A stretch of 64,000 nt of DNA from Uliginosibacterium sp. 31-16 (GTDB taxonomy: Bacteria > Pseudomonadota > Gammaproteobacteria > Burkholderiales > Rhodocyclaceae): NCBI RefSeq assembly GCF_030730865.1, contig NZ_JAVALZ010000001.1, positions 124,001 to 188,000 on the forward strand, given 5' to 3'. The position numbers and the translations under genes are program-made. Every line of letters begins with the position of its first letter. Positions within the stretch are counted from its first letter, which is position 1. Under the pieces are notes generated by a model. That model was not told where the DNA came from. It made no database searches and saw only the letters and a list, made by a program, of their open reading frames with translations. Shown piece after piece: positions 1 to 64,000 of this stretch.

Positions 1-488
1 CCACCATCCTTCTTCACGCCCCAGCGCGCAGTGCCCAGTGTCTTGCCTTTGAAGGAGTGAATCCAGTCGGCCTTGGCGACTTCGATCTTGTCCCCCAGGC
101 CCGGTGTTTCGGCGTGCTTGAGCACGCGCACGCCCTGCACCACGCCCTCCGCATCCAGGCCGACCAGCAAGACGATTTCGCCGGCATAGCCACGCCCGCT
201 GTACTGGAACACCGCAGCTGAAAAGGCACCGTTCTTGCGCCCGCGATACACGGTGACCTCCTTGCCTGCGGCGGCAATGCTCACGGTATCGGCAAGCAGA
301 TCGTTATCCGCCATGCCTTCCGGCAGGACCTGCACCAGCGATGTCTTCAGGTCATCCTGAGCGGCCTGCGCGATGGCCGGCAGGGTCAGGTGATTGGCGC
401 TCATCAGGGCGGCGCCCGTGAGCACCGTAGCCAGCGCCAGCGAGATGCCGTGATAGCCGATTTTTTCGCGCAGGATGGCGAGCTCCAT
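1..488 (-). CDS. rnfG: Rnf complex subunit G (partial, 3' end outside window)
   Basis: RnfG is the FMN-carrying, mostly periplasmic subunit of the Rnf complex, which uses ion motive force to drive electrons onto low-potential ferredoxin or flavodoxin for nitrogenase. The first 162 residues are visible. They comprise an N-terminal membrane anchor (about residues 12-30) and the start of the FMN-binding domain, with the family stretch SGRGYAGEI followed by AETPGLGDKIE. The start is the ATG at 488, one base beyond the rnfD stop, so the genes are probably translationally coupled. The SGAT-type flavinylation motif of this subunit would lie beyond the left edge and cannot be checked. Confidence 0.93.
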   Translation of the reverse strand, partial: MELAILREKIGYHGISLALATVLTGAALMSANHLTLPAIAQAAQDDLKTSLVQVLPEGMADNDLLADTVSIAAAGKEVTVYRGRKNGAFSAAVFQYSGRGYAGEIVLLVGLDAEGVVQGVRVLKHAETPGLGDKIEVAKADWIHSFKGKTLGTARWGVKKDG

Positions 489-489
489 G

Positions 490-1575
490 TCACTTCCCTC
501 CGGTCTTCAGAACAAGTGGCTGGCCCTTGAGATCGCGGCCATACACACGCGGCTTGACCAGCCGGTCTATCGCCGGGGTCAGTGCATTCATCAGCAGTAC
601 CGCGAAAGCCACACCTTCCGGATAGCCTCCGTAAGTACGGATGACCCAGGTGAGGAAGCCGCAGCCGATTCCGAACACGATCTGTCCGGCGCGCGAAGTC
701 GGCGAAGAGACGTAGTCGGTGGCGATGAAAAAGGCGCCGAGCATCGCCGCACCTGAAAGTACATGCGTACCGGCATCCAGATAGCGCGCCGGATTGATGC
801 CATGCGCAATCGCCGCCGGGATCGCCAGCGCGGCCAGCATGGCGAGCGGGATGTGCCAGGTGATCACCCGCATCAGCATCAGCGCCACTCCACCGGCGGC
901 AATCAGCAGCACAGCGGTTTCGCCCATGCTGCCGGGGCGCTCGCCGGAGAAGGAAGTCGGCAAGCCACTGGCGAACACATGCAGCAGATCGACCCCGCGC
1001 GACAGCTCGCTCTTGGCGTGACCGAGCAGTGAAGCGCTGGAGATCGCATCCGGAATCGCCCCGCCGCCGAAGGTGACCTGCAGCGCATCCAGCAGCCCCG
1101 GCGCGTGCGCACCCGTCATCGGCATCACCCAGGCCGTCATCTGCACAGGGAAGGACACCAGCAAAGCCACCCGCGCGATCATTGCGGGGTTGAAGAGGTT
1201 CTGCCCCACCCCACCGAAGATCTGCTTGCCGATGACGGTGGCGAACAGCCCCCCGAGCACACCGATCCACCAGGGCGCCCAGGGCGGCAGCGACATCGCC
1301 AGCAACCAGCCGGTCAGCACCGCCGAGCCGTCGCACAGGGTGCTCGTGACCGGCTTGTTCATCAGGCGCAGACAGGTAGCCTCGCCGACCACTGCGGCAC
1401 CGACGGTCACTACCCACAAGCTCAGTGCCGGCAGACCGAAAAACCAGAAACCGCACAGCGTGGCCGGGGCCAGCGCCAGCATCACCTTGGCCATCACGCT
1501 GCTGATGCTGCCCTGCGCCTGTGCGTGCGGCGAGGCAGCGACGGCAGGCAAAACTGATGAGAGGGAGGTATTCAT
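490..1575 (-). CDS. rnfD: Rnf complex subunit D (membrane flavoprotein)
   Basis: The 361-residue integral membrane subunit of Rnf belongs to the NqrB/RnfD family, which normally carries covalently bound FMN. Many hydrophobic helices are visible, with family blocks such as GLPALSLW near the N-terminus, QIFGGVGQNLFNPAM, and the C-terminal IRTYGGYPEGVAFAVLLMN. Length matches the family (about 350). In the position of the usual flavin-acceptor Thr (E. coli RsxD Thr187, motif SQATPL) this protein reads SSASLL, so Ser182 replaces Thr. The start overlaps the rnfC stop in an ATGA arrangement, and rnfG follows after one base. Confidence 0.95.
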   Translation of the reverse strand: MNTSLSSVLPAVAASPHAQAQGSISSVMAKVMLALAPATLCGFWFFGLPALSLWVVTVGAAVVGEATCLRLMNKPVTSTLCDGSAVLTGWLLAMSLPPWAPWWIGVLGGLFATVIGKQIFGGVGQNLFNPAMIARVALLVSFPVQMTAWVMPMTGAHAPGLLDALQVTFGGGAIPDAISSASLLGHAKSELSRGVDLLHVFASGLPTSFSGERPGSMGETAVLLIAAGGVALMLMRVITWHIPLAMLAALAIPAAIAHGINPARYLDAGTHVLSGAAMLGAFFIATDYVSSPTSRAGQIVFGIGCGFLTWVIRTYGGYPEGVAFAVLLMNALTPAIDRLVKPRVYGRDLKGQPLVLKTGGK

Positions 1576-3059
1576 GCGGACGTCTCCTGAGAACCTGTGG
1601 CAGCAGCTGTCTGGGCTGCCCGTGCTGCCTTGCGTTTGGCCGCGGCTTCGGCGCGCTCGCGGGCTTCACGCTCCAGCCGCTCGGTGCGGGCTTGCGCCAG
1701 CCCCTTGGTGAATTCGTTACGCTTCTTCTGCTGCGCGCGCTTCCAGATTTCGCCCTTGGCATGCGAGAAGCTCTGCACCAGCGGGATGTGCGAGGGGCAC
1801 ACATAGGCGCAGCAACCGCAGGCGAGGCAGTCGTCGATAGCAAGCTTGTCCGCGCCTTCGTAATCGCCGGCATGGATGCGCGCCACCATTTCAAGCGGCA
1901 CCAGACCCATCGGGCACGCCTTCACGCACGAGCCACAGCGGATACACGGCGAGGGATCTGCCACCGTGATTTCGGCTGCTGTCAGCGCCAGGATGCCGCC
2001 ACACCCTTTCACCGTCGGCACCTGTGCGTGCGGCAGCGCGGCGCCCATCATCGGCCCGCCCATCACCAGGCGGGCGGGCGTTTCCTTCAGACCGACAAAG
2101 GCCAGCAGATCTTCAATCAGGGTCCCGATCGGCACGAACACATTGCCAGGCTGCGCCACCGCGCCGCCATTCACGGTGACGATGCGGCGGTAAAGCGGCT
2201 CGCCCGTGCGCACCGCGCGATGGATGGCTGCGCAGGTGCTGACATTGTTGACCAGCACGCCAATGCTGGCGGTGCGCGCACCGGAGGGCACTTCCTTGCC
2301 GGTGAGCACCTGCACGAGCTGACGGTCGGAGCCCATCGGGTAGCGCGCCGGCACCGGCCGCACCTTGATCGCGGCGAAAGGCTCGGCAGCCTTGCGCATC
2401 GCGACAATGGCTTCGGGCTTGTTGTCCTCGATGCCGACCAGCGCTTCGGCCGCGCCGGTGGCATGCATCAGGATACGCACACCGTCGATCACCTCGCCCG
2501 CCCGCTCGCGCATGATGCTGTCGTCACTCGACAGATAGGGCTCGCACTCGCCTCCATTGATCACCAGGGTCTGCACGGCCAGCTTGCGCCCCAGTTGCGC
2601 CTTGGGTGCCGACGGGAAGGTAGCCCCGCCGAGGCCGACAATGCCTGCATCCGCGATACGCTGTGAAACCTCGGCCGGCTCCAGACCGAAAGGATCCACA
2701 GACTCTGCCGTCGGAAGGCCTTCGTCCTTGCCATCGAGCTCGATCGTGATCGCAGCAAACGGCAGGCCGGACGGATGTGGCGCCGTCACTTCACCAATCG
2801 CCGTCACGATGCCGGAACTGGGCGCATGCACCGGTGCGGAAACATTCCCCTGCGCACGGGCGATCAGCTCGCCCCGCAGAACCCGTTCCCCGACCGCGAC
2901 ACAGGGTTTGGCCGGCGCCCCCACATGCTGCAGCAGCGGTACGCACAGCCTCTTCGGCAGGGGCATCACGCGCAGTGGCACATCGGCCGCCGGGCGTTTG
3001 TGATCGTCATGCGGATGCACGCCCCAGCGCGCTCCGTTCAAGAGTTCAAGCAGACCCAT
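1572..3059 (-). CDS. rnfC: Rnf complex subunit C (NADH- and FMN-binding, two 4Fe-4S clusters)
   Basis: This 495-residue peripheral subunit is thought to accept electrons from NADH and pass them to RnfB. The N-terminal domain carries the NqrF/RnfC-type nucleotide-binding region with GGATFPSAPK and NGGECEPYLSSDD (about residues 145-180). Two 4Fe-4S motifs follow: CIRCGSCVKACP (about 369-380) and CLACGCCAYVCP (about 408-419). The C-terminal tail of about 60 residues is Ala/Arg/Glu-rich and probably helical, as in many proteobacterial RnfC proteins. A strong GAGGAG Shine-Dalgarno precedes the ATG at 3059. It lies 10 bp after rnfB and overlaps rnfD by 4 bp. Confidence 0.96.
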   Translation of the reverse strand: MGLLELLNGARWGVHPHDDHKRPAADVPLRVMPLPKRLCVPLLQHVGAPAKPCVAVGERVLRGELIARAQGNVSAPVHAPSSGIVTAIGEVTAPHPSGLPFAAITIELDGKDEGLPTAESVDPFGLEPAEVSQRIADAGIVGLGGATFPSAPKAQLGRKLAVQTLVINGGECEPYLSSDDSIMRERAGEVIDGVRILMHATGAAEALVGIEDNKPEAIVAMRKAAEPFAAIKVRPVPARYPMGSDRQLVQVLTGKEVPSGARTASIGVLVNNVSTCAAIHRAVRTGEPLYRRIVTVNGGAVAQPGNVFVPIGTLIEDLLAFVGLKETPARLVMGGPMMGAALPHAQVPTVKGCGGILALTAAEITVADPSPCIRCGSCVKACPMGLVPLEMVARIHAGDYEGADKLAIDDCLACGCCAYVCPSHIPLVQSFSHAKGEIWKRAQQKKRNEFTKGLAQARTERLEREARERAEAAAKRKAARAAQTAAATGSQETSA

Positions 3060-3069
3060 GCTGTTCTCC

Positions 3070-3600
3070 TCAGGCGGCCAGAGCCGGTTTGGTCCAGTTC
3101 CAGTCGCGCAGCGTCACCGGCAGCGGGCGCAGAACAATCGCACCCGTTGGGCAATCCTCCATGCAGCCCCCACAGCCGGTACACGCTTCGTGCAGCACGC
3201 CGTGAATCTGCTTGGCCGCACCGACGATGGCATCCGTTGCACAGTGCTTCATGCACTTGCCACAACCAATGCAGATATCTTCCGCCACCTCGGCCACCAT
3301 CGGGCCTTTGTCTTCCATGCCTTCGAGCGACAAGGTGATGCCCAGCTTGGCGGCAATGGCCTGGGCCAGTGCGACACCGCCACCGGGGCAGACCGTCGCC
3401 GGCACCGTGCCGCCAGCCACCGCTTCGGCCGCCGCGCCACAACCGGCCAGACCACACTGGCCACAGTTGGTGCCAGGCATCATGTCTGCCAGTTCGCTCA
3501 CCAGACTGTTGCCCTCGACGGCAAACACCCTGGCGGTGTAACCCAGGCCCAAGCCCAGAGTCAGGCCCAGTGCAGTCAAACTCAGAATTGCAGCCAGCAT
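3070..3600 (-). CDS. rnfB: Rnf complex subunit B (ferredoxin-type)
   Basis: RnfB is the membrane-anchored electron exit subunit. The 176-residue protein begins with one transmembrane helix (about residues 3-24). It continues with the Fe-S domain motif NCGQCGLAGCG plus a downstream Cys in TVCPGG, and then two ferredoxin motifs, CIGCGKCMKHC and CTGCGGCMEDC. This order is diagnostic of RnfB. A GAGGAG ribosome site precedes the ATG at 3600. It sits 10 bp after rnfA and is the second gene of the leftward rnf operon. Confidence 0.96.
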   Translation of the reverse strand: MLAAILSLTALGLTLGLGLGYTARVFAVEGNSLVSELADMMPGTNCGQCGLAGCGAAAEAVAGGTVPATVCPGGGVALAQAIAAKLGITLSLEGMEDKGPMVAEVAEDICIGCGKCMKHCATDAIVGAAKQIHGVLHEACTGCGGCMEDCPTGAIVLRPLPVTLRDWNWTKPALAA

Positions 3601-3610
3601 CGCACTCTCC

Positions 3611-4192
3611 TCAATTGAAATTCAGGCCGGCAAAGCCCATGAAGGCCAGTGACAGGAGCGAGGCCAGTACGAAGGTGACCGGCACACCATCAAAGGTTGC
3701 GGGCACCTTGACCAGCGCCAGACGTTCGCGCAAACCGGCGAACATCACCATCACCAGCGTGAAGCCCAGTGATGAGCCGAAGCCATACACCAGACTTTTC
3801 ACAAAACCATTTCCCTCCTGCACGTTGAGCAGGGCTACGCCGAGTACCGCACAGTTGGTCGTGATCAATGGCAGGTAGATACCCAGCGCGCGGTACAGCG
3901 CCGGCACCGACTTCTTCACCACGGCTTCGACGAACTGCACGGTGGCCGCAATCACCACGATGAAGGTCAGGATGCGCAGGTATTCCAGCCCCAGCGGGGC
4001 GAGCAGGAAGTGATCAATCACCCAGCCGGCTCCCGCTGACACGGTAATCACGAACGTCGTCGCCAGGCCCATGCCCAGCGCGCTATCAAGATTTTTGGAG
4101 ACCCCCATGAAGGGGCACAGGCCGAGAAATTTCGCCATCAGCACGTTGTTCACCAGCGCTGTGGTCACCAGCAGGATCAGGTATTCGCTCAT
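3611..4192 (-). CDS. rnfA: Rnf complex subunit A
   Basis: This is the first gene of the rnf operon, encoding a 193-residue six-helix membrane subunit that matches E. coli RsxA in length. The N-terminus [19 protein letters not shown] and the block [14 protein letters not shown] are typical. Longer upstream readings in this frame are not credible because the ATG at 4192 has an AGGAGG site 5-11 bases upstream and the family starts here. A sigma-54 promoter lies about 30 bases before the start. The position next to nifLA marks this as the nitrogen-fixation Rnf rather than a housekeeping Rsx copy. Confidence 0.96.
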
Positions 4193-4220
4193 GTCGGGTA
4201 CTACCTCCTGAGCCCTGTTT

Positions 4221-4236
4221 TGCAGAAAACATGCCA
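4221..4236 (-). promoter_or_regulatory. Sigma-54 promoter of the rnf operon
   Basis: Read leftward, the sequence is TGGCATG-TTTT-CTGCA, with the invariant GG and GC separated by 10 bases as in the -24/-12 consensus TGGCACG-N4-TTGCA. It lies 29 bases upstream of the rnfA ATG, so the leader would be only about 20 nt, just enough to hold the AGGAGG site. Confidence 0.75.
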
Positions 4237-4338
4237 GCTCTCCGAACCGGCACCGAAGCGGTGCGTGCATGCCTTGCACAGCGGCCATTTGCGGGCATCT
4301 GCAGGCAGCATGGCTGGCGAGACAGGCTGCGCGCGGCC

Positions 4339-4354
4339 TGTAGGGGATGCGACA
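4339..4354. promoter_or_regulatory. NifA upstream activator sequence shared by rnf and nifLA
   Basis: A TGT-N10-ACA palindrome, the NifA binding consensus, stands between the two divergent sigma-54 promoters, about 100 bp from the rnf -24 element and about 80 bp from the nifLA -24 element. One NifA site could therefore activate both directions. A second TGT-N10-ACA (4216-4231) overlaps the rnfA -12 element. Confidence 0.65.
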
Positions 4355-4435
4355 AGCCGACAAGCGGATGCAACAAAGCCCGCACTGGCAGAAAGGTTTG
4401 CGCTGGCGCAAAGAATTTGCGGCTCGGCACAGAGA

Positions 4436-4451
4436 CGGCACGGAATCTGCA
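4436..4451 (+). promoter_or_regulatory. Probable sigma-54 promoter of nifLA
   Basis: The sequence CGGCACG-GAAT-CTGCA has the GG-N10-GC spacing and two mismatches to the -24/-12 consensus. It ends 34 bases before the nifL ATG. Together with the upstream NifA site it suggests nifLA autoactivation. Confidence 0.65.
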
Positions 4452-4485
4452 TTGAGCAGACAGAACACACGCCCGAGCCAGCGCC

Positions 4486-6030
4486 ATGCCCAGCAAACCG
4501 AAAACACCGAAGCCCAGCAATACAGCGTCTTCAGTCCGCAGCATTCCGGCGGCGCTGTACCGTGCCGCCGTGGAGCAGGCGGACATCGCCATCTCGATCA
4601 CCGATCCACGCGCCGTGATCGAATACGTGAACCCCGCCTTCACGCGCAAGACCGGCTTCACCCCCGAAGATGCTGTCGGCCTGAACCAGAGCATTCTCTC
4701 CAACCGCACCACGCCACCCGAGGTTTACAAGGGTTTGTGGCATCAGATCACGCGCAAGCAGGCGTGGAGCGGGCGCCTGGTAAACAGTCGCAAGGATGGC
4801 AGCAAGTATCTGGCCGACCTGACCATCACCCCGGTGCTCGACGATGCCGGTGAGATCTCGCATTTTCTTGGTCTGCACCGCGACGTAACCGAGCTGCATC
4901 GCCTCGAATGCGCGGTGCGCAACCAGAAAGCGCTGATCGAATCCGTGGTCGATGGCGCGCCGCTGGTGCTGGCGCTGCTCAGCATGGAAGACCGCGTACT
5001 GCTCGATAACCATGCTTACAAGGCCTTGATGGCTGACCTGCGCATGCAGGAGCCAGCCAGCGTGCTGCTGGAAGCGGTGCGCGCCCAGCTCGGCAGCGGC
5101 TTCGGCCCCTTCAAGCCCGGCGCTCATGCCTTCCTCGATCAGCAGATCCGCCTTGATCGCCCACACTGGCGCAACCCGCGCTGGTACGCCTGCTCCGGCG
5201 TATGGGTGGCGGCCGACAAGGATGGCACCGACGCCTTCTACGACGAACAGGCCGAGGCCTATCTGCTGCTGGTTGCCACGGATGTCACGCGCATGGTCAT
5301 GGAGCAGGAGAAATCCCGCGTCGCCGCGCTGCACGCCCTGCTCGCCGACGAGAATCGCCAGCAGGCCCTGCGCGAAAGCCTGTCGGCAGCGGTCTACCAA
5401 CTGGAGGGACCGCTCAACGTCCTCAACTCGGTGGTCACCGTAATGGGCCGGCGCGGCTGCGACCCTGCCCAGGCGGCCCTCGCTGAAGCACTCAAGGCCG
5501 GCCAGAGCGCACTTGAAACCCTGCGCGCGGCCGTGCCGGCGCTCGGCAGCGGGGTCGATTCGCCGGTCAATCTGAACGAAGCCGTGCGCGATGTGCTGGA
5601 TCTCTCGGCGCAGAAATTCCTCGCCACCGGCATCTCGGTGCAATGGGATCCGCAGCTTGTGCTGCCCACCCTGCAAGGCAACCCCAAGCGCCTGCGCACC
5701 CTGATCAAGGCTCTGGTCGACAACGCCATCGAAGCGATGAACACCAGGGGCTGGCAGCAGCGCCTGCTGGGCATCCGCACCCATGCCGATGCACAGAGCA
5801 TTGAAGTCTCGATCACCGACAGCGGCCCCGGCATCTCGCCCGAGCTGCGTCTGAAAGCCTTCGAGCCTTTCTTCAGTACCAAAAAAGGTGGCGAGCACCA
5901 TCTGGGCACCGGTCTGTCCTCCGCCCAGCAAGTGGCAGTCGATCACGGCGGCAGCATCGAGTTGAGCGAGGGGCCGTCCGGTGGCTGCGTCGCCAAAGTC
6001 GTACTGCCGCTCAAACGGCAGGGCATGTAG
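4486..6030 (+). CDS. nifL: NifL, redox/nitrogen-status antiactivator of NifA
   Basis: NifL inhibits NifA when oxygen or fixed nitrogen is present, using an FAD-binding PAS domain and a GHKL ATP-binding domain. The 514 residues contain an N-terminal PAS domain (about 28-150, with [13 protein letters not shown] and the [10 protein letters not shown] end), a second PAS-like region (about 150-270), and a histidine-kinase-like helix (around 300). The ATPase domain carries the N-box VDNAIEAM (about 405), DSGPGIS (about 444) and GTGLSSA (about 475). The H-box position reads VYQLEGP, so Tyr stands where kinases have a phospho-His; NifL is known not to need phosphotransfer. It is followed after 60 bp by nifA, in the usual order. 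Confidence 0.95.
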
Positions 6031-6032
6031 GC

Positions 6033-6046
6033 CGGGCTTCAGCCCG
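6033..6046. repeat. Small REP-like hairpin between nifL and nifA
   Basis: CGGGC-TTCA-GCCCG forms a compact stem just after the nifL stop. Similar CGGGCTTCAGCCCG units are common dispersed repeats in proteobacteria. It could moderate read-through or the NifL:NifA ratio; that role is inferred. Confidence 0.45.
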
Positions 6047-6090
6047 ACTTGCGCAACCGATATGCAGCACCGAAGCAAAAGGTAAGCATC

Positions 6091-7626
6091 ATGGCCATGG
6101 ACGCCGAAGGCGCACTGAAACATACGCTGATGGAAACGCTCTACAAGGTGAGCGTCATCCTGTCACGCTCGCTCGATGTAAAACTGGCGCCGCAGGAAGT
6201 GCTGCGCGTGCTCGAAGAGTCCGCCGGGCTCACGCGTGGCATGCTCAGCGTCATTGATCCGGAATCAGGAGAGCTGGTCGTCAATGCCGTGCAGGGCATC
6301 GAGCCGCAGGAATTCGAGCCGGTACGTTACCAATCCGGCGAAGGCGTACTGGGACTGTTGCTCGAAGAAGGCAAGACCGTGGCCCTGCCGCAAGTCTCCG
6401 CCAACCCACACTTCCTGAACCGCCTGGGCATCTACGAACGCCGCCTGCCTTTCATTGCTGCGCCGATCCATGTCGGCGGTGCGCTGCAGGGAGTGCTGGC
6501 GGTACAACCCAATCGCCTCGATGACGGCCTGCTGGCAGTGCGCGCGCGTTTTGTCGAGATGGTCGCCAACCTGATCGGTCAGAGCGTCAAGCTCTCGCTC
6601 GACGTGGCCGAGGAAAAGAAAATCATTGCCGAGGAGCGCGACACCTTGCGCCGCACGGTGCGCGTGCAGCACGGCTTCGACAACATCGTCGGCCACTCCG
6701 CCGGCATGCGGAAGATTTTCGAGCAGGTGCGCATGGTTGCCAAGTGGAACACCACCGTGCTGATCCGCGGCGAAACCGGCACCGGCAAGGAACTCATCGC
6801 CAACGCCATCCACTACAACTCGCCGCGCGCGCGTGGCCCCTACGTCCGGCTCAATTGCGCATCACTCCCGGAGAACCTGCTCGAATCCGAGCTTTTCGGC
6901 CACGAGAAAGGCGCCTTCACCGGCGCCGTGAATGCTCGCAAGGGGCGCTTCGAGATGGCCGATGGCGGCAGCATCTTCCTCGACGAAATCGGCGAGATCT
7001 CCCCCGCCTTCCAGGCCAAGCTGTTGCGAGTCCTGCAGGAAGGCGAGCTGGAGCGCGTCGGCGGCGGGCGCACCCTCAAGGTGGACGTGCGCATCATTGC
7101 GGCCACTCATCGTGATCTGGAAGATGCAGTCGACGACGGCAAGTTCCGCGAAGATCTGTACTTCCGCCTTAACGTCATGCCGATCAAGCTACCCGCATTG
7201 CGCGAGCGCCTCGAAGACGTGCCCGAAATCGCCCGCCACCTGATGAACCGCATCGGCCAGATGCAGGGCCGCCCGCTGGAGTTGAGCGAGGCCGCCATCA
7301 CCCGCCTGACCCAGTATCCCTGGCCCGGCAACGTCCGCGAGATGGAAAATTGTCTGGAACGCGCGGCAGTCATGTCCGAGTCCGGTCGTATCGATGTCGA
7401 CCTGATCCGCATCGACCGTCAGCGCGAAGCCCCCGTCATGTCCGCGACCAGCACCGGTCCGCGCATCGACTTCGACGACCCGAACGTGGACGAGCGCAGC
7501 AAGGTCATCGCTGCGCTGGAACAGGCCGGCTGGGTGCAAGCCAAGGCTGCACGCTTGCTCAACATGACCCCGCGGCAGATTGCCTACCGCATCCTCACCC
7601 TGGGGATCGAAGTGAAGCAATTCTGA
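6091..7626 (+). CDS. nifA: NifA, sigma-54-dependent activator of nif genes
   Basis: This 511-residue enhancer-binding protein has an N-terminal GAF domain (about 25-165) and a central AAA+ domain with Walker A GETGTGKE (about 227), the sigma-54 contact loop GAFTGA (about 274) and DEIGEIS (about 297). A C-terminal Fis-type helix-turn-helix (about 475-507) should bind TGT-N10-ACA sites. The start is taken at the ATG at 6091 because an AAAAGGT site precedes it and the reading from 6049 would use TTG without a site. The linker before the HTH has no Cys pair, which places it with the NifL-controlled NifA proteins rather than the oxygen-sensing alpha-proteobacterial type. Confidence 0.96.
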   Translation: MAMDAEGALKHTLMETLYKVSVILSRSLDVKLAPQEVLRVLEESAGLTRGMLSVIDPESGELVVNAVQGIEPQEFEPVRYQSGEGVLGLLLEEGKTVALPQVSANPHFLNRLGIYERRLPFIAAPIHVGGALQGVLAVQPNRLDDGLLAVRARFVEMVANLIGQSVKLSLDVAEEKKIIAEERDTLRRTVRVQHGFDNIVGHSAGMRKIFEQVRMVAKWNTTVLIRGETGTGKELIANAIHYNSPRARGPYVRLNCASLPENLLESELFGHEKGAFTGAVNARKGRFEMADGGSIFLDEIGEISPAFQAKLLRVLQEGELERVGGGRTLKVDVRIIAATHRDLEDAVDDGKFREDLYFRLNVMPIKLPALRERLEDVPEIARHLMNRIGQMQGRPLELSEAAITRLTQYPWPGNVREMENCLERAAVMSESGRIDVDLIRIDRQREAPVMSATSTGPRIDFDDPNVDERSKVIAALEQAGWVQAKAARLLNMTPRQIAYRILTLGIEVKQF

Positions 7627-7897
7627 AGACCGAAGACGGAGCCTGAGTAACACAGCCCCCGCAACGTTCACCTCCGCTTGCCCTGAAGCAGGCAAAGCTG
7701 GATGACGGGCCCGGCCATTTTCTTCGCCATGAACAAAGGGGGGTTCAGGCACGTGCCGGTCCCCCGCTACCCGCGCCGTTCTCCGGCCCGGAACCGGAAC
7801 ACAGCCGTCTGGCAAGGCTGAACAGATGGGCAGATTTTCAAACCTCAGGCTCAGATGCCGTTAACTGGTCATATCTGTTCATTGAGCAAACATCAGG

Positions 7898-9472
7898 ATG
7901 GGCCTGCGCACAAAACTGATCATTGCCCTGTTGCTGGTCTTTGGCGCCCTTGGTTTCGTCATCATCACAACGATCCAGAGTCGCGTCATGAAGAGCTACG
8001 ACGCGATCGAGTTTCAGGCGGCGCAAGCCGACATGGCTCGCTTGATCGAAGTGCTGGACGACTCCATCCGGCAACTCGATGACTCGCTGCTGGAATGGGC
8101 CACGTGGACCGAGCTCTACGACTTCATGCAGTCGGGCGAACCGAAGTTCAGGGCCACCAACATTTCACCGGAGAGCATCCCTCAGGCAAAGTACTCGTGG
8201 CTGGGCATCTACGACGTGCAGGGGCGCATGCTCGCCCATATCGGCCGGGATCCTGACAGCCGAAAACCGCTTTCCCTGCCGGAACTGGAAGACTCCAGCA
8301 CTCCGCTGGCCCTGGCCCTCAAGAACCCGCTGGCAGTTGGCGTCGTTGATTGCGGGCTGATCAGTATCCAGAAGCAGATCTATGCCATGTGCCGGCGAGC
8401 CATTTCGGATTCACGCGGGGTTCTGGCGCCGCGTGGCGTGGTCGTGATGCTCAAACTCATCGGCCCCGGCTATGTGAGCCGCGTGGTCAAGCAGACCAAA
8501 CTTGATTTCCGGCTGAGTGCTCCTGAAAACCTCGATGACCAGGCCTGCCGGCTGTGCACGAGCTTCATCCACTCCGGCATTGGCGACGGTCGCGCCCATG
8601 TGCAGCACAGCTCCGATACCTACGAGTTCCGCTGGAATCTGCAGGATGTGCTGGGCAACAACATCAGCACCCTTTCGATGACATGGACTCGCTCGATTTC
8701 ACAACAAGGGCGCCGCACCATCGACGAATCAGCAATCCTGTTTGCCATCATCGTAGGGTGCGGCGCCCTGCTCATGCTGCTGATCATTGACCGGCTGGTG
8801 GTTTTGCGTATCCGGAACCTCGCCGTGAGCCTGCACGACATCTGCAATCTCCGGAACTGGGGGCTGCGCACGAGCGATTCGCGACGCGACGAAATCGGCG
8901 AACTCAGCGACCGCACCAACGACTTGCTGAGTGTCATCGAGCAACAGGTCGAAGAACTGGAAGACAATTCCCGCACCGATCCACTGACCGGCCTGTCAAA
9001 CCGGCGCCACCTCGACGAACAGCTGCCAAAGCTGATGCGCCAGCATCAGCGCAGCACACAACCGCTGAGCCTGATCGTCATCGATGTGGATTGCTTCAAG
9101 GACTACAACGACCACTATGGCCACGCGCAGGGCGATGCCGCACTGCGCATCGTTGCCGACTGCCTGCGCCAGAGTGCCCGGCGCAGCGTAGACTTGCCCG
9201 TGCGCATTGGCGGCGAGGAATTCGTGGTGGTCCTGCCTGACAGCACGATGCAGAACGCCTGCGTCATCGCCGAGCGATTTCGCGAAACCCTGCACAGCCG
9301 TCAGGTTGAACATGCTTTCTCGCAGGCCGGACCTTACCTGTCAGCCAGCCTTGGGGTCAGCACGATGCGCCCGGATGACTCACCGGAAGAGTTCTTCACG
9401 CGCGCCGATCTGGCCATGTATCGCGCCAAGGGACTCGGGCGTGACAGGGTCGAAACCGCCTCTGACGACTGA
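7898..9472 (+). CDS. Membrane diguanylate cyclase with CHASE4-type sensor
   Basis: This 524-residue protein probably makes c-di-GMP. The N-terminal helix (about 5-25) and a second helix (about 281-303) enclose a periplasmic region of about 255 residues that resembles CHASE4 sensors (LDDSLLEWATWTELYDF). A HAMP-like linker leads to a GGDEF domain with active site GGEEF (about 438-442). An inhibitory site RxxD (RSVD) lies five residues before it, so the enzyme should be active and feedback-controlled. It stands alone 271 bp after nifA on the same strand, with no nif-type promoter seen. The signal it senses is unknown. Confidence 0.85.
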   Translation: MGLRTKLIIALLLVFGALGFVIITTIQSRVMKSYDAIEFQAAQADMARLIEVLDDSIRQLDDSLLEWATWTELYDFMQSGEPKFRATNISPESIPQAKYSWLGIYDVQGRMLAHIGRDPDSRKPLSLPELEDSSTPLALALKNPLAVGVVDCGLISIQKQIYAMCRRAISDSRGVLAPRGVVVMLKLIGPGYVSRVVKQTKLDFRLSAPENLDDQACRLCTSFIHSGIGDGRAHVQHSSDTYEFRWNLQDVLGNNISTLSMTWTRSISQQGRRTIDESAILFAIIVGCGALLMLLIIDRLVVLRIRNLAVSLHDICNLRNWGLRTSDSRRDEIGELSDRTNDLLSVIEQQVEELEDNSRTDPLTGLSNRRHLDEQLPKLMRQHQRSTQPLSLIVIDVDCFKDYNDHYGHAQGDAALRIVADCLRQSARRSVDLPVRIGGEEFVVVLPDSTMQNACVIAERFRETLHSRQVEHAFSQAGPYLSASLGVSTMRPDDSPEEFFTRADLAMYRAKGLGRDRVETASDD

Positions 9473-9609
9473 GCCTGAACAGGCTTGCACGCTGTCACAA
9501 AACCTTCACTCATCTCATACGCAAGCGTACTGCTCCCGTAACAATTCCTGCGGATGATTGCGCCCTTCGTTCAGCCCCTTCGGGCATAACAACAGGGAGC
9601 CATCAAGTC

Positions 9610-11598
9610 ATGCAGGACGCTTTGATTTTCCGCCGCCGCGCGGCCGCCATCGCAGTATTTGCCACCCTGGGGCTCAGCGCCTGTGGCGGTGGTGGCAGTT
9701 CGTCTTCCGACAGCACCAGCAGCAATGCCCCGGAAACCATCAGCGTCCCGGCAGAGCCGGCGGGTCTGGGCTACATCGAAACCGCCGATGCCCCCAGTGG
9801 CGTGCTCGCCTATGTCGACACTGGCGCCACCAATCAGCGCAACAATCCATGCATGGTCACGCTCGACACCAACGCCGGCGTACGCGTGCTCAAGGGCTTC
9901 CTCGACGTCTGGGCCCCCAGCACCACGCTGGTGGATGCGGGTGTAACCCTGGCCGCCGCCAATGGCTGTGCGGCGGTAACCGCCTCGACCTGGTCCGGCG
10001 TGCCAAACGACGCCACCGACGGAACGGTCAAGAACAGTGATCTGCACACCGCCAACATCGGCTATGTGAAGACCGTCACGCAGAGTCGCAGCACCGCGCA
10101 GGCCCTCGCCGCCTACATGGATGACCGGCGCGCCAAGGGTTACAGCGTCAGCGACGGCATGGGCCCGCTGACCAGCATCTGGCGCAGCGGCACCGGCCAG
10201 ACGAGTACGATCGCAGCCGTCGATCCGGCCAGCGCTGTCGCTGTCGTCAACGAGGGCGGCAACAACCTCGGCCTGACGACCTCCACCCTCGGCCCGGCCG
10301 TCAGCTTCATCGACAGCGGCAACATCACGGACGGCTCCGGCGAACCCGCCAAGCGCTTCTACAAGTACGCCCGCCCCTGGCGCTGGAGCAGCGATGTGCG
10401 CGTCGTGCCGGCACTCGAGTCCGCCAAGAGCGCGACACCCGCGACCGATGGCGGTTTCCCCTCCGGCCACACCGCCGAAGCCTGGCGTGACACCCTGCCG
10501 ATGGCTTACCTGTTCCCGCAGCGCTTCCAGGAACTCATCACCCGCGCCATGGAAATGGGCGAGAACCGCATCCTTTCCGGCATGCACTCGCCGCTGGATG
10601 TGATGGGGGGCCGCGTCCAGGCAACCGCCGTGGTGGCCTACAGCCTGAACAAGACCGCGATGGACAAGGCCGCCACCTACAAGCTGGTGCAGGACTATCT
10701 GATGGCACAGACCGGCACGAGCGACTTCAACGCGCTCAACACTTACGCCCACACGGTCAAGACCACGGATACCGGCAACGCCAACTACGACCGCTTCGCC
10801 GACTACACCAGCAACAAGAGCTTCTTCACCCAGAAACTCACCTACGGTCTGCCGAAGATCGCCGCCAACGACGGCAAGGCGGCCAGCGTGCCCAAGGGTG
10901 CCGAAGTCCTGCTCGAAACCCGCCTGCCCTATCTTACCGCCGCCCAGCGCCGCGTGGTGCTGAAGACCACCGAGATCGACTCCGGTTACCCGCTCGCCAA
11001 TGACGAGGAAGGCTGGGGCCGCCTCAACCTGTTCGCCGCGGCTGACGGTTATGGCGCCTTCAACGGCGACGTGGCGGTAAGCATGGACGCCAGCCTCGGC
11101 GGCTTCAATGCCCGCGACAGCTGGAAGAATGACATTGCCGGCGCTGGCAAGCTCACCAAGCTGGGCACCGGCAGCCTGCGTCTGAGCGGAGCCAACACCT
11201 ATACCGGTGGCACGGTGATCGCGGCCGGGACCCTGGCCGCAGATGCGGCCAGCGCCTTCGGCAAGGGTGATGTGTTCGTGAAAGGCGGCGCTCTGGAATG
11301 CGCAGCGCCGGCTGCTCTCGCCATCGGTGGCGCCTACACCCAGACGGCGGGCAACCTGAATCTGGTCATGCGCGGCGCCAGCAAAGGCGTGCTCGCCATC
11401 AACGGCACAGCCACGCTGGCAGGCGGCACGCTGTCGGTCAGTTTCTCGGGTTACACCCCGGCGGTGGGCGACACGCTGACCGTGCTGACCGCTGGCAAGC
11501 GCAACGGCAGCTTCAGCAGCGTGACGGTCGCCGGCTTCAGCAAGGTCACGCCGATCTACACGGCCACCGGCGTACAGCTACGACTGGACGCAATCTGA
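9610..11598 (+). CDS. Class A acid-phosphatase-like lipoprotein with autotransporter-type repeat
   Basis: A lipoprotein signal peptide ends in LSAC (Cys25) followed by a Gly/Ser-rich spacer, so the 662-residue protein should be lipid-anchored. The middle region has the three-part signature of the PAP2/class A phosphatase and vanadium haloperoxidase fold: K-x6-RP (about 247-255), PSGH (about 283), and NRxxxxxMHxxxD (about 318-328), where the first residue of the third motif is Asn-Arg rather than Ser-Arg. After about residue 510 comes a beta-strand repeat like those in autotransporter passengers (TKLGTGSLRLSGANTYTGGT) and a Gly/Thr-rich end. No outer-membrane barrel is present, so it is not a self-transporting autotransporter. 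Substrate is unknown. Confidence 0.75.
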   Translation: MQDALIFRRRAAAIAVFATLGLSACGGGGSSSSDSTSSNAPETISVPAEPAGLGYIETADAPSGVLAYVDTGATNQRNNPCMVTLDTNAGVRVLKGFLDVWAPSTTLVDAGVTLAAANGCAAVTASTWSGVPNDATDGTVKNSDLHTANIGYVKTVTQSRSTAQALAAYMDDRRAKGYSVSDGMGPLTSIWRSGTGQTSTIAAVDPASAVAVVNEGGNNLGLTTSTLGPAVSFIDSGNITDGSGEPAKRFYKYARPWRWSSDVRVVPALESAKSATPATDGGFPSGHTAEAWRDTLPMAYLFPQRFQELITRAMEMGENRILSGMHSPLDVMGGRVQATAVVAYSLNKTAMDKAATYKLVQDYLMAQTGTSDFNALNTYAHTVKTTDTGNANYDRFADYTSNKSFFTQKLTYGLPKIAANDGKAASVPKGAEVLLETRLPYLTAAQRRVVLKTTEIDSGYPLANDEEGWGRLNLFAAADGYGAFNGDVAVSMDASLGGFNARDSWKNDIAGAGKLTKLGTGSLRLSGANTYTGGTVIAAGTLAADAASAFGKGDVFVKGGALECAAPAALAIGGAYTQTAGNLNLVMRGASKGVLAINGTATLAGGTLSVSFSGYTPAVGDTLTVLTAGKRNGSFSSVTVAGFSKVTPIYTATGVQLRLDAI

Positions 11599-11650
11599 GC
11601 GGATCGCCCGTCAAGCGGCATGCAGTCTGCCTGTGCAGGCAGCATGCCGC

Positions 11651-11720
11651 GAGACCCGCGTCCATGGTGGCTGTGCGAGCACGCTGCCCGCACAGCTCCG
11701 CCAGAAGCGGGTCTTCAGCC
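11651..11720. repeat. Stem-forming intergenic repeat, copy 1
   Basis: This repeat lies between the convergent ends of the phosphatase lipoprotein and the chemoreceptor. GACCCGC near its left end can pair with GCGGGTC near its right end. The right arm shares most of a 36-base block, including CCGCCAGAAGCGGGTCTTCA, with the copy near 13.7 kb. Confidence 0.6.
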
Positions 11721-11725
11721 TTCCG

Positions 11726-13351
11726 TCATCTCACCCTGCCGAGCTGGAAGCGCGCAACGCTGGCTCTGAGCGTGCCGGACAATTCGTTCATGTCCGCAGA
11801 AGCGCCCGACATCGCACTGGCCGCCGCCGTATTTTCGTCAACCATCTGCACGACCGTTTCAACACGCACGGCAATATCCCGACTGGCTGCAGATTGCTCT
11901 CGCAGCGCCGAAGAAACTTCGTCAATCACCCCCATCACAGCCTGCGCTTCGGCATCGATTTCGCTCACCGTTTCGCCGGCGCGATGGGCCATCGCCAGCC
12001 CGTCCTGCACCGAGGCAACTGCACCTTTCAGGCGGTCCATCATGGCCTGCGTGCCATTCTGGATGGAGCCCACCATGGCACTGATCTCGCTGGTCGAGTT
12101 CGTCGTCTTTTCCGCAAGCTTGCGCACCTCGTCAGCCACCACCGCAAAGCCGCGCCCCTGCTCGCCGGCGCGGGCCGCTTCAATAGCGGCATTCAGGGCC
12201 AGCAGATTCGTCTGATCGGCGACTTCCTTGATCACCAGCACGATCGAAGAAATCCGCTCGGACTCCCTCCCGAGATCCTGCGCTTTCTCGGCGCTTTCGC
12301 GCATGGTCTGCGCGGCAGAATCGATCTGGGTAATCATTTCCTGAATGGCGCGCGAGCCCGAATTGGCCTTGTTGCTGGCCAGCGTCGAGGCCTGCCGTGC
12401 GGTCTGTGAAATCTCGGAAATATGATCCACGCTGGTAGACATTTCCTCCAGCGCTGCGGCCATTGCGGAAGCCGACTCGGACTGGCTTTCGATACTGTTC
12501 AGGACCGTCCGGGAACTGCCCGCCAGCTGCGTTGCCGCCACCCCGACCCGCCCCGCGCCATCGCTGACTTCGGCCAACGCCTGATTGAGCGAGTCCGTCA
12601 TCCGGCCGAAAGCCGTTTGCAGCTGGCCGATTTCATCGCGTGAAGTCACCGTCACGTGCCGGCTGAAATCGCCATGCGCCAGGCAGGCTGCGTATTCCAC
12701 CAGCTCGCTGACGGGCCCGGTAATCGAGCGTGTCACCAGCCAGGCGCAGCCCAGCCCGGCCAAGGTCGAAATCACGAACGCCACGACCAGCGTCACCAGA
12801 ATGGCGCGGGCGTCAGCCTGTAACTGCGCCATTTCTTCGCGGGAGCTCTGCTGCACCGACTTGATGAGCTTGTCCGCCGCCCCCTGCAAAGCCGCCGCAT
12901 GCACCCCGCCCTTGCCCACCGATGCGATGGCGGCAGGCTGGTCTCCGGCGATGGCAAGGCGCGTGGTTTCATCCGTCGCGGTTCTGAGAATTTCAGCCGC
13001 TTTTGCAATCACCGTGGCCTGCTCTTTCGTCTCCACCACCGAAACGCTCAGAAACGGCTCAACCCCCTTCTGGACCGACTCGATCGCGGCGAGCAGCTTG
13101 GGCGCCACATTCGCAACACCGGCGGCATCCTTCTGCAACAGCAGATCACGCGCGGTAATCCGGAAGGCCATCACCTCGCGCAGTAGTGCCGCCGCCGCCT
13201 CCGTGCGATCAATGCCTTCCCGCTCAACCCGCTGCGCCCGCTCCCGGATGTCCAGCGCCTCGAATCCGACCAAGGCCGTCGCACAGCCAAACAATACCAA
13301 TACGGCGGCAAACGCCAGCAACAGCCGTTTCCCGATGGCAAGATCCCTCAT
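11726..13351 (-). CDS. Methyl-accepting chemotaxis protein (four-helix-bundle sensor)
   Basis: This 541-residue transmembrane chemoreceptor has an N-terminal helix (about 10-32), a helical periplasmic sensor typical of the 4HB family, a second membrane helix (about 190-212), a HAMP domain, and a long coiled-coil signalling domain. The highly conserved hairpin [19 protein letters not shown] marks the CheA/CheW contact tip. The start at 13351 ([11 protein letters not shown]) has an AAAGGT site; a much longer upstream reading has no signal and is rejected. No C-terminal CheR-binding pentapeptide is present. The ligand is unknown and there are no che genes nearby. Confidence 0.9.
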
Positions 13352-13813
13352 GGCATACCTTTCATTTGAATTTTGATTACAACCCGACAAAAACCCACGG
13401 CGTTCACTCCCCTTTGCGAACACCGGACAAAATGGCGCGCAAATCCTCCGTCTCGCCCCTCCTCGCCGACATGCAGTTATCGAGACAACGACGGACCGGC
13501 CTGTTCCCTGAAGCACCCAGGAAAACAATGCCCTTCTGGGCATGAGACATGCCGGCGCACCGTCTGCCCGGCGGAGAGGCTTGCCGGCACACCACACCTT
13601 GTCACCAGGGCTTGTCCGGAAACCGGGGAATTCCGGGCAGGCTGAAAACCCGCAGCCCGCCTGACTCTCCAGCCACCTTGCCCGCACAGGCCCGCCAGAA
13701 GCGGGTCTTCAGCACACGCTGTTTTTCGCCCGCTCTTTGCTCCTGCGGCCCCCCGTGCGGCCGGCTGACGCGCTATCCTTGCGCCCCGTTCTGCGCCGAT
13801 GCACCGCACCACC
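13352..13813. other. Divergent intergenic region with repeat copy 2
   Basis: These 462 bases between the chemoreceptor and trmA starts hold no supported gene. From 13642 to 13712 lies a copy of the stem-forming repeat: CTGAAAACCCGC at the left pairs with GCGGGTCTTCAG at the right (11 of 12), and an inner hairpin CCCGC-CAGAA-GCGGG is also possible. This copy is exceptional in lying at a divergent rather than a convergent junction. Promoters for both genes must be here but no clear consensus was found. Confidence 0.55.
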
Positions 13814-14914
13814 ATGTCCCAGTTCCAGATCGACCCTGCCACCTACGAAACCCAGCTGGCCGAGAAACTCGCCCGCTTCACGAGCGATTTCGCCGCCCAT
13901 GCCTTGCCCGAGCCGGCCGTATTCCGCTCGGCAGCGCTGCATTACCGGCAGCGCGCGGAATTCCGCATCTGGCACGCCGGCGCGGATCTGCACTATGCGA
14001 TGTTCGATCCGGCGGCACCGAAAACGCCGGTGCTGATGGACGCATTCCCGGCCGCCGCGGAGTCGATCTGCACCCTGATGCCGCGCTTGAAAGACGCACT
14101 GCAGGTCAGCGAGGAACTGCGCCGCAAGCTCTTCCAGGTCAATTTCCTGGCGACCCGCAGCGGCCAGATGCTGGTCACCCTGATCTATCACCGCAAGCTG
14201 GAAGACGCTTGGGAAGCAGCCGCCCGCGAGCTGGCAGCAGCGTTCGGCATCAAGCTGATCGGGCGCAGCCTGAAGCAGAAAATCGTGCTCGACACCGACT
14301 GGCTGCTGGAGGAACTGGAAGTGGGCACACGGCGCCTGCGATACCAGCAGATCGAGGGCTCTTTCACCCAGCCCAATGCAGGCGTGAACCAGCAGATGCT
14401 GGGCTGGGCCTGCATGCAGGCAGAAAACCTGGGTGGCGACCTGCTGGAGCTGTACTGTGGCAACGGCAATTTCACGGTAGCGCTGGCTCCGCACTTCGGC
14501 CGCGTGCTGGCCACCGAGATGAGCAAGCCCTCCGTCAAGGCGGCGCATTACAACCTGGAGGCCAACGGGATTGGCAATGTCGCCATGGTGCGCATGGCCA
14601 GCGACGAGATCAGCGATGCGCTGGCGCGGGTACGGCCCTTCACGCGCCTGAAGGATATCGATCTGGACAGCTACCGCTTCAGCACGCTGTTCGTCGACCC
14701 GCCACGCAGCGGGCTGGACGCGCCAACCATTGAGCTGGCGCGCGGCTTCGAGCGCATCCTGTACATCAGCTGCAACCCGCAGACCCTGCGCGAAAACGTG
14801 GCGGCACTGGCCGATACGCATGTCATCTCGGCCTCTGCCGTATTCGACCAGTTCCCCTACACCCATCACCTGGAATGCGGCCTGCTGCTTACGCGCAAAC
14901 CTGCGGCAGCCTGA
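13814..14914 (+). CDS. trmA: tRNA (uracil-5-)-methyltransferase
   Basis: TrmA methylates U54 of tRNAs in the T-loop using S-adenosylmethionine. From the ATG at 13814 the protein has 366 residues, identical in length to E. coli TrmA, with matching N-terminal spacing; an ATG five codons earlier is possible. Visible motifs are the RNA-contact region RAEFRIWH, the SAM loop ELYCGNGNF, FVDPPRSGLD, the catalytic Cys in YISCNPQTL, and the general-base Glu in YTHHLECG. It runs convergently with the Cys-cluster gene, the stops being 15 bp apart. Confidence 0.97.
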   Translation: MSQFQIDPATYETQLAEKLARFTSDFAAHALPEPAVFRSAALHYRQRAEFRIWHAGADLHYAMFDPAAPKTPVLMDAFPAAAESICTLMPRLKDALQVSEELRRKLFQVNFLATRSGQMLVTLIYHRKLEDAWEAAARELAAAFGIKLIGRSLKQKIVLDTDWLLEELEVGTRRLRYQQIEGSFTQPNAGVNQQMLGWACMQAENLGGDLLELYCGNGNFTVALAPHFGRVLATEMSKPSVKAAHYNLEANGIGNVAMVRMASDEISDALARVRPFTRLKDIDLDSYRFSTLFVDPPRSGLDAPTIELARGFERILYISCNPQTLRENVAALADTHVISASAVFDQFPYTHHLECGLLLTRKPAAA

Positions 14915-14929
14915 CTCGGGCCCGGACGC

Positions 14930-15316
14930 TCAGACCAGCACCTGCCGGGTTTCGGCAAGGAAGCGATGAATCTGCGCTTCGACGCCTGCGTCGATCATCG
15001 TCCCGGGGCGCCGGCCCTGCGGACATGGCATGCGCGGCGTGGTGCCGAACAGGCGGCAGATCAGCGGCCGCTCCTGATACACCGTGCAGCCTTGCGGGCC
15101 GAGATGCGGACAGTTCAGGGCCGCCAGGGCGGCCTCATGCACGGCAGCGCTGAGGCGTGGCAGACGTGCCATTTCTTCGCTCGACGTAGTGACCGGGCCA
15201 CAACAGTCATGACAACCCGGCACGCATTCAAAGGCGGGAATGCGTTCGCGGAAGAAGCGGATTTTCTGGCTGTTGCGGGTCACGGCCGGCTCGGTGAAAA
15301 CGAATGGCGCCACCAT
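14930..15316 (-). CDS. YkgJ-family cysteine-cluster protein
   Basis: This small protein (128 residues from the ATG at 15316) has the YkgJ/UPF0153 pattern of conserved cysteines proposed to bind zinc or an Fe-S cluster: CVPGCHDCCG near the N-terminus, NCPHLGPQGC in the middle, and RPLICRLFGTTPRMPC near the end. Upstream codons giving a Cys-rich MCCCCGIS start are less likely since they extend beyond the family start. Its biochemical role is not established. The gene is divergent from the flavoprotein gene at 15.5 kb. Confidence 0.8.
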   Translation of the reverse strand: MVAPFVFTEPAVTRNSQKIRFFRERIPAFECVPGCHDCCGPVTTSSEEMARLPRLSAAVHEAALAALNCPHLGPQGCTVYQERPLICRLFGTTPRMPCPQGRRPGTMIDAGVEAQIHRFLAETRQVLV

Positions 15317-15491
15317 ACTGATCCCGCAACAGCAGCACAAGCTTCACCGCAAACTCGCCGCTCTGCTGCCTGAAGACCCGCACCCCGCGGCCCTCTCCGG
15401 CCTGCCCCTGTAAACACCCACAGCGGCGTGCAGGCTGGACTAAACTCGTGGTTCACCGCCCCGGCGGGATGCGCCCACGAGAGGAAACCCC

Positions 15492-16043
15492 ATGAAAACA
15501 ATCAAGGTTCTGGCCATCTGCGGCAGTCTGCGCCGCGCTTCACGCAATCTCAAATTGCTGCAATACGCTCAGGCCCATGCGCCAGAGGGCATGAGCATCG
15601 ACATCGCCGATCTATCGGCCGTGCCGTTCTACAACATGGATCTCGCCGACAAGCCCGCCGCCGTGCAGACGCTGATCGCTCAGATCACGGCGGCCGATGC
15701 CCTGCTCTTCGGCTGCGCGGAATACAACTACTCGATCGCTCCGCCGCTGAAGAACGCGCTGGACTGGGCTTCGCGCGAGCCGGAAAACCGTGCGCTGGCC
15801 GGCAAACCGGTGGCCCTGATGGGTGCGGGTGGCGGCATGGGCACTTCGCGCGCGCAATACCATCTGCGCCAGGTCTGCGTGTTTCTCGACCTGCATGTGC
15901 TGAACAAGCCGGAAGTCTTCGCCAATGCCTTCAGTCCCAGCTTTGATGCCGACGGCAATCTGACGGACCCGGCACTGCAGGGTCTGATCGTTGCCCAGCT
16001 CGGCGCCTTGCAGGCTCTGGCTCAAAAACTCGGCGCACGGTGA
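15492..16043 (+). CDS. NADPH-dependent FMN reductase family protein
   Basis: The 183-residue flavodoxin-fold protein belongs to the FMN_red/azoreductase-like family. The phosphate-binding loop GSLRRASRNLK (about 11-21) and the segment EYNYSIAPPLKNALDW (about 77-92) are hallmarks, followed by GxGGGMGTSRAQ near 115. It probably reduces flavins or quinone-like compounds with NADPH. A GAGGAAA site precedes the ATG. The pirin gene starts 7 bp downstream, so the two form an operon suggesting a joint role in quinone or redox stress handling. Confidence 0.88.
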   Translation: MKTIKVLAICGSLRRASRNLKLLQYAQAHAPEGMSIDIADLSAVPFYNMDLADKPAAVQTLIAQITAADALLFGCAEYNYSIAPPLKNALDWASREPENRALAGKPVALMGAGGGMGTSRAQYHLRQVCVFLDLHVLNKPEVFANAFSPSFDADGNLTDPALQGLIVAQLGALQALAQKLGAR

Positions 16044-16050
16044 GGTCTGC

Positions 16051-16758
16051 ATGATCACGGTTTACCCCGCAGAGAAGATGGGGCGTTCGGATCTGGGCTG
16101 GCTGCAAAGCTGGTTCCATTTTTCGTTCGCCGATTACGAGAATCCGGCACGCGTGCATTTCGGCGCGCTGCGGGTGATCAATGACGATCTGGTCAAGGCC
16201 GGCACCGGTTTTGACACGCACGGCCACCGCGACATGGAGATCATCTCCTACGTGGTAGACGGCGGCCTGACCCACGCCGACAGCATGGGCAACCAGCGCA
16301 CGCTGACGCGCGGCCAGGTGCAGTACATGAGTGCCGGCACCGGCGTGCGTCACAGCGAGCACAACCGTGGCAGCGAGACCACTCGCCTGCTGCAGGTGTG
16401 GATTTTCCCGGACCGCAAGGGCTACGCCCCGCGCTACGGAGACCATGCCTTCGACTGGCGCGCACGCGAAAACCAGTGGCTGCATCTGGTTTCGCCCGAT
16501 GGCGGGCCGGCACCGGTGCAGATCCATCAGGACGCGAACTTCCACGCCACCGCGCTGTCTGCCGGGGGCGAGACGCGCTTTGAAGTTGGCGCCGGCCGCC
16601 AGGCTTATCTGGTACTGATCGAAGGCGACGCCCGCATCAACGGCGAAACGCTGCAGGCCCGCGACGGGCTGGAATCGGTGGAAACCACGCTGGAGATCCT
16701 CACCGACACGGGCGCGCACATGCTGGTGATCGAGATGGCGGCAGGCCCGGTCGATTGA
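16051..16758 (+). CDS. Pirin family protein (YhhW-type)
   Basis: This 235-residue bicupin is a member of the pirin family, some of which have quercetin 2,3-dioxygenase activity. The metal ligands appear as THGHRDMEI (two His, about 57-59) and HSEHN (His and Glu, about 101-103), and the start MITVYPAEKMG matches bacterial YhhW-like members. The length fits the family (about 230). Transcribed directly after the flavoprotein gene. Confidence 0.9.
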   Translation: MITVYPAEKMGRSDLGWLQSWFHFSFADYENPARVHFGALRVINDDLVKAGTGFDTHGHRDMEIISYVVDGGLTHADSMGNQRTLTRGQVQYMSAGTGVRHSEHNRGSETTRLLQVWIFPDRKGYAPRYGDHAFDWRARENQWLHLVSPDGGPAPVQIHQDANFHATALSAGGETRFEVGAGRQAYLVLIEGDARINGETLQARDGLESVETTLEILTDTGAHMLVIEMAAGPVD

Positions 16759-16909
16759 CACGCACACGCTGGAGTTTCGCGCTCAAAAGCGTGATTTTTC
16801 TGGCGATCCGATGCAGATCGCATCAGCAGGACAACCCCGCCGGCTACGTCCGGCGGTATTCTTGCGTCCGCACGTCCGCCATACCGGCCAGACCACTCTC
16901 TCTGCCACA

Positions 16910-17362
16910 ATGAAACCTTTCCTGACGCTCGCTTTCACCACTGTTCTGGCGGTTTTCTCCGCTCCGTCGCTGGCCATCTACAAATGTACGGACAGCGCCG
17001 GCAAGCCCACTTTCTCGGATATCCCCTGCCCTGCCAACACCTCGGCCACGACTGTGCGCGGCGCCGATTACGTAGAGCAAGACGAGCAGGCGCGCGCCCG
17101 CCAGCGCCTGAGACGAACAACACAGGAAGCGCAGGATCTGGACTATCAGCGCGCCCGGAAACAAACCGGCGGCGCGGTCGGCGCGCAGCCCGACCCCAAG
17201 GATCAGCGTTGCGCGGAAATCCGCCGCGGCAAGGCAGACGCCGAGCGGCAGATGGGCCAGAGCAGCAATCGTGAATACCGGGCCAGCGCGGCAGCCAGAG
17301 TCAAGCAGTGGGAAGACCGGGAGTTCTCCGAGTGCTATGGCAGCGCCAACGGCAATCGCTGA
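16910..17362 (+). CDS. Exported DUF4124 domain protein
   Basis: A 150-residue protein with a signal peptide (residues 1-20, cleavage near SLA-IYK). It is followed by the DUF4124 motif IYKCTDSAGKPTFSDIPCP, a short beta unit common in betaproteobacterial envelope proteins. The remainder is a charged Arg/Gln-rich helix with two further Cys. The start at 16910 is chosen because the signal peptide begins there. Function unknown. Confidence 0.8.
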   Translation: MKPFLTLAFTTVLAVFSAPSLAIYKCTDSAGKPTFSDIPCPANTSATTVRGADYVEQDEQARARQRLRRTTQEAQDLDYQRARKQTGGAVGAQPDPKDQRCAEIRRGKADAERQMGQSSNREYRASAAARVKQWEDREFSECYGSANGNR

Positions 17363-17384
17363 ACACCGCCAGGCACCATCGCGC

Positions 17385-17487
17385 AGAGCCGCCACTGACA
17401 AGCCTTTCAAGGCGACCATCCCCAAGACTGGCCGTTTTCGCCAGTTTCCAGCCAGCCTGCCCGGAGAGGCCCGCCCCATGCGGCTCA
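17385..17487. repeat. Stem-forming intergenic repeat, copy 3 (convergent junction)
   Basis: AGAGCCGC at 17385 can pair with GCGGCTCA ending near 17487, enclosing the CTGCCCGGAGAG motif also found in the copy near 31.8 kb. It fills the gap between the convergent DUF4124 and YhgE gene ends, a position suited to bidirectional termination. Confidence 0.55.
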
Positions 17488-17497
17488 GCGAACGGGC

Positions 17498-19456
17498 TCA
17501 GAAATCCACCGTTGGCCCGATATGCCCGGGCCGCACGAATCGCCAGCGCCCCACGACACATCCCATGAGGATGGCGATCAGCCCGGCCAGCGCGACCATC
17601 AGCAGCGGAAACGCCCAGGCCCCGGCATAGGCGCCGAACATGCTGGCCTTGATGGCACGCACCGCCCAGGTCAGCGGCAGCCAGGGGCTGATGTGCATGA
17701 ACAGGCCGCCACTGAGTTCGACCGGCAAGATCCCGCCCGAGGAGGTGAGCTGCACGGCCAGCAGGATCATCGCCAGCCCCTTGCCGGCATCGCCGAAGGC
17801 ACGGGTCAGGGCAAACACGATGAGCAGGAAGGTCAGCGCCGAAACACCCAGAGTGAGAGCAAAAGCGCCGGGGCTGACGATATGGATCTTCAGGATGTAA
17901 TGCACCATCGCCAGCAGGAACAGGGTTTGCAGCAAGACCACTCCCGCCGGCAGGCACACCTTGCCCAGCAGCTGCGCCGGGCGCGAAAAATACAGCGCGT
18001 GCCGCGGCAGGACGCGCACATGCAGCAGGAAAACCGCCACCCCGGCGCCCAGCCACAAGGCGCCGGGAAGCACGTTGGGCGCGAAGCCGCTGCCACTGTT
18101 GCCCACCACCGCATCGGTTTCCACCAGCGGCTGCACTGAATTCGCCAGCCCCTGCGGGCTGCCGTCGAGTTTGGGCAGCGCCGCCGGCAGGGACGCGGCC
18201 AGCTGCTCGATACCCTGCGCAATGCGCTGACTGCCCCGGGCGAGTTGCCGTGTGGCCCCGGACACTTCATTGCTGCCACTGGCCAGCCCGCCAGCACCTG
18301 CCGCCAGCTCATCAAGCAGACGCTCCTCGGGAATCGCCCCGGCCGCCGTCTGGATGCCATTGCCCATGACAAGCATGCCACCGGTGAGCGAATCCACTCC
18401 GGAACTCAACAGACTGGCGCCTTCAGCCAGTTTTTGCTGGGCATCCCAGGCGGATGTCAGCCCGGTGTCGATGCGTGACATGCCGTCGGCAAGCTGCTCG
18501 ACGCCGTCGACAGCCGTCGCCGGGATGAACAGGCTATCGCGTGCCTCATCCCGCAACAGGCTGAGCCCGGCAAACAAACGGCGCGAGCCATTCTGCAGTT
18601 CGGCCATGCCCCGCACCATTTCGCCATGCCGCAGCGCCAGGGTCTCGGCGCCGGTTTTCAGGCGCACCAGTTCGGTACTGGGTGGCAGGCTTGCATCCAT
18701 GGCTTTCAGGCCGGCACCAAGCTGTTTGACCCCAGCGGTGAGCTGCCCGACGCCACTGCTGAGGTGCGCACTGCCACTGGCCACGGCCTTGGCCCCGGCA
18801 GCCGTCTGTTCAGCACCGCGGCTCAGTTGGCGGGCACCGTGCTGCAACTGGCCGACGCCGTCGCGCAAGCGCTCCACGCTACGCTGCGCATCGGCCGCAT
18901 TGCCCAAGGCCAGCGCCCAGCGGCGCTCATTGAGATTCTGATTGACCTGCTGCCCCAAGGTTTCCGCAAAGTGACGCGAGATGGCCGCGCCCTCGAAACT
19001 GTTGCCCTCGGACGCAAAGACCACCGGCTTGCCGCCGCCCACCTGATTTCCCGGAATGGCATGAGCGCTGAAGTCGCGCGGAATGATCAGGGCAAACGCC
19101 AACGTGCCCTGGCGAACGGCCTGGCGCACCTCCTGCTCATCAGCGTAATCGCGGAAGCCGAACCGGCTGCTGGTCTTGAGTGTGGCCACCACCTCCTGGC
19201 CGACATTGAACTCCTGCCCGCGATAACTGAAGCCCTGATCCAGATTGACCAGGCCCACCGCCAGCGCGCCGGTATGCGCCGCCGGGTCCCACAGGCTCGA
19301 CAGATAGATCAGTGCATACAGGGCCGGAACCAGCGTCACCACCGCCGCAGCCAGCAGCAGTTTGGGATGGCGCGCAAAGAATTGCGCCTCAATCCGGGCG
19401 ATCGTCAGTACTTGCAGAAACAGTTTCATGGGATAAACCGGTACGTTCATCGGCAT
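17498..19456 (-). CDS. YhgE/Pip-type membrane protein
   Basis: This 652-residue protein resembles the YhgE/phage-infection-protein family related to ABC-2 type transport membrane proteins. It has one N-terminal transmembrane helix (about 20-42), a large extracytoplasmic region and about five C-terminal helices (from about residue 465). The central region (about 205-430) is a series of 11-14 residue helical repeats with alternating GxxQL/ASG units (VGQLQHGARQLSRG and so on), as in the family. The start at 19456 is favoured by a GGAG site 5 bases upstream; the ATGs at 19450 and 19429 are alternatives. Export of an unknown substrate is the usual inference. Confidence 0.8.
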   Translation of the reverse strand: MPMNVPVYPMKLFLQVLTIARIEAQFFARHPKLLLAAAVVTLVPALYALIYLSSLWDPAAHTGALAVGLVNLDQGFSYRGQEFNVGQEVVATLKTSSRFGFRDYADEQEVRQAVRQGTLAFALIIPRDFSAHAIPGNQVGGGKPVVFASEGNSFEGAAISRHFAETLGQQVNQNLNERRWALALGNAADAQRSVERLRDGVGQLQHGARQLSRGAEQTAAGAKAVASGSAHLSSGVGQLTAGVKQLGAGLKAMDASLPPSTELVRLKTGAETLALRHGEMVRGMAELQNGSRRLFAGLSLLRDEARDSLFIPATAVDGVEQLADGMSRIDTGLTSAWDAQQKLAEGASLLSSGVDSLTGGMLVMGNGIQTAAGAIPEERLLDELAAGAGGLASGSNEVSGATRQLARGSQRIAQGIEQLAASLPAALPKLDGSPQGLANSVQPLVETDAVVGNSGSGFAPNVLPGALWLGAGVAVFLLHVRVLPRHALYFSRPAQLLGKVCLPAGVVLLQTLFLLAMVHYILKIHIVSPGAFALTLGVSALTFLLIVFALTRAFGDAGKGLAMILLAVQLTSSGGILPVELSGGLFMHISPWLPLTWAVRAIKASMFGAYAGAWAFPLLMVALAGLIAILMGCVVGRWRFVRPGHIGPTVDF

Positions 19457-19849
19457 TGACTCCACACTCTTCGGCGGCAATGACAGCAGCTTGAGAAGGC
19501 GGGTCTGAACAGATTGAACGGCCGTCTGCCGGTTTCGGGTGAATGGACGCTCAAACCTTTGATGCCACAAGGGTTTCATGCTGGCAAATGGCAAGCCGCC
19601 AAACCACCGCACTCATGGGCAAGCGACCGGAGACCACGTCACAGACAGTCCGCTTTACCAATTCCCGCAACGGGAAATTCTGCTGAGCTTCCTGCTGGCT
19701 GTCGCCGTATTCCTCTCCTGCGAGCTGATCACGCCAGGAGTTTGCACACCCTATCTGCGGCGCCCGCAGCAGGCTGCGCGGGCGCACAGCTGCTCGACCA
19801 CCACATCCATGAGTCCCCGGGCACGCCGGGGGGAATTTGCTTGAGTCTT
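19457..19849. other. Intergenic region upstream of the YhgE gene
   Basis: These 393 bases hold no supported gene. A GC-rich hairpin, GCGCCCGC-N10-GCGGGCGC (19760-19785), lies about 65 bp beyond the chemoreceptor stop and could slow transcription, but no U-tract follows, so it is not called a terminator. Confidence 0.4.
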
Positions 19850-21559
19850 TCAGATCTTGAAGCGCCCCACCTGTCGATTCAGGTTGAGTGCAACACGTTC
19901 GATGCTCGAAGCAGAGTCTGCAACGATGGAAATTGTCGAACTGGTTTGTTCGGCCATCTGAGAAACTTCCTCGACCTTCATCGCGATGCTGTTGCTGGCC
20001 ACGCCTTGTTCCCGCGTAGCGGAAGCTACATCACGCAGATTGCTCAAGCTGGACTCCGAGCCAGAATTGATGTCGGACAAGGTAACGGCGACGGCACGGA
20101 TCAATTGAACCCCCGCATCGACCTGCGGCCTGATCTCTTTCATTACGACCACGACCGATCGGGTGTCATCCTGTACGGCAGTCAGCATTTTCTCGATACT
20201 CACGGTGGCATTGGCGGTTCGCTCGGCCAGCTTGCGCACTTCATCGGCAACCACCGCAAAGCCGCGTCCCTGTTCGCCTGCCCGGGCGGCTTCAATGGCC
20301 GCATTCAGGGCCAGCAGGTTAGTCTGTCCGGCAATTTCCTTGATCTCGGATGCAATGCCGGAAATCTCCCGGGCCTTGCCATCCAGTTGGCGAATCTGCT
20401 CGCCTGCCAATCCAACGCTGCTGGAAATGCTCTCCATCGACTCGGTCGTTTCGCCCACTTTTGTCACACCTGCGCGTGCCTGGGAGGCAGCCTGCTGCGA
20501 AGCAGCTTCGGCAACGCCCGAGCTGCTGGCAATGATGTTGATGCTGACAGTCAGCTCCTCCATGGCCGCAGCCATGGAGGCGGTGGCATCGGCCTGGCGA
20601 ACGGAAGCGGTAGCAATTTCCTGACTGGAGCGCGCCAGTTGTACCGAACTGTCGCCAAGCGTGTTGGCATCACGCACGATCTCACCGATCATCTCGCGCA
20701 AGCGTGCCACCATCAGCCCCAGCGAGGCGAGCATGCTGCCTGCAGGGGCTGAAGCCAGCTGGACCTTCATGTCCCCCTCGGCGACCCGGTTCATGATCTC
20801 GATGCCGAAAGCCGGCTCGCCACCCAACTGCCCCAGTATGCTTTTTCTGGCCAGAATCGCGACCGCCAGCATCAGCAACGACACACCGACAGTCAGCGCA
20901 CCAATGATCAGGGCAAGCTGCCAGAACGCAGCATCCAGATCGTCGATATACACCCCGGAGCCAATAACCCAGTTCCAGGGAGCAAAACCCTTGACGTAGG
21001 AGAGTTTGGGGAAAAGTGTTTCGGTCACGCCGCCCCCTTGCTTGGGCTTGGGCCACTCATAAGTCACGAAGCCATCGCCATGCTTGCTGACCGTCTGAAC
21101 GGCGCTGACAAACAGATTCTTGTTATCCAGACGTTCCTGACCACTGCCATCACGCGCATAAAGGCTGGTGGCTTTGTTGAAAGAGTCCTTGTCGAGACGG
21201 GTCCCATCCAGCGCAGGCACCGTCGGGTGCATGACCATGCTGGGGACGGGTAGGCCCATGTCATTGATCCAGAGATATTCCGTCCCGGCGTAGCGCATGG
21301 CCTTCAGATCCTGTCGCGCACTTTCCTGCGCAAGCTCATGGCTCAAGGTCCCTGCAGACTCAAGCTTCTGGTAACGCTCGACAACCGAGTGCGCCAGTTC
21401 CACCACCGCGATCAGTTGCTGTTGCTTGTCTTGCCTGAGTTTGTACTCAACCAGTTTCAAGGACAGGAAACCGAAGAGCATGAAACACAGCAGGGCGGCC
21501 ACCGGTGCGAGCAACAAACGGAACCGGAGTGATCGGCCGGACAGCAGCGTATCAAGCAT
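19850..21559 (-). CDS. Methyl-accepting chemotaxis protein (single-Cache sensor)
   Basis: This 569-residue chemoreceptor has a membrane helix (about 13-35), a periplasmic sCache_2-type domain (about 36-190, with [10 protein letters not shown] and [16 protein letters not shown]), a second helix (about 192-212) and a HAMP/signalling domain with the conserved hairpin [22 protein letters not shown]. sCache_2 receptors often sense small organic acids. A GAAAGGGA site precedes the ATG. It is the second orphan receptor in the window, without che genes nearby. Confidence 0.92.
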
Positions 21560-21873
21560 GGAGCATCCCTTTCGTGACAGGAGGTAGCGACGGCTTAGGC
21601 GGGAATACCCTCAACCGGAGAGCAGGATATTCAGATGCACCTCTGTCATCCGCTTGTTCCGGTCACACAGGCCCAGAAAATCTCTTAACGGGTTACGACA
21701 CAGCGAACTTGAACGACCCTTGCTGCGAATGCGCAGGGGGCACGGACCAGGTCCGCAGGCATTCGACAGAAATCGCCGGAGCCACCCACTGCGCATCGAG
21801 GTCCCCGGCGGTGAGTTCATCGGTGCGCACCAGCCCTGCACAGCAGCTACCGGAAAAACATACGCCCCGAAAC
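21560..21873. other. Intergenic region between chemoreceptor and nifB control elements
   Basis: About 310 bases with no gene I can support. A 92-codon leftward open frame crosses it but has no recognisable motif and no ribosome site. The nifB control elements begin at 21874. Confidence 0.4.
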
Positions 21874-21889
21874 TGTGCCCTTCCCCACA
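21874..21889. promoter_or_regulatory. NifA site 1 upstream of nifB
   Basis: TGT-N10-ACA palindrome whose centre is 24 bp from that of the second site (21898-21913). The tandem arrangement supports cooperative NifA binding for nifB. Confidence 0.6.
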
Positions 21890-21897
21890 AAAGGCCC

Positions 21898-21913
21898 TGT
21901 CGCCAAGCCGACA
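21898..21913. promoter_or_regulatory. NifA site 2 upstream of nifB
   Basis: TGT-N10-ACA palindrome ending 52 bp before the -24 element of the nifB promoter, close to the usual 80-150 bp spacing though on the short side. Confidence 0.6.
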
Positions 21914-21965
21914 TCGGCACCTGACAAATCGACACAAACCTTGATACAAGCGGGCTGCACGCGCC

Positions 21966-21981
21966 CGGCACGGCATTTGCA
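21966..21981 (+). promoter_or_regulatory. Sigma-54 promoter of the nifB operon
   Basis: CGGCACG-GCAT-TTGCA matches the -24/-12 consensus except for the first base and has exact GG-N10-GC spacing. It lies 34 bases upstream of the nifB ATG. Confidence 0.85.
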
Positions 21982-22015
21982 CAGAGGAAGACAAACAGAT
22001 CATCGGGAGCCAGAC

Positions 22016-23509
22016 ATGACCATTCCCCACCTCGGCACGCCGGTCAGCGCCAGCGGCTGCAGCGCCGGCAGTTGCGGCTCGAAATCCGCACAGATGGACG
22101 CCCTGTCGGCCGACACGCTGAAGAAGGTGCAGGATCATCCCTGCTACTCGGAAGAGGCTCACCACCACTTCGCGCGCATGCACGTGGCCGTCGCCCCTGC
22201 CTGCAACATCCAGTGCAATTACTGCAACCGCAAGTACGACTGCAGCAATGAATCCCGCCCCGGCGTGGTCTCCGAGGTGCTGACGCCAAAGCAGGCGGTG
22301 AAGAAGACACTGGCCGTGGCCGCCGCGATTCCGCAGATGAGCGTACTGGGCATCGCCGGGCCGGGCGATGCGCTGGCGAATCCGGAGCGCACTTTCAGCG
22401 TATTCCGCGAGCTGCAGCAACGCGCACCGGACATCAAGCTGTGCCTGTCCACCAACGGTCTGATGCTGCCTGAGTACGTGGCGCAGATCGCCGCCGCGAA
22501 TGTGGATCACGTCACCATCACCATCAACTGCATCGACCCGGATGTAGGTGCGCAGATCTATCCGTGGATCTTCTGGAATCACCGCCGCGTGATGGGCCGC
22601 GAGGCCGCCGAAATCCTCATCGCCCAGCAGCAGAAGGGCCTGGAGATGCTGGTGGCGCGCGGCATTCTGGTGAAGGTCAATTCGGTGATGATCCCCGGCA
22701 TCAACGACGCGCATCTGCAGGAAGTCTCGCGTGTCGTGCGTGCCAAGGGCGCCTTCCTGCACAACGTGATGCCACTGATCTCTGAAGCCGAACACGGCAC
22801 CCACTTCGGCCTGACCGGCCAGCGCGGGCCTACACCGGAAGAGCTGCAGACCCTGCAGGATGCCTGCGCGGGCGACATGAACATGATGCGCCATTGCCGC
22901 CAGTGCCGCGCCGATGCGGTCGGCATGCTCGGTGAAGACCGCGGCGCGGATTTCACCATGGACAAGGTGGAGGCCATGGAAATCGACGCGCAGTTCGAAC
23001 AGGCAGCCATGCAGCGCCGCCTCGCCCTGCGGGAAGCCATCAACGCCGAGCTGGAAGCCAAACGCAACGCCCGGCATGCCGCACCTGTACTGCAATTCCA
23101 TGCGCCCAAACGCGGTCGCCCGGTGCACATGGCGGTGGCCAGCAGTGGTGGCGGCCTGATCAACCAGCACTTCGGTCACGCGAAGGAATTCCTGATCTAC
23201 GAGGCCAGCAGTGCCGGCGTGCGCTTCCTTGGCCCCCGCAAAGCCGCGCAGTACTGCGGCGGCGAGAGCGATTGCGGCGAGGCCGAAAACACGCTGGCCC
23301 GCACCATCGCCGTCCTCGCCGATTGCGAAGTGGTGCTGTGCTCGCGCATCGGTTTCGAGCCCTGGGGCAAGCTGGAGTCCGCCGGCATCATGCCCAACGG
23401 CGAGCACGCCATGGAGCCGATCGAAGAGGCTGTCACGGCAGTCTGGAGCGAGATGCTCAAGGCCGGCAAGCTCGATGTGGCGGCGTTTGAGGATCAGAAG
23501 AGGGCTTGA
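22016..23509 (+). CDS. nifB: NifB, FeMo-cofactor core (NifB-co) synthase
   Basis: NifB is the radical SAM enzyme that fuses 4Fe-4S units and inserts the central carbide to make the FeMo-co core. The 497 residues include the radical SAM motif CNIQCNYCNRKYDC (about 63-76), conserved Cys/His segments near the N-terminus and CRQCRADAVG (about 300), and a C-terminal NifX-like domain (about 365-485) with FGHAKEFLIYE. The start at 22016 (MTIPHLGTPV) has a GGGAG site; an upstream in-frame extension is rejected. First gene of nifB-fdxN-nifO-draG. Confidence 0.97.
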   Translation: MTIPHLGTPVSASGCSAGSCGSKSAQMDALSADTLKKVQDHPCYSEEAHHHFARMHVAVAPACNIQCNYCNRKYDCSNESRPGVVSEVLTPKQAVKKTLAVAAAIPQMSVLGIAGPGDALANPERTFSVFRELQQRAPDIKLCLSTNGLMLPEYVAQIAAANVDHVTITINCIDPDVGAQIYPWIFWNHRRVMGREAAEILIAQQQKGLEMLVARGILVKVNSVMIPGINDAHLQEVSRVVRAKGAFLHNVMPLISEAEHGTHFGLTGQRGPTPEELQTLQDACAGDMNMMRHCRQCRADAVGMLGEDRGADFTMDKVEAMEIDAQFEQAAMQRRLALREAINAELEAKRNARHAAPVLQFHAPKRGRPVHMAVASSGGGLINQHFGHAKEFLIYEASSAGVRFLGPRKAAQYCGGESDCGEAENTLARTIAVLADCEVVLCSRIGFEPWGKLESAGIMPNGEHAMEPIEEAVTAVWSEMLKAGKLDVAAFEDQKRA

Positions 23510-23513
23510 ATAC

Positions 23514-23540
23514 CGTAGGGTGCGCAATGCGCACCCTACG
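23514..23540. repeat. GTAGGGTGCGCA hairpin between nifB and ferredoxin
   Basis: CGTAGGGTGCGC-AAT-GCGCACCCTACG is a near-perfect 12-bp stem with a three-base loop, 4 bases after the nifB stop. Related units occur in the nifD-nifK, nifK-nifT and ferredoxin-nafY gaps. Confidence 0.8.
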
Positions 23541-23565
23541 TCTTTCCAAAGGAACGGGGGAAAAG

Positions 23566-23844
23566 ATGGCCCTGGAAATCGTTGAAGGTTGTGTAAATTG
23601 CTGGGCCTGCCTGCCCTTGTGCCCGAACGAGGCCATCGTCGAAGCCCACCCGCATTTCCTGATCGAGCCCTCGCTGTGCAGCGAGTGTGTGGAAGCTTTC
23701 GCCACCCCGCAGTGCGCCGCCATCTGCCCGGTGGAAGGGGTGATCATCGATGAACTGGGCCAGGCCCTGAACCCGCCGGGCTCGCTCGGTGGCATCATCG
23801 CCGGCCTGCCCGCCCCGGCCGCAAACCCGCAGGTGGGAGCCTGA
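23566..23844 (+). CDS. fdxN: nifB-linked 4Fe-4S ferredoxin
   Basis: A 92-residue ferredoxin with an N-terminal motif CVNCWACLPLCP (about 9-20) and a second Cys set CSECVEAFATPQCAAICP (about 43-60) with the wider spacing seen in nif-linked FdxN proteins. It likely supplies electrons to NifB or nitrogenase-related steps. The start at 23566 has AGGAACGGGGGAAAAG upstream; an in-frame start inside the repeat hairpin is unlikely. nifB-fdxN-nifO order matches Azotobacter. Confidence 0.88.
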   Translation: MALEIVEGCVNCWACLPLCPNEAIVEAHPHFLIEPSLCSECVEAFATPQCAAICPVEGVIIDELGQALNPPGSLGGIIAGLPAPAANPQVGA

Positions 23845-23845
23845 C

Positions 23846-24238
23846 ATGAGCGTCATTCATTTCTGGCAGAAACCCGGCTGCTCCACCAATGCCAGCCAGA
23901 TGGCGGCCCTGCGCCGGGCAGGGCACGAGGTGATTCCCCACGACCTGCTCAGCGAGGCGTGGACGCCGCAACGCCTGCTCGATTTCTTCATCGATCTGCC
24001 CATCGAAGGCTGGTTCAATCCGAACGCGCCGAAAATCAAATCCGGCGAAGTCGTGCCGGGCATGTTCGACACCAGCTCGGCACTCAAAGCGCTGATCGCC
24101 GATCCCTTGCTGATCCGCCGTCCGCTGATCGAGATCGGCAAACTTCGCCTGGCCGGATTCGACCCCGCACATCTGGCCCTGGCACAACCCGCCCCGGACG
24201 AAAGCTGCTCCGGCAGCCCGGACGCGTGCCAACACTGA
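23846..24238 (+). CDS. nifO: NifO-like nitrogenase-associated protein (ArsC/Spx fold)
   Basis: The 130-residue protein has the ArsC/Spx thioredoxin-like start SVIHFWQKPGCSTNASQMAAL, with one Cys in the position of the catalytic residue but not the CxxC pair of Spx, then FFIDLPIEGWFNPNAPKIKSGEV and RRPLIEIGKLRLAGFD. This is the pattern of nif-linked ArsC-like proteins called NifO, implicated in molybdenum use between nitrogenase and nitrate reductase. It begins 1 bp after the fdxN stop. The tail has a Cys-containing end (SCSGSPDAC). Confidence 0.83.
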   Translation: MSVIHFWQKPGCSTNASQMAALRRAGHEVIPHDLLSEAWTPQRLLDFFIDLPIEGWFNPNAPKIKSGEVVPGMFDTSSALKALIADPLLIRRPLIEIGKLRLAGFDPAHLALAQPAPDESCSGSPDACQH

Positions 24239-24249
24239 GCCCGCCCAGC

Positions 24250-25224
24250 ATGCTCTCCAGCCTGTCACTCCTGCAAAGCATGGCGCTGAGCCTGCGCGGC
24301 GTGAGCAGCAATCCTGCCCGTCTGCGGCTGCGCAGCCATGCACGCGGCGCCATGCTCGGGCTGGCGCTGGGTGATGCGCTGGGTGCCACGGTGGAATTCC
24401 TGACCCCGCGCGAGATCCGCAAGCAGTATGGCCGACACGACCGCATCCGTGGCGGTGGCTGGCTGCGCCTGCCGCCGGGGCAGGTCACCGACGACACCAC
24501 CATGGCGTTTGCCCTGGCAGAAGCCTGGCTGCTGAACCGCCATGCCCCCTCTGACGAAGACTACGCCAGGGCCTTCGACACCTGGATGCGCGGCAAACCC
24601 GTGGATATCGGCAACACCGTGCGCCGCGGCATCGTGCGCTTTCGCAACACGGGCCAAGCCTGCATGCCTCTCTCGGAAGACGCCGGCAACGGCGCCTGCA
24701 TGCGCTGTGCACCGACCGCCCTCGTCCTGCTCGGCGCGCCCTCCGACACCATCGCCCGCGCCACGCTCTCACAGGCCCGTGTCACCCATCACCATCCCCT
24801 CACCGACGCCGCCACCCTCACCGTCGTCAACATGGTGCAGGCCGGCATCCTCGGCAGTGCCGCCGGCGCAGGCTTGCGCACCGTAATGGCCCAGGCCAAC
24901 CTGCTGGCACGCGAATTCCCCCTCTTCCGTTTCCGTGGCAAAGCCGCCGAGAATCCAAGCGGCTACATCGTCGACACGATGCGCGTGGTGCTGCAAGCCA
25001 TCGATCTGAACGACAACTTCGAGTCAGCCCTGATTCAGGTCGTTAATTGCGGCGGCGACGCCGACACCACCGGCGCGATTGCCGGCATGGTGATGGGTGC
25101 GCTGCACGGCGAAGCCGGCCTGCCCGAACGCTGGCTGCGCGACCTGAACCGGGACGCCTGGCGGCGCTGCATCGATTACGCGGACGGCCTGATCGAGCGC
25201 TCGCCAGCCTGGCAGCGCCTCTGA
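24250..25224 (+). CDS. draG: ADP-ribosyl-[dinitrogen reductase] hydrolase
   Basis: DraG removes ADP-ribose from the NifH arginine and so reactivates nitrogenase after ammonium or darkness/energy shock. The 324 residues show the family motifs GLALGDALGATVEF (about 38-51), TDDTTMAF (about 81-88) and NCGGDADTTGAIAG (about 265-278), whose Asp residues bind two metal ions. The start at 24250 follows nifO by 11 bp; the second ATG 10 codons later is possible. In R. rubrum draG sits with draT; here draT is 6.6 kb away on the other strand. Confidence 0.93.
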   Translation: MLSSLSLLQSMALSLRGVSSNPARLRLRSHARGAMLGLALGDALGATVEFLTPREIRKQYGRHDRIRGGGWLRLPPGQVTDDTTMAFALAEAWLLNRHAPSDEDYARAFDTWMRGKPVDIGNTVRRGIVRFRNTGQACMPLSEDAGNGACMRCAPTALVLLGAPSDTIARATLSQARVTHHHPLTDAATLTVVNMVQAGILGSAAGAGLRTVMAQANLLAREFPLFRFRGKAAENPSGYIVDTMRVVLQAIDLNDNFESALIQVVNCGGDADTTGAIAGMVMGALHGEAGLPERWLRDLNRDAWRRCIDYADGLIERSPAWQRL

Positions 25225-25374
25225 CCAGACCAGTCTAGAACCCGCCCCCAGCCTTGATCTGCCGGCACACACCGCGCCAATCCGCATGCAGCAAGCCTAT
25301 GCAGCCTTGCATGCTCGAAAGGCAGGCCAGAAGCGGCTGTACAGCCTCCCCCGGGCCGTGCCCAAGACCCCCTG
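25225..25374. repeat. Convergent junction with weak copy of the stem repeat
   Basis: Between the draG and acetyltransferase stops. The block GGCCAGAAGCGGCTGTACAG resembles the right arm of the family (CCGCCAGAAGCGGGTCTTCAG), but the left arm is not clear. No gene here. Confidence 0.35.
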
Positions 25375-26115
25375 TCAGCCCGCCAGGCTTTTCGCCACGC
25401 GGTACCAGTAGTGATACGCGTAGCGATAGCCCAGGCTTTCATAGAGACGAACCGCTGCGGTATTCGCCCCGACGACCTGCAGATAGGCTTCCGAGGCGCC
25501 CTGAGTCCTGGCCCAATCCAGCAGACCACGGCACAACTCTCGCGCAAGCCCTCGCCCGCGATGCGTGGCACGCGTCGCGATGTCGAACAGCCCCACGCGC
25601 CCGTCAACCACCACCGCCAAACCACAGCACACGGGGATATCGCCCTCATGGCTCACCGCATAGGCACACGGATGCTGGATGCTGCGCAGGATCTCGAGAT
25701 GCACGTCCTGCCCCGCTACTGGCTTGCCGGAGACCGCCTGAAACAGATCCAGCCATGCCGCCGCATCGTGCATGAAGCGCAATGCCGGCGACGGTGCTGC
25801 GGCGTCCAGCGATGCCGTCATGACCAGCGAGAGATCGAAAAAACGGTAGCCGCGCGCGATCAGGAGTTCGTCCGTGCTTGCGAACACGGGGTCGGAGACG
25901 AGACGAAAGATGGGCGGCAGGCCGCGCGCTTCGAAGCGCGCCTCGATCGCCGCAATATCCGCCTCTGTCAGCGGCTGCGCCGTGGCGCCTGCGTTCACAG
26001 AATTCGCCCGCTTGGTGTAGCCCTTGGCGAAACGCAACAGCCAGCCGGCCCGGGTTTCCTCCTCCAGCGCCGGCCACGACGCCAAGGCCGCGCATTCAAT
26101 TGACTTGATTTTCAT
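25375..26115 (-). CDS. GNAT family N-acetyltransferase
   Basis: A 246-residue protein with a C-terminal GNAT domain. The acetyl-CoA pyrophosphate loop is visible as RATHRGRGLARELC (about 185-198), followed by the usual helix and the YESLGYRYAYHYWYR end. The N-terminal half (MKIKSIECAALASWPA.. and GYTKRANSVN) matches a group of GNAT proteins with a degenerate first acetyltransferase lobe. The substrate cannot be told. Stands alone. Confidence 0.85.
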   Translation of the reverse strand: MKIKSIECAALASWPALEEETRAGWLLRFAKGYTKRANSVNAGATAQPLTEADIAAIEARFEARGLPPIFRLVSDPVFASTDELLIARGYRFFDLSLVMTASLDAAAPSPALRFMHDAAAWLDLFQAVSGKPVAGQDVHLEILRSIQHPCAYAVSHEGDIPVCCGLAVVVDGRVGLFDIATRATHRGRGLARELCRGLLDWARTQGASEAYLQVVGANTAAVRLYESLGYRYAYHYWYRVAKSLAG

Positions 26116-26149
26116 GCGTACAGGTTAAACAAATAGCGCCGAGCCGGGT

Positions 26150-26255
26150 AGCTACGGCAATTGGCGGGTTTGGCGCAGGCTGGAGCGCCGACGCCGCCAT
26201 TTCGATCATTGCATGCGAAGCGCTTGACACCGCCCCCTGCGACAGCGCCGTACGC
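26150..26255. repeat. Imperfect direct repeat, left copy
   Basis: About 100 bases that resemble 26850-26957 in the same orientation, sharing TTGGCRGGTTTGGCG, the CGGAGYGCC/CTCCGCC arms and the end GCGCCGTAC. The two copies bracket the Cys-cluster gene at 26.3 kb. The right copy holds the GTAGGGYG...CACCCTAC arms that link it to the hairpins of the nif operons. Confidence 0.6.
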
Positions 26256-26324
26256 ACAGCCCGGAAACGCCCGCCCCGCGCCGCGCTGCGGGCAGGCACT
26301 CCGCACAGGCAGGCTGGGCGCGGC

Positions 26325-26843
26325 TCAGCAAGGGAAGCCTCCTCCATCAGCCTCGCCCTGCCAGCGGGCAAACCATTCGGTCAGCGGGCGTACCTCGCCC
26401 ATGCCGGCCAGCTCGCGCTCCACTGCCTCGTGATTGCCCCACACCACCGTGGCATGCAGCCCTGCCGCCACCTGCGCCTCGATCTCGCTGCAGTACAGGC
26501 CGCCATCGCGCCGCGCGTAGAAGCCGTAGCTGCGGCACACGACTGGCCGCTGCAGATACACCGGACAGGCATTCGTCGCCTCATCCAGCATCGGGCACGT
26601 CAGTGGCCGCGTCGTCTGCTGCGCCAGCGCCTGCATGCGCTGCGCGATCAAGGCCAGATGCTCAGTCGACAAGGCCGCCAGCCCCTCGTGCAACAGCGCC
26701 CACTCAGCTTCCGTCAGCTGCGGCACTTCGGCCAGACGCCGGCAGCAGTTCGCGCAACCCTTCGCACACAGCCAATCCGGCGCCTCCGCGCGGATCGCGA
26801 CGACGCGCTGGTCGATGGAGAGGTGAAGATCAGTCAGGGACAT
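26325..26843 (-). CDS. YkgJ-family cysteine-cluster protein
   Basis: The 172-residue protein has the pattern CAKGCANCCRR (about 26-36), TCPMLDEATNACPVYLQRPVVCRSYGFYAR (about 82-111) and GLYCSE, i.e. the YkgJ CxxxCxxCC cluster. A zinc or Fe-S site is proposed for the family but no reaction is known. It is not closely similar to the other YkgJ-type protein in this window beyond the motif. Confidence 0.8.
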   Translation of the reverse strand: MSLTDLHLSIDQRVVAIRAEAPDWLCAKGCANCCRRLAEVPQLTEAEWALLHEGLAALSTEHLALIAQRMQALAQQTTRPLTCPMLDEATNACPVYLQRPVVCRSYGFYARRDGGLYCSEIEAQVAAGLHATVVWGNHEAVERELAGMGEVRPLTEWFARWQGEADGGGFPC

Positions 26844-26849
26844 GGCACG

Positions 26850-26957
26850 AGGATACGGCGATTGGCAGGTTTGGCGTAGGGCGGAGTGCCAACTCCGCCA
26901 CTTCGATCACCACATGCGGTGCGGTTGGCACCGCACCCTACGACTGCGCCGTACTCG
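26850..26957. repeat. Imperfect direct repeat, right copy
   Basis: Right copy of the pair around the Cys-cluster gene. It contains an inner inverted repeat, GGCGGAGTGCC with AACTCCGCC, and outer arms CGTAGGG and CCCTACG. Confidence 0.6.
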
Positions 26958-27035
26958 ATATTTCGACCTACAACTCGGAGCGCACTCCTAGTTACGGCCT
27001 TCTTTATTACGCCGTACGCGGTGCATCCGGACTTG

Positions 27036-27806
27036 CTACGAAACACACCAAAGATCATCCTGCTGCGCTTCAAATTCGCGGGTCAATAACTTCGCTGCTT
27101 CACCTAGAGGAAACTGATTAACCTCCAGGGCTAATCGAGTTGCCGCGATCAAGACCTTATGCGTAATCAAATTGAATTGATCAACCCACTGAGGAAGCAG
27201 CGATTTCTCCATTGAACCGCGAAGACCTATTTCACCGGTTAGCGAATACATCTCGGTAACTACCGGATATGCGCCGTGAACAAAATTCGAAAAAAGGTCG
27301 TTTCGGAACAAACCAGTTTGTTGCAACGTATGAGTGTCGCCAACGCCATATTTTTGGAACGTTCTCCCCGCTGCCGCGTACATTTTCTTTCGGCCAACCC
27401 CATGTTCTCTTTTGTTTAGTTCTCTGCCTTTCGATTGCTCCGTGCTGACTTCTTGGTAGAAATCTTTTAGAAAACACCGAGCAGCGGTGATGTCGCTCTC
27501 AGTTGATGCGTCGAGAACAAAACTGATCTCGTCACAAAAGTCGATAATGGTTCGGCAAAGCACTCCGGCTTCCTGAAAGTAGGAGTTTTTAATGAAAAGC
27601 TTCATTGCATTCAGCCCACTGATCACTCGTGCCAGCTTCAAATAGCAAGCCAGCACCGAGTTCTTCGACTCGTGATCAAACTTAACGCCCCCATCAAACG
27701 TAACAAGCTTGGGCTTTTCGACATAGGACGTAATCCTCTTAAAAAGTCCTTCTGTCTCACGCACATAGGAATCCAGAATTTCTAACGATTCTTCGCAGGT
27801 TTTCAT
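27036..27806 (-). CDS. Hypothetical protein, lower GC than neighbours
   Basis: I do not recognise this 256-residue protein. It is soluble, mostly helical by eye, with no signal peptide or membrane segment. It holds a Cys-containing stretch (LCRTIIDFCDEISFVLD, about 93-109) and a basic segment (ELNKREHGVGRKK, about 138-150). The start at 27806 is preceded by GAAGGGAT, better than an ATG 6 codons upstream. Base composition is visibly lower in GC than every other gene here, and many rare-type codons appear, suggesting horizontal gain. Flanks carry dispersed repeats but no transposase. Confidence 0.65.
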   Translation of the reverse strand: MKTCEESLEILDSYVRETEGLFKRITSYVEKPKLVTFDGGVKFDHESKNSVLACYLKLARVISGLNAMKLFIKNSYFQEAGVLCRTIIDFCDEISFVLDASTESDITAARCFLKDFYQEVSTEQSKGRELNKREHGVGRKKMYAAAGRTFQKYGVGDTHTLQQTGLFRNDLFSNFVHGAYPVVTEMYSLTGEIGLRGSMEKSLLPQWVDQFNLITHKVLIAATRLALEVNQFPLGEAAKLLTREFEAQQDDLWCVS

Positions 27807-27894
27807 TTTTATCCCTTCACACAAACCACCTGCCTCAAGGTATGCACCTCGTACGGCGCAGTCCGCATACTCCGGCTACCTTCGTAGGGCATCA

Positions 27895-27994
27895 ATTAGC
27901 AAGTAGCCCAAATGCTGCATGGCGGAATACGGATGGACGTCACAAGCAAGCCCCGAATTGCCAGCCTGCGGCCTTCATCTGGGCTACGCCCTCC
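27895..27994. repeat. Degenerate GTAGCCC-type inverted repeat
   Basis: GTAGCCCA at the left and TGGGCTAC at the right are complementary arms about 80 bases apart in the gap between the orphan gene and the glycoside hydrolase stop. It looks like a decayed dispersed extragenic repeat; no gene lies here. Confidence 0.45.
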
Positions 27995-28005
27995 CGACAA
28001 CCCAC

Positions 28006-30564
28006 CTACTTTATTTCAACCTCATACCACAACGTCCGCCACGCCTCACCAATCTCCAGCGTGGCGCGCTCGCTGCCGCCTACCTTGATTTCCTCGCGCC
28101 GGTTGCCGCGTTCGTCCAGCGCCCAGGCGCGCACGCGGCGGGCCTCGACGGGTAGCGTGACGCGCGCAGCGAGGCCTTCGACCACGGTCGGCGCGCTGCC
28201 GAAATTGCGACCGACAGTCGTTTTCTTGTCGTCCAGCCAGCGCTGGCCGCTGTTCTCGACCTGCCCCAGCGCGCTGATCAGCACCTTGCCCGGCGAGGCG
28301 AAATCACGACCTTCGATCAGCGTGGCCATGAGCACGCCCCAGTCGTTGCGCGCGCCAAGCAGTTCGAGTTCCACGCCGTGTGCATCAAAGGGCTGGCCCA
28401 GCCGCGCGCCGATGAGGCCCTTGCTGCGCGGGCTGTCGATGATGACAGTCTTGCCGCCGATGCCCGCCAGCCCCCAGAGCAGTTCGCCGGTTTCGCTCCG
28501 TACCGGCAAAGGCAGGGGCGCAGCAGCAGGCGTGGAAATGTTCACCGCGCCTTGCAGGACGGCATTGCGCGGCGCGCCGAGGCTGTCGGCACCAGGCATC
28601 TTGTAGCTGGCACGCAGCGCATCGATCCACGCCTGTTGGGCGGGCTGCGCCTGCGTCAGCGCCTGGGCGGCACGGATGTCGCCGCGTCGGAAGAGTGCGG
28701 CGGCGCTGAGAAAGCTCGTCATCTTGACCGGGTTGGCGTGGCTGTCGAAGAAGCGGTCGATCATGCCGCTGTCCCATTTCTGATCGTGCGCGCCGAAGCT
28801 GTACAGAAAAATCCCGTCCCAGTCCTGCAGCGCGCCGTAGGCGGCGACCAGTGGCAGCGCCTCACCCTGGAAGTGGCTGGGCGCAGAGTGGTTGTATTCG
28901 GTGACGATGAAGGGCTTGCCGGGCACGCGGCGCAGGGCCAGATCGGCCAGCGTGCCGGCGCCGTCCACGCCCGCCATGGGCGTGTTGGCGATCTTCCAGT
29001 TGTCGATGTCCCAGGGCTTGCCGGGGAAGTTCGGATGCTGCCAGTAGGCATGGCCATCGACCACGTCCAGCGCGGCCTGAATCGGTGCGGGGCTGTAGCT
29101 GACCTGGGTGCCGACGATGAGCGGCTTCGCGCCTAGCTCTTCACGTAGCCATGCCTGAAAGCCGCGCCAGTAGCCGCTCTCCACGTCCCACAAGAATTGA
29201 ATCCAGTCCTGCTGACCAGCACGAGTGCGGCTCATCAGATCGCCGCTGCCGATGATGTCGACCGTGCCGGCTTCCAGCGATTCGCCCGGCTTGAGGCCCA
29301 GCACGCCACCGGGACGCAGGCTGGCGGTCGCGATCTGCAATTGCCCGGTGAGCTGACCGAGCCCACCGAGGGTGAGGCGCGCCACCTCGTCGCCCTGAGT
29401 GGGCGCGAAGCTGATGCGGAAATCCTGCCAGCCCGTGCCGACCTCGATGGTCTGCGCCCACAGATGTTGCCAAGGAGCGTGCGCCTGCATGACTTGCAAG
29501 GCCAGCCTAGTTGGCTTGTCTGCACGCAGGCGCAGCGTCAGCGTGTAAGGCTGATCGGCCTTGAAGGCGAGGCGGTTCTGGTGGAGCTGGGTGTGCCAGT
29601 TCTCGCGGCTGGGCGCGGTCATGGCCAGATCGAGCACGCCGTCGGGCGTTGTGCTCAGGCGGGCTTTGGCGGACTCCACCAGTTGCAGGTTCCAGCCCGC
29701 CTCACCGCCTTTCACGTTCGGCGTGGCGGTGAGCATCTCGGCACCCAGCGCCTCTTCACGCAGCCCCCAGGCGGCGCGCAGCGCGGAGGTATCCGGATAC
29801 TTCGCACGCAGCCAGCTTTGCCACTGGCGCTGCAGCTCGCCGCGATAGGGCTCGGTGATGCCGTTGAGGCCGCCGGTGCGCCACTCGCGCAGCAGCCCGT
29901 TCTCGTTGTTGATCTCGATGAGCGCCACCGCCGGCTCTTCGATGTAGCGATTGCCGGTCCAGGGGTTACGGTGCAGCAGCAGATCGCGGGCAAACTCGCG
30001 CTGCATGGCGATCATCGGCGGGTAGAAATTGTCCACGCCCTTCCAGTATTTCGGCGTGTCTTCGCCCCAGTCCTTGAAGCCTGGATACTTGCGGCCTACG
30101 TGCAGGTTCAGGTCGCTGTAGATGCCTTCGCGCTTGAGGGCGGCGATGAAGTAGTCCAGCCGCTCCAGCATGTCCGCATCCAGCGTGCGCATGTCTTTCT
30201 GCAGCAGCCCGCGTGGAACAGGCTGGGAATCCATGTGATGGAAGCGCACGATGTTGATGCCAAACCGCGCCATGCGCGCGGCGAGCCTGTCTGCCGTGGC
30301 GTGATCCGGCGCCACTGAGCCAAAGACGATGTTCACCCCGAGCAGGCGCAGGCGTTCGTCTCCTGCGTAGAGGTGGCCGTTTTCGACGCGCGCGAAGCCA
30401 TGCCTGCCAGCCGGCCTGTGGTTCCAGTCCGTCAGGTTGGTAGCATTGGCGCTCGCATCATCCCAGGGCATGCCCCAGGGAAAGAGCTCACCGGCCATCG
30501 CAGCCGGAGCTGGCAGGCCCAGCGCCACCAGCATCAACAAGAAAACCATTCCGTAACGCGACAT
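28006..30564 (-). CDS. Secreted glycoside hydrolase (clan GH-A, GH5-like)
   Basis: The 852-residue protein has a signal peptide (residues 1-24, ending AMA-GEL). An (alpha/beta)8 catalytic region resembles GH5/GH-A enzymes, with GINIVRFHHMDS (about 98-109), the acid/base pair ALIEINNENG (Asn-Glu near 220), and a nucleophile candidate in FIVTEYNHSAP (Glu near 555). Between and after lie beta-rich regions that look like carbohydrate-binding domains (about 300-440 and 670-850). Substrate is not determined; beta-glucan or mannan cleavage is plausible. A GAGGAG site precedes the ATG at 30564. It is single and not in a polysaccharide cluster. Confidence 0.75.
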   Translation of the reverse strand: MSRYGMVFLLMLVALGLPAPAAMAGELFPWGMPWDDASANATNLTDWNHRPAGRHGFARVENGHLYAGDERLRLLGVNIVFGSVAPDHATADRLAARMARFGINIVRFHHMDSQPVPRGLLQKDMRTLDADMLERLDYFIAALKREGIYSDLNLHVGRKYPGFKDWGEDTPKYWKGVDNFYPPMIAMQREFARDLLLHRNPWTGNRYIEEPAVALIEINNENGLLREWRTGGLNGITEPYRGELQRQWQSWLRAKYPDTSALRAAWGLREEALGAEMLTATPNVKGGEAGWNLQLVESAKARLSTTPDGVLDLAMTAPSRENWHTQLHQNRLAFKADQPYTLTLRLRADKPTRLALQVMQAHAPWQHLWAQTIEVGTGWQDFRISFAPTQGDEVARLTLGGLGQLTGQLQIATASLRPGGVLGLKPGESLEAGTVDIIGSGDLMSRTRAGQQDWIQFLWDVESGYWRGFQAWLREELGAKPLIVGTQVSYSPAPIQAALDVVDGHAYWQHPNFPGKPWDIDNWKIANTPMAGVDGAGTLADLALRRVPGKPFIVTEYNHSAPSHFQGEALPLVAAYGALQDWDGIFLYSFGAHDQKWDSGMIDRFFDSHANPVKMTSFLSAAALFRRGDIRAAQALTQAQPAQQAWIDALRASYKMPGADSLGAPRNAVLQGAVNISTPAAAPLPLPVRSETGELLWGLAGIGGKTVIIDSPRSKGLIGARLGQPFDAHGVELELLGARNDWGVLMATLIEGRDFASPGKVLISALGQVENSGQRWLDDKKTTVGRNFGSAPTVVEGLAARVTLPVEARRVRAWALDERGNRREEIKVGGSERATLEIGEAWRTLWYEVEIK

Positions 30565-30704
30565 CGGGCTGACTCCTCGTGCATGACCTTCCTCGCGGAA
30601 GGGCTTCCGGGCTTACAAACACTTACAACTGCGCTGTCACCGCAAATGTCCTGCCCCGCGTTATTCGCTACGGAGGACACAATTTTGCATTACGGAGAAT
30701 ATCC

Positions 30705-31043
30705 ATGAAAGCCATACGCGTTCTTTTCGTCACCCTGCTGGCAAGCACTGGTCTGATGCTCTCGACGGCCAGTCAGGCCGAAACCATCTTTGAGCGTTTC
30801 GCCCCTCCGCTGCTGCCCATTCCGGTGCCTGTGCCAGTGCCCGGCCATGTGCGCGGACCGGACGTACGGATTTCCACGCCTCCCGTCACTGTCTGGTACG
30901 ACGATGACTACCGTGATGACCGTCGCGACTACCGGCGTGACTATCGCAGGGACTACCGACGCGACTACCGCCATGATTACCGGCATGACCATCGCGACTA
31001 TCGCCGCGACTACCGGCATCACGATCACGGACATCGCTACTGA
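30705..31043 (+). CDS. Exported Asp-Tyr-Arg-Arg repeat protein
   Basis: This small 112-residue protein has a signal peptide (about 1-25, ending SQA-ETI). A Pro/Val-rich stretch with alternating PVPVPVPG is followed by a tail made of repeats of the four-residue unit DYRR/DYRH (about residues 68-105), highly charged and rich in His at the end. The corresponding DNA is a tandem 12-base repeat. I do not recognise the family. A CGGAGAA site precedes the ATG. It lies 51 bp before a second exported protein of similar style, likely an operon. Confidence 0.6.
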   Translation: MKAIRVLFVTLLASTGLMLSTASQAETIFERFAPPLLPIPVPVPVPGHVRGPDVRISTPPVTVWYDDDYRDDRRDYRRDYRRDYRRDYRHDYRHDHRDYRRDYRHHDHGHRY

Positions 31044-31094
31044 ACCGCACCGCCTTTCCGGCGGCTCCCCCCATAACAATCCAGGAGACTCCCT

Positions 31095-31766
31095 GTGAAA
31101 ACCAACCGACTGATCCTTGCTCTGCTCCTGTCAGGCGCCGGCCTGCTCGGCTCCGCAGTCAGCCAGGCCGAAGTGAACATCGACATCCGCCTGCCCGGCG
31201 TTTCCATCGACCTCTTCCCCGCCCCGCCACCGCCACGCGTGGAAGTCATGCCCCGCCCGCGCCGTGGGCATGTCTGGCACCCCGGCTACTGGCGCTGGGA
31301 TGGTCACCGACACATCTGGGTCGGTGGCGTCTGGCTGAAGGAGCGCCCCGGCTATGTGTGGATTCCCGAGCGCTGGGAACCACGCGGCAGCGGCTGGTAT
31401 TTTGCCCCCGGCCGCTGGGATCACCGCCCTGATCACTGGCGCGAGGAACAGCGCCGCGAACATGAGCGCTGGAACGAATGGCGCCGCGAAGACATGCGCC
31501 GTGAAGCCGATTGGCGCAGGGATAATGCCCGGCGTGAAATGGAACAGCGCGAACGTGAACGAGACAGGCGTGAAGCAGACCGGCGTGATCGCGAACAGGA
31601 TCGTCGCGAAGCAGATCGCCGGAGTCGCGAACGCCAGGAAGAACAACGCAACGACCAGCGCCACGAAGAGCAGCGGCGCGGCCCGGATCGTCCGGACAAT
31701 CGCGGCGGCAACGACCGGCACGATGATGGCCGTGGCGACCACGGCGACCGCGGCCACCGCCGCTGA
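31095..31766 (+). CDS. Exported YXWGXW-repeat protein with charged tail
   Basis: A 223-residue protein with a signal peptide (about 1-25, ending SQA-EVN). Three copies of a Trp-rich unit (WHPGYWRWDGHRHIWVGGVW, then YVWIPERWEPRG, then WYFAPGRWDHR) belong to the YXWGXW/BcpO-related repeat family. The C-terminal half (about 115-223) is an Arg/Glu/Asp-rich helix ending in a Gly/Asp/His tail. Function of the family is unknown; periplasmic or surface location is inferred. It has an AGGAGA site before the ATG. Confidence 0.75.
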   Translation: MKTNRLILALLLSGAGLLGSAVSQAEVNIDIRLPGVSIDLFPAPPPPRVEVMPRPRRGHVWHPGYWRWDGHRHIWVGGVWLKERPGYVWIPERWEPRGSGWYFAPGRWDHRPDHWREEQRREHERWNEWRREDMRREADWRRDNARREMEQRERERDRREADRRDREQDRREADRRSRERQEEQRNDQRHEEQRRGPDRPDNRGGNDRHDDGRGDHGDRGHRR

Positions 31767-31781
31767 TCGAGCACCTGCCCG

Positions 31782-31849
31782 GAGAGCCGCACCTGACGTG
31801 CCTCTACGGGCACCCCCTCTGAAAAACAAGGCGGGATGCGGCTCTTCAG
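31782..31849. repeat. Stem-forming intergenic repeat, copy at draT end
   Basis: GAGAGCCGCA at the left pairs with ATGCGGCTCTTC at the right. The right arm overlaps the draT stop codon (31846-31848), so the repeat supplies the last base triplet of the gene. It lies at the convergent junction with the YXWGXW-repeat gene. Confidence 0.6.
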
Positions 31850-32811
31850 CCACCCTTTACACCATACACCCCACCGATCACCAGATATTCGCCCTCGCCC
31901 TGCAGCCTGCCGGGCAGCACTTCGGCGCAGCAGATGATCTTGGCCAGCGGTACCTCGGTTGCAATCACCCGGTCGCCGAACTCTCCCGCCCGCTCCGCAT
32001 CGCCGGAAAATGAATTCACGTTATTGAGCAGCACCAGCGTCTCGCCATCTTTCTGGCCCAGGAATTCGTGCGCTTCCCAGCGGTTCACGCCGCGATACAG
32101 ACGGAAGTGCGACAGGCCCGGATGACAGCGCGCCAGTTCCAGCTGCGTCCAGGTGTAGACAAGGTCAAGCTGGGATTCGAGCGCATTGGTGTTGTACAGG
32201 CCAGTCGCACGCTGCTCCAGATACAGGTTGTAAGCCTCGCCCGAGAAATCACGGATCGGCGCGCGATGGTGGCGTGGCAACAGGCCGAATCGGGATTCAG
32301 CCCAGGCCTTTAGCACCGCCCCTTCGACACTGTCGGCATTGAAATGCCAGCCGCGGATCAGCTTCAGATAATTGAGCTTGCCACGGTTCTTCGGCATGTC
32401 AGGCGCAAAGCCGGCGTCTTCAAGCGAATCCAGCCTGAAACACATCGACATGTAATCGTAGAAGAGCTGCACACGCTCCTCTGCAGTGTCCCGCAGATGC
32501 AGCATGCGGAAGAAATCGCGATGCAGCTCCGCCACCCCGTCAATCACCAGCGGAGCGGGATTTTTCTGAAAGGTGTGACTGCCCAGAATCACCGCCGGCA
32601 AGTTGCAACGGTTGATCGAAATCCGCGCCCAGGTCGGCAAGGTCGGATTGTCATGAGCGCCTTTCCCGCTGGCGCCATCTGCTTCAGGCGCTGCTCCGCG
32701 GGGATCAGCAACATCCCGGGGCGGGGCGGCATTTTTCTCGCACGCATTGTCATCATTCCGACATTGAGCAACGTCTTTGTCCCACGCCGCACTGCCGCAA
32801 GAGTCGGTCAT
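31846..32811 (-). CDS. draT: NAD+-dinitrogen-reductase ADP-D-ribosyltransferase
   Basis: DraT inactivates NifH by ADP-ribosylating one arginine when ammonium appears or energy falls. Family blocks are clear: WARISINRCNLPAVILGS, then MPKNRGKLNYLKLIRGWHFN, the RLYRGVN segment, NNVNSFSGDAERAGEFGD, and the C-terminal GEYLVIGGVYGVKGG. From the ATG at 32811 it has 321 residues, with a roughly 60-residue Asp/Ala/Cys-containing N-terminal extension; a start at 32880 is possible. It is next to the tad locus, not with draG. Its upstream DNA copies the nifH promoter region, described separately. Confidence 0.93.
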   Translation of the reverse strand: MTDSCGSAAWDKDVAQCRNDDNACEKNAAPPRDVADPRGAAPEADGASGKGAHDNPTLPTWARISINRCNLPAVILGSHTFQKNPAPLVIDGVAELHRDFFRMLHLRDTAEERVQLFYDYMSMCFRLDSLEDAGFAPDMPKNRGKLNYLKLIRGWHFNADSVEGAVLKAWAESRFGLLPRHHRAPIRDFSGEAYNLYLEQRATGLYNTNALESQLDLVYTWTQLELARCHPGLSHFRLYRGVNRWEAHEFLGQKDGETLVLLNNVNSFSGDAERAGEFGDRVIATEVPLAKIICCAEVLPGRLQGEGEYLVIGGVYGVKGG

Positions 32812-32861
32812 TTTTACAGTACTTCCTGCCGGACAAGGCTCAAAGGGTATTTGCGAGACGC

Positions 32862-32948
32862 TGGAACAGGCGTTCGACATGCGTTGCAAGTCGTCAGAAC
32901 CCGTACAGCTCCATAGCACGCAACACACATGCCTGAACCGGATCACGG
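32862..32948 (+). pseudogene. Degenerate copy of the nifH promoter and leader
   Basis: These 87 bases align base for base with 55574-55661 upstream of nifH, about 67 of 87 positions matching. The rightward -24/-12 element here reads TGGAACAGGCGTTCGA: the -12 has lost a G (TTCG instead of TTGCG), which breaks the GG-N10-GC spacing, so the nifH promoter copy is probably dead. The copy faces away from draT and no nifH coding sequence follows. Confidence 0.75.
32919..32934 (-). promoter_or_regulatory. Probable sigma-54 promoter of draT
   Basis: Read leftward, AGGCATG-TGTG-TTGCG has the GG-N10-GC spacing and a perfect TTGC at -12. The equivalent in the nifH leader (55633-55648) reads CTGCG at -12. 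The -12 lies 108 bases before the draT ATG at 32811. No TGT-N10-ACA site was found in the 130 bp upstream. Confidence 0.6.
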
Positions 32949-33013
32949 CCTCCAGGCTGGAACCGCCCGGCAGAGCGGCAAGTCAGCCCAAAACCGGATA
33001 CGCGCCTCGTCCC

Positions 33014-33042
33014 AGCAAAAAAGCGCGAGCAGCATCGCTCGC
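33014..33042 (-). terminator. Intrinsic terminator of the tad operon
   Basis: On the minus strand, GCGCGAGC-GATGCT-GCTCGCGC forms an eight-bp perfect stem followed by six T, 37 bp after the tadC stop. A textbook rho-independent terminator. Confidence 0.88.
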
Positions 33043-33078
33043 GCCTTGACTGGAATTCGCAGCCTTTGAACTTCCGCC

Positions 33079-34023
33079 TCAATTCAGCGAAGGCAGCAGT
33101 ACCCGGTAAATGTGGACGAACCCTGGGCCCATCAAAACCAGCAACAGCGACGGGAAAATGCAGAAGATCAGAGGAAAGAGCAGCTTCAGTGCGATCTTCG
33201 CAGCGGCTTCTTCAGCTCTCTGGCGGCGCTTGGTGCGCAGCATCTGGGAATGGATACGCAGCGTCGACGCGATGCTGGTGCCAAACCGGTCGGCCTGAAT
33301 GAGCATGCTCACCAGACCGTCGATTTCCTCCACACCGGTACGCGAAGCCAGATTGCGCAAGGCACGTTCACGATCACTACCGGCACGCAATTCAAGCCCG
33401 ACCAGGCGCAATTCCTCGCTGAGCACCTCGCTCTTCTGCTCCATATCCACGGCAACACGGCTCAAGGCCGCATCGACGCCAAGCCCGGCCTCCACACACA
33501 CGGTCATCAGATCCAATGCATCCGGGAAACTCTCGAAAATCTCCCGCTGACGCGTAGCGACCATGTGCGAAAGCACTGCATTCGGCAGGTAGTAACCGAT
33601 GGTGGCCACCAGCAACAGGAATAGCAGCAAGGGGGTCATCGGGAACGCGCGCGAGCCCATTGAAATCAGCAGATACGCAATCAGGGGGAACGCCAGCGCC
33701 AGCAAGGTCTTGGCACTGAAGAACACGATTGGCGCAGAGGGGCTGCGAATGCCCGCATTGAGAAAGCGCGTGCGAATGCCTGATTTTTCCCAGCCTTCAT
33801 CGGGCACAGAAAGCTTGCTCAAGGGCATGAACACCTTGGCAAGGCGCTCGTGCCAGTCATGTTTCTGTGGCTTTTTCAGCTCATCGTGAGCGAACGGATG
33901 AGCTCCCACCATTCGCAGGCGTTTGCGCGTCTCACTGGGTGAAAGCCTGCCCAGGAAAAAAGTGACCACACCGAATACGGCGACGAAAACCAGCGCCAGA
34001 AAAGTCATTTGTACGAGAGTCAT
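33079..34023 (-). CDS. tadC: Tad pilus inner-membrane protein TadC
   Basis: A 314-residue member of the GspF/TadC platform family. Transmembrane helices lie near the N-terminus (about 5-22), at 95-135 and at the C-terminus. The cytoplasmic T2SSF domain contains FPDALDLMTVCVEAGLGVDAALSRV (about 160-185) and FGTSIASTLRIHSQMLRTKRRQRAEE. With TadB it forms the membrane platform of the Flp pilus machine. Last gene of the leftward operon, 46 bp after tadB. Confidence 0.93.
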   Translation of the reverse strand: MTLVQMTFLALVFVAVFGVVTFFLGRLSPSETRKRLRMVGAHPFAHDELKKPQKHDWHERLAKVFMPLSKLSVPDEGWEKSGIRTRFLNAGIRSPSAPIVFFSAKTLLALAFPLIAYLLISMGSRAFPMTPLLLFLLLVATIGYYLPNAVLSHMVATRQREIFESFPDALDLMTVCVEAGLGVDAALSRVAVDMEQKSEVLSEELRLVGLELRAGSDRERALRNLASRTGVEEIDGLVSMLIQADRFGTSIASTLRIHSQMLRTKRRQRAEEAAAKIALKLLFPLIFCIFPSLLLVLMGPGFVHIYRVLLPSLN

Positions 34024-34069
34024 GATGCAAATCTCCTACTGGCCGGGCGGTAAAGAACCCGCACGGCGA

Positions 34070-35050
34070 TCAAACATGTATCTTGATGATTCGGGTCATC
34101 CACCAGATACCGAATGCCATCAAACACAGCGCACCGTAGACAAGCTTTATGCCAAAGGGGTCAGTCCAGAGAACTTTCAGGAACCCCGGGTTGGCCAACT
34201 GGATCATGACGCCCGCAGCAAACGGCAATATCGAGAGAATCCACGCCGACATCCGGCCTTCCGCAGACAGGGTACGGACCTCCCCCATCAGAACGAGACG
34301 CTGACGCACGATCGAAGAAATGTTGTCCAGCAGCTCGGCAAGATTACCGCCCGTCTCGCGCTGGATCAGGATGGCCACGACCAGATAACGCAGATCTCCG
34401 GTCGGCAGACGTGTCAGCAAGTTGAGCATGGCATCATGGACAGACACACCATAGTTGACCTCATCGAACAGCACCTTGAATTCACCACCCAGCGGGTCGC
34501 GCATCTCTTCACCCACCATCTGCAAGGCCGCCGGCAGGGCATGGCCTGCCCGGAGCGCACGCGACATCAGGTCAATCGCATCGGGCAGTTGCTGTTCAAC
34601 CATCGCCAGACGCCTTGAGCGAGCGTGCAGGACGTGAAACAAGGGCAACGCAGCCAGCACCAGACCAATCAGGAAGGCGAAAACAAGATTGTGAAGACTC
34701 AGCAGGATCGACACAAATCCGAGAACAAACAGCATGCTGGTGATGCCCACAAATTCGCCGACCGAAAGATTCAAGCCAGACTGCACCAACGCGCGGTCGA
34801 TGCTATGAATCCGGGGCAACAGAATCAGGAAGCTATCCAGCCCGCTCGACTCGCTCAAGGCACGCTGCTTGAGGATGGACAACTGGCTTTGCCCATGCGC
34901 TCCTGCCGAAGCCGCTCGCAGACGACGTGAAATACGCTGAGCCTCCGGACCACGGGTCGTGTTCCACCACATGAAAGCGCTTTCCAGTCCCAGCGCCACC
35001 GCGACAAATATCGCAACACCAAACATCAGGAAGACTGTATCGACCATCAT
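34070..35050 (-). CDS. tadB: Tad pilus inner-membrane protein TadB
   Basis: A 326-residue T2SSF-domain platform protein, paralogous to TadC. It has helices at about 8-26, 100-140 and the last 60 residues, and the domain motif LPDAIDLMSRALRAGHALPAALQMVGEEM (about 165-192) with ILIQRETGGNLAELLDNIS. It lies between tadA and tadC in canonical order, 17 bp after tadA. Confidence 0.93.
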   Translation of the reverse strand: MMVDTVFLMFGVAIFVAVALGLESAFMWWNTTRGPEAQRISRRLRAASAGAHGQSQLSILKQRALSESSGLDSFLILLPRIHSIDRALVQSGLNLSVGEFVGITSMLFVLGFVSILLSLHNLVFAFLIGLVLAALPLFHVLHARSRRLAMVEQQLPDAIDLMSRALRAGHALPAALQMVGEEMRDPLGGEFKVLFDEVNYGVSVHDAMLNLLTRLPTGDLRYLVVAILIQRETGGNLAELLDNISSIVRQRLVLMGEVRTLSAEGRMSAWILSILPFAAGVMIQLANPGFLKVLWTDPFGIKLVYGALCLMAFGIWWMTRIIKIHV

Positions 35051-35067
35051 CTCTACTCCTGAAAAAA

Positions 35068-36435
35068 CTATGCATAGCGTCGTGCAGGGTCAAACAGCGA
35101 ATCTGCCAGGTTGATACCGAAGGTCCGCAGACGCTCGCCGAACTTCGGTCTGACCCCGGTAGCAGAAAAATAGCCCTGCACCACTCCGGATTCGGACACC
35201 CCGGTTTGCCTGAAACTGAAAATCTCCTGCATGGTGATGACATCCCCCTCCATGCCGGTCACCTCCTGCAGCCCGATCACTTTGCGCTTGCCATCGCTCA
35301 GGCGAGCGACCTGGATCACCACATTGATGGCCGACGCGATCTGCGCGCGCATGATCCTCGGGGTAACCGACATCCCCGCCATCCCAAGCATGTTTTCAAG
35401 GCGCAGCAAACCGTCACGCGGAGAGTTGGCGTGAACCGTACTCATGGAGCCTTCATGGCCGGTATTCATCGCCTGCAGCATGTCAAAAGCTTCCGCACCA
35501 CGAACCTCTCCCAGAATGATCCGGTCGGGGCGCATCCGCAGCGCATTGCGCACCAGAGCACGCTGGGGGACTTCTCCCTTGCCCTCGATGTTTGCCGGAC
35601 GGGTTTCAAGGCGCACCACATGCGGTTGCTGCAGTTGCAACTCGGCGGCATCCTCAATGGTGATGATCCGTTCGGCGAGGGGAATATAACCAGACAGGAT
35701 ATTGAGCAGCGTCGTTTTGCCGCTCCCCGTTCCGCCGGAGATCAAGATGTTGATCTTGGCGCGTGTCAGACTCGCCAGAAGCTCGGCCATCTCCGGAATC
35801 AATGAGTTGAACTCGACCAGGTTATCCATGGTCAGCGGCACGGTGGAGAACCGCCGGATCGACAACACCGGTCCGTCCAGTGACAAAGGTGGAATGATGG
35901 CGTTGACACGTGACCCATCCTGCAGACGCGCGTCCACCATCGGACTCGACTCATCGATGCGCCGGCCAACGCGCGAGACAATCTTGTCGATGATCTTCAT
36001 CAGGTGCGCATCGTTGACGAAGCTCACCTCGGTACGCTCGATGCAGCCACCGCGTTCGACATAGACCTGGCGGTAATTGTTGACCAGGATGTCAGACACC
36101 GAAGCGTCAGCGAGCAAGGGCTCAAGCGGCCCCAGTCCCATCATCTCGTACTGCATGTCCCGGACCAGACTGCGCCGCTCCGCTTCATTGATGACGATGT
36201 TTTCTTCCTGAAGAATCGTCTCGACAAGGCTGCGCAGCTCAACAAGAAGATGGTCAGGCGTCATCTTTTCAAGCGCTTCCAGATCAATCCGATCCAGAAG
36301 CGTCTTGTGCATGTGGCTCTTCAGGTCCTGATAGGCCTGGGTGCTGCGCGCAACAGGTGGGCGCGGAGAGCTCGCTTCGGCAGATATTGGCGCCGAAACG
36401 GCATTGACCGCTTCAAGTCGTTCCCTGAGAGACAC
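35068..36435 (-). CDS. tadA: Tad pilus secretion ATPase TadA/CpaF
   Basis: A 455-residue hexameric ATPase that powers Flp pilus assembly. The Walker A motif [13 protein letters not shown] (about 233-245), Asp box [12 protein letters not shown], Walker B-type [15 protein letters not shown], and His box [19 protein letters not shown] are all intact. The N-terminal region has the CpaF/GspE-N fold with [15 protein letters not shown]. It starts at 36435 and is 50 bp after tadZ. Confidence 0.96.
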
Positions 36436-36485
36436 AACCGCCTCCGTAATTCTTCTTCTCTGCCTGCGTTTCTGATGCGATCAAA

Positions 36486-37649
36486 TCAGGAAAATACCCG
36501 CGACAACCAACCGCCACGGGTCGCCTCTTCTTCCGCTGCCGGAACAATCGCATGGGCCATATCGATCAACTCCTTGCTGAGCGGGTCCGTGCGTCGGCCC
36601 TTGATGATCGGAATGCCGAGATTCACCGAGGTAGCCGCTGCCTGATAGCTGTTTGGCAAGGTCATGAAAACCTTCAATCCGACCGTGCGCTCTATATCCG
36701 TCAGCGAGATTTCGCCACCTTTCTGGTAGCGATTCACAACCAGGTGGATCTGGTCCTGATGGTAGTCCAGCGAGCGGAATACGCTGATCAGGCGCTTGCT
36801 GTCGCGAACGAATGGCAGGGTCAGTTGCACGACGGGAAAGATCAGGTCTGCCATGTCCAGCGCCTGAAGAGTGATGGCATCCAGCGTGCGGGCCACGTCA
36901 ACGACAACGAAATCATATTTGCTGCGTGCCAGGCGGATGATGGCTTCCACATGTTCACGTTTCACATCCGGCGAGCTGGACGGATCGTCCGGCGAGGCCA
37001 GTACATGGAAGCCGGATTCGACCTCCAGCATGGCAGACGACAGAAACGACGCGTCCAGCCGATGGATTTCCCGCGCAACCTCCGCCACGTTGCTCGGCGG
37101 AATCTGATCGGAGACGAACATCGCTGCATCACCAAACTGCAGATTGAGGTCGATCAGCGCAACACGCTGTTTCCGCTCAGCCGCCAGCGCATACGCCACA
37201 TTCGCGGCAATGAAGGTTGCCCCGCTTCCACCTTTGCATGAAATGAAGGCCAATACCTTGCCGTCACCGCGCATGCCAAGAAGATGATTGCGCTTTTGCC
37301 GGATCCGGCCGATGGCCTCCTGCAAAGGCACACTGATCGCCGTCATGGGCAGAACCTCACGCACATTGGCGCGCATGGCCCGCATCAAAAAATCCACCGA
37401 GGTTTCGGTCGAAATCAGCAGCACATCAATATCAGGTCTGCGCTGGATCAAGATCTCCAGCGTGTCCAGACAGTCCGCGGTGGCCTGATCAATGATCAGC
37501 ACATCCGGGCCTCCACCATCGATGAACGCCGGCAGCTCCTCAACGCGCCAGCCACCGCCAGAGACTTCCGCCTCCGGATCCTTTTCAACAGCTGCGCGCT
37601 TGATCTCGGCGAAGCGCTGACTATCGTTGCAGAGAACCTTTATCTTCAT
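36486..37649 (-). CDS. tadZ: TadZ/CpaE-type pilus localisation ATPase
   Basis: The 387-residue protein has an N-terminal receiver-like domain (about 1-125, without the phospho-acceptor set being certain) and a MinD/ParA ATPase domain starting at CKGGSGATFIAAN (about 133-145), a deviant Walker A. It then has the switch regions FVVVDVARTLD and VNRYQKGGEISL. TadZ/CpaE proteins place the pilus machine at the cell pole. The spacing to tadA fits an operon. Confidence 0.9.
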   Translation of the reverse strand: MKIKVLCNDSQRFAEIKRAAVEKDPEAEVSGGGWRVEELPAFIDGGGPDVLIIDQATADCLDTLEILIQRRPDIDVLLISTETSVDFLMRAMRANVREVLPMTAISVPLQEAIGRIRQKRNHLLGMRGDGKVLAFISCKGGSGATFIAANVAYALAAERKQRVALIDLNLQFGDAAMFVSDQIPPSNVAEVAREIHRLDASFLSSAMLEVESGFHVLASPDDPSSSPDVKREHVEAIIRLARSKYDFVVVDVARTLDAITLQALDMADLIFPVVQLTLPFVRDSKRLISVFRSLDYHQDQIHLVVNRYQKGGEISLTDIERTVGLKVFMTLPNSYQAAATSVNLGIPIIKGRRTDPLSKELIDMAHAIVPAAEEEATRGGWLSRVFS

Positions 37650-37738
37650 GACGAGCTCTATTCAATCAAACACGATGCCTCCGGCACACGCCGTCCATGC
37701 AGATCGGCATGCGCCGATCTGCTGCTCCCCGCCTTTGG

Positions 37739-38029
37739 CTATCGAGTGCTGCCACCAGAGCCGCCACTGGAGAACGAACTACCCGTATCGGATTTCGGTT
37801 TGCGGAAGCTCTCGTGATAATTTTCCATCGCACCTTTGGCCGACTTGCTGTCCAGCCCGCTGACCGGATCACGATTGCGCGCAGCTTCTGGATTCACGAT
37901 CTGCTGCGCCTTGATGATGTGCAGTGAATCACCCATCTGATCATCCGTTCTGGGCGTGGTGGTTGCCGTACATGCAGTGAGGCTCGCCGCCGCGATGATG
38001 AGCATGCACCTAATCGAAAGTTGTTTCAT
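37739..38029 (-). CDS. Small tad-locus lipoprotein
   Basis: A 96-residue protein with a lipoprotein signal ending LTAC (Cys20), then a short charged region (DSLHIIKAQQIVNPEAARNRDPVSG) and a Ser/Gly-rich tail (about 78-96). It occupies the place between the secretin and tadZ where many tad loci have CpaD or a pilotin. The segment IVNPEAARNRDPVSGLD resembles small tad-linked lipoproteins, so an outer-membrane accessory role with the secretin is inferred. No TPR repeats, hence not TadD. Confidence 0.65.
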   Translation of the reverse strand: MKQLSIRCMLIIAAASLTACTATTTPRTDDQMGDSLHIIKAQQIVNPEAARNRDPVSGLDSKSAKGAMENYHESFRKPKSDTGSSFSSGGSGGSTR

Positions 38030-38044
38030 GTCTGGCTCCCGTCA

Positions 38045-39691
38045 TTACTTCAGATCTGAACCGCTCTTCGCGGGGTCCGGGTTGTTACGCGATGAGTCAT
38101 CATCGCTGCGTGAACCTTCCTGCTTTCCACCCATGATCATGTCGTAACGCGAGGGCGGCACATAGGCGTCCGTCGGCAGCGGATAATTCTCCGGCAATGG
38201 TTTGACGAGGTGCGGTGTGATCACGAATACCAGTTCCGAGCGATCATTCTGGAAGCTGGTGCTGCGGAACAATGCGCCAATCACGGGCAGCTCACCCAGG
38301 AAGGGGAAAGCGGCTATGCTCGAAGTCACGTTGTTCTTGATCAGCCCACCGATTGCGAAACTCTGACCGTCGCGCAACTGAACCGTGGTGCTGGCTCGCC
38401 GCGTCGTGAAGGCCGGCAGGATTGAAGTCCCCGAAACGGTAGACGCCGTGATCGCCACCCCTTGGGCGCTCAGCTCCGACACCTCCGGCGTGACCCGCAG
38501 GTTGATGCGGCCACCCGACAACACTGTCGGCGTGAACTTCAGGCTTACCCCGAACTCCTTCTCTTCCAGAGTGACCGATGTACTGCCATTGCTGTTCGAA
38601 GACACCGGGATGAAAATCTTGCCGCCAGCCAGGAAAGAACCTTCCTGACCGCTGATCGCCATGACCGTCGGCTCAGCCAGAATCTTCACCAGCCCATCCT
38701 GTTTCTGGGCATCGGAACTGACCGTGGTCATGTTGGTACCGGTCGCCGTTGAGGTGCTCCCACCTGAGGTTGAAACCCCACCCGGAACGGATCTCGAAAC
38801 CGTGTTGCTGCTATTGGATACCGATCCAGTCACCCCCAGTCCCACGCCTCCCGCCGCACCGGAAAGCTGGCCGGTCAGCAGGCCATTCCCGCCGAACAGG
38901 CCGGAGAAAAACCGCAGGGAGCCATTGCTAGACATCAGCGCACGCGTGAAATCGAGGCCAAACTGATCCAGCAGGGATTTGGAGATTTCCGCCACCTTCA
39001 CCTCCAGCATCACTTGCTGGGGAGCAGCCACTTCAAGCATGTTGATGACTCGCGGATTGTTGCTTGAAGCAGAGCTGCCGGTGCCGCGCACGTAGGCATT
39101 GGCAATCTCGACAACCCGGTCAACCGCCTCGGCATCGCGCACGGAGCCGGAAAGTACGACCGAATCGGCCGCTGACGTGATCTTCAGATCAGCCTCGCCC
39201 GGCATCAATTCCTTGAACGAAGCGCTCAATCCCGCCGTATCCATGCCCACCACGATGTCGAGCATGGTGCATAGCCCCGTGCGGTCGACCAGCAGCACAT
39301 TGGTTGAGCCGATTGATTTGCCCAGCACATAAATTTCAGTCGGGCTCAACAGCAGCACATCCACATCGGCTGCGCCTGTCCGCTGGTTCTGCTGTGCCGT
39401 CGTCCGCGACTTGTCGTCGTCGGTCTTGCTGTCCTCGCTGGGGCGCCCCACACGGGAATTCTGCGGATTGCCCAGCAACATCCTGGAAACAGCGTTCTGT
39501 GGATGGATCAGGCTGGATTTACCCACAGCGATCCTGACGACCTGCCCCATTTCCACGCGATGACAAGGCGAAGCACTGGCTGCCGGAGTTCTTGCAACAC
39601 CCGCTTTGCCCGGCTCAGCCTGAACAGCGCCACACGCAAGAACAGACGTGATCAGTGCAGCCAGAGCATGCAACTTGAATTCAGATGACAT
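38045..39691 (-). CDS. rcpA: Tad pilus outer-membrane secretin RcpA/CpaC
   Basis: A 548-residue secretin with a signal peptide (about 1-25). The N-terminal pilus-type N domain contains RIAVGKSSLIHPQNAV (about 51-66) and a BON-like domain with SVVLSGSVRDAEAVDRVVEIANAYV. The C-terminal secretin domain (about 225-500) has LAEPTVMAISGQEGSFLAGG and ends with FVITPHLVKPLPE. A Gly/Ser/Thr-rich stretch (about 265-330) fits the gate region. It lies 24 bp after cpaB. Confidence 0.93.
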   Translation of the reverse strand: MSSEFKLHALAALITSVLACGAVQAEPGKAGVARTPAASASPCHRVEMGQVVRIAVGKSSLIHPQNAVSRMLLGNPQNSRVGRPSEDSKTDDDKSRTTAQQNQRTGAADVDVLLLSPTEIYVLGKSIGSTNVLLVDRTGLCTMLDIVVGMDTAGLSASFKELMPGEADLKITSAADSVVLSGSVRDAEAVDRVVEIANAYVRGTGSSASSNNPRVINMLEVAAPQQVMLEVKVAEISKSLLDQFGLDFTRALMSSNGSLRFFSGLFGGNGLLTGQLSGAAGGVGLGVTGSVSNSSNTVSRSVPGGVSTSGGSTSTATGTNMTTVSSDAQKQDGLVKILAEPTVMAISGQEGSFLAGGKIFIPVSSNSNGSTSVTLEEKEFGVSLKFTPTVLSGGRINLRVTPEVSELSAQGVAITASTVSGTSILPAFTTRRASTTVQLRDGQSFAIGGLIKNNVTSSIAAFPFLGELPVIGALFRSTSFQNDRSELVFVITPHLVKPLPENYPLPTDAYVPPSRYDMIMGGKQEGSRSDDDSSRNNPDPAKSGSDLK

Positions 39692-39715
39692 GATTTTTAT
39701 CTCCGCTCATTTCAT

Positions 39716-40588
39716 TCAGAAACATTCGACGGATCGGCTGGTTCCGCGGATGATTTCCACACAGTCGCGCGACGCCTGCGCCACCGGCTTCGGAGCTGTG
39801 CTCGGAAGCGGCTTGCGCACCACGGCTTTCACCGGCGGCTGCACAATTACAGGTGCTGTCGGAGCGACCTCTTTCGGCGGATAAACCGTGAGCAAGGATT
39901 CCTTGGTTGCGCCAGAAGTCTGCAACGCCACCTGGTCGATCTGGTTACGCAACACCAGTGAAAGCGTTCCGACCGAGCGCGCCAGATCCAGCTTCTCGGC
40001 CTGCTCCGGCGTTACTTCAAGGGTGACCGCGTTGACCACCTTGGGCTTTGTTTCATCCCGCCCGGCCTCTTGCGCAACGGCCAGCACCAGGATGTGCTCA
40101 AGCACGATCTTCGAGATGGAACGATCCTTGTCGTTACTCTTGGATCCCTCTTCCATGGTGTTGACCATGATGTCCACAAAATTGCCTGGCAGCGCGAACC
40201 CCGCCACACCAATGACATCATTGACCCGCACGGTAATGGCACGCTTGCCCTCGCCCACCACGGCGGACAATCCACCCTTCGTCCCTTGTGGAGCGAGCTT
40301 TCCTTCGAGAACGACTTCGCCACGGGTGATGCTGGTCTTGGCCACCCGAGCTTCAAGATTCTTGGGGTCTTTGAAAACGCCGACCGGCTCGTTGCCTGCC
40401 GGCCAGGAGACCATCTGGATCATCTCCGGAGTAATCCGTGCGCCGAACTGGATGTCGACGGATGCGACGGCGACTTTATCTCCGCCGGTCTGACCTTTCT
40501 CGTGGATCCAGCGTGCAGCCAGCAATACCGCTGCCAGCCCCGCCAGTAAGGCCACCACGAGCATGACTACGCTTCGTGTGTTCTTCAT
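39716..40588 (-). CDS. cpaB: Flp pilus assembly protein CpaB/RcpC
   Basis: A 290-residue protein with an N-terminal membrane anchor (about 8-25) and an SAF domain (about 38-105: SVDIQFGARITPEMIQMVSWP), then the RcpC-like domain with AITVRVNDVIGVAGFALPGNFVDIM. The C-terminus is Pro/Val-rich and has one Cys-ending segment. First gene of the leftward tad operon; it stands divergent from tadE. Confidence 0.92.
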   Translation of the reverse strand: MKNTRSVVMLVVALLAGLAAVLLAARWIHEKGQTGGDKVAVASVDIQFGARITPEMIQMVSWPAGNEPVGVFKDPKNLEARVAKTSITRGEVVLEGKLAPQGTKGGLSAVVGEGKRAITVRVNDVIGVAGFALPGNFVDIMVNTMEEGSKSNDKDRSISKIVLEHILVLAVAQEAGRDETKPKVVNAVTLEVTPEQAEKLDLARSVGTLSLVLRNQIDQVALQTSGATKESLLTVYPPKEVAPTAPVIVQPPVKAVVRKPLPSTAPKPVAQASRDCVEIIRGTSRSVECF

Positions 40589-41166
40589 GACAAACCTCTC
40601 CCGACCAAACTACCGTTAAGGAAGCTTTCATTTCATCGGGAAACGTATTTGCTTATCCGCTCATGCCAACGGAAATTTCGGCGGCAGGCTTTTTGTAACC
40701 TGATTCTGGTTTTCGATCCTGAAAAATCCCGACCCACACCCTTTTGTCTTGTTATTTTCACCACCTGTCATCAGGACCGTGACTTAAGTCACGGATAAAC
40801 AATGCAAAACAGAGGCAGCCCTTTCGCGCATTTGTATTGCGCCGGGCGTGACCTAAAGTGGCGGTGAACCATCGCGGTTCAGGGCACTGATTCCGGGTCC
40901 GGAAAATCAGCCTCCAGAAGTCGCCAGAATGCGTATGGCGTGCTGCAACAAGCCTTCATGCACAACGTGTTCTGGCTATGTCGGCCGGGCCTTGGCTGGC
41001 ATGCGTACGCACCGATCTGATCCAGCGCGGAAAGTACCAACAGCCAGAAATATCCGACCACTCCATGGCGACAGCTTTGCCAGCATCGCGCGTGGTCTAT
41101 TTTTCCTGTTTCGCCCTGCGCAAAAGAGCGGAACACACAGGCGGGGCTGTTCAAGTGGAGGCAGCA
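40589..41166. other. Divergent control region of the tad locus
   Basis: These 578 bases between cpaB and tadE carry no supported gene. The left part is AT-richer than the surroundings (40640-40770). A perfect 18-bp palindrome sits near its middle and is listed separately. A weaker half-related sequence, GTGACCTAAAGTGG, lies near 40849. Promoters of the pilus operons should be here. Confidence 0.5.
40777..40794. promoter_or_regulatory. Perfect palindrome, possible CRP/Vfr-like operator
   Basis: CCGTGACTTAAGTCACGG is fully self-complementary. Its GTGA-N6-TCAC core matches the half-sites and spacing of CRP/Vfr-family sites (TGTGA-N6-TCACA). It is 188 bp from cpaB and 372 bp from tadE. Binding factor inferred only. 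Confidence 0.5.
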
Positions 41167-41649
41167 ATGAAACTCAGAAAGCAAGCAGGAGCATCTGCTG
41201 TCGAATTCGCTCTCGTCGCACCGATCTTCTTCCTGCTCATCTTCGCCATCATCGAATTCGGTCTGCTGTTCTGGGTGGACATCACCATGCAGCACGCCGT
41301 GCGGGAAGGCGCCCGCTACGCCATCACCGGGCAGGTCAATCTCGACCCCAACACATCCGATCAGCAGCGCTACCGCGCCATCATCGCGAAGATGAACGAC
41401 AGCTCGATGGGCCTGTGGGCCAAGGTCGACCCGGACATCAAGATCACGCTTAACGGAACCACAAGCACGGAGTACGGCGACGCCAGCAGCTACAACGCCG
41501 GAATGTTTGGCCGTGAGGGGGATATCGTCACGATCCAGCTCAACTGCAAATGGCCGCTGTTTACCGGCTTCATCAGCAAATTCTTCAGCAATGGCGAGCA
41601 CGATTTCAGTGTCGCAGCCACCATGAAAAATGAGGCCTTTGGATCATGA
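41167..41649 (+). CDS. tadE: TadE-like minor pilin
   Basis: A 160-residue pseudopilin-like protein. A short basic leader precedes the TadE signature GASAVEFALVAPIFFLLIFAIIEFG (about 8-32), with the conserved Glu in the hydrophobic helix. It is then followed by HAVREGARYAITGQ and a periplasmic domain with one Cys. A GGAGG site stands 5 bases before the ATG at 41167. The stop overlaps the next gene in ATGA. Confidence 0.92.
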   Translation: MKLRKQAGASAVEFALVAPIFFLLIFAIIEFGLLFWVDITMQHAVREGARYAITGQVNLDPNTSDQQRYRAIIAKMNDSSMGLWAKVDPDIKITLNGTTSTEYGDASSYNAGMFGREGDIVTIQLNCKWPLFTGFISKFFSNGEHDFSVAATMKNEAFGS

Positions 41650-42278
41650 TCTCCCACAAACTCCGCATACCTCACGCATCCCGCAGCCAGGGCATTGCGG
41701 CCATTGAATTCGCTCTGGTGCTGCCCTTCCTCATCCTGCTGTCGCTCGCCGTGGTCGACTTTTCACGCTACATCCAGGCCCAGCTGATCATCAACAACGT
41801 CAGCCGCGAAGGCGCCAGCTTGGCCGCCCGATCAACCAAGTCGATGGTGAACCTGGACTACCAGGCCATCATGGACGGTCTTGCAGCCTCCATGCCGCCA
41901 CTGCGCATGAGCACGGCCGGCATGATCTACATCACCGAGGTCACCGCCATATCAGCCAACAACATCGTCACGAATACGGTCACCAACCAGTTCCGCTGGC
42001 AACAGGGCTGGAGCAGCAGCCACTACGTGCCGGACAGCTCGATCTGGAATTGCGGAGAAGACTCCACCCACTGGGACGCCGATGGCAGCTGTGCGATGAA
42101 CACCGGGCCGAACAAACCAACGGCCAATCTCATGACCGGCCAACTGAATGCCGGCGATCAGATCTATGCCGCCGAGGTTTTCTACGAGCTCCCCTCTCTC
42201 TTCGGCGGGATGCAGATCAGCGCCAACATCAGTATCCCGAATGTCGGCCCTGTCCTGCATTCAATGAATGTCTTGTGA
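41646..42278 (+). CDS. tadF: TadE/TadF-like minor pilin
   Basis: A 210-residue protein of the same family with QGIAAIEFALVLPFLILLSLAVVDFSRYIQ (about 15-44) and NNVSREGASLAARS. It has a longer periplasmic domain with two Cys (NCGEDS, SCAMN) that may pair. It overlaps tadE by 4 bp and is followed by tadG after 24 bp. Whether it is called TadE2 or TadF cannot be settled from sequence alone. Confidence 0.88.
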   Translation: MISHKLRIPHASRSQGIAAIEFALVLPFLILLSLAVVDFSRYIQAQLIINNVSREGASLAARSTKSMVNLDYQAIMDGLAASMPPLRMSTAGMIYITEVTAISANNIVTNTVTNQFRWQQGWSSSHYVPDSSIWNCGEDSTHWDADGSCAMNTGPNKPTANLMTGQLNAGDQIYAAEVFYELPSLFGGMQISANISIPNVGPVLHSMNVL

Positions 42279-42302
42279 TCCCGCCAATACGGAGGACAGA
42301 TC

Positions 42303-43727
42303 ATGCGCACAGCTGGCTTCAGAAAAATGCAAGGGCAGATCGCCATCATGACCGGCCTGCTGATTATCGTGCTGGTCGGGGCCGTCGGTCTGGCGATTGA
42401 TTCCGGGCTGGGTTACATCATCCGCGCCAAGCTCAACGGCGCCGTGGATGCTGCCGCGATTGCCGGCGCCCGGGCGGTGGTGATCGGCAACAATCAGGCC
42501 GAACAGACCGCCAGTGCCAAGGCGGCAGCCGTCAATTTCTTCAACGCCAACTATGCCAACGGCTACATGAACTCCATCCCGACCTTGAACCCGGGTGATA
42601 TCAGCGTCACGTTCGATCCACCGCCAAATAACGGACGGATCACCGTCGGCGTGACCGCCTCTGCCAGGGTGCCGGTCAACCTGATGGGCGTTTTCGGCTT
42701 CGATATCATGCAGGTCGGCTCCAGCGCCGAAGCCATCCGCAAGGATCTCGACATGGCTTTCGTGGTGGACACCACAGGGTCAATGAGCGGTGTAGCAGGC
42801 ACTGTCAGAAGGGAAGCCAAGAATTTCCTGACGCTGTTCAACGCGACGGTTGACCGCGTAGCGCTGATGCACTTTTCCAGCGGCGGCGTACTGGATGTCG
42901 GCTTCAAACCTGGTTACACCCGCGGGTTTGACCGCGGCACCGACATAAACAGCACTACCGGCGGCAGTATGTACACCAAGATCAACAGCTATCGGTTTGA
43001 AGGCTGGACCAACTACGCCGAAGGCATGTGGCACGCCCGGAATCAACTCAACAGCATTCCCTCGGGGAGCCGCTCCAGCCTGCGGGTGATCGTGTTCTTC
43101 TCGGACGGGTCGCCGAACACGATTTCGTCTTTCTATACCTACAGGAATGCAAGTTACTGCACACAGGCAGGTTCAATTGCTTCGAACGAGGGAGCAACGG
43201 GAACACCTACCGGTTTGTTCTCTTACAACCTGCAGGATGAGATTTTGCCTGGCAATTGTGGGGGCCGTGATGATGACATCTGGCAATTTCTCAGCACAAC
43301 GGCCGCTTTGCCGGAGTATTACAACGCACACGCTAAAACGGATCAGGAATTCAGGTTTGCGCCAAACCCGACGACGAACCCCTCCGGTTTGCGCACAGTG
43401 ACCAACAACAACAGCACGCGCCAAAGGCTCTATACCAACATCAACAATGCCTCCCGCAACATTGCCGAGCAGATGGCCTGGAAATCGCGCTCGGAAGGTA
43501 TTTACGTCTTCACCCTGGGCCTGGGCAGCAACCTGACCCAGCGCAATGGCCCCAATAACGAGCTTGGTTCAGATGTACTCAAGTGCATGGCCAATACCAA
43601 AGACGCACCTGTACGCTGCCGCATGACAGCACAACCAATCGGCGAGTATTGCTACGCGGCCACCACGTCCGAGTTGCAACCCTGCTTTGACAGGCTGGCC
43701 TCACGCATCCTGCGCCTGAGCAAGTAA
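42303..43727 (+). CDS. tadG: TadG-like pilus protein with von Willebrand A domain
   Basis: The 474-residue protein starts with the TadG-type N-terminal helix GQIAIMTGLLIIVLVGAVGLAIDSGLGY (about 10-37) and the repeat-like LNGAVDAAAIAGARAVV. A vWA domain follows with the MIDAS motif DTTGSMSG (about 156-163). It has several Cys in the C-terminal part (YCTQ, GNCGG, LKCMAN, VRCRM, YCYA, PCFD), suggesting disulfides. Third gene of the rightward pseudopilin operon. Confidence 0.88.
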   Translation: MRTAGFRKMQGQIAIMTGLLIIVLVGAVGLAIDSGLGYIIRAKLNGAVDAAAIAGARAVVIGNNQAEQTASAKAAAVNFFNANYANGYMNSIPTLNPGDISVTFDPPPNNGRITVGVTASARVPVNLMGVFGFDIMQVGSSAEAIRKDLDMAFVVDTTGSMSGVAGTVRREAKNFLTLFNATVDRVALMHFSSGGVLDVGFKPGYTRGFDRGTDINSTTGGSMYTKINSYRFEGWTNYAEGMWHARNQLNSIPSGSRSSLRVIVFFSDGSPNTISSFYTYRNASYCTQAGSIASNEGATGTPTGLFSYNLQDEILPGNCGGRDDDIWQFLSTTAALPEYYNAHAKTDQEFRFAPNPTTNPSGLRTVTNNNSTRQRLYTNINNASRNIAEQMAWKSRSEGIYVFTLGLGSNLTQRNGPNNELGSDVLKCMANTKDAPVRCRMTAQPIGEYCYAATTSELQPCFDRLASRILRLSK

Positions 43728-44066
43728 GCCGCTGCCCGCCACACGCCCGCGCAAGCCGCACCGGCTTCGCGGGCACTGCTGCAACTTGAAGCAAGGCAGC
43801 CTGAAGAGCCGCATGGGACGGACGTCTTCAGCCATGCATGCGGCACAGCGTTTATCCATGAGCCTCTTCAGCAGACCTTCCTGAAGAAGTCCGCCGGAAG
43901 CGGCTTGGCGAGGGCGCTTGATCTTTGTACCCTAAAAACCGTTCGTGCCGAGTGCCGGCCGCAGGCCGGTGTATCGAGGCGTGGGCCTTACCCTCGACGT
44001 GACCTGTCCTGAGCCTGTCGAAGGGCGCCCTGCGGGCGCACTCGGGCCGAACGGACTTCAAAACCA
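43728..44066. repeat. Repeat-rich region after tadG
   Basis: About 340 bases without a gene. A stem-repeat copy lies at 43801-43846 (CTGAAGAGCCGCAT, then GACGTCTTCAG and ATGCGGCA). From about 43940 comes a module with GCCGAGTGCCGG, GTGTATCGAGGC and GCGCACTCGGGCCGAACGG. Closely similar modules recur at 45784-45880 and 45935-45985. Confidence 0.55.
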
Positions 44067-44305
44067 GGCCGGATCAATAGTTAAGCGTCACCCCTCTCCA
44101 CTTGGCGTCATCCCGGCGCAGGCCGGGATCCAGAGCTCGGCCTGCCTCGCCTGAATGCAGCTTTCAAACGCAAACCATCAAGGGGAATGCGAAATGGCGC
44201 CACGGCAACGTATAGCACCTACCGCCACTCGCATCCTCCTGGATCCTGGCCTGCGCCGGGATGACGGCATCAATGGGCGCATCACACGGCGCTATTGATC
44301 CGGCC
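44067..44305. mobile_element. 239-bp MITE-like element, copy 1
   Basis: The element is bounded by perfect 14-bp terminal inverted repeats, GGCCGGATCAATAG and CTATTGATCCGGCC, and has no coding capacity. An inner inverted repeat (ATCCCGGCGCAGGCCGGGAT and its complement) adds a long hairpin. A second direct copy of identical length is at 46006-46244, about 93 percent identical by eye. No clear target duplication is seen at the flanks. Confidence 0.75.
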
Positions 44306-44309
44306 TGAA

Positions 44310-44885
44310 TCATAAGCCGAAGGGCCAGCCTGCCACACGCGCCAGCAGCAGTTGCAGCAACGTACCGATGGCGATGGCCACGGCATACGGCAGGCGACCG
44401 CTGGTGGGCGCATCGCTGACCCTGAGGCCGGCTTCGCGGCCGGAGGCGAGATACAGCAGCATGAGGCGCAGATTGTTCAGCACCTGCGGCAGCGAGCGCG
44501 CAAACAGCGCGGCAGCGAGCGCGAGCAAGCCCCCTGCGAGGAAGGTGAGCAAGGCGGCGCCAAAGGCTTGCAGAGGGCCAAGGAAGGCCCCCACGACGGC
44601 CATCAGCTTCACGTCCCCCGCTCCCATGGCACGCAGCAAATACAGTGGCAGCAGCATGGCGCCACCTGCGAGCATGCCGAGCAAGGCTTTACCCAGCCCC
44701 AGCCCGCCCGCATCTGCCATGAACAGGCCCGCCCCCTGCGACAGGAGGGCATTGCAGGCCAGCCCGGCAAGCAGGCCGGCCAGTACGAGGCGATTGGGGA
44801 TGCGCCGGGAAATGATGTCCTGCCACAACGCTGCGGCAAGCAGGGCCAGGAGCAGGCACCAGGGCAGGAAGAAAATGGCGTTCAT
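44310..44885 (-). CDS. tadV: Prepilin peptidase TadV/CpaA
   Basis: A 191-residue A24-family aspartic peptidase that cleaves Flp prepilins. The two catalytic Asp motifs are visible: DIISRRIPN (about 22-30) and GAGDVKLM (about 89-96). Six hydrophobic helices fit. The ATG at 44885 is chosen; an upstream TTG has no support. Third gene of the flp-flp-tadV block, running opposite to tadEFG. Confidence 0.9.
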   Translation of the reverse strand: MNAIFFLPWCLLLALLAAALWQDIISRRIPNRLVLAGLLAGLACNALLSQGAGLFMADAGGLGLGKALLGMLAGGAMLLPLYLLRAMGAGDVKLMAVVGAFLGPLQAFGAALLTFLAGGLLALAAALFARSLPQVLNNLRLMLLYLASGREAGLRVSDAPTSGRLPYAVAIAIGTLLQLLLARVAGWPFGL

Positions 44886-44979
44886 GCTTGAGCTTAGACC
44901 AGACAAATAAAAACCGGCGGCCTGCCGGCCACCGGTTCATGCACCCACGCGTTGAAGTTCTATCCCAAACGCCAGATGA

Positions 44980-45141
44980 CTATTGCAGATTCGTGTTAAC
45001 GGTGGTGAATACACCATTGAGACTGCCGCCGACCAGCGCAACAGCTGCAACGATGACAACAGCGATCAGCGCAGCGATCAGGCCGTATTCAATAGCCGTC
45101 ACACCGTCTTCGTCCCGCAGGAATTTCGTCAATGCTTTCAT
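44980..45141 (-). CDS. flp: Flp-type pilin, canonical
   Basis: This 53-residue Flp pilin is shorter than most gene-finding cutoffs. It has the leader MKALTKFLRDEDG, then VTAIEYGLIAALIAVVIVAAVALVG with the Glu-Tyr pair of Flp pilins; cleavage is expected after the Gly before VTAIEYG. An AGGAGG site lies directly upstream. This is the most likely main pilin of the Tad system. Confidence 0.93.
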   Translation of the reverse strand: MKALTKFLRDEDGVTAIEYGLIAALIAVVIVAAVALVGGSLNGVFTTVNTNLQ

Positions 45142-45276
45142 GATGTCCTCCTTGAATACAATTCCCTCACCTTGCGGTGAAGATCCAAACCGGCACCAGC
45201 GTTCGCCGTACCGGGCTTTCTGCTGCGATGGCGGCCACAGCCGCCCACTACCAGAAACTTGTGTTGCTCAATTCGC

Positions 45277-45504
45277 TCATGTCGCATTGCCGACTTCGGT
45301 TGCCACATGCGTCCAGGTCGCCCCGACATGCACACCCAGAGCGGCGATTCCGCCCAGTGCTGCAATGGCGATCAACGAGGCAATCAGGGCGTATTCAATG
45401 GCCGTTACGGCGTTTTCACCTGCCAGGAAACGCGTGACCTGCTGCAATGCTTTCGCAAGGAAGGCCGTGCCACATGAATGCTGATGAAATGTGCGGTGTG
45501 TCAT
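45277..45504 (-). CDS. Second Flp-type pilin, longer leader
   Basis: A 75-residue protein with the Flp core NAVTAIEYALIASLIAIAALGG (about 33-54) preceded by a 31-residue leader (MTHRTFHQHSCGTAFLAKALQ..). The Gly-type cleavage residue is replaced by GENA before VTAIEY, so processing by TadV may differ. The start at 45504 has AGGAGGT. It lies 135 bp upstream of the canonical pilin. It may be a minor or alternative pilin. Confidence 0.85.
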   Translation of the reverse strand: MTHRTFHQHSCGTAFLAKALQQVTRFLAGENAVTAIEYALIASLIAIAALGGIAALGVHVGATWTHVATEVGNAT

Positions 45505-46005
45505 GACCAGACCTCCTTTCATCTCACTATAGAAAGGGCCCGGTGACTCACACACGGCGCTTCCGCCCGTCACACCCGGGAGGTTTGTTCCGGTGTGGGC
45601 AGGACAAATGTCATGGTTTATCGCGTTGCGGAAATTGCGCGAATTCCCCCCGTCGCAGACACTTCAGCTTGCTTGGTGATCCGACCCGGCGATGCTTGAA
45701 GACTGTTCGGCCCGAGTGCGCCCGCAGGCGCCCTTCGACTATTGATCCGGCCCGATTTTGTTTGATCTTTGCGTACCCCCCAGCCGTTCGAGCCGAGTGC
45801 CGTGCGAAGCACGGTGTATCGAGGCTTGGGCCGCGCCCTCGATACACGCCCTGCGGGCGCACTCGGGCCGAACGGACTTCAAAACCAGACCGGATCAATA
45901 GCCCAGGACAGGCCAAGTCGAGAGCCAGGCCCACGCCTCGATACAGCCGGCGTTGCCGGCCACTCGGCACGAACGGTTTTGGGGGCGCAAAGTTCAAACC
46001 GCTCA
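45505..46005. repeat. Mosaic of terminal-repeat ends and GCCGAGTGC modules
   Basis: About 500 bases with no gene. They hold a CTATTGATCCGGCC end at 45739-45752, a GACCGGATCAATAG end at 45888-45901, and two GCCGAGTGCCG/CACTCGGC modules. The two ends here point outward with respect to a complete element, as if left by nested insertions or recombination. The pilin promoter must lie near 45510-45620 but no consensus was identified. Confidence 0.55.
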
Positions 46006-46244
46006 GACCGGATCTATCGTTAAGCGTCAACGCTCTCCACCTGGCGTCATCCCGGCGCAGGCCGGGATCCAGAGCTGGGCCTGCCGCGCCTGAATGCTGC
46101 CTTCAAGCGCAAACGATCAAGGGAAATGCGAAATGGCGCCACGGCAACGTATAGCACCTACCGCCACTCGCATTCTCCTGGATCCCGGCCTGCGCCGGGA
46201 TGACGACATCAATGGGCGCATCACACGGCGCTATTGTTCCGGCC
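46006..46244. mobile_element. 239-bp MITE-like element, copy 2
   Basis: Direct repeat of 44067-44305 with about 17 differences. Its terminal repeats have decayed (GACCGGATCTATCG and CTATTGTTCCGGCC). The two copies bracket tadV and both pilin genes, a 1.7-kb block. Confidence 0.72.
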
Positions 46245-46469
46245 AGGTTTAGTTTGAAGTCCGTTCGACCCAAGTGCGCCCGCAGGGCGCCCTTCGACAG
46301 GCTCAGGACAGACCACGTCGAGAGCGGGGCCAAGCCCTCCCGACCTCCCCTTGACAGGGGAGGAGCAAACAAAATCGGGCTGGATCGAGCTCCCTCCCCT
46401 GTCAACGGGAGGGCTAGGGAGGGGTTTGAGTGACCAACAAAAGATCCTGAACAGTTTCTTGCTGCTGAA
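46245..46469. repeat. Palindromic repeats after element copy 2
   Basis: Contains the CCTTCGACAGGCTCAGGAC dispersed repeat, and an inverted pair CCCTCCCGACCTCCCCTTGACAGGGG with CCCCTGTCAACGGGAGGGCTAGGG, a common proteobacterial CTCCCCTGTCA-type palindrome. No gene. Confidence 0.5.
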
Positions 46470-47996
46470 TCAGTAAGGTCCGTTAGAAGCGGGTTGTGAG
46501 GCACCCGGCGAAAAACGCACATGCACGACGGCCACCGGGTCTGCATACAGGCGCCGCCAACCCGGCATCTGGTCCATGGCTGCGACAGCGGGCATGGCCG
46601 GGATGAAGAGTGTCCAGCCGATACCGGACTCTTTGAGCATTTCGGCGAGACGTTCTGGCGAACGCGTCACCGTGGCGATGTAATGTCTTTTCTGGAAGGC
46701 ATCGCCATAGACGGCACGCGAATCAACCGAAGGAGCAATCCCCACAAAAATCAGGTAGCCGCCGAATTCGTAGGCATTCAGCACCGGTCCGGGTGGCTTG
46801 GCCGCCAGCCCGACTGCCACGGCCCGGGCTGGCGACATGGCCGCTGCAGGCTGCAGGAGCTGAGTGCGCCCGATGCTCAGGGAGAGCACGGCGAGCATGA
46901 GCAAAGTGAGCGCCTGGGTGAGTTTTCGCGCGGGTTGCGCCAGCGTGGCAAACTGCCGGTCAAGCACAGAGGCGGGCATTTGCGCAGCGGCGCTGGCAAG
47001 CCCCCACTGTGCCGCCAGTGGCTGCGCCACGATGATCGGGGCCAGCAGGCCGAGCAGCTCACCATGCCGTACATGCCAGAGCGCCAGGTGCAGCAGGCCC
47101 AGCAGCAGCACGATCCGGATTGGCGGCAAGCGCAGGCCGTTTGCCAGGGTCAGTGCGGCGGCGGCCAGCAGCCAGATTTCCAGCGGTTCCAGACCGCGGA
47201 AAGCTGGCGCTTTCCATTCCGTGATGGTGTTGAGGCTGAAACTCATCTGATGCTGGTCGTACACGAATCGCCAGGCGTCGAGGCCATGCGGCGTCAGCAA
47301 TGTGGCCAGCGATACGAGCAGCAGAAAAACTGCCCATCGGGACACGACGGCACGTCTGGCGCTGGCTTCGGCATTGAGAAGGGCTTCCAGCGCGAAAGCG
47401 GCTGTCAGCCCCAGCGGCACCGGGAACCCCCCGTGCAGATTGGCCCACAGAACCATGACGGCAACAAGCCACAGCGGTGGCGCACGCTGCAATTCAACGG
47501 CCTGCACCAGCGCAATGGTCCAGATAACCAGCAGCGGGATGGTCAGTGCATGGGGACGTGCCAGCATGTGCGGTGCGACAAGGCATAGCGCCATGGCAAC
47601 GCAGAGCAACGCACGGATGGGCAGCAGATGCCGCAGCAGGTAGCGGGTGAGGATAGCCAGCGCAGCGGCGTAACACGCCGCGGTCAACGCGACGACACCG
47701 GTCCATCCCCCCGCATCGAAAACCAGCGCATACAGCACGGCGGCAAGCCAGGTGTGTACGACCCAGGGCTGGCCACGAACAGTGTGGGAGAAAGGATCCG
47801 TGGCGGGCACCGCGCCGTGATCAAGTATCCAGCGGCCGGTGGCGATGTTCCAGTAAGTGTCGCCATCGTTGAGTAACCCCGGATGCAGGATCAGCCACAG
47901 GAAAATGAGCGTGCCGATCATGAGCGGCCACGACAGCCAGGTACGCGTGGCAGACGCGGATGAACCGATGGCACAGAGACATTTCAGTTTCCACAT
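46470..47996 (-). CDS. Multi-pass membrane protein, GT-C glycosyltransferase-like
   Basis: The 508-residue protein has about ten transmembrane helices. The first periplasmic loop carries LLNDGDTYWNIATGRWILDHG (about 41-61), where the acidic residues resemble those of GT-C type glycosyltransferases. A short soluble C-terminal part (from about 400) includes LNAYEFGGYLIF and VDSRAVYGD, as in uncharacterised mannosyltransferase-like proteins. No exact family recognised. It starts with GAGGGGA upstream of the ATG and follows the response regulator by 21 bp, so it belongs to the kinase-regulator operon. Confidence 0.65.
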   Translation of the reverse strand: MWKLKCLCAIGSSASATRTWLSWPLMIGTLIFLWLILHPGLLNDGDTYWNIATGRWILDHGAVPATDPFSHTVRGQPWVVHTWLAAVLYALVFDAGGWTGVVALTAACYAAALAILTRYLLRHLLPIRALLCVAMALCLVAPHMLARPHALTIPLLVIWTIALVQAVELQRAPPLWLVAVMVLWANLHGGFPVPLGLTAAFALEALLNAEASARRAVVSRWAVFLLLVSLATLLTPHGLDAWRFVYDQHQMSFSLNTITEWKAPAFRGLEPLEIWLLAAAALTLANGLRLPPIRIVLLLGLLHLALWHVRHGELLGLLAPIIVAQPLAAQWGLASAAAQMPASVLDRQFATLAQPARKLTQALTLLMLAVLSLSIGRTQLLQPAAAMSPARAVAVGLAAKPPGPVLNAYEFGGYLIFVGIAPSVDSRAVYGDAFQKRHYIATVTRSPERLAEMLKESGIGWTLFIPAMPAVAAMDQMPGWRRLYADPVAVVHVRFSPGASQPASNGPY

Positions 47997-48017
47997 GATG
48001 TCCCCTCGCAGGGCGTG

Positions 48018-48716
48018 TCAGCCTCGATCCAGGTCATGTTCAGTGGCAAATGCGAACAGATCTATCCGGTTGCGCAGACCGAGTTTGTCGTAGATGGCGG
48101 TGAGGTGGTTGCGCAGGGTGTGTTCGCTGATGCCAAGGGCCTCGGCGATGACGATGCTTTTGGCCCCGCGGTTGCGCACGATGGCGCGGATGATCTCGCG
48201 CTCGCGCGCGGTGAGGCTGGCGATGCGACTGTTGCCCGCAAGGGCATCAGGCGTAGCGCGTGAGGCAAGCATGCCGACCATGCCCCCCGCGATCAGCGGC
48301 GAAGCCCAGAATTGCGCGGCATGCACATGCTCGATGGCTTGCAGCACGACGTCGGCGCCTTCGTCTTTGAGGACGACGCCGCGCGCGCCCGCAACAATTG
48401 CGGCCTGGTGCATGGCTGGATCACGGTCGCCAGTGAGGATCAGCACTTGCGCCTGACAGCTGCGGCGCAACTCGGGAAGACTGGCGAGGCTGTTCGTGCC
48501 GTTCAGGTCCAGATCAAGCACGATGACATCTGGCTGGCAGTCCGCCGCAACGCGGAGCATTTCGCTGCAGCTCGATGCGGTGGCGATGGACTGGAGACGG
48601 GGCTGAGCGCTTTCGACAAGACGCTCCAGGCCCCACAGGATGGCCTTGTGATCATCGACGATCATGACCCGGATGGGGCGGGGTTCCACTGTTTCGGCAG
48701 TGCTGGCGAGGGGCAT
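48018..48716 (-). CDS. NarL/LuxR-family response regulator
   Basis: A 232-residue two-component regulator. The receiver domain has MIVDDHKAILWG (acidic pair at the N-terminus), the phospho-acceptor Asp in VIVLDLDLNGTNS (about 65) and the Lys in VVLKDEG. The C-terminal LuxR helix-turn-helix reads LTAREREIIRAIVRNRGAKSIVIAEALGISEHTLRNHLTAIYDKLG (about 170-215). It has a GGAGG site. It pairs with the kinase 20 bp upstream. Confidence 0.92.
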   Translation of the reverse strand: MPLASTAETVEPRPIRVMIVDDHKAILWGLERLVESAQPRLQSIATASSCSEMLRVAADCQPDVIVLDLDLNGTNSLASLPELRRSCQAQVLILTGDRDPAMHQAAIVAGARGVVLKDEGADVVLQAIEHVHAAQFWASPLIAGGMVGMLASRATPDALAGNSRIASLTAREREIIRAIVRNRGAKSIVIAEALGISEHTLRNHLTAIYDKLGLRNRIDLFAFATEHDLDRG

Positions 48717-48736
48717 TTGTGGCCCTCCGAAAACAG

Positions 48737-50464
48737 TTAATTCAACGGGATCGTGACAGTTATCGAACAGCCACGGGGATCGATATCCACACGGGTTTCT
48801 CCCCCCAGCAGCGCGGCGCGCTCGCTGATGGAGCGCGGGGTGAAGGTCGGCAACGGAGGCTGGTTACCGTGTTCGTTACGTATCCGTAATTCAAGCACGC
48901 CTTCTTCACAACGCAGCGCTATCCAGGCCATGTGGGCACGTGTGTGGCGGCGGATGTTGCTGAGACCTTCAGCCACGAGATGGAACAATTCGTCGGCAAT
49001 ATGTCGATCCACGGGCAGGGTGCCCTGGATATCGACACTCACCTCAATCCCGAACAGCTGCCCGAAGCGCAGCGCCTGGCGCTGCACTGCGCTGGCCAGC
49101 AGTTCCCCACCCTGCCCTGAGCTGCCGCGCAGGCCGCTCACGACATCACGCATGGCGGCGAGTTCGGTGCTAGCCATGGCGAGCATGCGCTGCAGGTCTT
49201 CGCTGAGCGGATTATCCGGACCGGCCTTGCGTACCAGCGCTTCGACCGCGAACTTGAGCCCGATGTAGGGCTGGATCGCGCTGTCATGCAATGTGCGGCC
49301 AATCTTGGCCCGTTCGTTTTCGACCGCTTCGGTGGACAGGCGCTCAAGGAGCAGCGCGTTATCGATCAATGGGGCGATCTGCTCGGTCACGCGCATCAGA
49401 ACCTCCAGCCCGTGCGTACGCAGATGCCCGGATGCACTGCCGAGAATAAGGGTCATGTTGCCTACGCTGCGACAGCGTACCGGGGTGATCATCAGACAAT
49501 CCTGTTCGAGCAGCCTGGCGAGCTGCTCGAAGACAACAGGCTCCGGCATGCCCGGCAATTCGTCGCTGCCTGGCATGGGTTCATGATGCGTGCTGGAACG
49601 CCCGAAAAGATGGGTGCGCCGCCGGTGCAGGAAGGCATGTTCTTCACTCAGGCTTGTCACGCAGGCCAGCAGGGATTCCGCACTGGCTTCGGAGAGGCGG
49701 CTGCAGCCTTCGCCCTCTTCCCAGCACAGGGCGTGTTCGCCACCCTCGACATCGCGCATCAGCAGCAGTGCGCTTTGGGCATCGAATTCATGGCAGATGG
49801 GTTCCAGCAGCTTCGGCATGATGGCGTCAAACCCGCGGCGCGGATCGAGGCGCTCCACAAGATGGGTGGAGAAGGCATAAGCCCTGCGGCTATCGGCTTC
49901 GGCACGCGCCAGAACGGCCACCAGCGAACCAGTCACCAGCAAGGAGAGCGGCAACGCCAGCAAGGTAGGCCAGGAAATCCCGGGGGCACGCAGGCAGAGG
50001 ATGATCAGGGCCGCCGAACTGCTGAAGATGGCAACGGCGGTACTTTCGCCCACGCCACGCTGCCAGGAGGCGAACAGGACAGGGAAGAACAGGAACAGGA
50101 AGTAGTGGAAGCCGCCCGGCCCGGCCAGCGCGATGAGCAGCAGGAACCAGCAGCAATCCAGCCAGGGGAGGATTCTGAGTACGGGCAGGACACGCCCGCT
50201 GGCCGAAAACCATAGCAAGACCCCGGCATATACGCTGAAGCCCGCAATACCGGCAAACAGGTAGGTATGCGACGCGGCCTGCGTGTCGAGCATCAACTGG
50301 GCGGCAATGATCGCCAGGACGACACGCATGCTCTCGATCAGCCGGCGTTCATCGGTGAACAGGTCGGTGACGCGGGCACGCGCGGGCACGTCACTCCTCG
50401 CACTGAACGGTGTTCGCGCCCCCGACTCCTGTGGGTACGGCTTCGTCACAGATTCCCCTGGCAT
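48737..50464 (-). CDS. NarX/DegS-type sensor histidine kinase
   Basis: A 575-residue membrane kinase. About five to six helices (about 40-190) form an integral sensor, followed by a GAF-like region (about 215-370) and the HisKA_3 phosphorylation motif ERAKIGRTLHDSAIQPYIGLK (His near 390). The ATPase domain keeps the N-box AEGLSNIRRHT, but its G-boxes are weak (SISERAALLGGETRVDID). The start at 50464 is a best guess. It should phosphorylate the neighbouring LuxR regulator; a link to pilus control is inferred from position only. Confidence 0.85.
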   Translation of the reverse strand: MPGESVTKPYPQESGARTPFSARSDVPARARVTDLFTDERRLIESMRVVLAIIAAQLMLDTQAASHTYLFAGIAGFSVYAGVLLWFSASGRVLPVLRILPWLDCCWFLLLIALAGPGGFHYFLFLFFPVLFASWQRGVGESTAVAIFSSSAALIILCLRAPGISWPTLLALPLSLLVTGSLVAVLARAEADSRRAYAFSTHLVERLDPRRGFDAIMPKLLEPICHEFDAQSALLLMRDVEGGEHALCWEEGEGCSRLSEASAESLLACVTSLSEEHAFLHRRRTHLFGRSSTHHEPMPGSDELPGMPEPVVFEQLARLLEQDCLMITPVRCRSVGNMTLILGSASGHLRTHGLEVLMRVTEQIAPLIDNALLLERLSTEAVENERAKIGRTLHDSAIQPYIGLKFAVEALVRKAGPDNPLSEDLQRMLAMASTELAAMRDVVSGLRGSSGQGGELLASAVQRQALRFGQLFGIEVSVDIQGTLPVDRHIADELFHLVAEGLSNIRRHTRAHMAWIALRCEEGVLELRIRNEHGNQPPLPTFTPRSISERAALLGGETRVDIDPRGCSITVTIPLN

Positions 50465-50579
50465 GCTAAACGTGGCGGGCCAAACTGGCACCAGATCAAC
50501 TCATACAGTCTAGACCGCCATTTTTTCAGGTTCTGAGCGACCACCCTTCACGCCATGTTCACCACGCAGTGCAGTTACC

Positions 50580-52742
50580 TTACGGCGCCAGGGCATGCGA
50601 GGACTCGAAGTCGCGGATCTCCTGCAGCGCCTCGCTCAAAGTCATTTCATGGACGTTCAGAAGCTTGCCTACAAGATGCTCGGTCAAGGGTTTGAGAGCC
50701 GCCAGAACAGCCTTGGTTTCGCTGTACAGGCGTTCGTTCTGGGCTTCCATGATGTTGCGCGTTTCCTCATCCAGCGCACGGCCACCGCCGTTATCACGAT
50801 TGAGCGCGCCAAAATTGAGACGGGTCTTGCGATACATCCCCATCTCGCCGACAGCGTGGTGGAGCAGCTGCGTCACGCGAGTGATGTCGTTGTGCGCACC
50901 GTTGGTTGTGCCTTGCTCGCCAAAGAACAGCTCTTCATTGGCCATGCCCCCCAGCAGCACCCGCACGTCGTGTTCGATATCTCCTTTGGTCTTGAGCAGG
51001 TTTGCCCCTTTTTTATGAAAAACGAAACCCAGGGCATTGGTGCGTGGATTGGCTTTGAGTGAAATCTTGATGACCTTCATGTCTGCCAGAATTTTTCCCC
51101 AATCGTCGTGATTGAGCTTGCGCTCATAGTCGAGATCAACCAGAAAGTGCCCCCATTCATGCACGGCAATGATGCGGCGGTCACGCTCACGTTCCTGGGT
51201 GGTGCTGAGATTGACGTTCCCCAGTAGAACCCGTTCGGCGGCCTGCATCAGGGTTTTGGCGCCAATCATCTCGCCGGTTTGCACCGCCATGATGCCGGCC
51301 TGATTGACGATGGTTTCAAGGTCTGCCGGGCTGCAGCCTTCGGTCACCGCGATGTGTTGGCGAAGATCGAGGTCGGGCATCACTTTATCGGCGCGTTGCG
51401 CCAGATAGTGCTCAATGATCGCCAGTCGCTCTTCCCTGTTGGGCAGACGGAAATCCACTTTCATCTGGAAGCGACGCAGCATCGCTTCGTCCATCTGCAT
51501 TGTCTCGCTGTTGAAATTACTGGCAACGATCCAGATGATTTTCACGTCGCTCTTGCTGCGCACGCCATCGAGCACAGACAACAGCGTGTTGGCGGTGTCG
51601 TCATCGAATTTGTGATGGCGGCTGCCACGCTTCATGAAGAGGTCCTGCGCCTCATCAAGGAAAATGATGCAATGTTTGCGCCGCTTTGCCATGGCAAGAA
51701 TCCGGCTCAGGGTATTTGAACCACCGGCAACGAAGCCCGTTTCCAGATTGGCGGCGGAATGGAACAGAATCGGCAGATTGAGCTCTTTGGCGAGATAGCT
51801 GGCCAGCTTGGTCTTGCCGGTGCCTGCAGGCCCGCTGAACATCACATTGAAGGGTTTGCGGATGCCGTACTCGGCGTATTCGTCGCGACGCTGATACTGG
51901 TCCTTGATCTGGGAGACCTCTGCCTTGATGTCGTCCATGCCCACCAGTTCGTCGATGGAACCGTTGATCTGGGAGGGCTCGATGAACTTGAGCGACTTGA
52001 ACTGCCCCTTGAGCTGGAGATACAGAAAAGCCACCAGACTGAGCATCAGCGCGGCTGAGAGCACGCCACTGGCCGCACTTTTCCAGCCATCCTTCTCGGA
52101 CAGGGGGCGCGCGTCAGAAAACCGCAGATCCAGACGCTCGACCATCTGAAGATCTTCGGGGCCGAGCTCGCTGCGGGGAAGGAAAACGAGCTTGCCGCCC
52201 CACGATGCGGTGACAGCCTTGTCGGTGAAAATCCTGGTTTCCATGTCACCCGGGTAATACGCATACAGCTTCCCTTGCGACTCGATCAGGACAAAACGAT
52301 CCGACAGGTTCCACATCAGCGTTTTGTAGATCACAACGATGCGCTCGACGGGATGCGACTCCAGAAAGCTCAACACCGAACCGGCTCCAATGACCACAGG
52401 AAGATTACGCCCGAGAACTCCCGCGCCCTCGCCCGCCTTGCCATCAACGGCCATGGCCCTGACCTGTTCGGCCAGTGCGGCATTTTTCTGCATGAGAGTC
52501 AAAGAGTAGATGGCAGAGCCGGGAATCAGGATGGCCGCGACCAGCACGCCAAGCCTGACGAGGAGCGACTGGATCGCAAACCAGTCCTGCATCCGGCCGA
52601 TGAATTTCCTGATGGCGAACCACGGGCTCGTGGGACGAGCAAGTGGAGCAGTGCTGGGTTTGGATGAATTGGACACGGCAGTCCTTCGCTCTGTGAAACA
52701 TTGAGTTTCGGCGTCGGCACACATGGAGCCAGACTTGGCCAT
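50580..52742 (-). CDS. FtsH-like AAA+ membrane metalloprotease
   Basis: A 720-residue relative of FtsH. Two membrane helices (about 55-75 and 230-250) enclose a periplasmic region of about 150 residues. The AAA+ domain shows Walker A GPAGTGKTK (about 309-317), Walker B IIFLDEAQDLF and the second region of homology DEAMLRRFQMKVDF. The peptidase domain keeps HEXXH (AVHEWGHF, about 523-530) and the third ligand region GAHNDITRVT. The larger periplasmic part and divergent sequence show it is not the housekeeping FtsH. The start at 52742 has AAGGAGA 15 bases upstream; the TTG at 52775 is unlikely. Confidence 0.82.
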   Translation of the reverse strand: MAKSGSMCADAETQCFTERRTAVSNSSKPSTAPLARPTSPWFAIRKFIGRMQDWFAIQSLLVRLGVLVAAILIPGSAIYSLTLMQKNAALAEQVRAMAVDGKAGEGAGVLGRNLPVVIGAGSVLSFLESHPVERIVVIYKTLMWNLSDRFVLIESQGKLYAYYPGDMETRIFTDKAVTASWGGKLVFLPRSELGPEDLQMVERLDLRFSDARPLSEKDGWKSAASGVLSAALMLSLVAFLYLQLKGQFKSLKFIEPSQINGSIDELVGMDDIKAEVSQIKDQYQRRDEYAEYGIRKPFNVMFSGPAGTGKTKLASYLAKELNLPILFHSAANLETGFVAGGSNTLSRILAMAKRRKHCIIFLDEAQDLFMKRGSRHHKFDDDTANTLLSVLDGVRSKSDVKIIWIVASNFNSETMQMDEAMLRRFQMKVDFRLPNREERLAIIEHYLAQRADKVMPDLDLRQHIAVTEGCSPADLETIVNQAGIMAVQTGEMIGAKTLMQAAERVLLGNVNLSTTQERERDRRIIAVHEWGHFLVDLDYERKLNHDDWGKILADMKVIKISLKANPRTNALGFVFHKKGANLLKTKGDIEHDVRVLLGGMANEELFFGEQGTTNGAHNDITRVTQLLHHAVGEMGMYRKTRLNFGALNRDNGGGRALDEETRNIMEAQNERLYSETKAVLAALKPLTEHLVGKLLNVHEMTLSEALQEIRDFESSHALAP

Positions 52743-53041
52743 GCGTGATGGACGCGTCTCCTTTTCCAGGCGCAACCAATCTGCTCAGGGTTTGCCAGCC
52801 CTCGCGCCAGGTCAGGTTGCAGCGTTCAGCCTGTGGTCTCTTCTGGCGGTCGCGGGGCCAGGTGCGCAGAAAACGAAGAGGACGATCAGCGAAAGGGCGT
52901 AAAAAAGGGCGTAAAACCTGTGCCTGGATCTTCTCAAAGCTTAGTGGATCGATGACGCGGGAGCTTGCCTGGTCTGCCCACCAAGGCAGTCATGCGCATG
53001 CGGAGTTCTTCCCTTTGCCATCGCCAGCGTCCCGGGATGGG
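52743..53041. other. Intergenic region upstream of the FtsH-like gene
   Basis: Nearly 300 bases between two leftward genes. I see no gene, no clear promoter and no terminator beyond a GAAAGGGCGTAAAAAAGGGCGTAAAA direct duplication near 52890-52915. Confidence 0.4.
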
Positions 53042-55027
53042 CTATCCGTCGGCGGAAAAGAACCGGTAGCCATTCCCCCCGGCTTCCTTGGCGCGATACA
53101 TGGCGGAATCTGCGTGCTTGATCAGCCGGTCAGCGTTATCACCATCCAGCGGGTAAATGGCGATGCCGATACTCGGGGAAACGCGGGCCTCCTGCCCACC
53201 CAACAGGAACGGTGCAGTCAGGGCTTCGATGATCTTGGCTGCGACAGTGACAGCATTTTCAGGCGTGGAGATCTGCTCAAGGATCAGCGTGAATTCGTCC
53301 CCCCCCAGACGCGCCACCGTGTCTACTTCGCGCACGCACTGCCGCAGGCGCGATGAGACTTCCCGCAGCAACAAGTCGCCCGCACTGTGGCCCAGGGTGT
53401 CATTGACCGCCTTGAACTGGTCCAGATCCAGAAATAGCAGCGCAATCAGCCCGCGGTTACGTTCGGCTCGTGCCAGAGCTTGCTTGAGGCGATCGTGGAA
53501 CGCCAGCCTGTTTGGCAAATGTGTCAAAGCATCAGAGTGCGCCATGAGCTGAAGGCGATCCTCTGCCTGATGACGTTCAATGACAATGCGGGTCAGATGA
53601 GAAGCCACCAGCATCAGGTCAAGATCACGGGGAGACAGTACGGCTGGATTGCGGTAATGCACAACAATCAGAGCCAAAGGATTGCCGCTCGATGCTCGAA
53701 CCGCCACGGCAAAACAGGCGTGAATGCCATATCTGGCGGTCAGTTCGCAATAGCCTGCCCAGATCGGGTTGCTAGCGAGATTCTCGATCAGCTCGTTCGA
53801 ATCTCCGTGCGCCAGAGCTTCACCGGATTCAGTAATGGCGGCAAAAACATCATTCAGGACCTTCTGACCGTGATGAACGATGTCCTCCGCCACACTGCCT
53901 GGCAAACTGCGCCCAGTAGCACAACTCAGATCGCGAGCCTCTGTGTCGTCCCGGAACAGGATCGCGCAGAAAATTTCGCCGGAAAATGCTTCCACATGGC
54001 GGACAAGCGCCCCCAGAGAGGTTTTCAGGGAGCTGCCGCAGACGACCATTTCAAGGGTTTCTTTCTCAATCGCCAGAAGTGCTTCGGCCAGCCACCTCTC
54101 GCTGATGTCACGAAAGCTCGAGACCCGCCCGACAACCTTGCCATCAACAAACTGAGGCTGGGAGTTCCACTCGAATCGACGCCCATCCCGCAACTCAAGG
54201 ATTGAATCGTGATGCCGGTCGGGATCATTTATCAACTCTTTCAGCGTCAGATAAAAAGCAGTTGGATCCCGCAATTGCTGCGCCACCGCGATCATGGTTT
54301 CACTGCTGGAAGTGGAGAGCCCCCTTTCACCCTGCAAACCCCACATTTTCAGGAAGCGTTGATTCGTTACGACTTCCTGCCCGGAGGTATCCGTCACGAA
54401 AATGCCGTCGACAGTGGACTCCAGCGTCGCGGAAAAAATGCTCAGGGATTTTGCCAGTCTTTCCTCAGCCTCCTTGCGCACGACAACCTCCTGCAAGGCC
54501 ACGCGCAGGGATCGCATCGGAAGGTCCTTGAGCGCCATGAAGGTTATCCCGCCGAGCAAAAGGCCCGGCAAAAACATGGCCATGGAATACAGCAAAAGAG
54601 TAGCCAGAGAGCTCTCTACCTCCAGCAGCACACTCCCGGCGGCGCCGAGATCAAGCGGTGCAACCCGGGTCAGGAGTGGAGGGCGCAGATCGTGCTGCTT
54701 TTCGGCCAGCAATTGCTTGTCCGCAGTGATGATGCGGAAATTGACGGTTTCGTCCAGCCAACCCATGGCGGCCAGAACATCCCGGGGTGACGCTGGTCTT
54801 CCTGTTCCGGCTTTGCCTGGATGCCCATCCGACTGTTTTGCAACGCTGTGGGCGCCGACCTCAAGCATCAAATCCAGACGTGCGGCTTCCCTCTGGTACC
54901 CGATAGCAAAAAAGATCGTGGAAACCAGACAGGCCACAACCACTCCGCCTCTCCACGCAAACCGGGAAATAACCCCGGGCAGCTCAGGAAGATTGATCTG
55001 ATGAGAAGGTAATGACTTGAACACCAT
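53042..55027 (-). CDS. PAS-GAF-GGDEF diguanylate cyclase
   Basis: A 661-residue protein with a first membrane helix (about 28-46), a short periplasmic part (about 47-140), a second helix (about 143-165), a PAS domain (about 195-310 with ATLESTVDGIFVTDTSG), a GAF domain (about 330-480) and a GGDEF domain. The active site reads GGDEF (about 590) with an inhibitory RxxD (REVD) five residues before it. LPNRLAFHDRL and ALLFLDLDQFKAVNDTLGH are typical. It should make c-di-GMP; no EAL domain is present. It is divergent from nifH across the draT remnant. Confidence 0.88.
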   Translation of the reverse strand: MVFKSLPSHQINLPELPGVISRFAWRGGVVVACLVSTIFFAIGYQREAARLDLMLEVGAHSVAKQSDGHPGKAGTGRPASPRDVLAAMGWLDETVNFRIITADKQLLAEKQHDLRPPLLTRVAPLDLGAAGSVLLEVESSLATLLLYSMAMFLPGLLLGGITFMALKDLPMRSLRVALQEVVVRKEAEERLAKSLSIFSATLESTVDGIFVTDTSGQEVVTNQRFLKMWGLQGERGLSTSSSETMIAVAQQLRDPTAFYLTLKELINDPDRHHDSILELRDGRRFEWNSQPQFVDGKVVGRVSSFRDISERWLAEALLAIEKETLEMVVCGSSLKTSLGALVRHVEAFSGEIFCAILFRDDTEARDLSCATGRSLPGSVAEDIVHHGQKVLNDVFAAITESGEALAHGDSNELIENLASNPIWAGYCELTARYGIHACFAVAVRASSGNPLALIVVHYRNPAVLSPRDLDLMLVASHLTRIVIERHQAEDRLQLMAHSDALTHLPNRLAFHDRLKQALARAERNRGLIALLFLDLDQFKAVNDTLGHSAGDLLLREVSSRLRQCVREVDTVARLGGDEFTLILEQISTPENAVTVAAKIIEALTAPFLLGGQEARVSPSIGIAIYPLDGDNADRLIKHADSAMYRAKEAGGNGYRFFSADG

Positions 55028-55400
55028 GAGATTTCGTCATGGCCGGGCATGACTCCAAATGGTTTAACGGGTATTCATGATTTGTCGTGCTTATCCGGGT
55101 CGCTATTCAGCTCCTGACATGAAGCAAGGAAGGACTCTGCACGGAACCGCGCCGCATCTTTCCGGAAAGTTATCAAACAGTCCGGCGAGTCACCGCAATG
55201 CATAGCAATTTACTGTAGTAAGCACGCGCCAAAGTTCAATTGCCCAGGCCTGTGTGTACAGGAGAAAGCCGGCTTCGTTGATGCTTGGATGTCATCGCTC
55301 CGCCCGCCTGATCAATGCTTGCTCATGCTTATTGATCCGGCCCTGAACTTTGCGCCCCCACAAACGTTCGTACCGGGCGGCCGGTAAAACCGGCTGTGAG
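55028..55400. other. Intergenic region with an orphan terminal-repeat end
   Basis: About 370 bases without a gene. At about 55329 stands TTATTGATCCGGCCC, the end sequence of the 239-bp elements, followed by GAACTTTGCGCCCCC and an AACGTTCGTACCGGGC module like those near the pilin genes. The draT remnant begins directly after it. Confidence 0.5.
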
Positions 55401-55404
55401 AGGT

Positions 55405-56564
<1,160 letters not shown>

Positions 56565-56589
56565 TCCGCACCGGATCTGTTTGACGTGC

Positions 56590-56614
56590 CGTTACCCCGT
56601 CAGACGGGGTAACG
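56590..56614 (+). promoter_or_regulatory. Strong hairpin between nifH and nifD
   Basis: CGTTACCCCGT-CAG-ACGGGGTAACG is an 11-bp perfect stem with a three-base loop and no U-tract. At this position such stems are known to stabilise nifH mRNA or partly limit read-through, giving more NifH than NifDK. Confidence 0.8.
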
Positions 56615-56680
56615 CAGACACAAAGCTGTTCAACGCTTGTGCCCCGTGGCGAGCTAGAGCCCGGAGCAAAGGAGAATCAA

Positions 56681-58153
56681 ATGTCTGAGCTCACCCGCGA
56701 GCAAGCCCAGGCCCTCATCGAAGAGGTGCTGGAGGTTTATCCCGAGAAGGCCAAGAAAGACCGGGCCAAACACCTGATGGTCAATGACAAGACCATCGAG
56801 CAATCCAAGAAGTGCATCACCTCGAACCGCAAGTCGGTGCCGGGCGTGATGACCCAGCGCGGCTGCGCCTACGCCGGTTCCAAGGGCGTGGTGTGGGGTC
56901 CGATCAAGGACATCATCGACATCTCGCACGGCCCGGTCGGCTGTGGCGCCTACTCGCGTGGGGGCCGCCGCAACTACTTCTCCGGCACATCCGGGGTGGA
57001 TTCGTTCTGCGACATCAACTTCACCTCCGATTTCCAGGAGAAAGACATCGTCTTCGGTGGCGACAAGAAGCTCGCCAAGCTGATCGACGAACTGGAAGGC
57101 CTGTTCCCACTCTCCAAGGGGATCTCGGTGCAGTCCGAATGCCCGGTCGGCCTGATCGGCGACGATATCGAGGCCGTCTCCAAGAAGAAGGCGGCAGAAA
57201 TCGGCAAGGTCATCGTGCCAGTGCGCTGCGAAGGCTTCCGCGGCGTGTCGCAATCGCTGGGCCACCACATCGCCAACGACGCCGTGCGCGACTGGATCAT
57301 CTCCAACCGCGACGACAAGGCCTTCGAAGGCACACCGTATGACGTCGCAATTCTTGGCGACTACAACATCGGCGGTGACGCCTGGGCTTCGCGCATCCTG
57401 CTTGAGGAGATGGGCCTGCGCGTGGTTGCGCAATGGTCCGGCGACGGCACCCTCACCGAAATGGAAAACACCCCGAAGGTGAAGCTGAATCTGCTGCACT
57501 GCTACCGCTCGATGAACTACATCGCGCGCCACATGGAAGAGAAGTACAACATCCCCTGGCTGGAATACAACTTCTTCGGCCCGACCAAGATCAAGGAGAG
57601 CCTGCGCGAAATCGCCTCTCACTTCGACGAAAAGATCCAGGAAGGTGCCGAGCGAGTCATCGCCAAGTACACGCCGGCCATGGACGCCATCATCGCCAAG
57701 TTCAAGCCGCGCCTGCAGGGCAAGAAGGTCATGCTCTACGTGGGTGGTCTGCGTCCGCGTCACACCGTCGGTGCCTACGAAGATCTGGGCATGGAAGTGA
57801 TCGGTGCTGGTTATGAATTCGCGCACAACGATGACTACGACCGCACCATGAAGGAAATGAAGGACGCCACCCTGATCTATGACGACGTCACTGGTTATGA
57901 GTTCGAAGAATTCGTCCGCCAGCTGAAGCCGGATCTGATCGGCTCGGGCATCAAGGAAAAGTACGCCTTCCACAAGATGGGCGTGCCTTTCCGCCAGCTC
58001 CACTCCTGGGATTACTCCGGCCCGTATCACGGCTTCGACGGCTTCGCCATCTTCGCCCGCGACATGGACATGACCGTGAATAACCCGTGCTGGGGCATGC
58101 TCAAGGCGCCCTGGCTCAAGGATGACGCCGAAGGCGAACTGAAAGCCGCTTAA
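56681..58153 (+). CDS. nifD: NifD, nitrogenase MoFe protein alpha chain
   Basis: The 490-residue alpha chain holds FeMo-co. P-cluster cysteines appear in [18 protein letters not shown] and [11 protein letters not shown]. The FeMo-co ligands are the Cys in [11 protein letters not shown] and the His in [15 protein letters not shown]. Length and sequence are those of the Mo enzyme; no VnfD/AnfD signature is seen. An AAGGAGAA site precedes the ATG at 56681. Confidence 0.99.
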
Positions 58154-58160
58154 GCCGGAC

Positions 58161-58224
58161 CGTAGGGTGCGCATTGCGCACCATTCGCCCGAAGCGCACA
58201 TGTGGTGCGCGGTGCGCACCCTAC
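58161..58224. repeat. Compound GTAGGGTGCGCA repeat between nifD and nifK
   Basis: GTAGGGTGCGCATTGCGCACC at the left and GGTGCGCACCCTAC at the right form two small stems or one long stem of about 60 bases. Same family as those after nifB, nifK and the ferredoxin gene. Confidence 0.75.
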
Positions 58225-58307
58225 CTATGAGCCGTGGCACGTAAGCGCCGCGATCAATCAACCTTCACCCGCGTCCACAGCTAGCTGGCCGGGCAAGGAG
58301 ATGCAAG

Positions 58308-59876
58308 ATGCAAACCGTCGAAGATACCAAACCCTGTTTCCCGCTCTTCAATGACCCGGAATATCAGGACCTGCTGGCCCGCAAACGCGAACAGTGGGAA
58401 GAAATGCCCTCCAAGGACAAGGTTGCCGAAACCTTTGCCTGGACGACTTCTCAGGAATATCAGGACCTGAACTTCAAGCGCGAAGCGCTGACCATCAACC
58501 CGGCCAAGGTCTGTCAGCCCCTGGGCGGCGCCCTGTGCGGCATGGGCTTTGAAAAGACCATGGTGTACATCCACGGCTCGCAAGGCTGCGTGGCCTACTT
58601 CCGCACCTACTTCAACCGGCACTTCAAGGAGCCGATCGCCTTCATCGCCGACTCGATGACGGAAGACGCTGCCGTTTTCGGCGGGCAGAAGAACGTGCAT
58701 GAAGGCCTGCAGAACGCCACCAAGCTCTACGGCGCGAAGATGATCGCGGTGTGCACGACGTGTATCGCCGAAGTCATCGGGGATGACCTTGGAGCCTTCA
58801 TCGGCAACGCCCGCAAGGAGGGCAACGTCGAAAAAGACTTCCCGATTCCTTACGCCAACACCCCGTCCTTCGTCGGCTCGCACATCACCGGCTGGGACAA
58901 CATGTTCGAAGGCATCGTCAGCTACTTCACGCAGACGACCATGGACGGCAAGGTGGTTGGCAGCAACAAGAAGATCAACATCGTTCCGGGCTTCGAAACC
59001 TACTTGGGCAACTACCGCGTCATCAAGCGCATGCTGAAGGAAATGGATGTCGATTACACCTTCCTGTGTGACCCGGAAGAAGTGCTCGACACTCCGGCCA
59101 ACGGCGAATACGAAATGTATGCCGGCGGCACGACCATCGACGAAGTGAAGGATGCACCGAACGCCATCACGACCTTCATGCTCCAGCCCACCAGCCTGGA
59201 AAAGAGCAAGAAATTCGTGGAGGGCACCTGGAACCACGAAGTTCCGAAGATCAACATCCCCATGGGCGTGGAGTGGACCGACGAGTTCCTGATGAAGGTC
59301 TCCGAAGTCACCGGCAAGCCGATCCCGGCTTCGCTGCTCAAGGAGCGTGGCCGCCTGGTCGACATGATGACCGACTCCCACGCCTGGCTGCACGGCAAGA
59401 AGATGGCGGTCTTCGGTGATCCTGATTTCCTGCTGGGCCTGGTCAAGGTGATGCTGGAACTGGGCATCGAGCCGACCCACATCCTGTGCAACAACAGCAA
59501 CAAGCGCTGGGAAAAGCGGATGAAGGCCCTGCTCGAATCCTCGCCCTACGGCGTACATGGCAAGGTCTATGCAGGTTGCGATCTGTGGCACCTGCGCAGC
59601 CTGTGCTTCACCGACAAGCCGGACTTCATCGTCGGCAGCACCTACGGCAAGACCATCCAGCGCGACACCCTGCACAAGGGGCCGGAGTTCGAAGTGCCGC
59701 TGATCCGCCTGGGCTTCCCGATCTTCGATCGTCACCACCTGCATCGCATGACCACGCTGGGCTACGAGGGCGGCATGTATCTCGTCACCACGCTGACCAA
59801 CGCCGTGCTGGAGTTGCTCGATGAGAAAACCAAGCTCATGAACAACACGGATTACAACTACGACATCGTTCGCTAA
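58308..59876 (+). CDS. nifK: NifK, nitrogenase MoFe protein beta chain
   Basis: The 522-residue beta chain contributes P-cluster ligands in VCQPLGGALCG, HGSQGCVAYFR and TTCIAEVIGDD. The N-terminal extension (KREQWEEMPSKDKVAETFAWTTSQEYQ) is typical of the longer proteobacterial NifK. An AAGGAGA site precedes the ATG. It is separated from nifD by 154 bases that hold the compound repeat. Confidence 0.99.
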   Translation: MQTVEDTKPCFPLFNDPEYQDLLARKREQWEEMPSKDKVAETFAWTTSQEYQDLNFKREALTINPAKVCQPLGGALCGMGFEKTMVYIHGSQGCVAYFRTYFNRHFKEPIAFIADSMTEDAAVFGGQKNVHEGLQNATKLYGAKMIAVCTTCIAEVIGDDLGAFIGNARKEGNVEKDFPIPYANTPSFVGSHITGWDNMFEGIVSYFTQTTMDGKVVGSNKKINIVPGFETYLGNYRVIKRMLKEMDVDYTFLCDPEEVLDTPANGEYEMYAGGTTIDEVKDAPNAITTFMLQPTSLEKSKKFVEGTWNHEVPKINIPMGVEWTDEFLMKVSEVTGKPIPASLLKERGRLVDMMTDSHAWLHGKKMAVFGDPDFLLGLVKVMLELGIEPTHILCNNSNKRWEKRMKALLESSPYGVHGKVYAGCDLWHLRSLCFTDKPDFIVGSTYGKTIQRDTLHKGPEFEVPLIRLGFPIFDRHHLHRMTTLGYEGGMYLVTTLTNAVLELLDEKTKLMNNTDYNYDIVR

Positions 59877-59883
59877 CCCAACC

Positions 59884-59908
59884 GCAGGGTGCGCAGTGCG
59901 CACCCTGC
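59884..59908. repeat. GCAGGGTGCGCA hairpin between nifK and nifT
   Basis: GCAGGGTGCGC-AGT-GCGCACCCTGC, an 11-bp perfect stem 8 bases after the nifK stop. The first-arm change GTAG to GCAG is compensated in the second arm (CTGC), which keeps pairing. Confidence 0.8.
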
Positions 59909-59938
59909 AACGCCTAACCCAGCACCCGGAACTTCCCC

Positions 59939-60160
59939 ATGGCCAACATCATGGTTCGTAAAAGCGCCGACGGCGGATTGTCGTTCTATCTGCCCAAGCG
60001 CGACATCGAGGACAGCATCACCTCCATCGAATTCGACACTCCGGAGAAATGGGGTGGCGAAATCAGGCTGGGCAACGGAGGCGTGTATTACATCGATCCG
60101 ATTCCCGCTCCGCGCCTGCCCATTTCAGTACGGGCCAGGCGTGTGGATGGGGTGGAGTGA
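59939..60160 (+). CDS. nifT: NifT/FixU family protein
   Basis: A 73-residue protein with the family start MANIMVRKSADGGLSFYLPKRDIED and the core KWGGEIRLGNGGVYYIDP. NifT lies after nifK in many diazotrophs; its role is not established and mutants often fix nitrogen normally. The ribosome site is weak. Confidence 0.93.
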   Translation: MANIMVRKSADGGLSFYLPKRDIEDSITSIEFDTPEKWGGEIRLGNGGVYYIDPIPAPRLPISVRARRVDGVE

Positions 60161-60182
60161 ACTTGAGTCCAAGGAGTACATC

Positions 60183-60380
60183 ATGGCAATGAAAATCCTC
60201 GTCGCGGAATGCAGCAGCTGTGGCGACTGCATCAAGGTTTGCCCGACCAACTCGATCTTCGACAAGGGCGGCATCGTCAAGATCAAGGCCGACACCTGCA
60301 ACGAATGCGAAGACAGTGACGACGGCCCCAAGTGCCAGGCCACCTGCGCTTCGGGTGATGCCTGCATTGTTTACATGTAA
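60183..60380 (+). CDS. nif-linked 4Fe-4S ferredoxin
   Basis: A 65-residue small ferredoxin with CSSCGDCIKVCP (about 10-21) and a second Cys set CNECEDSDDGPKCQATC (about 39-55). It differs from the fdxN gene product in size and spacing, and resembles ferredoxins found between nifT/nifY and nafY in Azoarcus-like clusters. An AAGGAG site precedes the ATG. Possible donor to NifH or to cofactor assembly. Confidence 0.9.
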   Translation: MAMKILVAECSSCGDCIKVCPTNSIFDKGGIVKIKADTCNECEDSDDGPKCQATCASGDACIVYM

Positions 60381-60383
60381 GAC

Positions 60384-60446
60384 CGTAGGGTGCGCATCGC
60401 GCACCATTTCAAGCGGCGCACGCTCGGTGCGCAATGCGCACCCTAC
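60384..60446. repeat. Compound GTAGGGTGCGCA repeat upstream of nafY
   Basis: Left arm GTAGGGTGCGCATCGCGCACC, right arm GGTGCGCAATGCGCACCCTAC. It begins 4 bases after the ferredoxin stop and ends 21 bases before the nafY start. Confidence 0.75.
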
Positions 60447-60467
60447 ATCCTTCCCTGGGAGCCCGCC

Positions 60468-61178
60468 ATGAGCAACACATCCATCACCCGCGAAGCCGCA
60501 CTGCGCATTGGTCTGGCCGCCCGTGAATTGAACGTCACCCCGCGCGAGCTGACCCTCGCGCTGGCCGAAAAGATCGACCTGCCGCTCACCGAGACCAAGC
60601 TCGCGGCGTGCTCGGTAGAGATTCTGCGCGAAGCCATGGACGGCGACGGCGGCATCTGCGTGGCCGAGAAGGAAGACCTCAAGCGTGCCGTGCGCCTGCT
60701 GTGGGGCGAAGGCGTTTCGGGCAGCGATCTGCCCGCGCTGGATGCTTATGCCGAAGGTGACATGCCAGGCTCAATCCGGCTGGCCTGCGCCTCGAACAGC
60801 GGCGAGATCCTCGACGGCCATTTCGGGTCCTGCGAGCGCTTCCTGATCTATCAGGTCTCCGCGACCGAAGCGCGCCTGATCGGCATGCGCTCCACGCTCG
60901 AAACCGAGAGCGCCGAAGACAAGAATGTCGCCCGCGCCGCCCTGATCTCGGATTGCGATGTGCTCTACGTGCAATCCATCGGCGGGCCAGCCGCCGCCAA
61001 GGTCATCCGCGCCAATATCCATCCGGTCAAGATTCCGCAGACCGGCCCGGCCCGCGCCAGCGTCTCGCGCCTGCAGGCCAGCCTGGCCAGCCCGCCGCCC
61101 TGGCTGGCACGCGTAATGGGCATTGCACCGCCGTCGCTGGCGCAGTTCGCGGCCATGGTCGAAGAGGAGGAAGTATGA
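60468..61178 (+). CDS. nafY: NafY/NifY-family nitrogenase accessory protein
   Basis: A 236-residue protein with an N-terminal helical domain (about 1-95, RIGLAARELNVTPRELTLALAEKI) and a C-terminal NifX/NafY FeMo-co-binding domain (about 100-215: IRLACASNSGEILDGHFGSCERFLIYQ). Such proteins hold apo-dinitrogenase or carry FeMo-co. The NifX-type His in DGHFGSCERF is conserved. The choice between NifY and NafY is not firm. The stop overlaps the next gene (ATGA). Confidence 0.88.
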   Translation: MSNTSITREAALRIGLAARELNVTPRELTLALAEKIDLPLTETKLAACSVEILREAMDGDGGICVAEKEDLKRAVRLLWGEGVSGSDLPALDAYAEGDMPGSIRLACASNSGEILDGHFGSCERFLIYQVSATEARLIGMRSTLETESAEDKNVARAALISDCDVLYVQSIGGPAAAKVIRANIHPVKIPQTGPARASVSRLQASLASPPPWLARVMGIAPPSLAQFAAMVEEEEV

Positions 61179-61459
61179 CGGTCAGCGTCACACCCGAACT
61201 GCTCACCACGGTCAGAGCTGCGCTCGCCAACGGCAAGGTGCAGCGCCCCGGCGTCGATGCACAACTGCGCGAAGCCTTCCCCGGCATCGTCTTCAGCGTC
61301 TGCAGCGACAACGACATCCCGTCGCGCCTCAAACCGGTGGCCGAAGGTGATGGCTTTGCGCTCTACGCCATCAACACCAGCGGCCATTGCGCCCAGCTCA
61401 CCTCGCAACTGGAAGGCGCCGGCGGCCTCGCCATCGGCCTGATCGACGATGAAGACTGA
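61175..61459 (+). CDS. Small nif-linked protein (DUF6129-like)
   Basis: A 94-residue protein, MTVSVTPELLTTVRAAL..., containing a VCSDNDIPSRLKPVAEG segment. It resembles small proteins of unknown function found in nif operons next to nifX/nafY (recalled as DUF6129). It overlaps nafY by 4 bp and cowN by 11 bp, so translation is coupled through the three genes. No catalytic motif is visible. Confidence 0.75.
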   Translation: MTVSVTPELLTTVRAALANGKVQRPGVDAQLREAFPGIVFSVCSDNDIPSRLKPVAEGDGFALYAINTSGHCAQLTSQLEGAGGLAIGLIDDED

Positions 61460-61766
61460 AGCCCCCTGCGGCTGCCTGCAGCACAAGGCAGAAGAGCGCG
61501 ATCGCTACGCCAGCTTCATCGGCCTGGATTGCAACGGTCAGGCACGCCGGCTTGTCGCCCTGTTGCGCCCGTACATGGATGATCCTGCCCGCAGCAACGC
61601 CTTCTGGCAGCTCTTTGCAAAGAAACTCTCGCCCACCAGCGGCCCGAAACACGACGAGCTGTTCCTGATCCACGCCCACATCAACATCCTGCGCGACCAG
61701 CTCGAACAGCTTGACGACGTGCAAGCCCTGTTGCTGCTGGACCAGATCGAGCAGGAGTGCTGCTGA
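61449..61766 (+). CDS. cowN: CowN, protects nitrogenase from carbon monoxide
   Basis: CowN sustains nitrogen fixation in the presence of CO, an inhibitor of the Mo enzyme. The core DRYASFIGLDCNGQARRL, PARSNAFWQLFAKKL, GPKHDELFLIHAHIN and the end LLDQIEQECC are clear family features. The protein has 105 residues, with an N-terminal extension of about 17 residues bearing CGC ahead of the usual start. It overlaps the preceding gene by 11 bp and has no separate ribosome site. Confidence 0.93.
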   Translation: MKTEAPCGCLQHKAEERDRYASFIGLDCNGQARRLVALLRPYMDDPARSNAFWQLFAKKLSPTSGPKHDELFLIHAHINILRDQLEQLDDVQALLLLDQIEQECC

Positions 61767-61889
61767 TTTCATGCCCGGATCAATCCGCTCTTTGTCGACT
61801 TCGCCTTGCCGTGGCCTTACCACTGTCTGCGGCTCGTCTTCGCGATCGTATTGATCTGGACATGAAATGACGCCAACCAGGAAAAACCC

Positions 61890-62087
61890 ATGTGCCAAGC
61901 CCGTACCGATGACAGCCCGGCCACCCTGCATGAGAAATTCTGCCGGACCACGCATGGCGTGCCCTGCAAGGCAGCACACGCCATCGGCTCGCTGTTCAGC
62001 ATGATTCTTGGCCGCACGCCGAAACCCGATTGCTGCAGTGGCCCCGGCCAGAAGGCCGGCTGCGACTGCCAGTCCCCCAACCCCTGA
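61890..62087 (+). CDS. Small cysteine-rich nif-linked protein, unrecognised
   Basis: I do not recognise this 65-residue protein. It has seven Cys and three His (KFCRTTHGVPCKAAH near 17-31, PDCC near 46-49, GCDC near 58-61), a pattern fit for metal or cluster binding. A central hydrophobic stretch AIGSLFSMILG is short for a membrane span. AGGAAAA precedes the ATG. It lies 123 bp after cowN and 22 bp before the next gene on the same strand, so it is probably part of the nif operon. Confidence 0.6.
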   Translation: MCQARTDDSPATLHEKFCRTTHGVPCKAAHAIGSLFSMILGRTPKPDCCSGPGQKAGCDCQSPNP

Positions 62088-62109
62088 TGACCCCTGAGGA
62101 TGATTCCCC

Positions 62110-62673
62110 ATGCTGCTGAAGAAATACGATGAAGCAGGCTGCCTGATCAACGCCAACCTGAACGAAGCCTGCAGTGGCGGCCTCAAGGCCTTCCGTGGCG
62201 AGCTGATCGTGGTAGAAGGCGAGATGCTCGACAACTCCGGCCGCCGCAAGCCGCCACTCAAGGTCCTGCAACAGGCGGCCATCCTGGCGGACGACAGCCG
62301 GCTCAGGTTCGTTTCAGGCATGCTCGACGACGTGGCCGACGTACCGGTGTTTCTGGAGCGCTATGGCAAGGATATGGGCAGCGACACGCTGGTGGTGATT
62401 TTCGTGCCCAACATCGACAAGCCTGCCAGCCTCGCTCTGGGTGGCACGCTCGTTCATCTGGTGTCGATGGATGATGGCCTGCCCTGGCCCGAACTCATGC
62501 AACTGGCCGGTCTGGAAAAAGCCGACATCAAGAGCCTGTCGCCTGCCGACAAGGTGCAGGCGGTCTTCAAGGAGCTCACCGGTTTCCGCCCGCGCAACGC
62601 CGTCAGCGTCGAGCTCGCCAGCGTCGCTGCGCTCAACAACGGCAAGCGCCGGGAAATCCGCGGCGCCGTGTAA
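62110..62673 (+). CDS. nif-linked protein of unknown function
   Basis: A 187-residue protein I cannot assign. It begins MLLKKYDEAGCLINANLNEACSGG, has an alternating beta/alpha look with TLVVIFVPNID (about 92-102) and ends in a charged segment. It has two Cys near the N-terminus (Cys11, Cys21) and no signal or membrane helix. A GAGGA site precedes the ATG. It is the last gene of the nifHDK transcription block before a strong stem with a T-tract, which suggests a role in nitrogenase function. Confidence 0.7.
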   Translation: MLLKKYDEAGCLINANLNEACSGGLKAFRGELIVVEGEMLDNSGRRKPPLKVLQQAAILADDSRLRFVSGMLDDVADVPVFLERYGKDMGSDTLVVIFVPNIDKPASLALGGTLVHLVSMDDGLPWPELMQLAGLEKADIKSLSPADKVQAVFKELTGFRPRNAVSVELASVAALNNGKRREIRGAV

Positions 62674-62693
62674 ACCGGCATTCAGCCACCTGC

Positions 62694-62820
62694 CTGAAGA
62701 GCCGCATCCAGTCCCGGTTTCAGGCAGGGCTTGCCGCACACCCAATCCCGGCGGTCATTTCCGGAACGGCATGCCGCAGAAGCCCGCCGCATGCGGCTCT
62801 GCAGCCACCTTGAGTTTTTT
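62694..62820. terminator. Stem-repeat copy acting as probable terminator of the nif block
   Basis: AGAGCCGCAT near 62698-62707 pairs perfectly with ATGCGGCTCT at 62791-62800, and a GAGTTTTTT tract follows. It lies at the convergent junction with the transporter gene. It is the best formed member of the stem-repeat family in the window. Confidence 0.6.
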
Positions 62821-64000
62821 TCAAACCGCCCCAGATCGGCGGGACTGCAACGTTTCCGCCTGCGTCCCCAGCCACAAGGCGATTCCCAGCCAGGCTGCCG
62901 CCAGCGGCACCGACAGCCAGGCAATCTGGCCGGCGCTCCAGCCCAGCGCGCGCAGGCCATTGAACATCCACGCCGAGGCCGTGTCGCCAGTACGGTGCAC
63001 CAGCGTGTCGATCACGTTCTTGGCCCGGTATTTCTGCGCGGCGGGCAAAGCATTGAACAGGGTCTCGCGGGCCGGCTTGCTGATCGAATACTCACCGGCC
63101 CGGCGCAGCACGCCGAAACCGACCAGCACGCCCAGCACCGGCCACAGGGCAAACACCGCAAAGCCCAGCAAGGACACCAACGGCATCGCCGCCAGCAGGG
63201 CCCGCGTGCCCAGACGCCGGATCAGGCGCCCGAATGCCGCCGTCTGCACCAGCAAGGTCAGCACATTCACCGCCAGATCGATCTGCGCCAGCAACTGGGT
63301 ACGAACGGCGCTGTCCGCGATATGCCGGGGCAGGAGTTCCGCACTCTGGAAATACAGAAAGGTCGACAGCAGCGCATAGCTGAACAGGAAGGCGCAGATC
63401 GCCAGCAGGTAGCCCGATCGGCAGACCTCGCCCAGGCCGCTCCACACGCCTCCGGCCAGCACCTGCTCTTCACCTTCCGGCGCAGTCTGCCCGGTCGCGC
63501 CGGTGTGCCGCGCCCAGGCACGCAAGCGCAGGATGGCGACAATCGCCAGCCCGAGCAGCGCGGCAGAGACCAGCATCAGCAGCTTCGCACCGACCAGCCG
63601 CACCAGCCCGGCGGTGAGCAGCGGGCCGAGCAAGGCCCCCACGGTCCCGCCCGCGGCAATGAAACCGTACAGGCGTTGCGCCTGCTCCGTATCGAACAGG
63701 TCGGCCATGAAGCTCCAGAACACCGACACGACGAACAGATTGAACACGCTGACCCACACGTATAACACCCGTGCCAGCAGTGGCCCGGGGTGCCCACCGG
63801 TCTCGAAGACAGCGTAGAAACCAATCAGATTTGCCACGCAGAACGCATACAGCCAGGGCAACAGGCGGCGACGCGGAAAACGCCGGGTCAGCCAGCCAAA
63901 CACCGGCACCAGCACCAGCATGCTCAGGAACACGGCAGAGAACAGCTCCTGCAACGCCCCCGCCCCGACCTGCATGGCCATCTCGTCGCGGATCGGGCGC
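62821..64000 (-). CDS. MFS-type membrane transporter (partial, 5' end outside window)
   Basis: The visible 393 codons form a multi-helix transporter. The first residues at the edge read RPIRDEMAMQVGAGALQELF, a motif of MFS proteins distantly like ATP/ADP-translocase-type carriers, so the true start lies a short way beyond the right edge. About eleven helices are visible, with a charged loop (TGQTAPEGEE) near the middle. The substrate is unknown. It runs convergent to the nif block. Confidence 0.8.
   Translation of the reverse strand, partial: RPIRDEMAMQVGAGALQELFSAVFLSMLVLVPVFGWLTRRFPRRRLLPWLYAFCVANLIGFYAVFETGGHPGPLLARVLYVWVSVFNLFVVSVFWSFMADLFDTEQAQRLYGFIAAGGTVGALLGPLLTAGLVRLVGAKLLMLVSAALLGLAIVAILRLRAWARHTGATGQTAPEGEEQVLAGGVWSGLGEVCRSGYLLAICAFLFSYALLSTFLYFQSAELLPRHIADSAVRTQLLAQIDLAVNVLTLLVQTAAFGRLIRRLGTRALLAAMPLVSLLGFAVFALWPVLGVLVGFGVLRRAGEYSISKPARETLFNALPAAQKYRAKNVIDTLVHRTGDTASAWMFNGLRALGWSAGQIAWLSVPLAAAWLGIALWLGTQAETLQSRRSGAV

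Follow-up and report, generated by a model that had tools for sequence, protein, structure and literature searches.

The window examined here, by which we mean the whole 64-kb stretch of DNA from Uliginosibacterium sp. 31-16, contains nifH (55683-56564, plus strand; Pfam Fer4_NifH, E 9.7e-133 for the enclosing ORF) and an intact draT (31846-32811, minus strand) for a 321-amino-acid dinitrogenase reductase ADP-ribosyltransferase, which was identified by its translation and by Pfam DRAT PF07357 (E 2.9e-93 for the enclosing ORF, with positions 1-255 of the 256 in the profile matched). A segment beside draT, designated J' (32735-32953, plus strand), is colinear with 55448-55667 beside nifH; in a blastn comparison of 31800-33100 with 55000-57000, 140 of 221 positions were identical on the same strand (E 7e-18), and a second colinear same-strand match joined 32601-32663 to 55401-55461 (47/63 identical, E 1e-7). 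Both the colinearity of the DNA upstream of draT with the nifH leader and the alignment of the draT N-terminus with a remnant upstream of nifH had been claimed in an earlier, sequence-only reading of this DNA, and both are borne out by these matches. No third comparable place was detected by blastn in the 64-kb window, and when 32812-32960 was compared with the whole genome from which it comes, two places only were found, the second being 77% identical over 86-87 bp.

The sequence-only reading had staked its claim on this similarity being better than that of any pair of sigma-54 regions, and it is. The draT-side and nifH-side 150-bp leaders gave a local alignment score of 48, whereas 2000 leaders shuffled in steps of two bases reached at most 19 and the draT-side leader scored 8-13 against 18 nifH leaders from other genera (including Formivibrio); this indicates true homology of a nifH-draT junction rather than generic sigma-54 likeness. 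The draT-side leader scored 46 and 44 against the leaders of two relatives, G185 and G011, and 16-31 against seven other leaders from the genus and from the genus g8. Although -24-like elements occur in both regions, the explanation that we are seeing merely the likeness of two sigma-54 control regions is left with almost no probability by the difference between 48 and 8-13 and by the extension of the homology into the draT coding sequence. By sequence comparison, the two places are homologous copies of one nifH-draT junction.

On the nifH side, the -24/-12 promoter of nifH (TGGCACAGCCGTTGC, 55575-55589, plus strand) is intact and has the form GG-N10-GC. Upstream of it lies a 5' remnant of draT (55401-55530, minus strand, the upper border being approximate), in which the aligned start codon is lost; a 36-letter peptide can still be read on the minus strand, TGA (55431-55429) standing in place of a conserved Trp codon, and no draT homology was detectable in 55290-55400 (0.93 of shuffles reached the score). 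The remnant contains a TGT-N10-ACA element (55461-55476), the predicted NifA upstream activator site of nifH, and despite the decay around it this element still lies 114 bp from the nifH promoter, the spacing to -24 seen in relatives. From the unchanged site and distance we infer that the remnant has been kept as a nifH enhancer; it is thus probably a working control element to which NifA would bind, and not a mere fossil. A former draT-facing sigma-54-like site (55634-55647, minus strand) has its TTGC changed to CTGC.

Two further features of this side may be recorded. The DNA between the neighboring GGDEF gene and the draT remnant (55240-55400) contains palindromes, for example gatcaatgcttgctcatgcttattgatc, and could be the end of a mobile element. 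In the nifH leader (55591-55682), a GTCAG...CTGAC pairing, possibly a stem in the 5' UTR, is kept in 9 of 10 junctions, with compensatory changes at two pairs in G156 and two pairs broken in G120. A conserved RNA hairpin was considered as the cause of leader conservation and rejected, as the individual folds disagree and the consensus fold has nine pairs, two of them with one compensatory case each.

On the draT side, the open frame of draT itself contains a TGT-N10-ACA element (32748-32763), again a predicted NifA upstream activator site. The nifH-facing -24/-12 element (TGGAACAGGCGTTCG, 32862-32876, plus strand) is broken: compared with TGGCACAGCCGTTGC at 55575-55589, it has lost the GC of the -12 element, just as the sequence-only reading described (TTGCG to TTCG), and no nifH follows it. 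The 60 bases that follow 32953 gave no detectable nifH coding remnant, the score being reached by 0.205 of shuffles. The draT-facing sigma-54-like site (GGCATGTGTGTTGC, 32920-32933, minus strand), recognized by alignment with relatives, is intact. Such a site (GG-N10-GC with TTGC) occurs at the aligned place in seven of nine junctions from the genus and g8, and a tenth junction, that of G120, has the site as judged by eye; it is absent in G122 and G229, both of which have the pair intact, and none of the 18 leaders from other genera has it at the corresponding position. A sigma-54 promoter that faces draT and acts on it is a prediction of ours. A lack of response to N2-fixing conditions, reported for draT in Azoarcus olearius BH72 (PMC8467165), counts against this reading. 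A sigma-70 scan of 32780-33100 gave no promoter, which is a weak test, since hardly any were obtained from shuffled sequences (mean 0.0, sd 0.2). Between the end of TadC and draT, the minus-strand sequence of 33015-33050 resembles a terminator, having a G+C-rich inverted repeat and then a run of six T, although it was not listed by the scan.

These element states modify the picture of reciprocal decay that had been drawn for the two copies. That the nifH copy kept nifH and lost draT is correct, for only a decayed 5' end of draT with a lost start and the Trp-to-TGA change is left there; that the other copy kept draT is equally correct, whereas its supposed loss of nifH is not supported, the leader alone being detectable at that place. 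Losses are present in both copies, but they are not symmetrical: the nifH-facing element lost its GC, and the draT-facing site changed only from TTGC to CTGC. As read from the sequence, the states are compatible with complementary loss in two copies, with the loss being asymmetric. Likewise, the description of the locus as a fossil holds for the decayed 5' end of draT and fails in so far as the remnant carries a predicted NifA enhancer at the usual spacing.

The ancestral order is indicated by the relatives. Our genus sample comprised eight genomes, seven besides that of the window species; six of these seven have a main-type nifH (at least 84% identical to that of the window), and in all six draT is directly divergent from nifH and adjoins it, while G209 has neither a main-type nifH nor draT at the thresholds used. 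Among the genus genomes sampled, the two genes are apart in the window species only, with 23 kb between them. The split is thus derived in the window species, and the divergent ancestral state proposed from the sequence alone is upheld by this synteny comparison. In G185 and G229, the genes next after draT are related to genes 31131 and 28006 of the window, and the window draT keeps both neighbors, as well as draG on its side of the split (matched stretch 24328-25203, plus strand; NCBIfam TIGR02662; G000:C1:148328-149203). Therefore, the separation was brought about by intervening material and not by draT moving away.

Counted from nifH, the order in the window is junction, draT remnant, a GGDEF protein, an AAA/M41 protein, a histidine kinase, a response regulator, tad genes to TadC, junction, draT, 31131 and 28006. 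The GGDEF and AAA/M41 genes beside the remnant occupy 50580-55027 and the regulator and kinase genes of the tad block 48018-50491, both on the minus strand; the tad/Flp pilus block itself (33079-40588, minus strand) was recognized by profile matches for CpaF, CpaE, the secretin and CpaB, and by gene order together with T2SSF-type matches for TadC and TadB. In G011, the order is nifH, junction, draT, kinase, regulator, a set of tad genes with TadC among them, a TPR protein (which we label TadD from its position), other genes and draG, so that the kinase and regulator stand directly behind draT and the tad block, which in the window lies between the junction copies, is on the far side of draT. 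The AAA/M41 and GGDEF proteins had no match at the thresholds used across the 260 kb surrounding nif in G011, and the window genome has no clear relative of the TPR gene found after TadC in that species (best E 2.7e-9, 30% identity over 135 residues); the tad block of the window thus ends at TadC, beside the second junction. In G074, the tad block is on a different contig from nif. CpaF of the window, the only CpaF in its genome, is 80% identical to that of G011 and 84% to that of G074, so that the block does not seem to have been acquired recently from a G011-like donor; its histidine kinase is only 51% identical to that of G011. Separately, the AAA/M41-like protein (50580-52775) has matches in G011:C7 and G074:C12/C18, each with one in-frame TGA, and several partial copies in G074.

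The location of a predicted NifA site within draT is not peculiar to the window. According to the parts of PMC2820453 drawn on here, NifA sites have the form TGT-N10-ACA, usually lie at least 100 bp upstream of the start and accompany a -24/-12 element. Of 123 draT-positive genomes in the family, we examined the draT loci of 80, which include all of the 30 best-scoring draT matches, and added Formivibrio citricus (L046), giving 81 loci in which the window's own draT is not included. A divergent nifH was present in the fetched flank of 66 loci, 56 of the main type and 10 of a second type (nifH 75-81% identical to that of the window), and the other 15 had no nifH there. TGT-N10-ACA was found upstream of nifH in 64 of the 66 pairs, against a chance of 6.2% per 320-bp upstream window; because the loci share ancestry, these counts are not independent events. 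It was present in 54 of the 56 main-type pairs (missing in L158 and L163) and within the draT open frame in all 54, a site being counted as "within" if a possible in-frame start (ATG, GTG or TTG) is found upstream of it. The spacing to -24 was 113-115 bp in 46 of the 56 main-type pairs (114 bp in the window) and 95-136 bp in eight more; in second-type pairs the site was 85-97 bp away, and four of the ten pairs had it in a possible draT frame. In the window as a whole, TGT-N10-ACA is no commoner than expected by chance (8 against 8.28), so the weight of the argument rests on position and conservation rather than on the motif.

A stronger test than the motif counts is provided by synonymous codons. 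The site falls in the draT codons for a C-R-x-x-D-K/N motif, which was absent from 4 of 58 scanned draT genes (L163, L189, L168 and L185). In the 54 genes with the motif, its Cys codon was TGT without exception, whereas of the 127 Cys codons that come later in these fetched parts of draT, 107 were TGC and 20 TGT. This contrast shows that the DNA, and not the peptide alone, has been held constant.

In nine of the 15 genomes whose draT locus had no nifH in the flank, including G066, nifH is divergent on the same contig at a distance of 1.6-3.8 kb, and in the other eight of the nine it is of the second type (73-76%); two more of the 15 (G059 and G109) have a second draT, outside the 81-locus sample, beside a main-type nifH. 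Both main-type draT genes among the 15, those of G066 and G277, lack the N-terminal motif. TGT-N10-ACA lies at the usual spacing before nifH of G066, where by eye another open frame ends just upstream, and about 12 bp further from the promoter before nifH of G277. With main-type draT and nifH 3.8 kb apart in G066 (L168, L193) and 4.6 kb apart in G277 (L185, L195), these genomes are possible independent cases in favor of an enhancer in draT. On balance, and by a narrow measure, we favor the view that the nifH enhancer lies within the draT frame across this whole bacterial family, locking nifH and draT together by an overlap of regulatory and coding sequence; on separation nifH would keep the enhancer, as a dead piece of draT in the window and as a bare site in G066, whose draT has another N-terminus, and the window would be a case in which the overlap was resolved by duplication of the junction.

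How old the two copies are can be approached by comparison with G185 and G011. Over the junction (279 columns), the window copies are 62% identical to each other, the nifH-side copy is 71% identical to G185 and 67% to G011, and the draT-side copy 65% and 64%, respectively; the remnant N-terminus is 76% identical to G185 against 67% to G011 (63 columns). Four-taxon site patterns are weak, with 8 sites grouping the window copies, 12 pairing the nifH side with G185 and the draT side with G011, and 7 for the third arrangement. The maximum-likelihood tree of the junction does not discriminate: sister window copies have a log-likelihood 0.88 lower and are not rejected (AU p 0.235), and grouping of the draT-side copy with G011 is not favored by substitutions (3.37 lower, p 0.322). 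The clearest character in the sequence is an 87-bp (29-amino-acid) in-frame insertion in the draT N-terminus (32656-32742, minus strand), recognized from the alignments, which among the 11 junctions aligned is common to the intact window draT and G011 only. The two insertions are identical at 48 of 87 positions, while codon shuffles gave a mean of 27.7 and none of 20,000 reached 48. At this point the draT remnant is of the short form, and so are the eight other relatives aligned. The copies thus either separated before the insertion arose or were brought together when two lineages recombined; that the remnant lost exactly this stretch by deletion is possible but less probable.

In its body, draT is 84.2% identical to G185 and 80.4% to G011. 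For comparison, carB (used from seven of eight genomes; rpoB was found in only four) places the window species, G011 and G185 nearly equidistant at 83.7-84.4% (83.7% and 84.4% for the window), and with such equal distances a hybrid draT is possible at most. The leader search gave one match in each of the four relatives matched (G011, G074, G122 and G185), and it revealed no other genus member with two junctions. The claim that the junction was duplicated therefore stands as regards the existence of two homologous copies, and not as a simple recent event within the lineage, given that each copy resembles G185 or G011 at least as much as it resembles the other copy, that the insertion present in intact draT and G011 is absent from the remnant and that a tad block lies between them. 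Elsewhere, G185 (C174) and G229 (C2) carry a second, distant draT that is 37-39% identical to that of the window, the one in G229 sharing its contig with a second nifH of 64% identity, and a search of plasmids with DraT gave one distant Rhodobacter match.

We consider it fairly probable that an interlocked nifH/draT pair was split by a tad block flanked by two junction copies that are old or come from two diverged lineages. In the ancestral divergent pair, the NifA enhancer of nifH would have lain inside the first codons of draT, and, in the genus and g8, a sigma-54-like promoter facing draT inside the nifH leader; with control elements interlocked in this manner, neither gene could leave without part of the other. 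After the pair was split by the tad-pilus block between two junction copies in direct orientation, the body of draT would have disappeared beside nifH, with the enhancer-holding 5' end kept at its usual distance from the promoter, and beside draT the nifH-facing promoter would have been broken and the draT-facing site left intact. Each gene probably kept a copy of the control region because the DNA switch of nifH lies in the coding sequence of draT.

As to how the copies arose, old duplication or recombination fits better than recent duplication. A recent tandem duplication of the junction-draT-tad unit in the window lineage followed by reciprocal loss, which is the sequence-only proposal with the tad block added, would account for the direct orientation of the copies and for the order nifH-J-draT remnant-tad-J'-draT, as expected from a doubled G011-like order after loss, and sister copies are not rejected by the junction tree (AU p 0.235). 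We nevertheless regard it as improbable: the copies are 62% identical to each other against 64-71% to G185 and G011, the remnant lacks the 87-bp insertion common to G011 and intact draT, the genome has a single CpaF, and it has no clear relative of the G011 TPR gene located after TadC. The similar depth of all copies and the insertion common to intact draT and G011 would also be explained by an old duplication in the ancestor of the window species, G185 and G011, of which G185 kept the copy without the insertion, G011 the copy with it and the window both; the single leader match in each of G011, G074, G122 and G185, with no other two-junction member seen, makes this rather unlikely too, though less so than a recent event.

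The history that we favor, albeit tentatively and at somewhat less than even chances, is a recombination between two draT alleles, one G011-like and one G185-like, around the tad block. In its Campbell-type form, a circular or tandem G011-like donor (J2-draT2-kinase-regulator-tad) would have recombined inside draT of a G185-like recipient, leaving a hybrid draT at either end; the hybrid next to nifH would then have decayed. Such an integration predicts the gene order of the window, and it agrees with the intact draT, in which a G011-like N-terminus with the insertion is joined to a body slightly closer to G185 (84.2% against 80.4%), with the remnant N-terminus being nearer G185 (76% against 67%, 63 columns) and with downstream genes that match G185. 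Any reciprocal hybrids would be incompletely preserved, as the draT body is only slightly G185-like and the 3' part on the nifH side is gone; the body similarities are, moreover, close to the species background given by carB (83.7% and 84.4%), and the histidine kinase (51%) and CpaF (80%) are distant from those of G011.

Whichever route was taken, the window contains a real and unusual nifH/draT split with a duplicated junction. Gene order in nif clusters is usually put down to co-regulation. The predicted nifH enhancer inside draT offers a concrete and testable physical reason for draT staying beside nifH, and the variable yet motif-bearing N-terminus of DraT might be explained as a by-product of a constraint on DNA. 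The window would then represent a case of a broken lock, both halves of which are still readable. In practical terms, anyone who relocates, deletes or refactors draT in bacteria of this kind could take away the enhancer of nifH without knowing it.

Duplication-degeneration-complementation of a bidirectional promoter is a general concept, and the window resembles it in that a single control region is present twice and each copy serves a different gene; it differs in that the copies seem old or recombinant and the loss is asymmetric. The literature searched gave no bacterial example of such promoter subfunctionalization. That literature also gave no description of a NifA site inside draT, although a prior description is possible, since Oetjen and Reinhold-Hurek (2009), on the Azoarcus draT system, was outside its coverage. 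Compared with NifA/sigma-54 nifH promoters as presented in the consulted parts of PMC2820453, the same two elements occur here, with about 114 bp between the upstream activator site and -24, but the activator site lies in the divergent draT coding sequence or in its decayed remnant. In Pseudomonas stutzeri A1501, the same parts of that paper describe a divergent nifH-pnfA pair with a sigma-54 promoter and an upstream activator site in the intergenic region (PMC2820453); there, as here, the gene divergent from nifH shares the nif control region, whereas the partner is pnfA and not draT, the activator site is intergenic and, in those parts, no duplication is described. Further counterparts are the divergent nifH-draT pairs of the family and of Formivibrio citricus (L046), which have related genes, a related junction and the activator site in the draT open frame, as in the window; in those bacteria the two genes are adjacent, whereas in the window the pair is split and a second copy of the junction is present.
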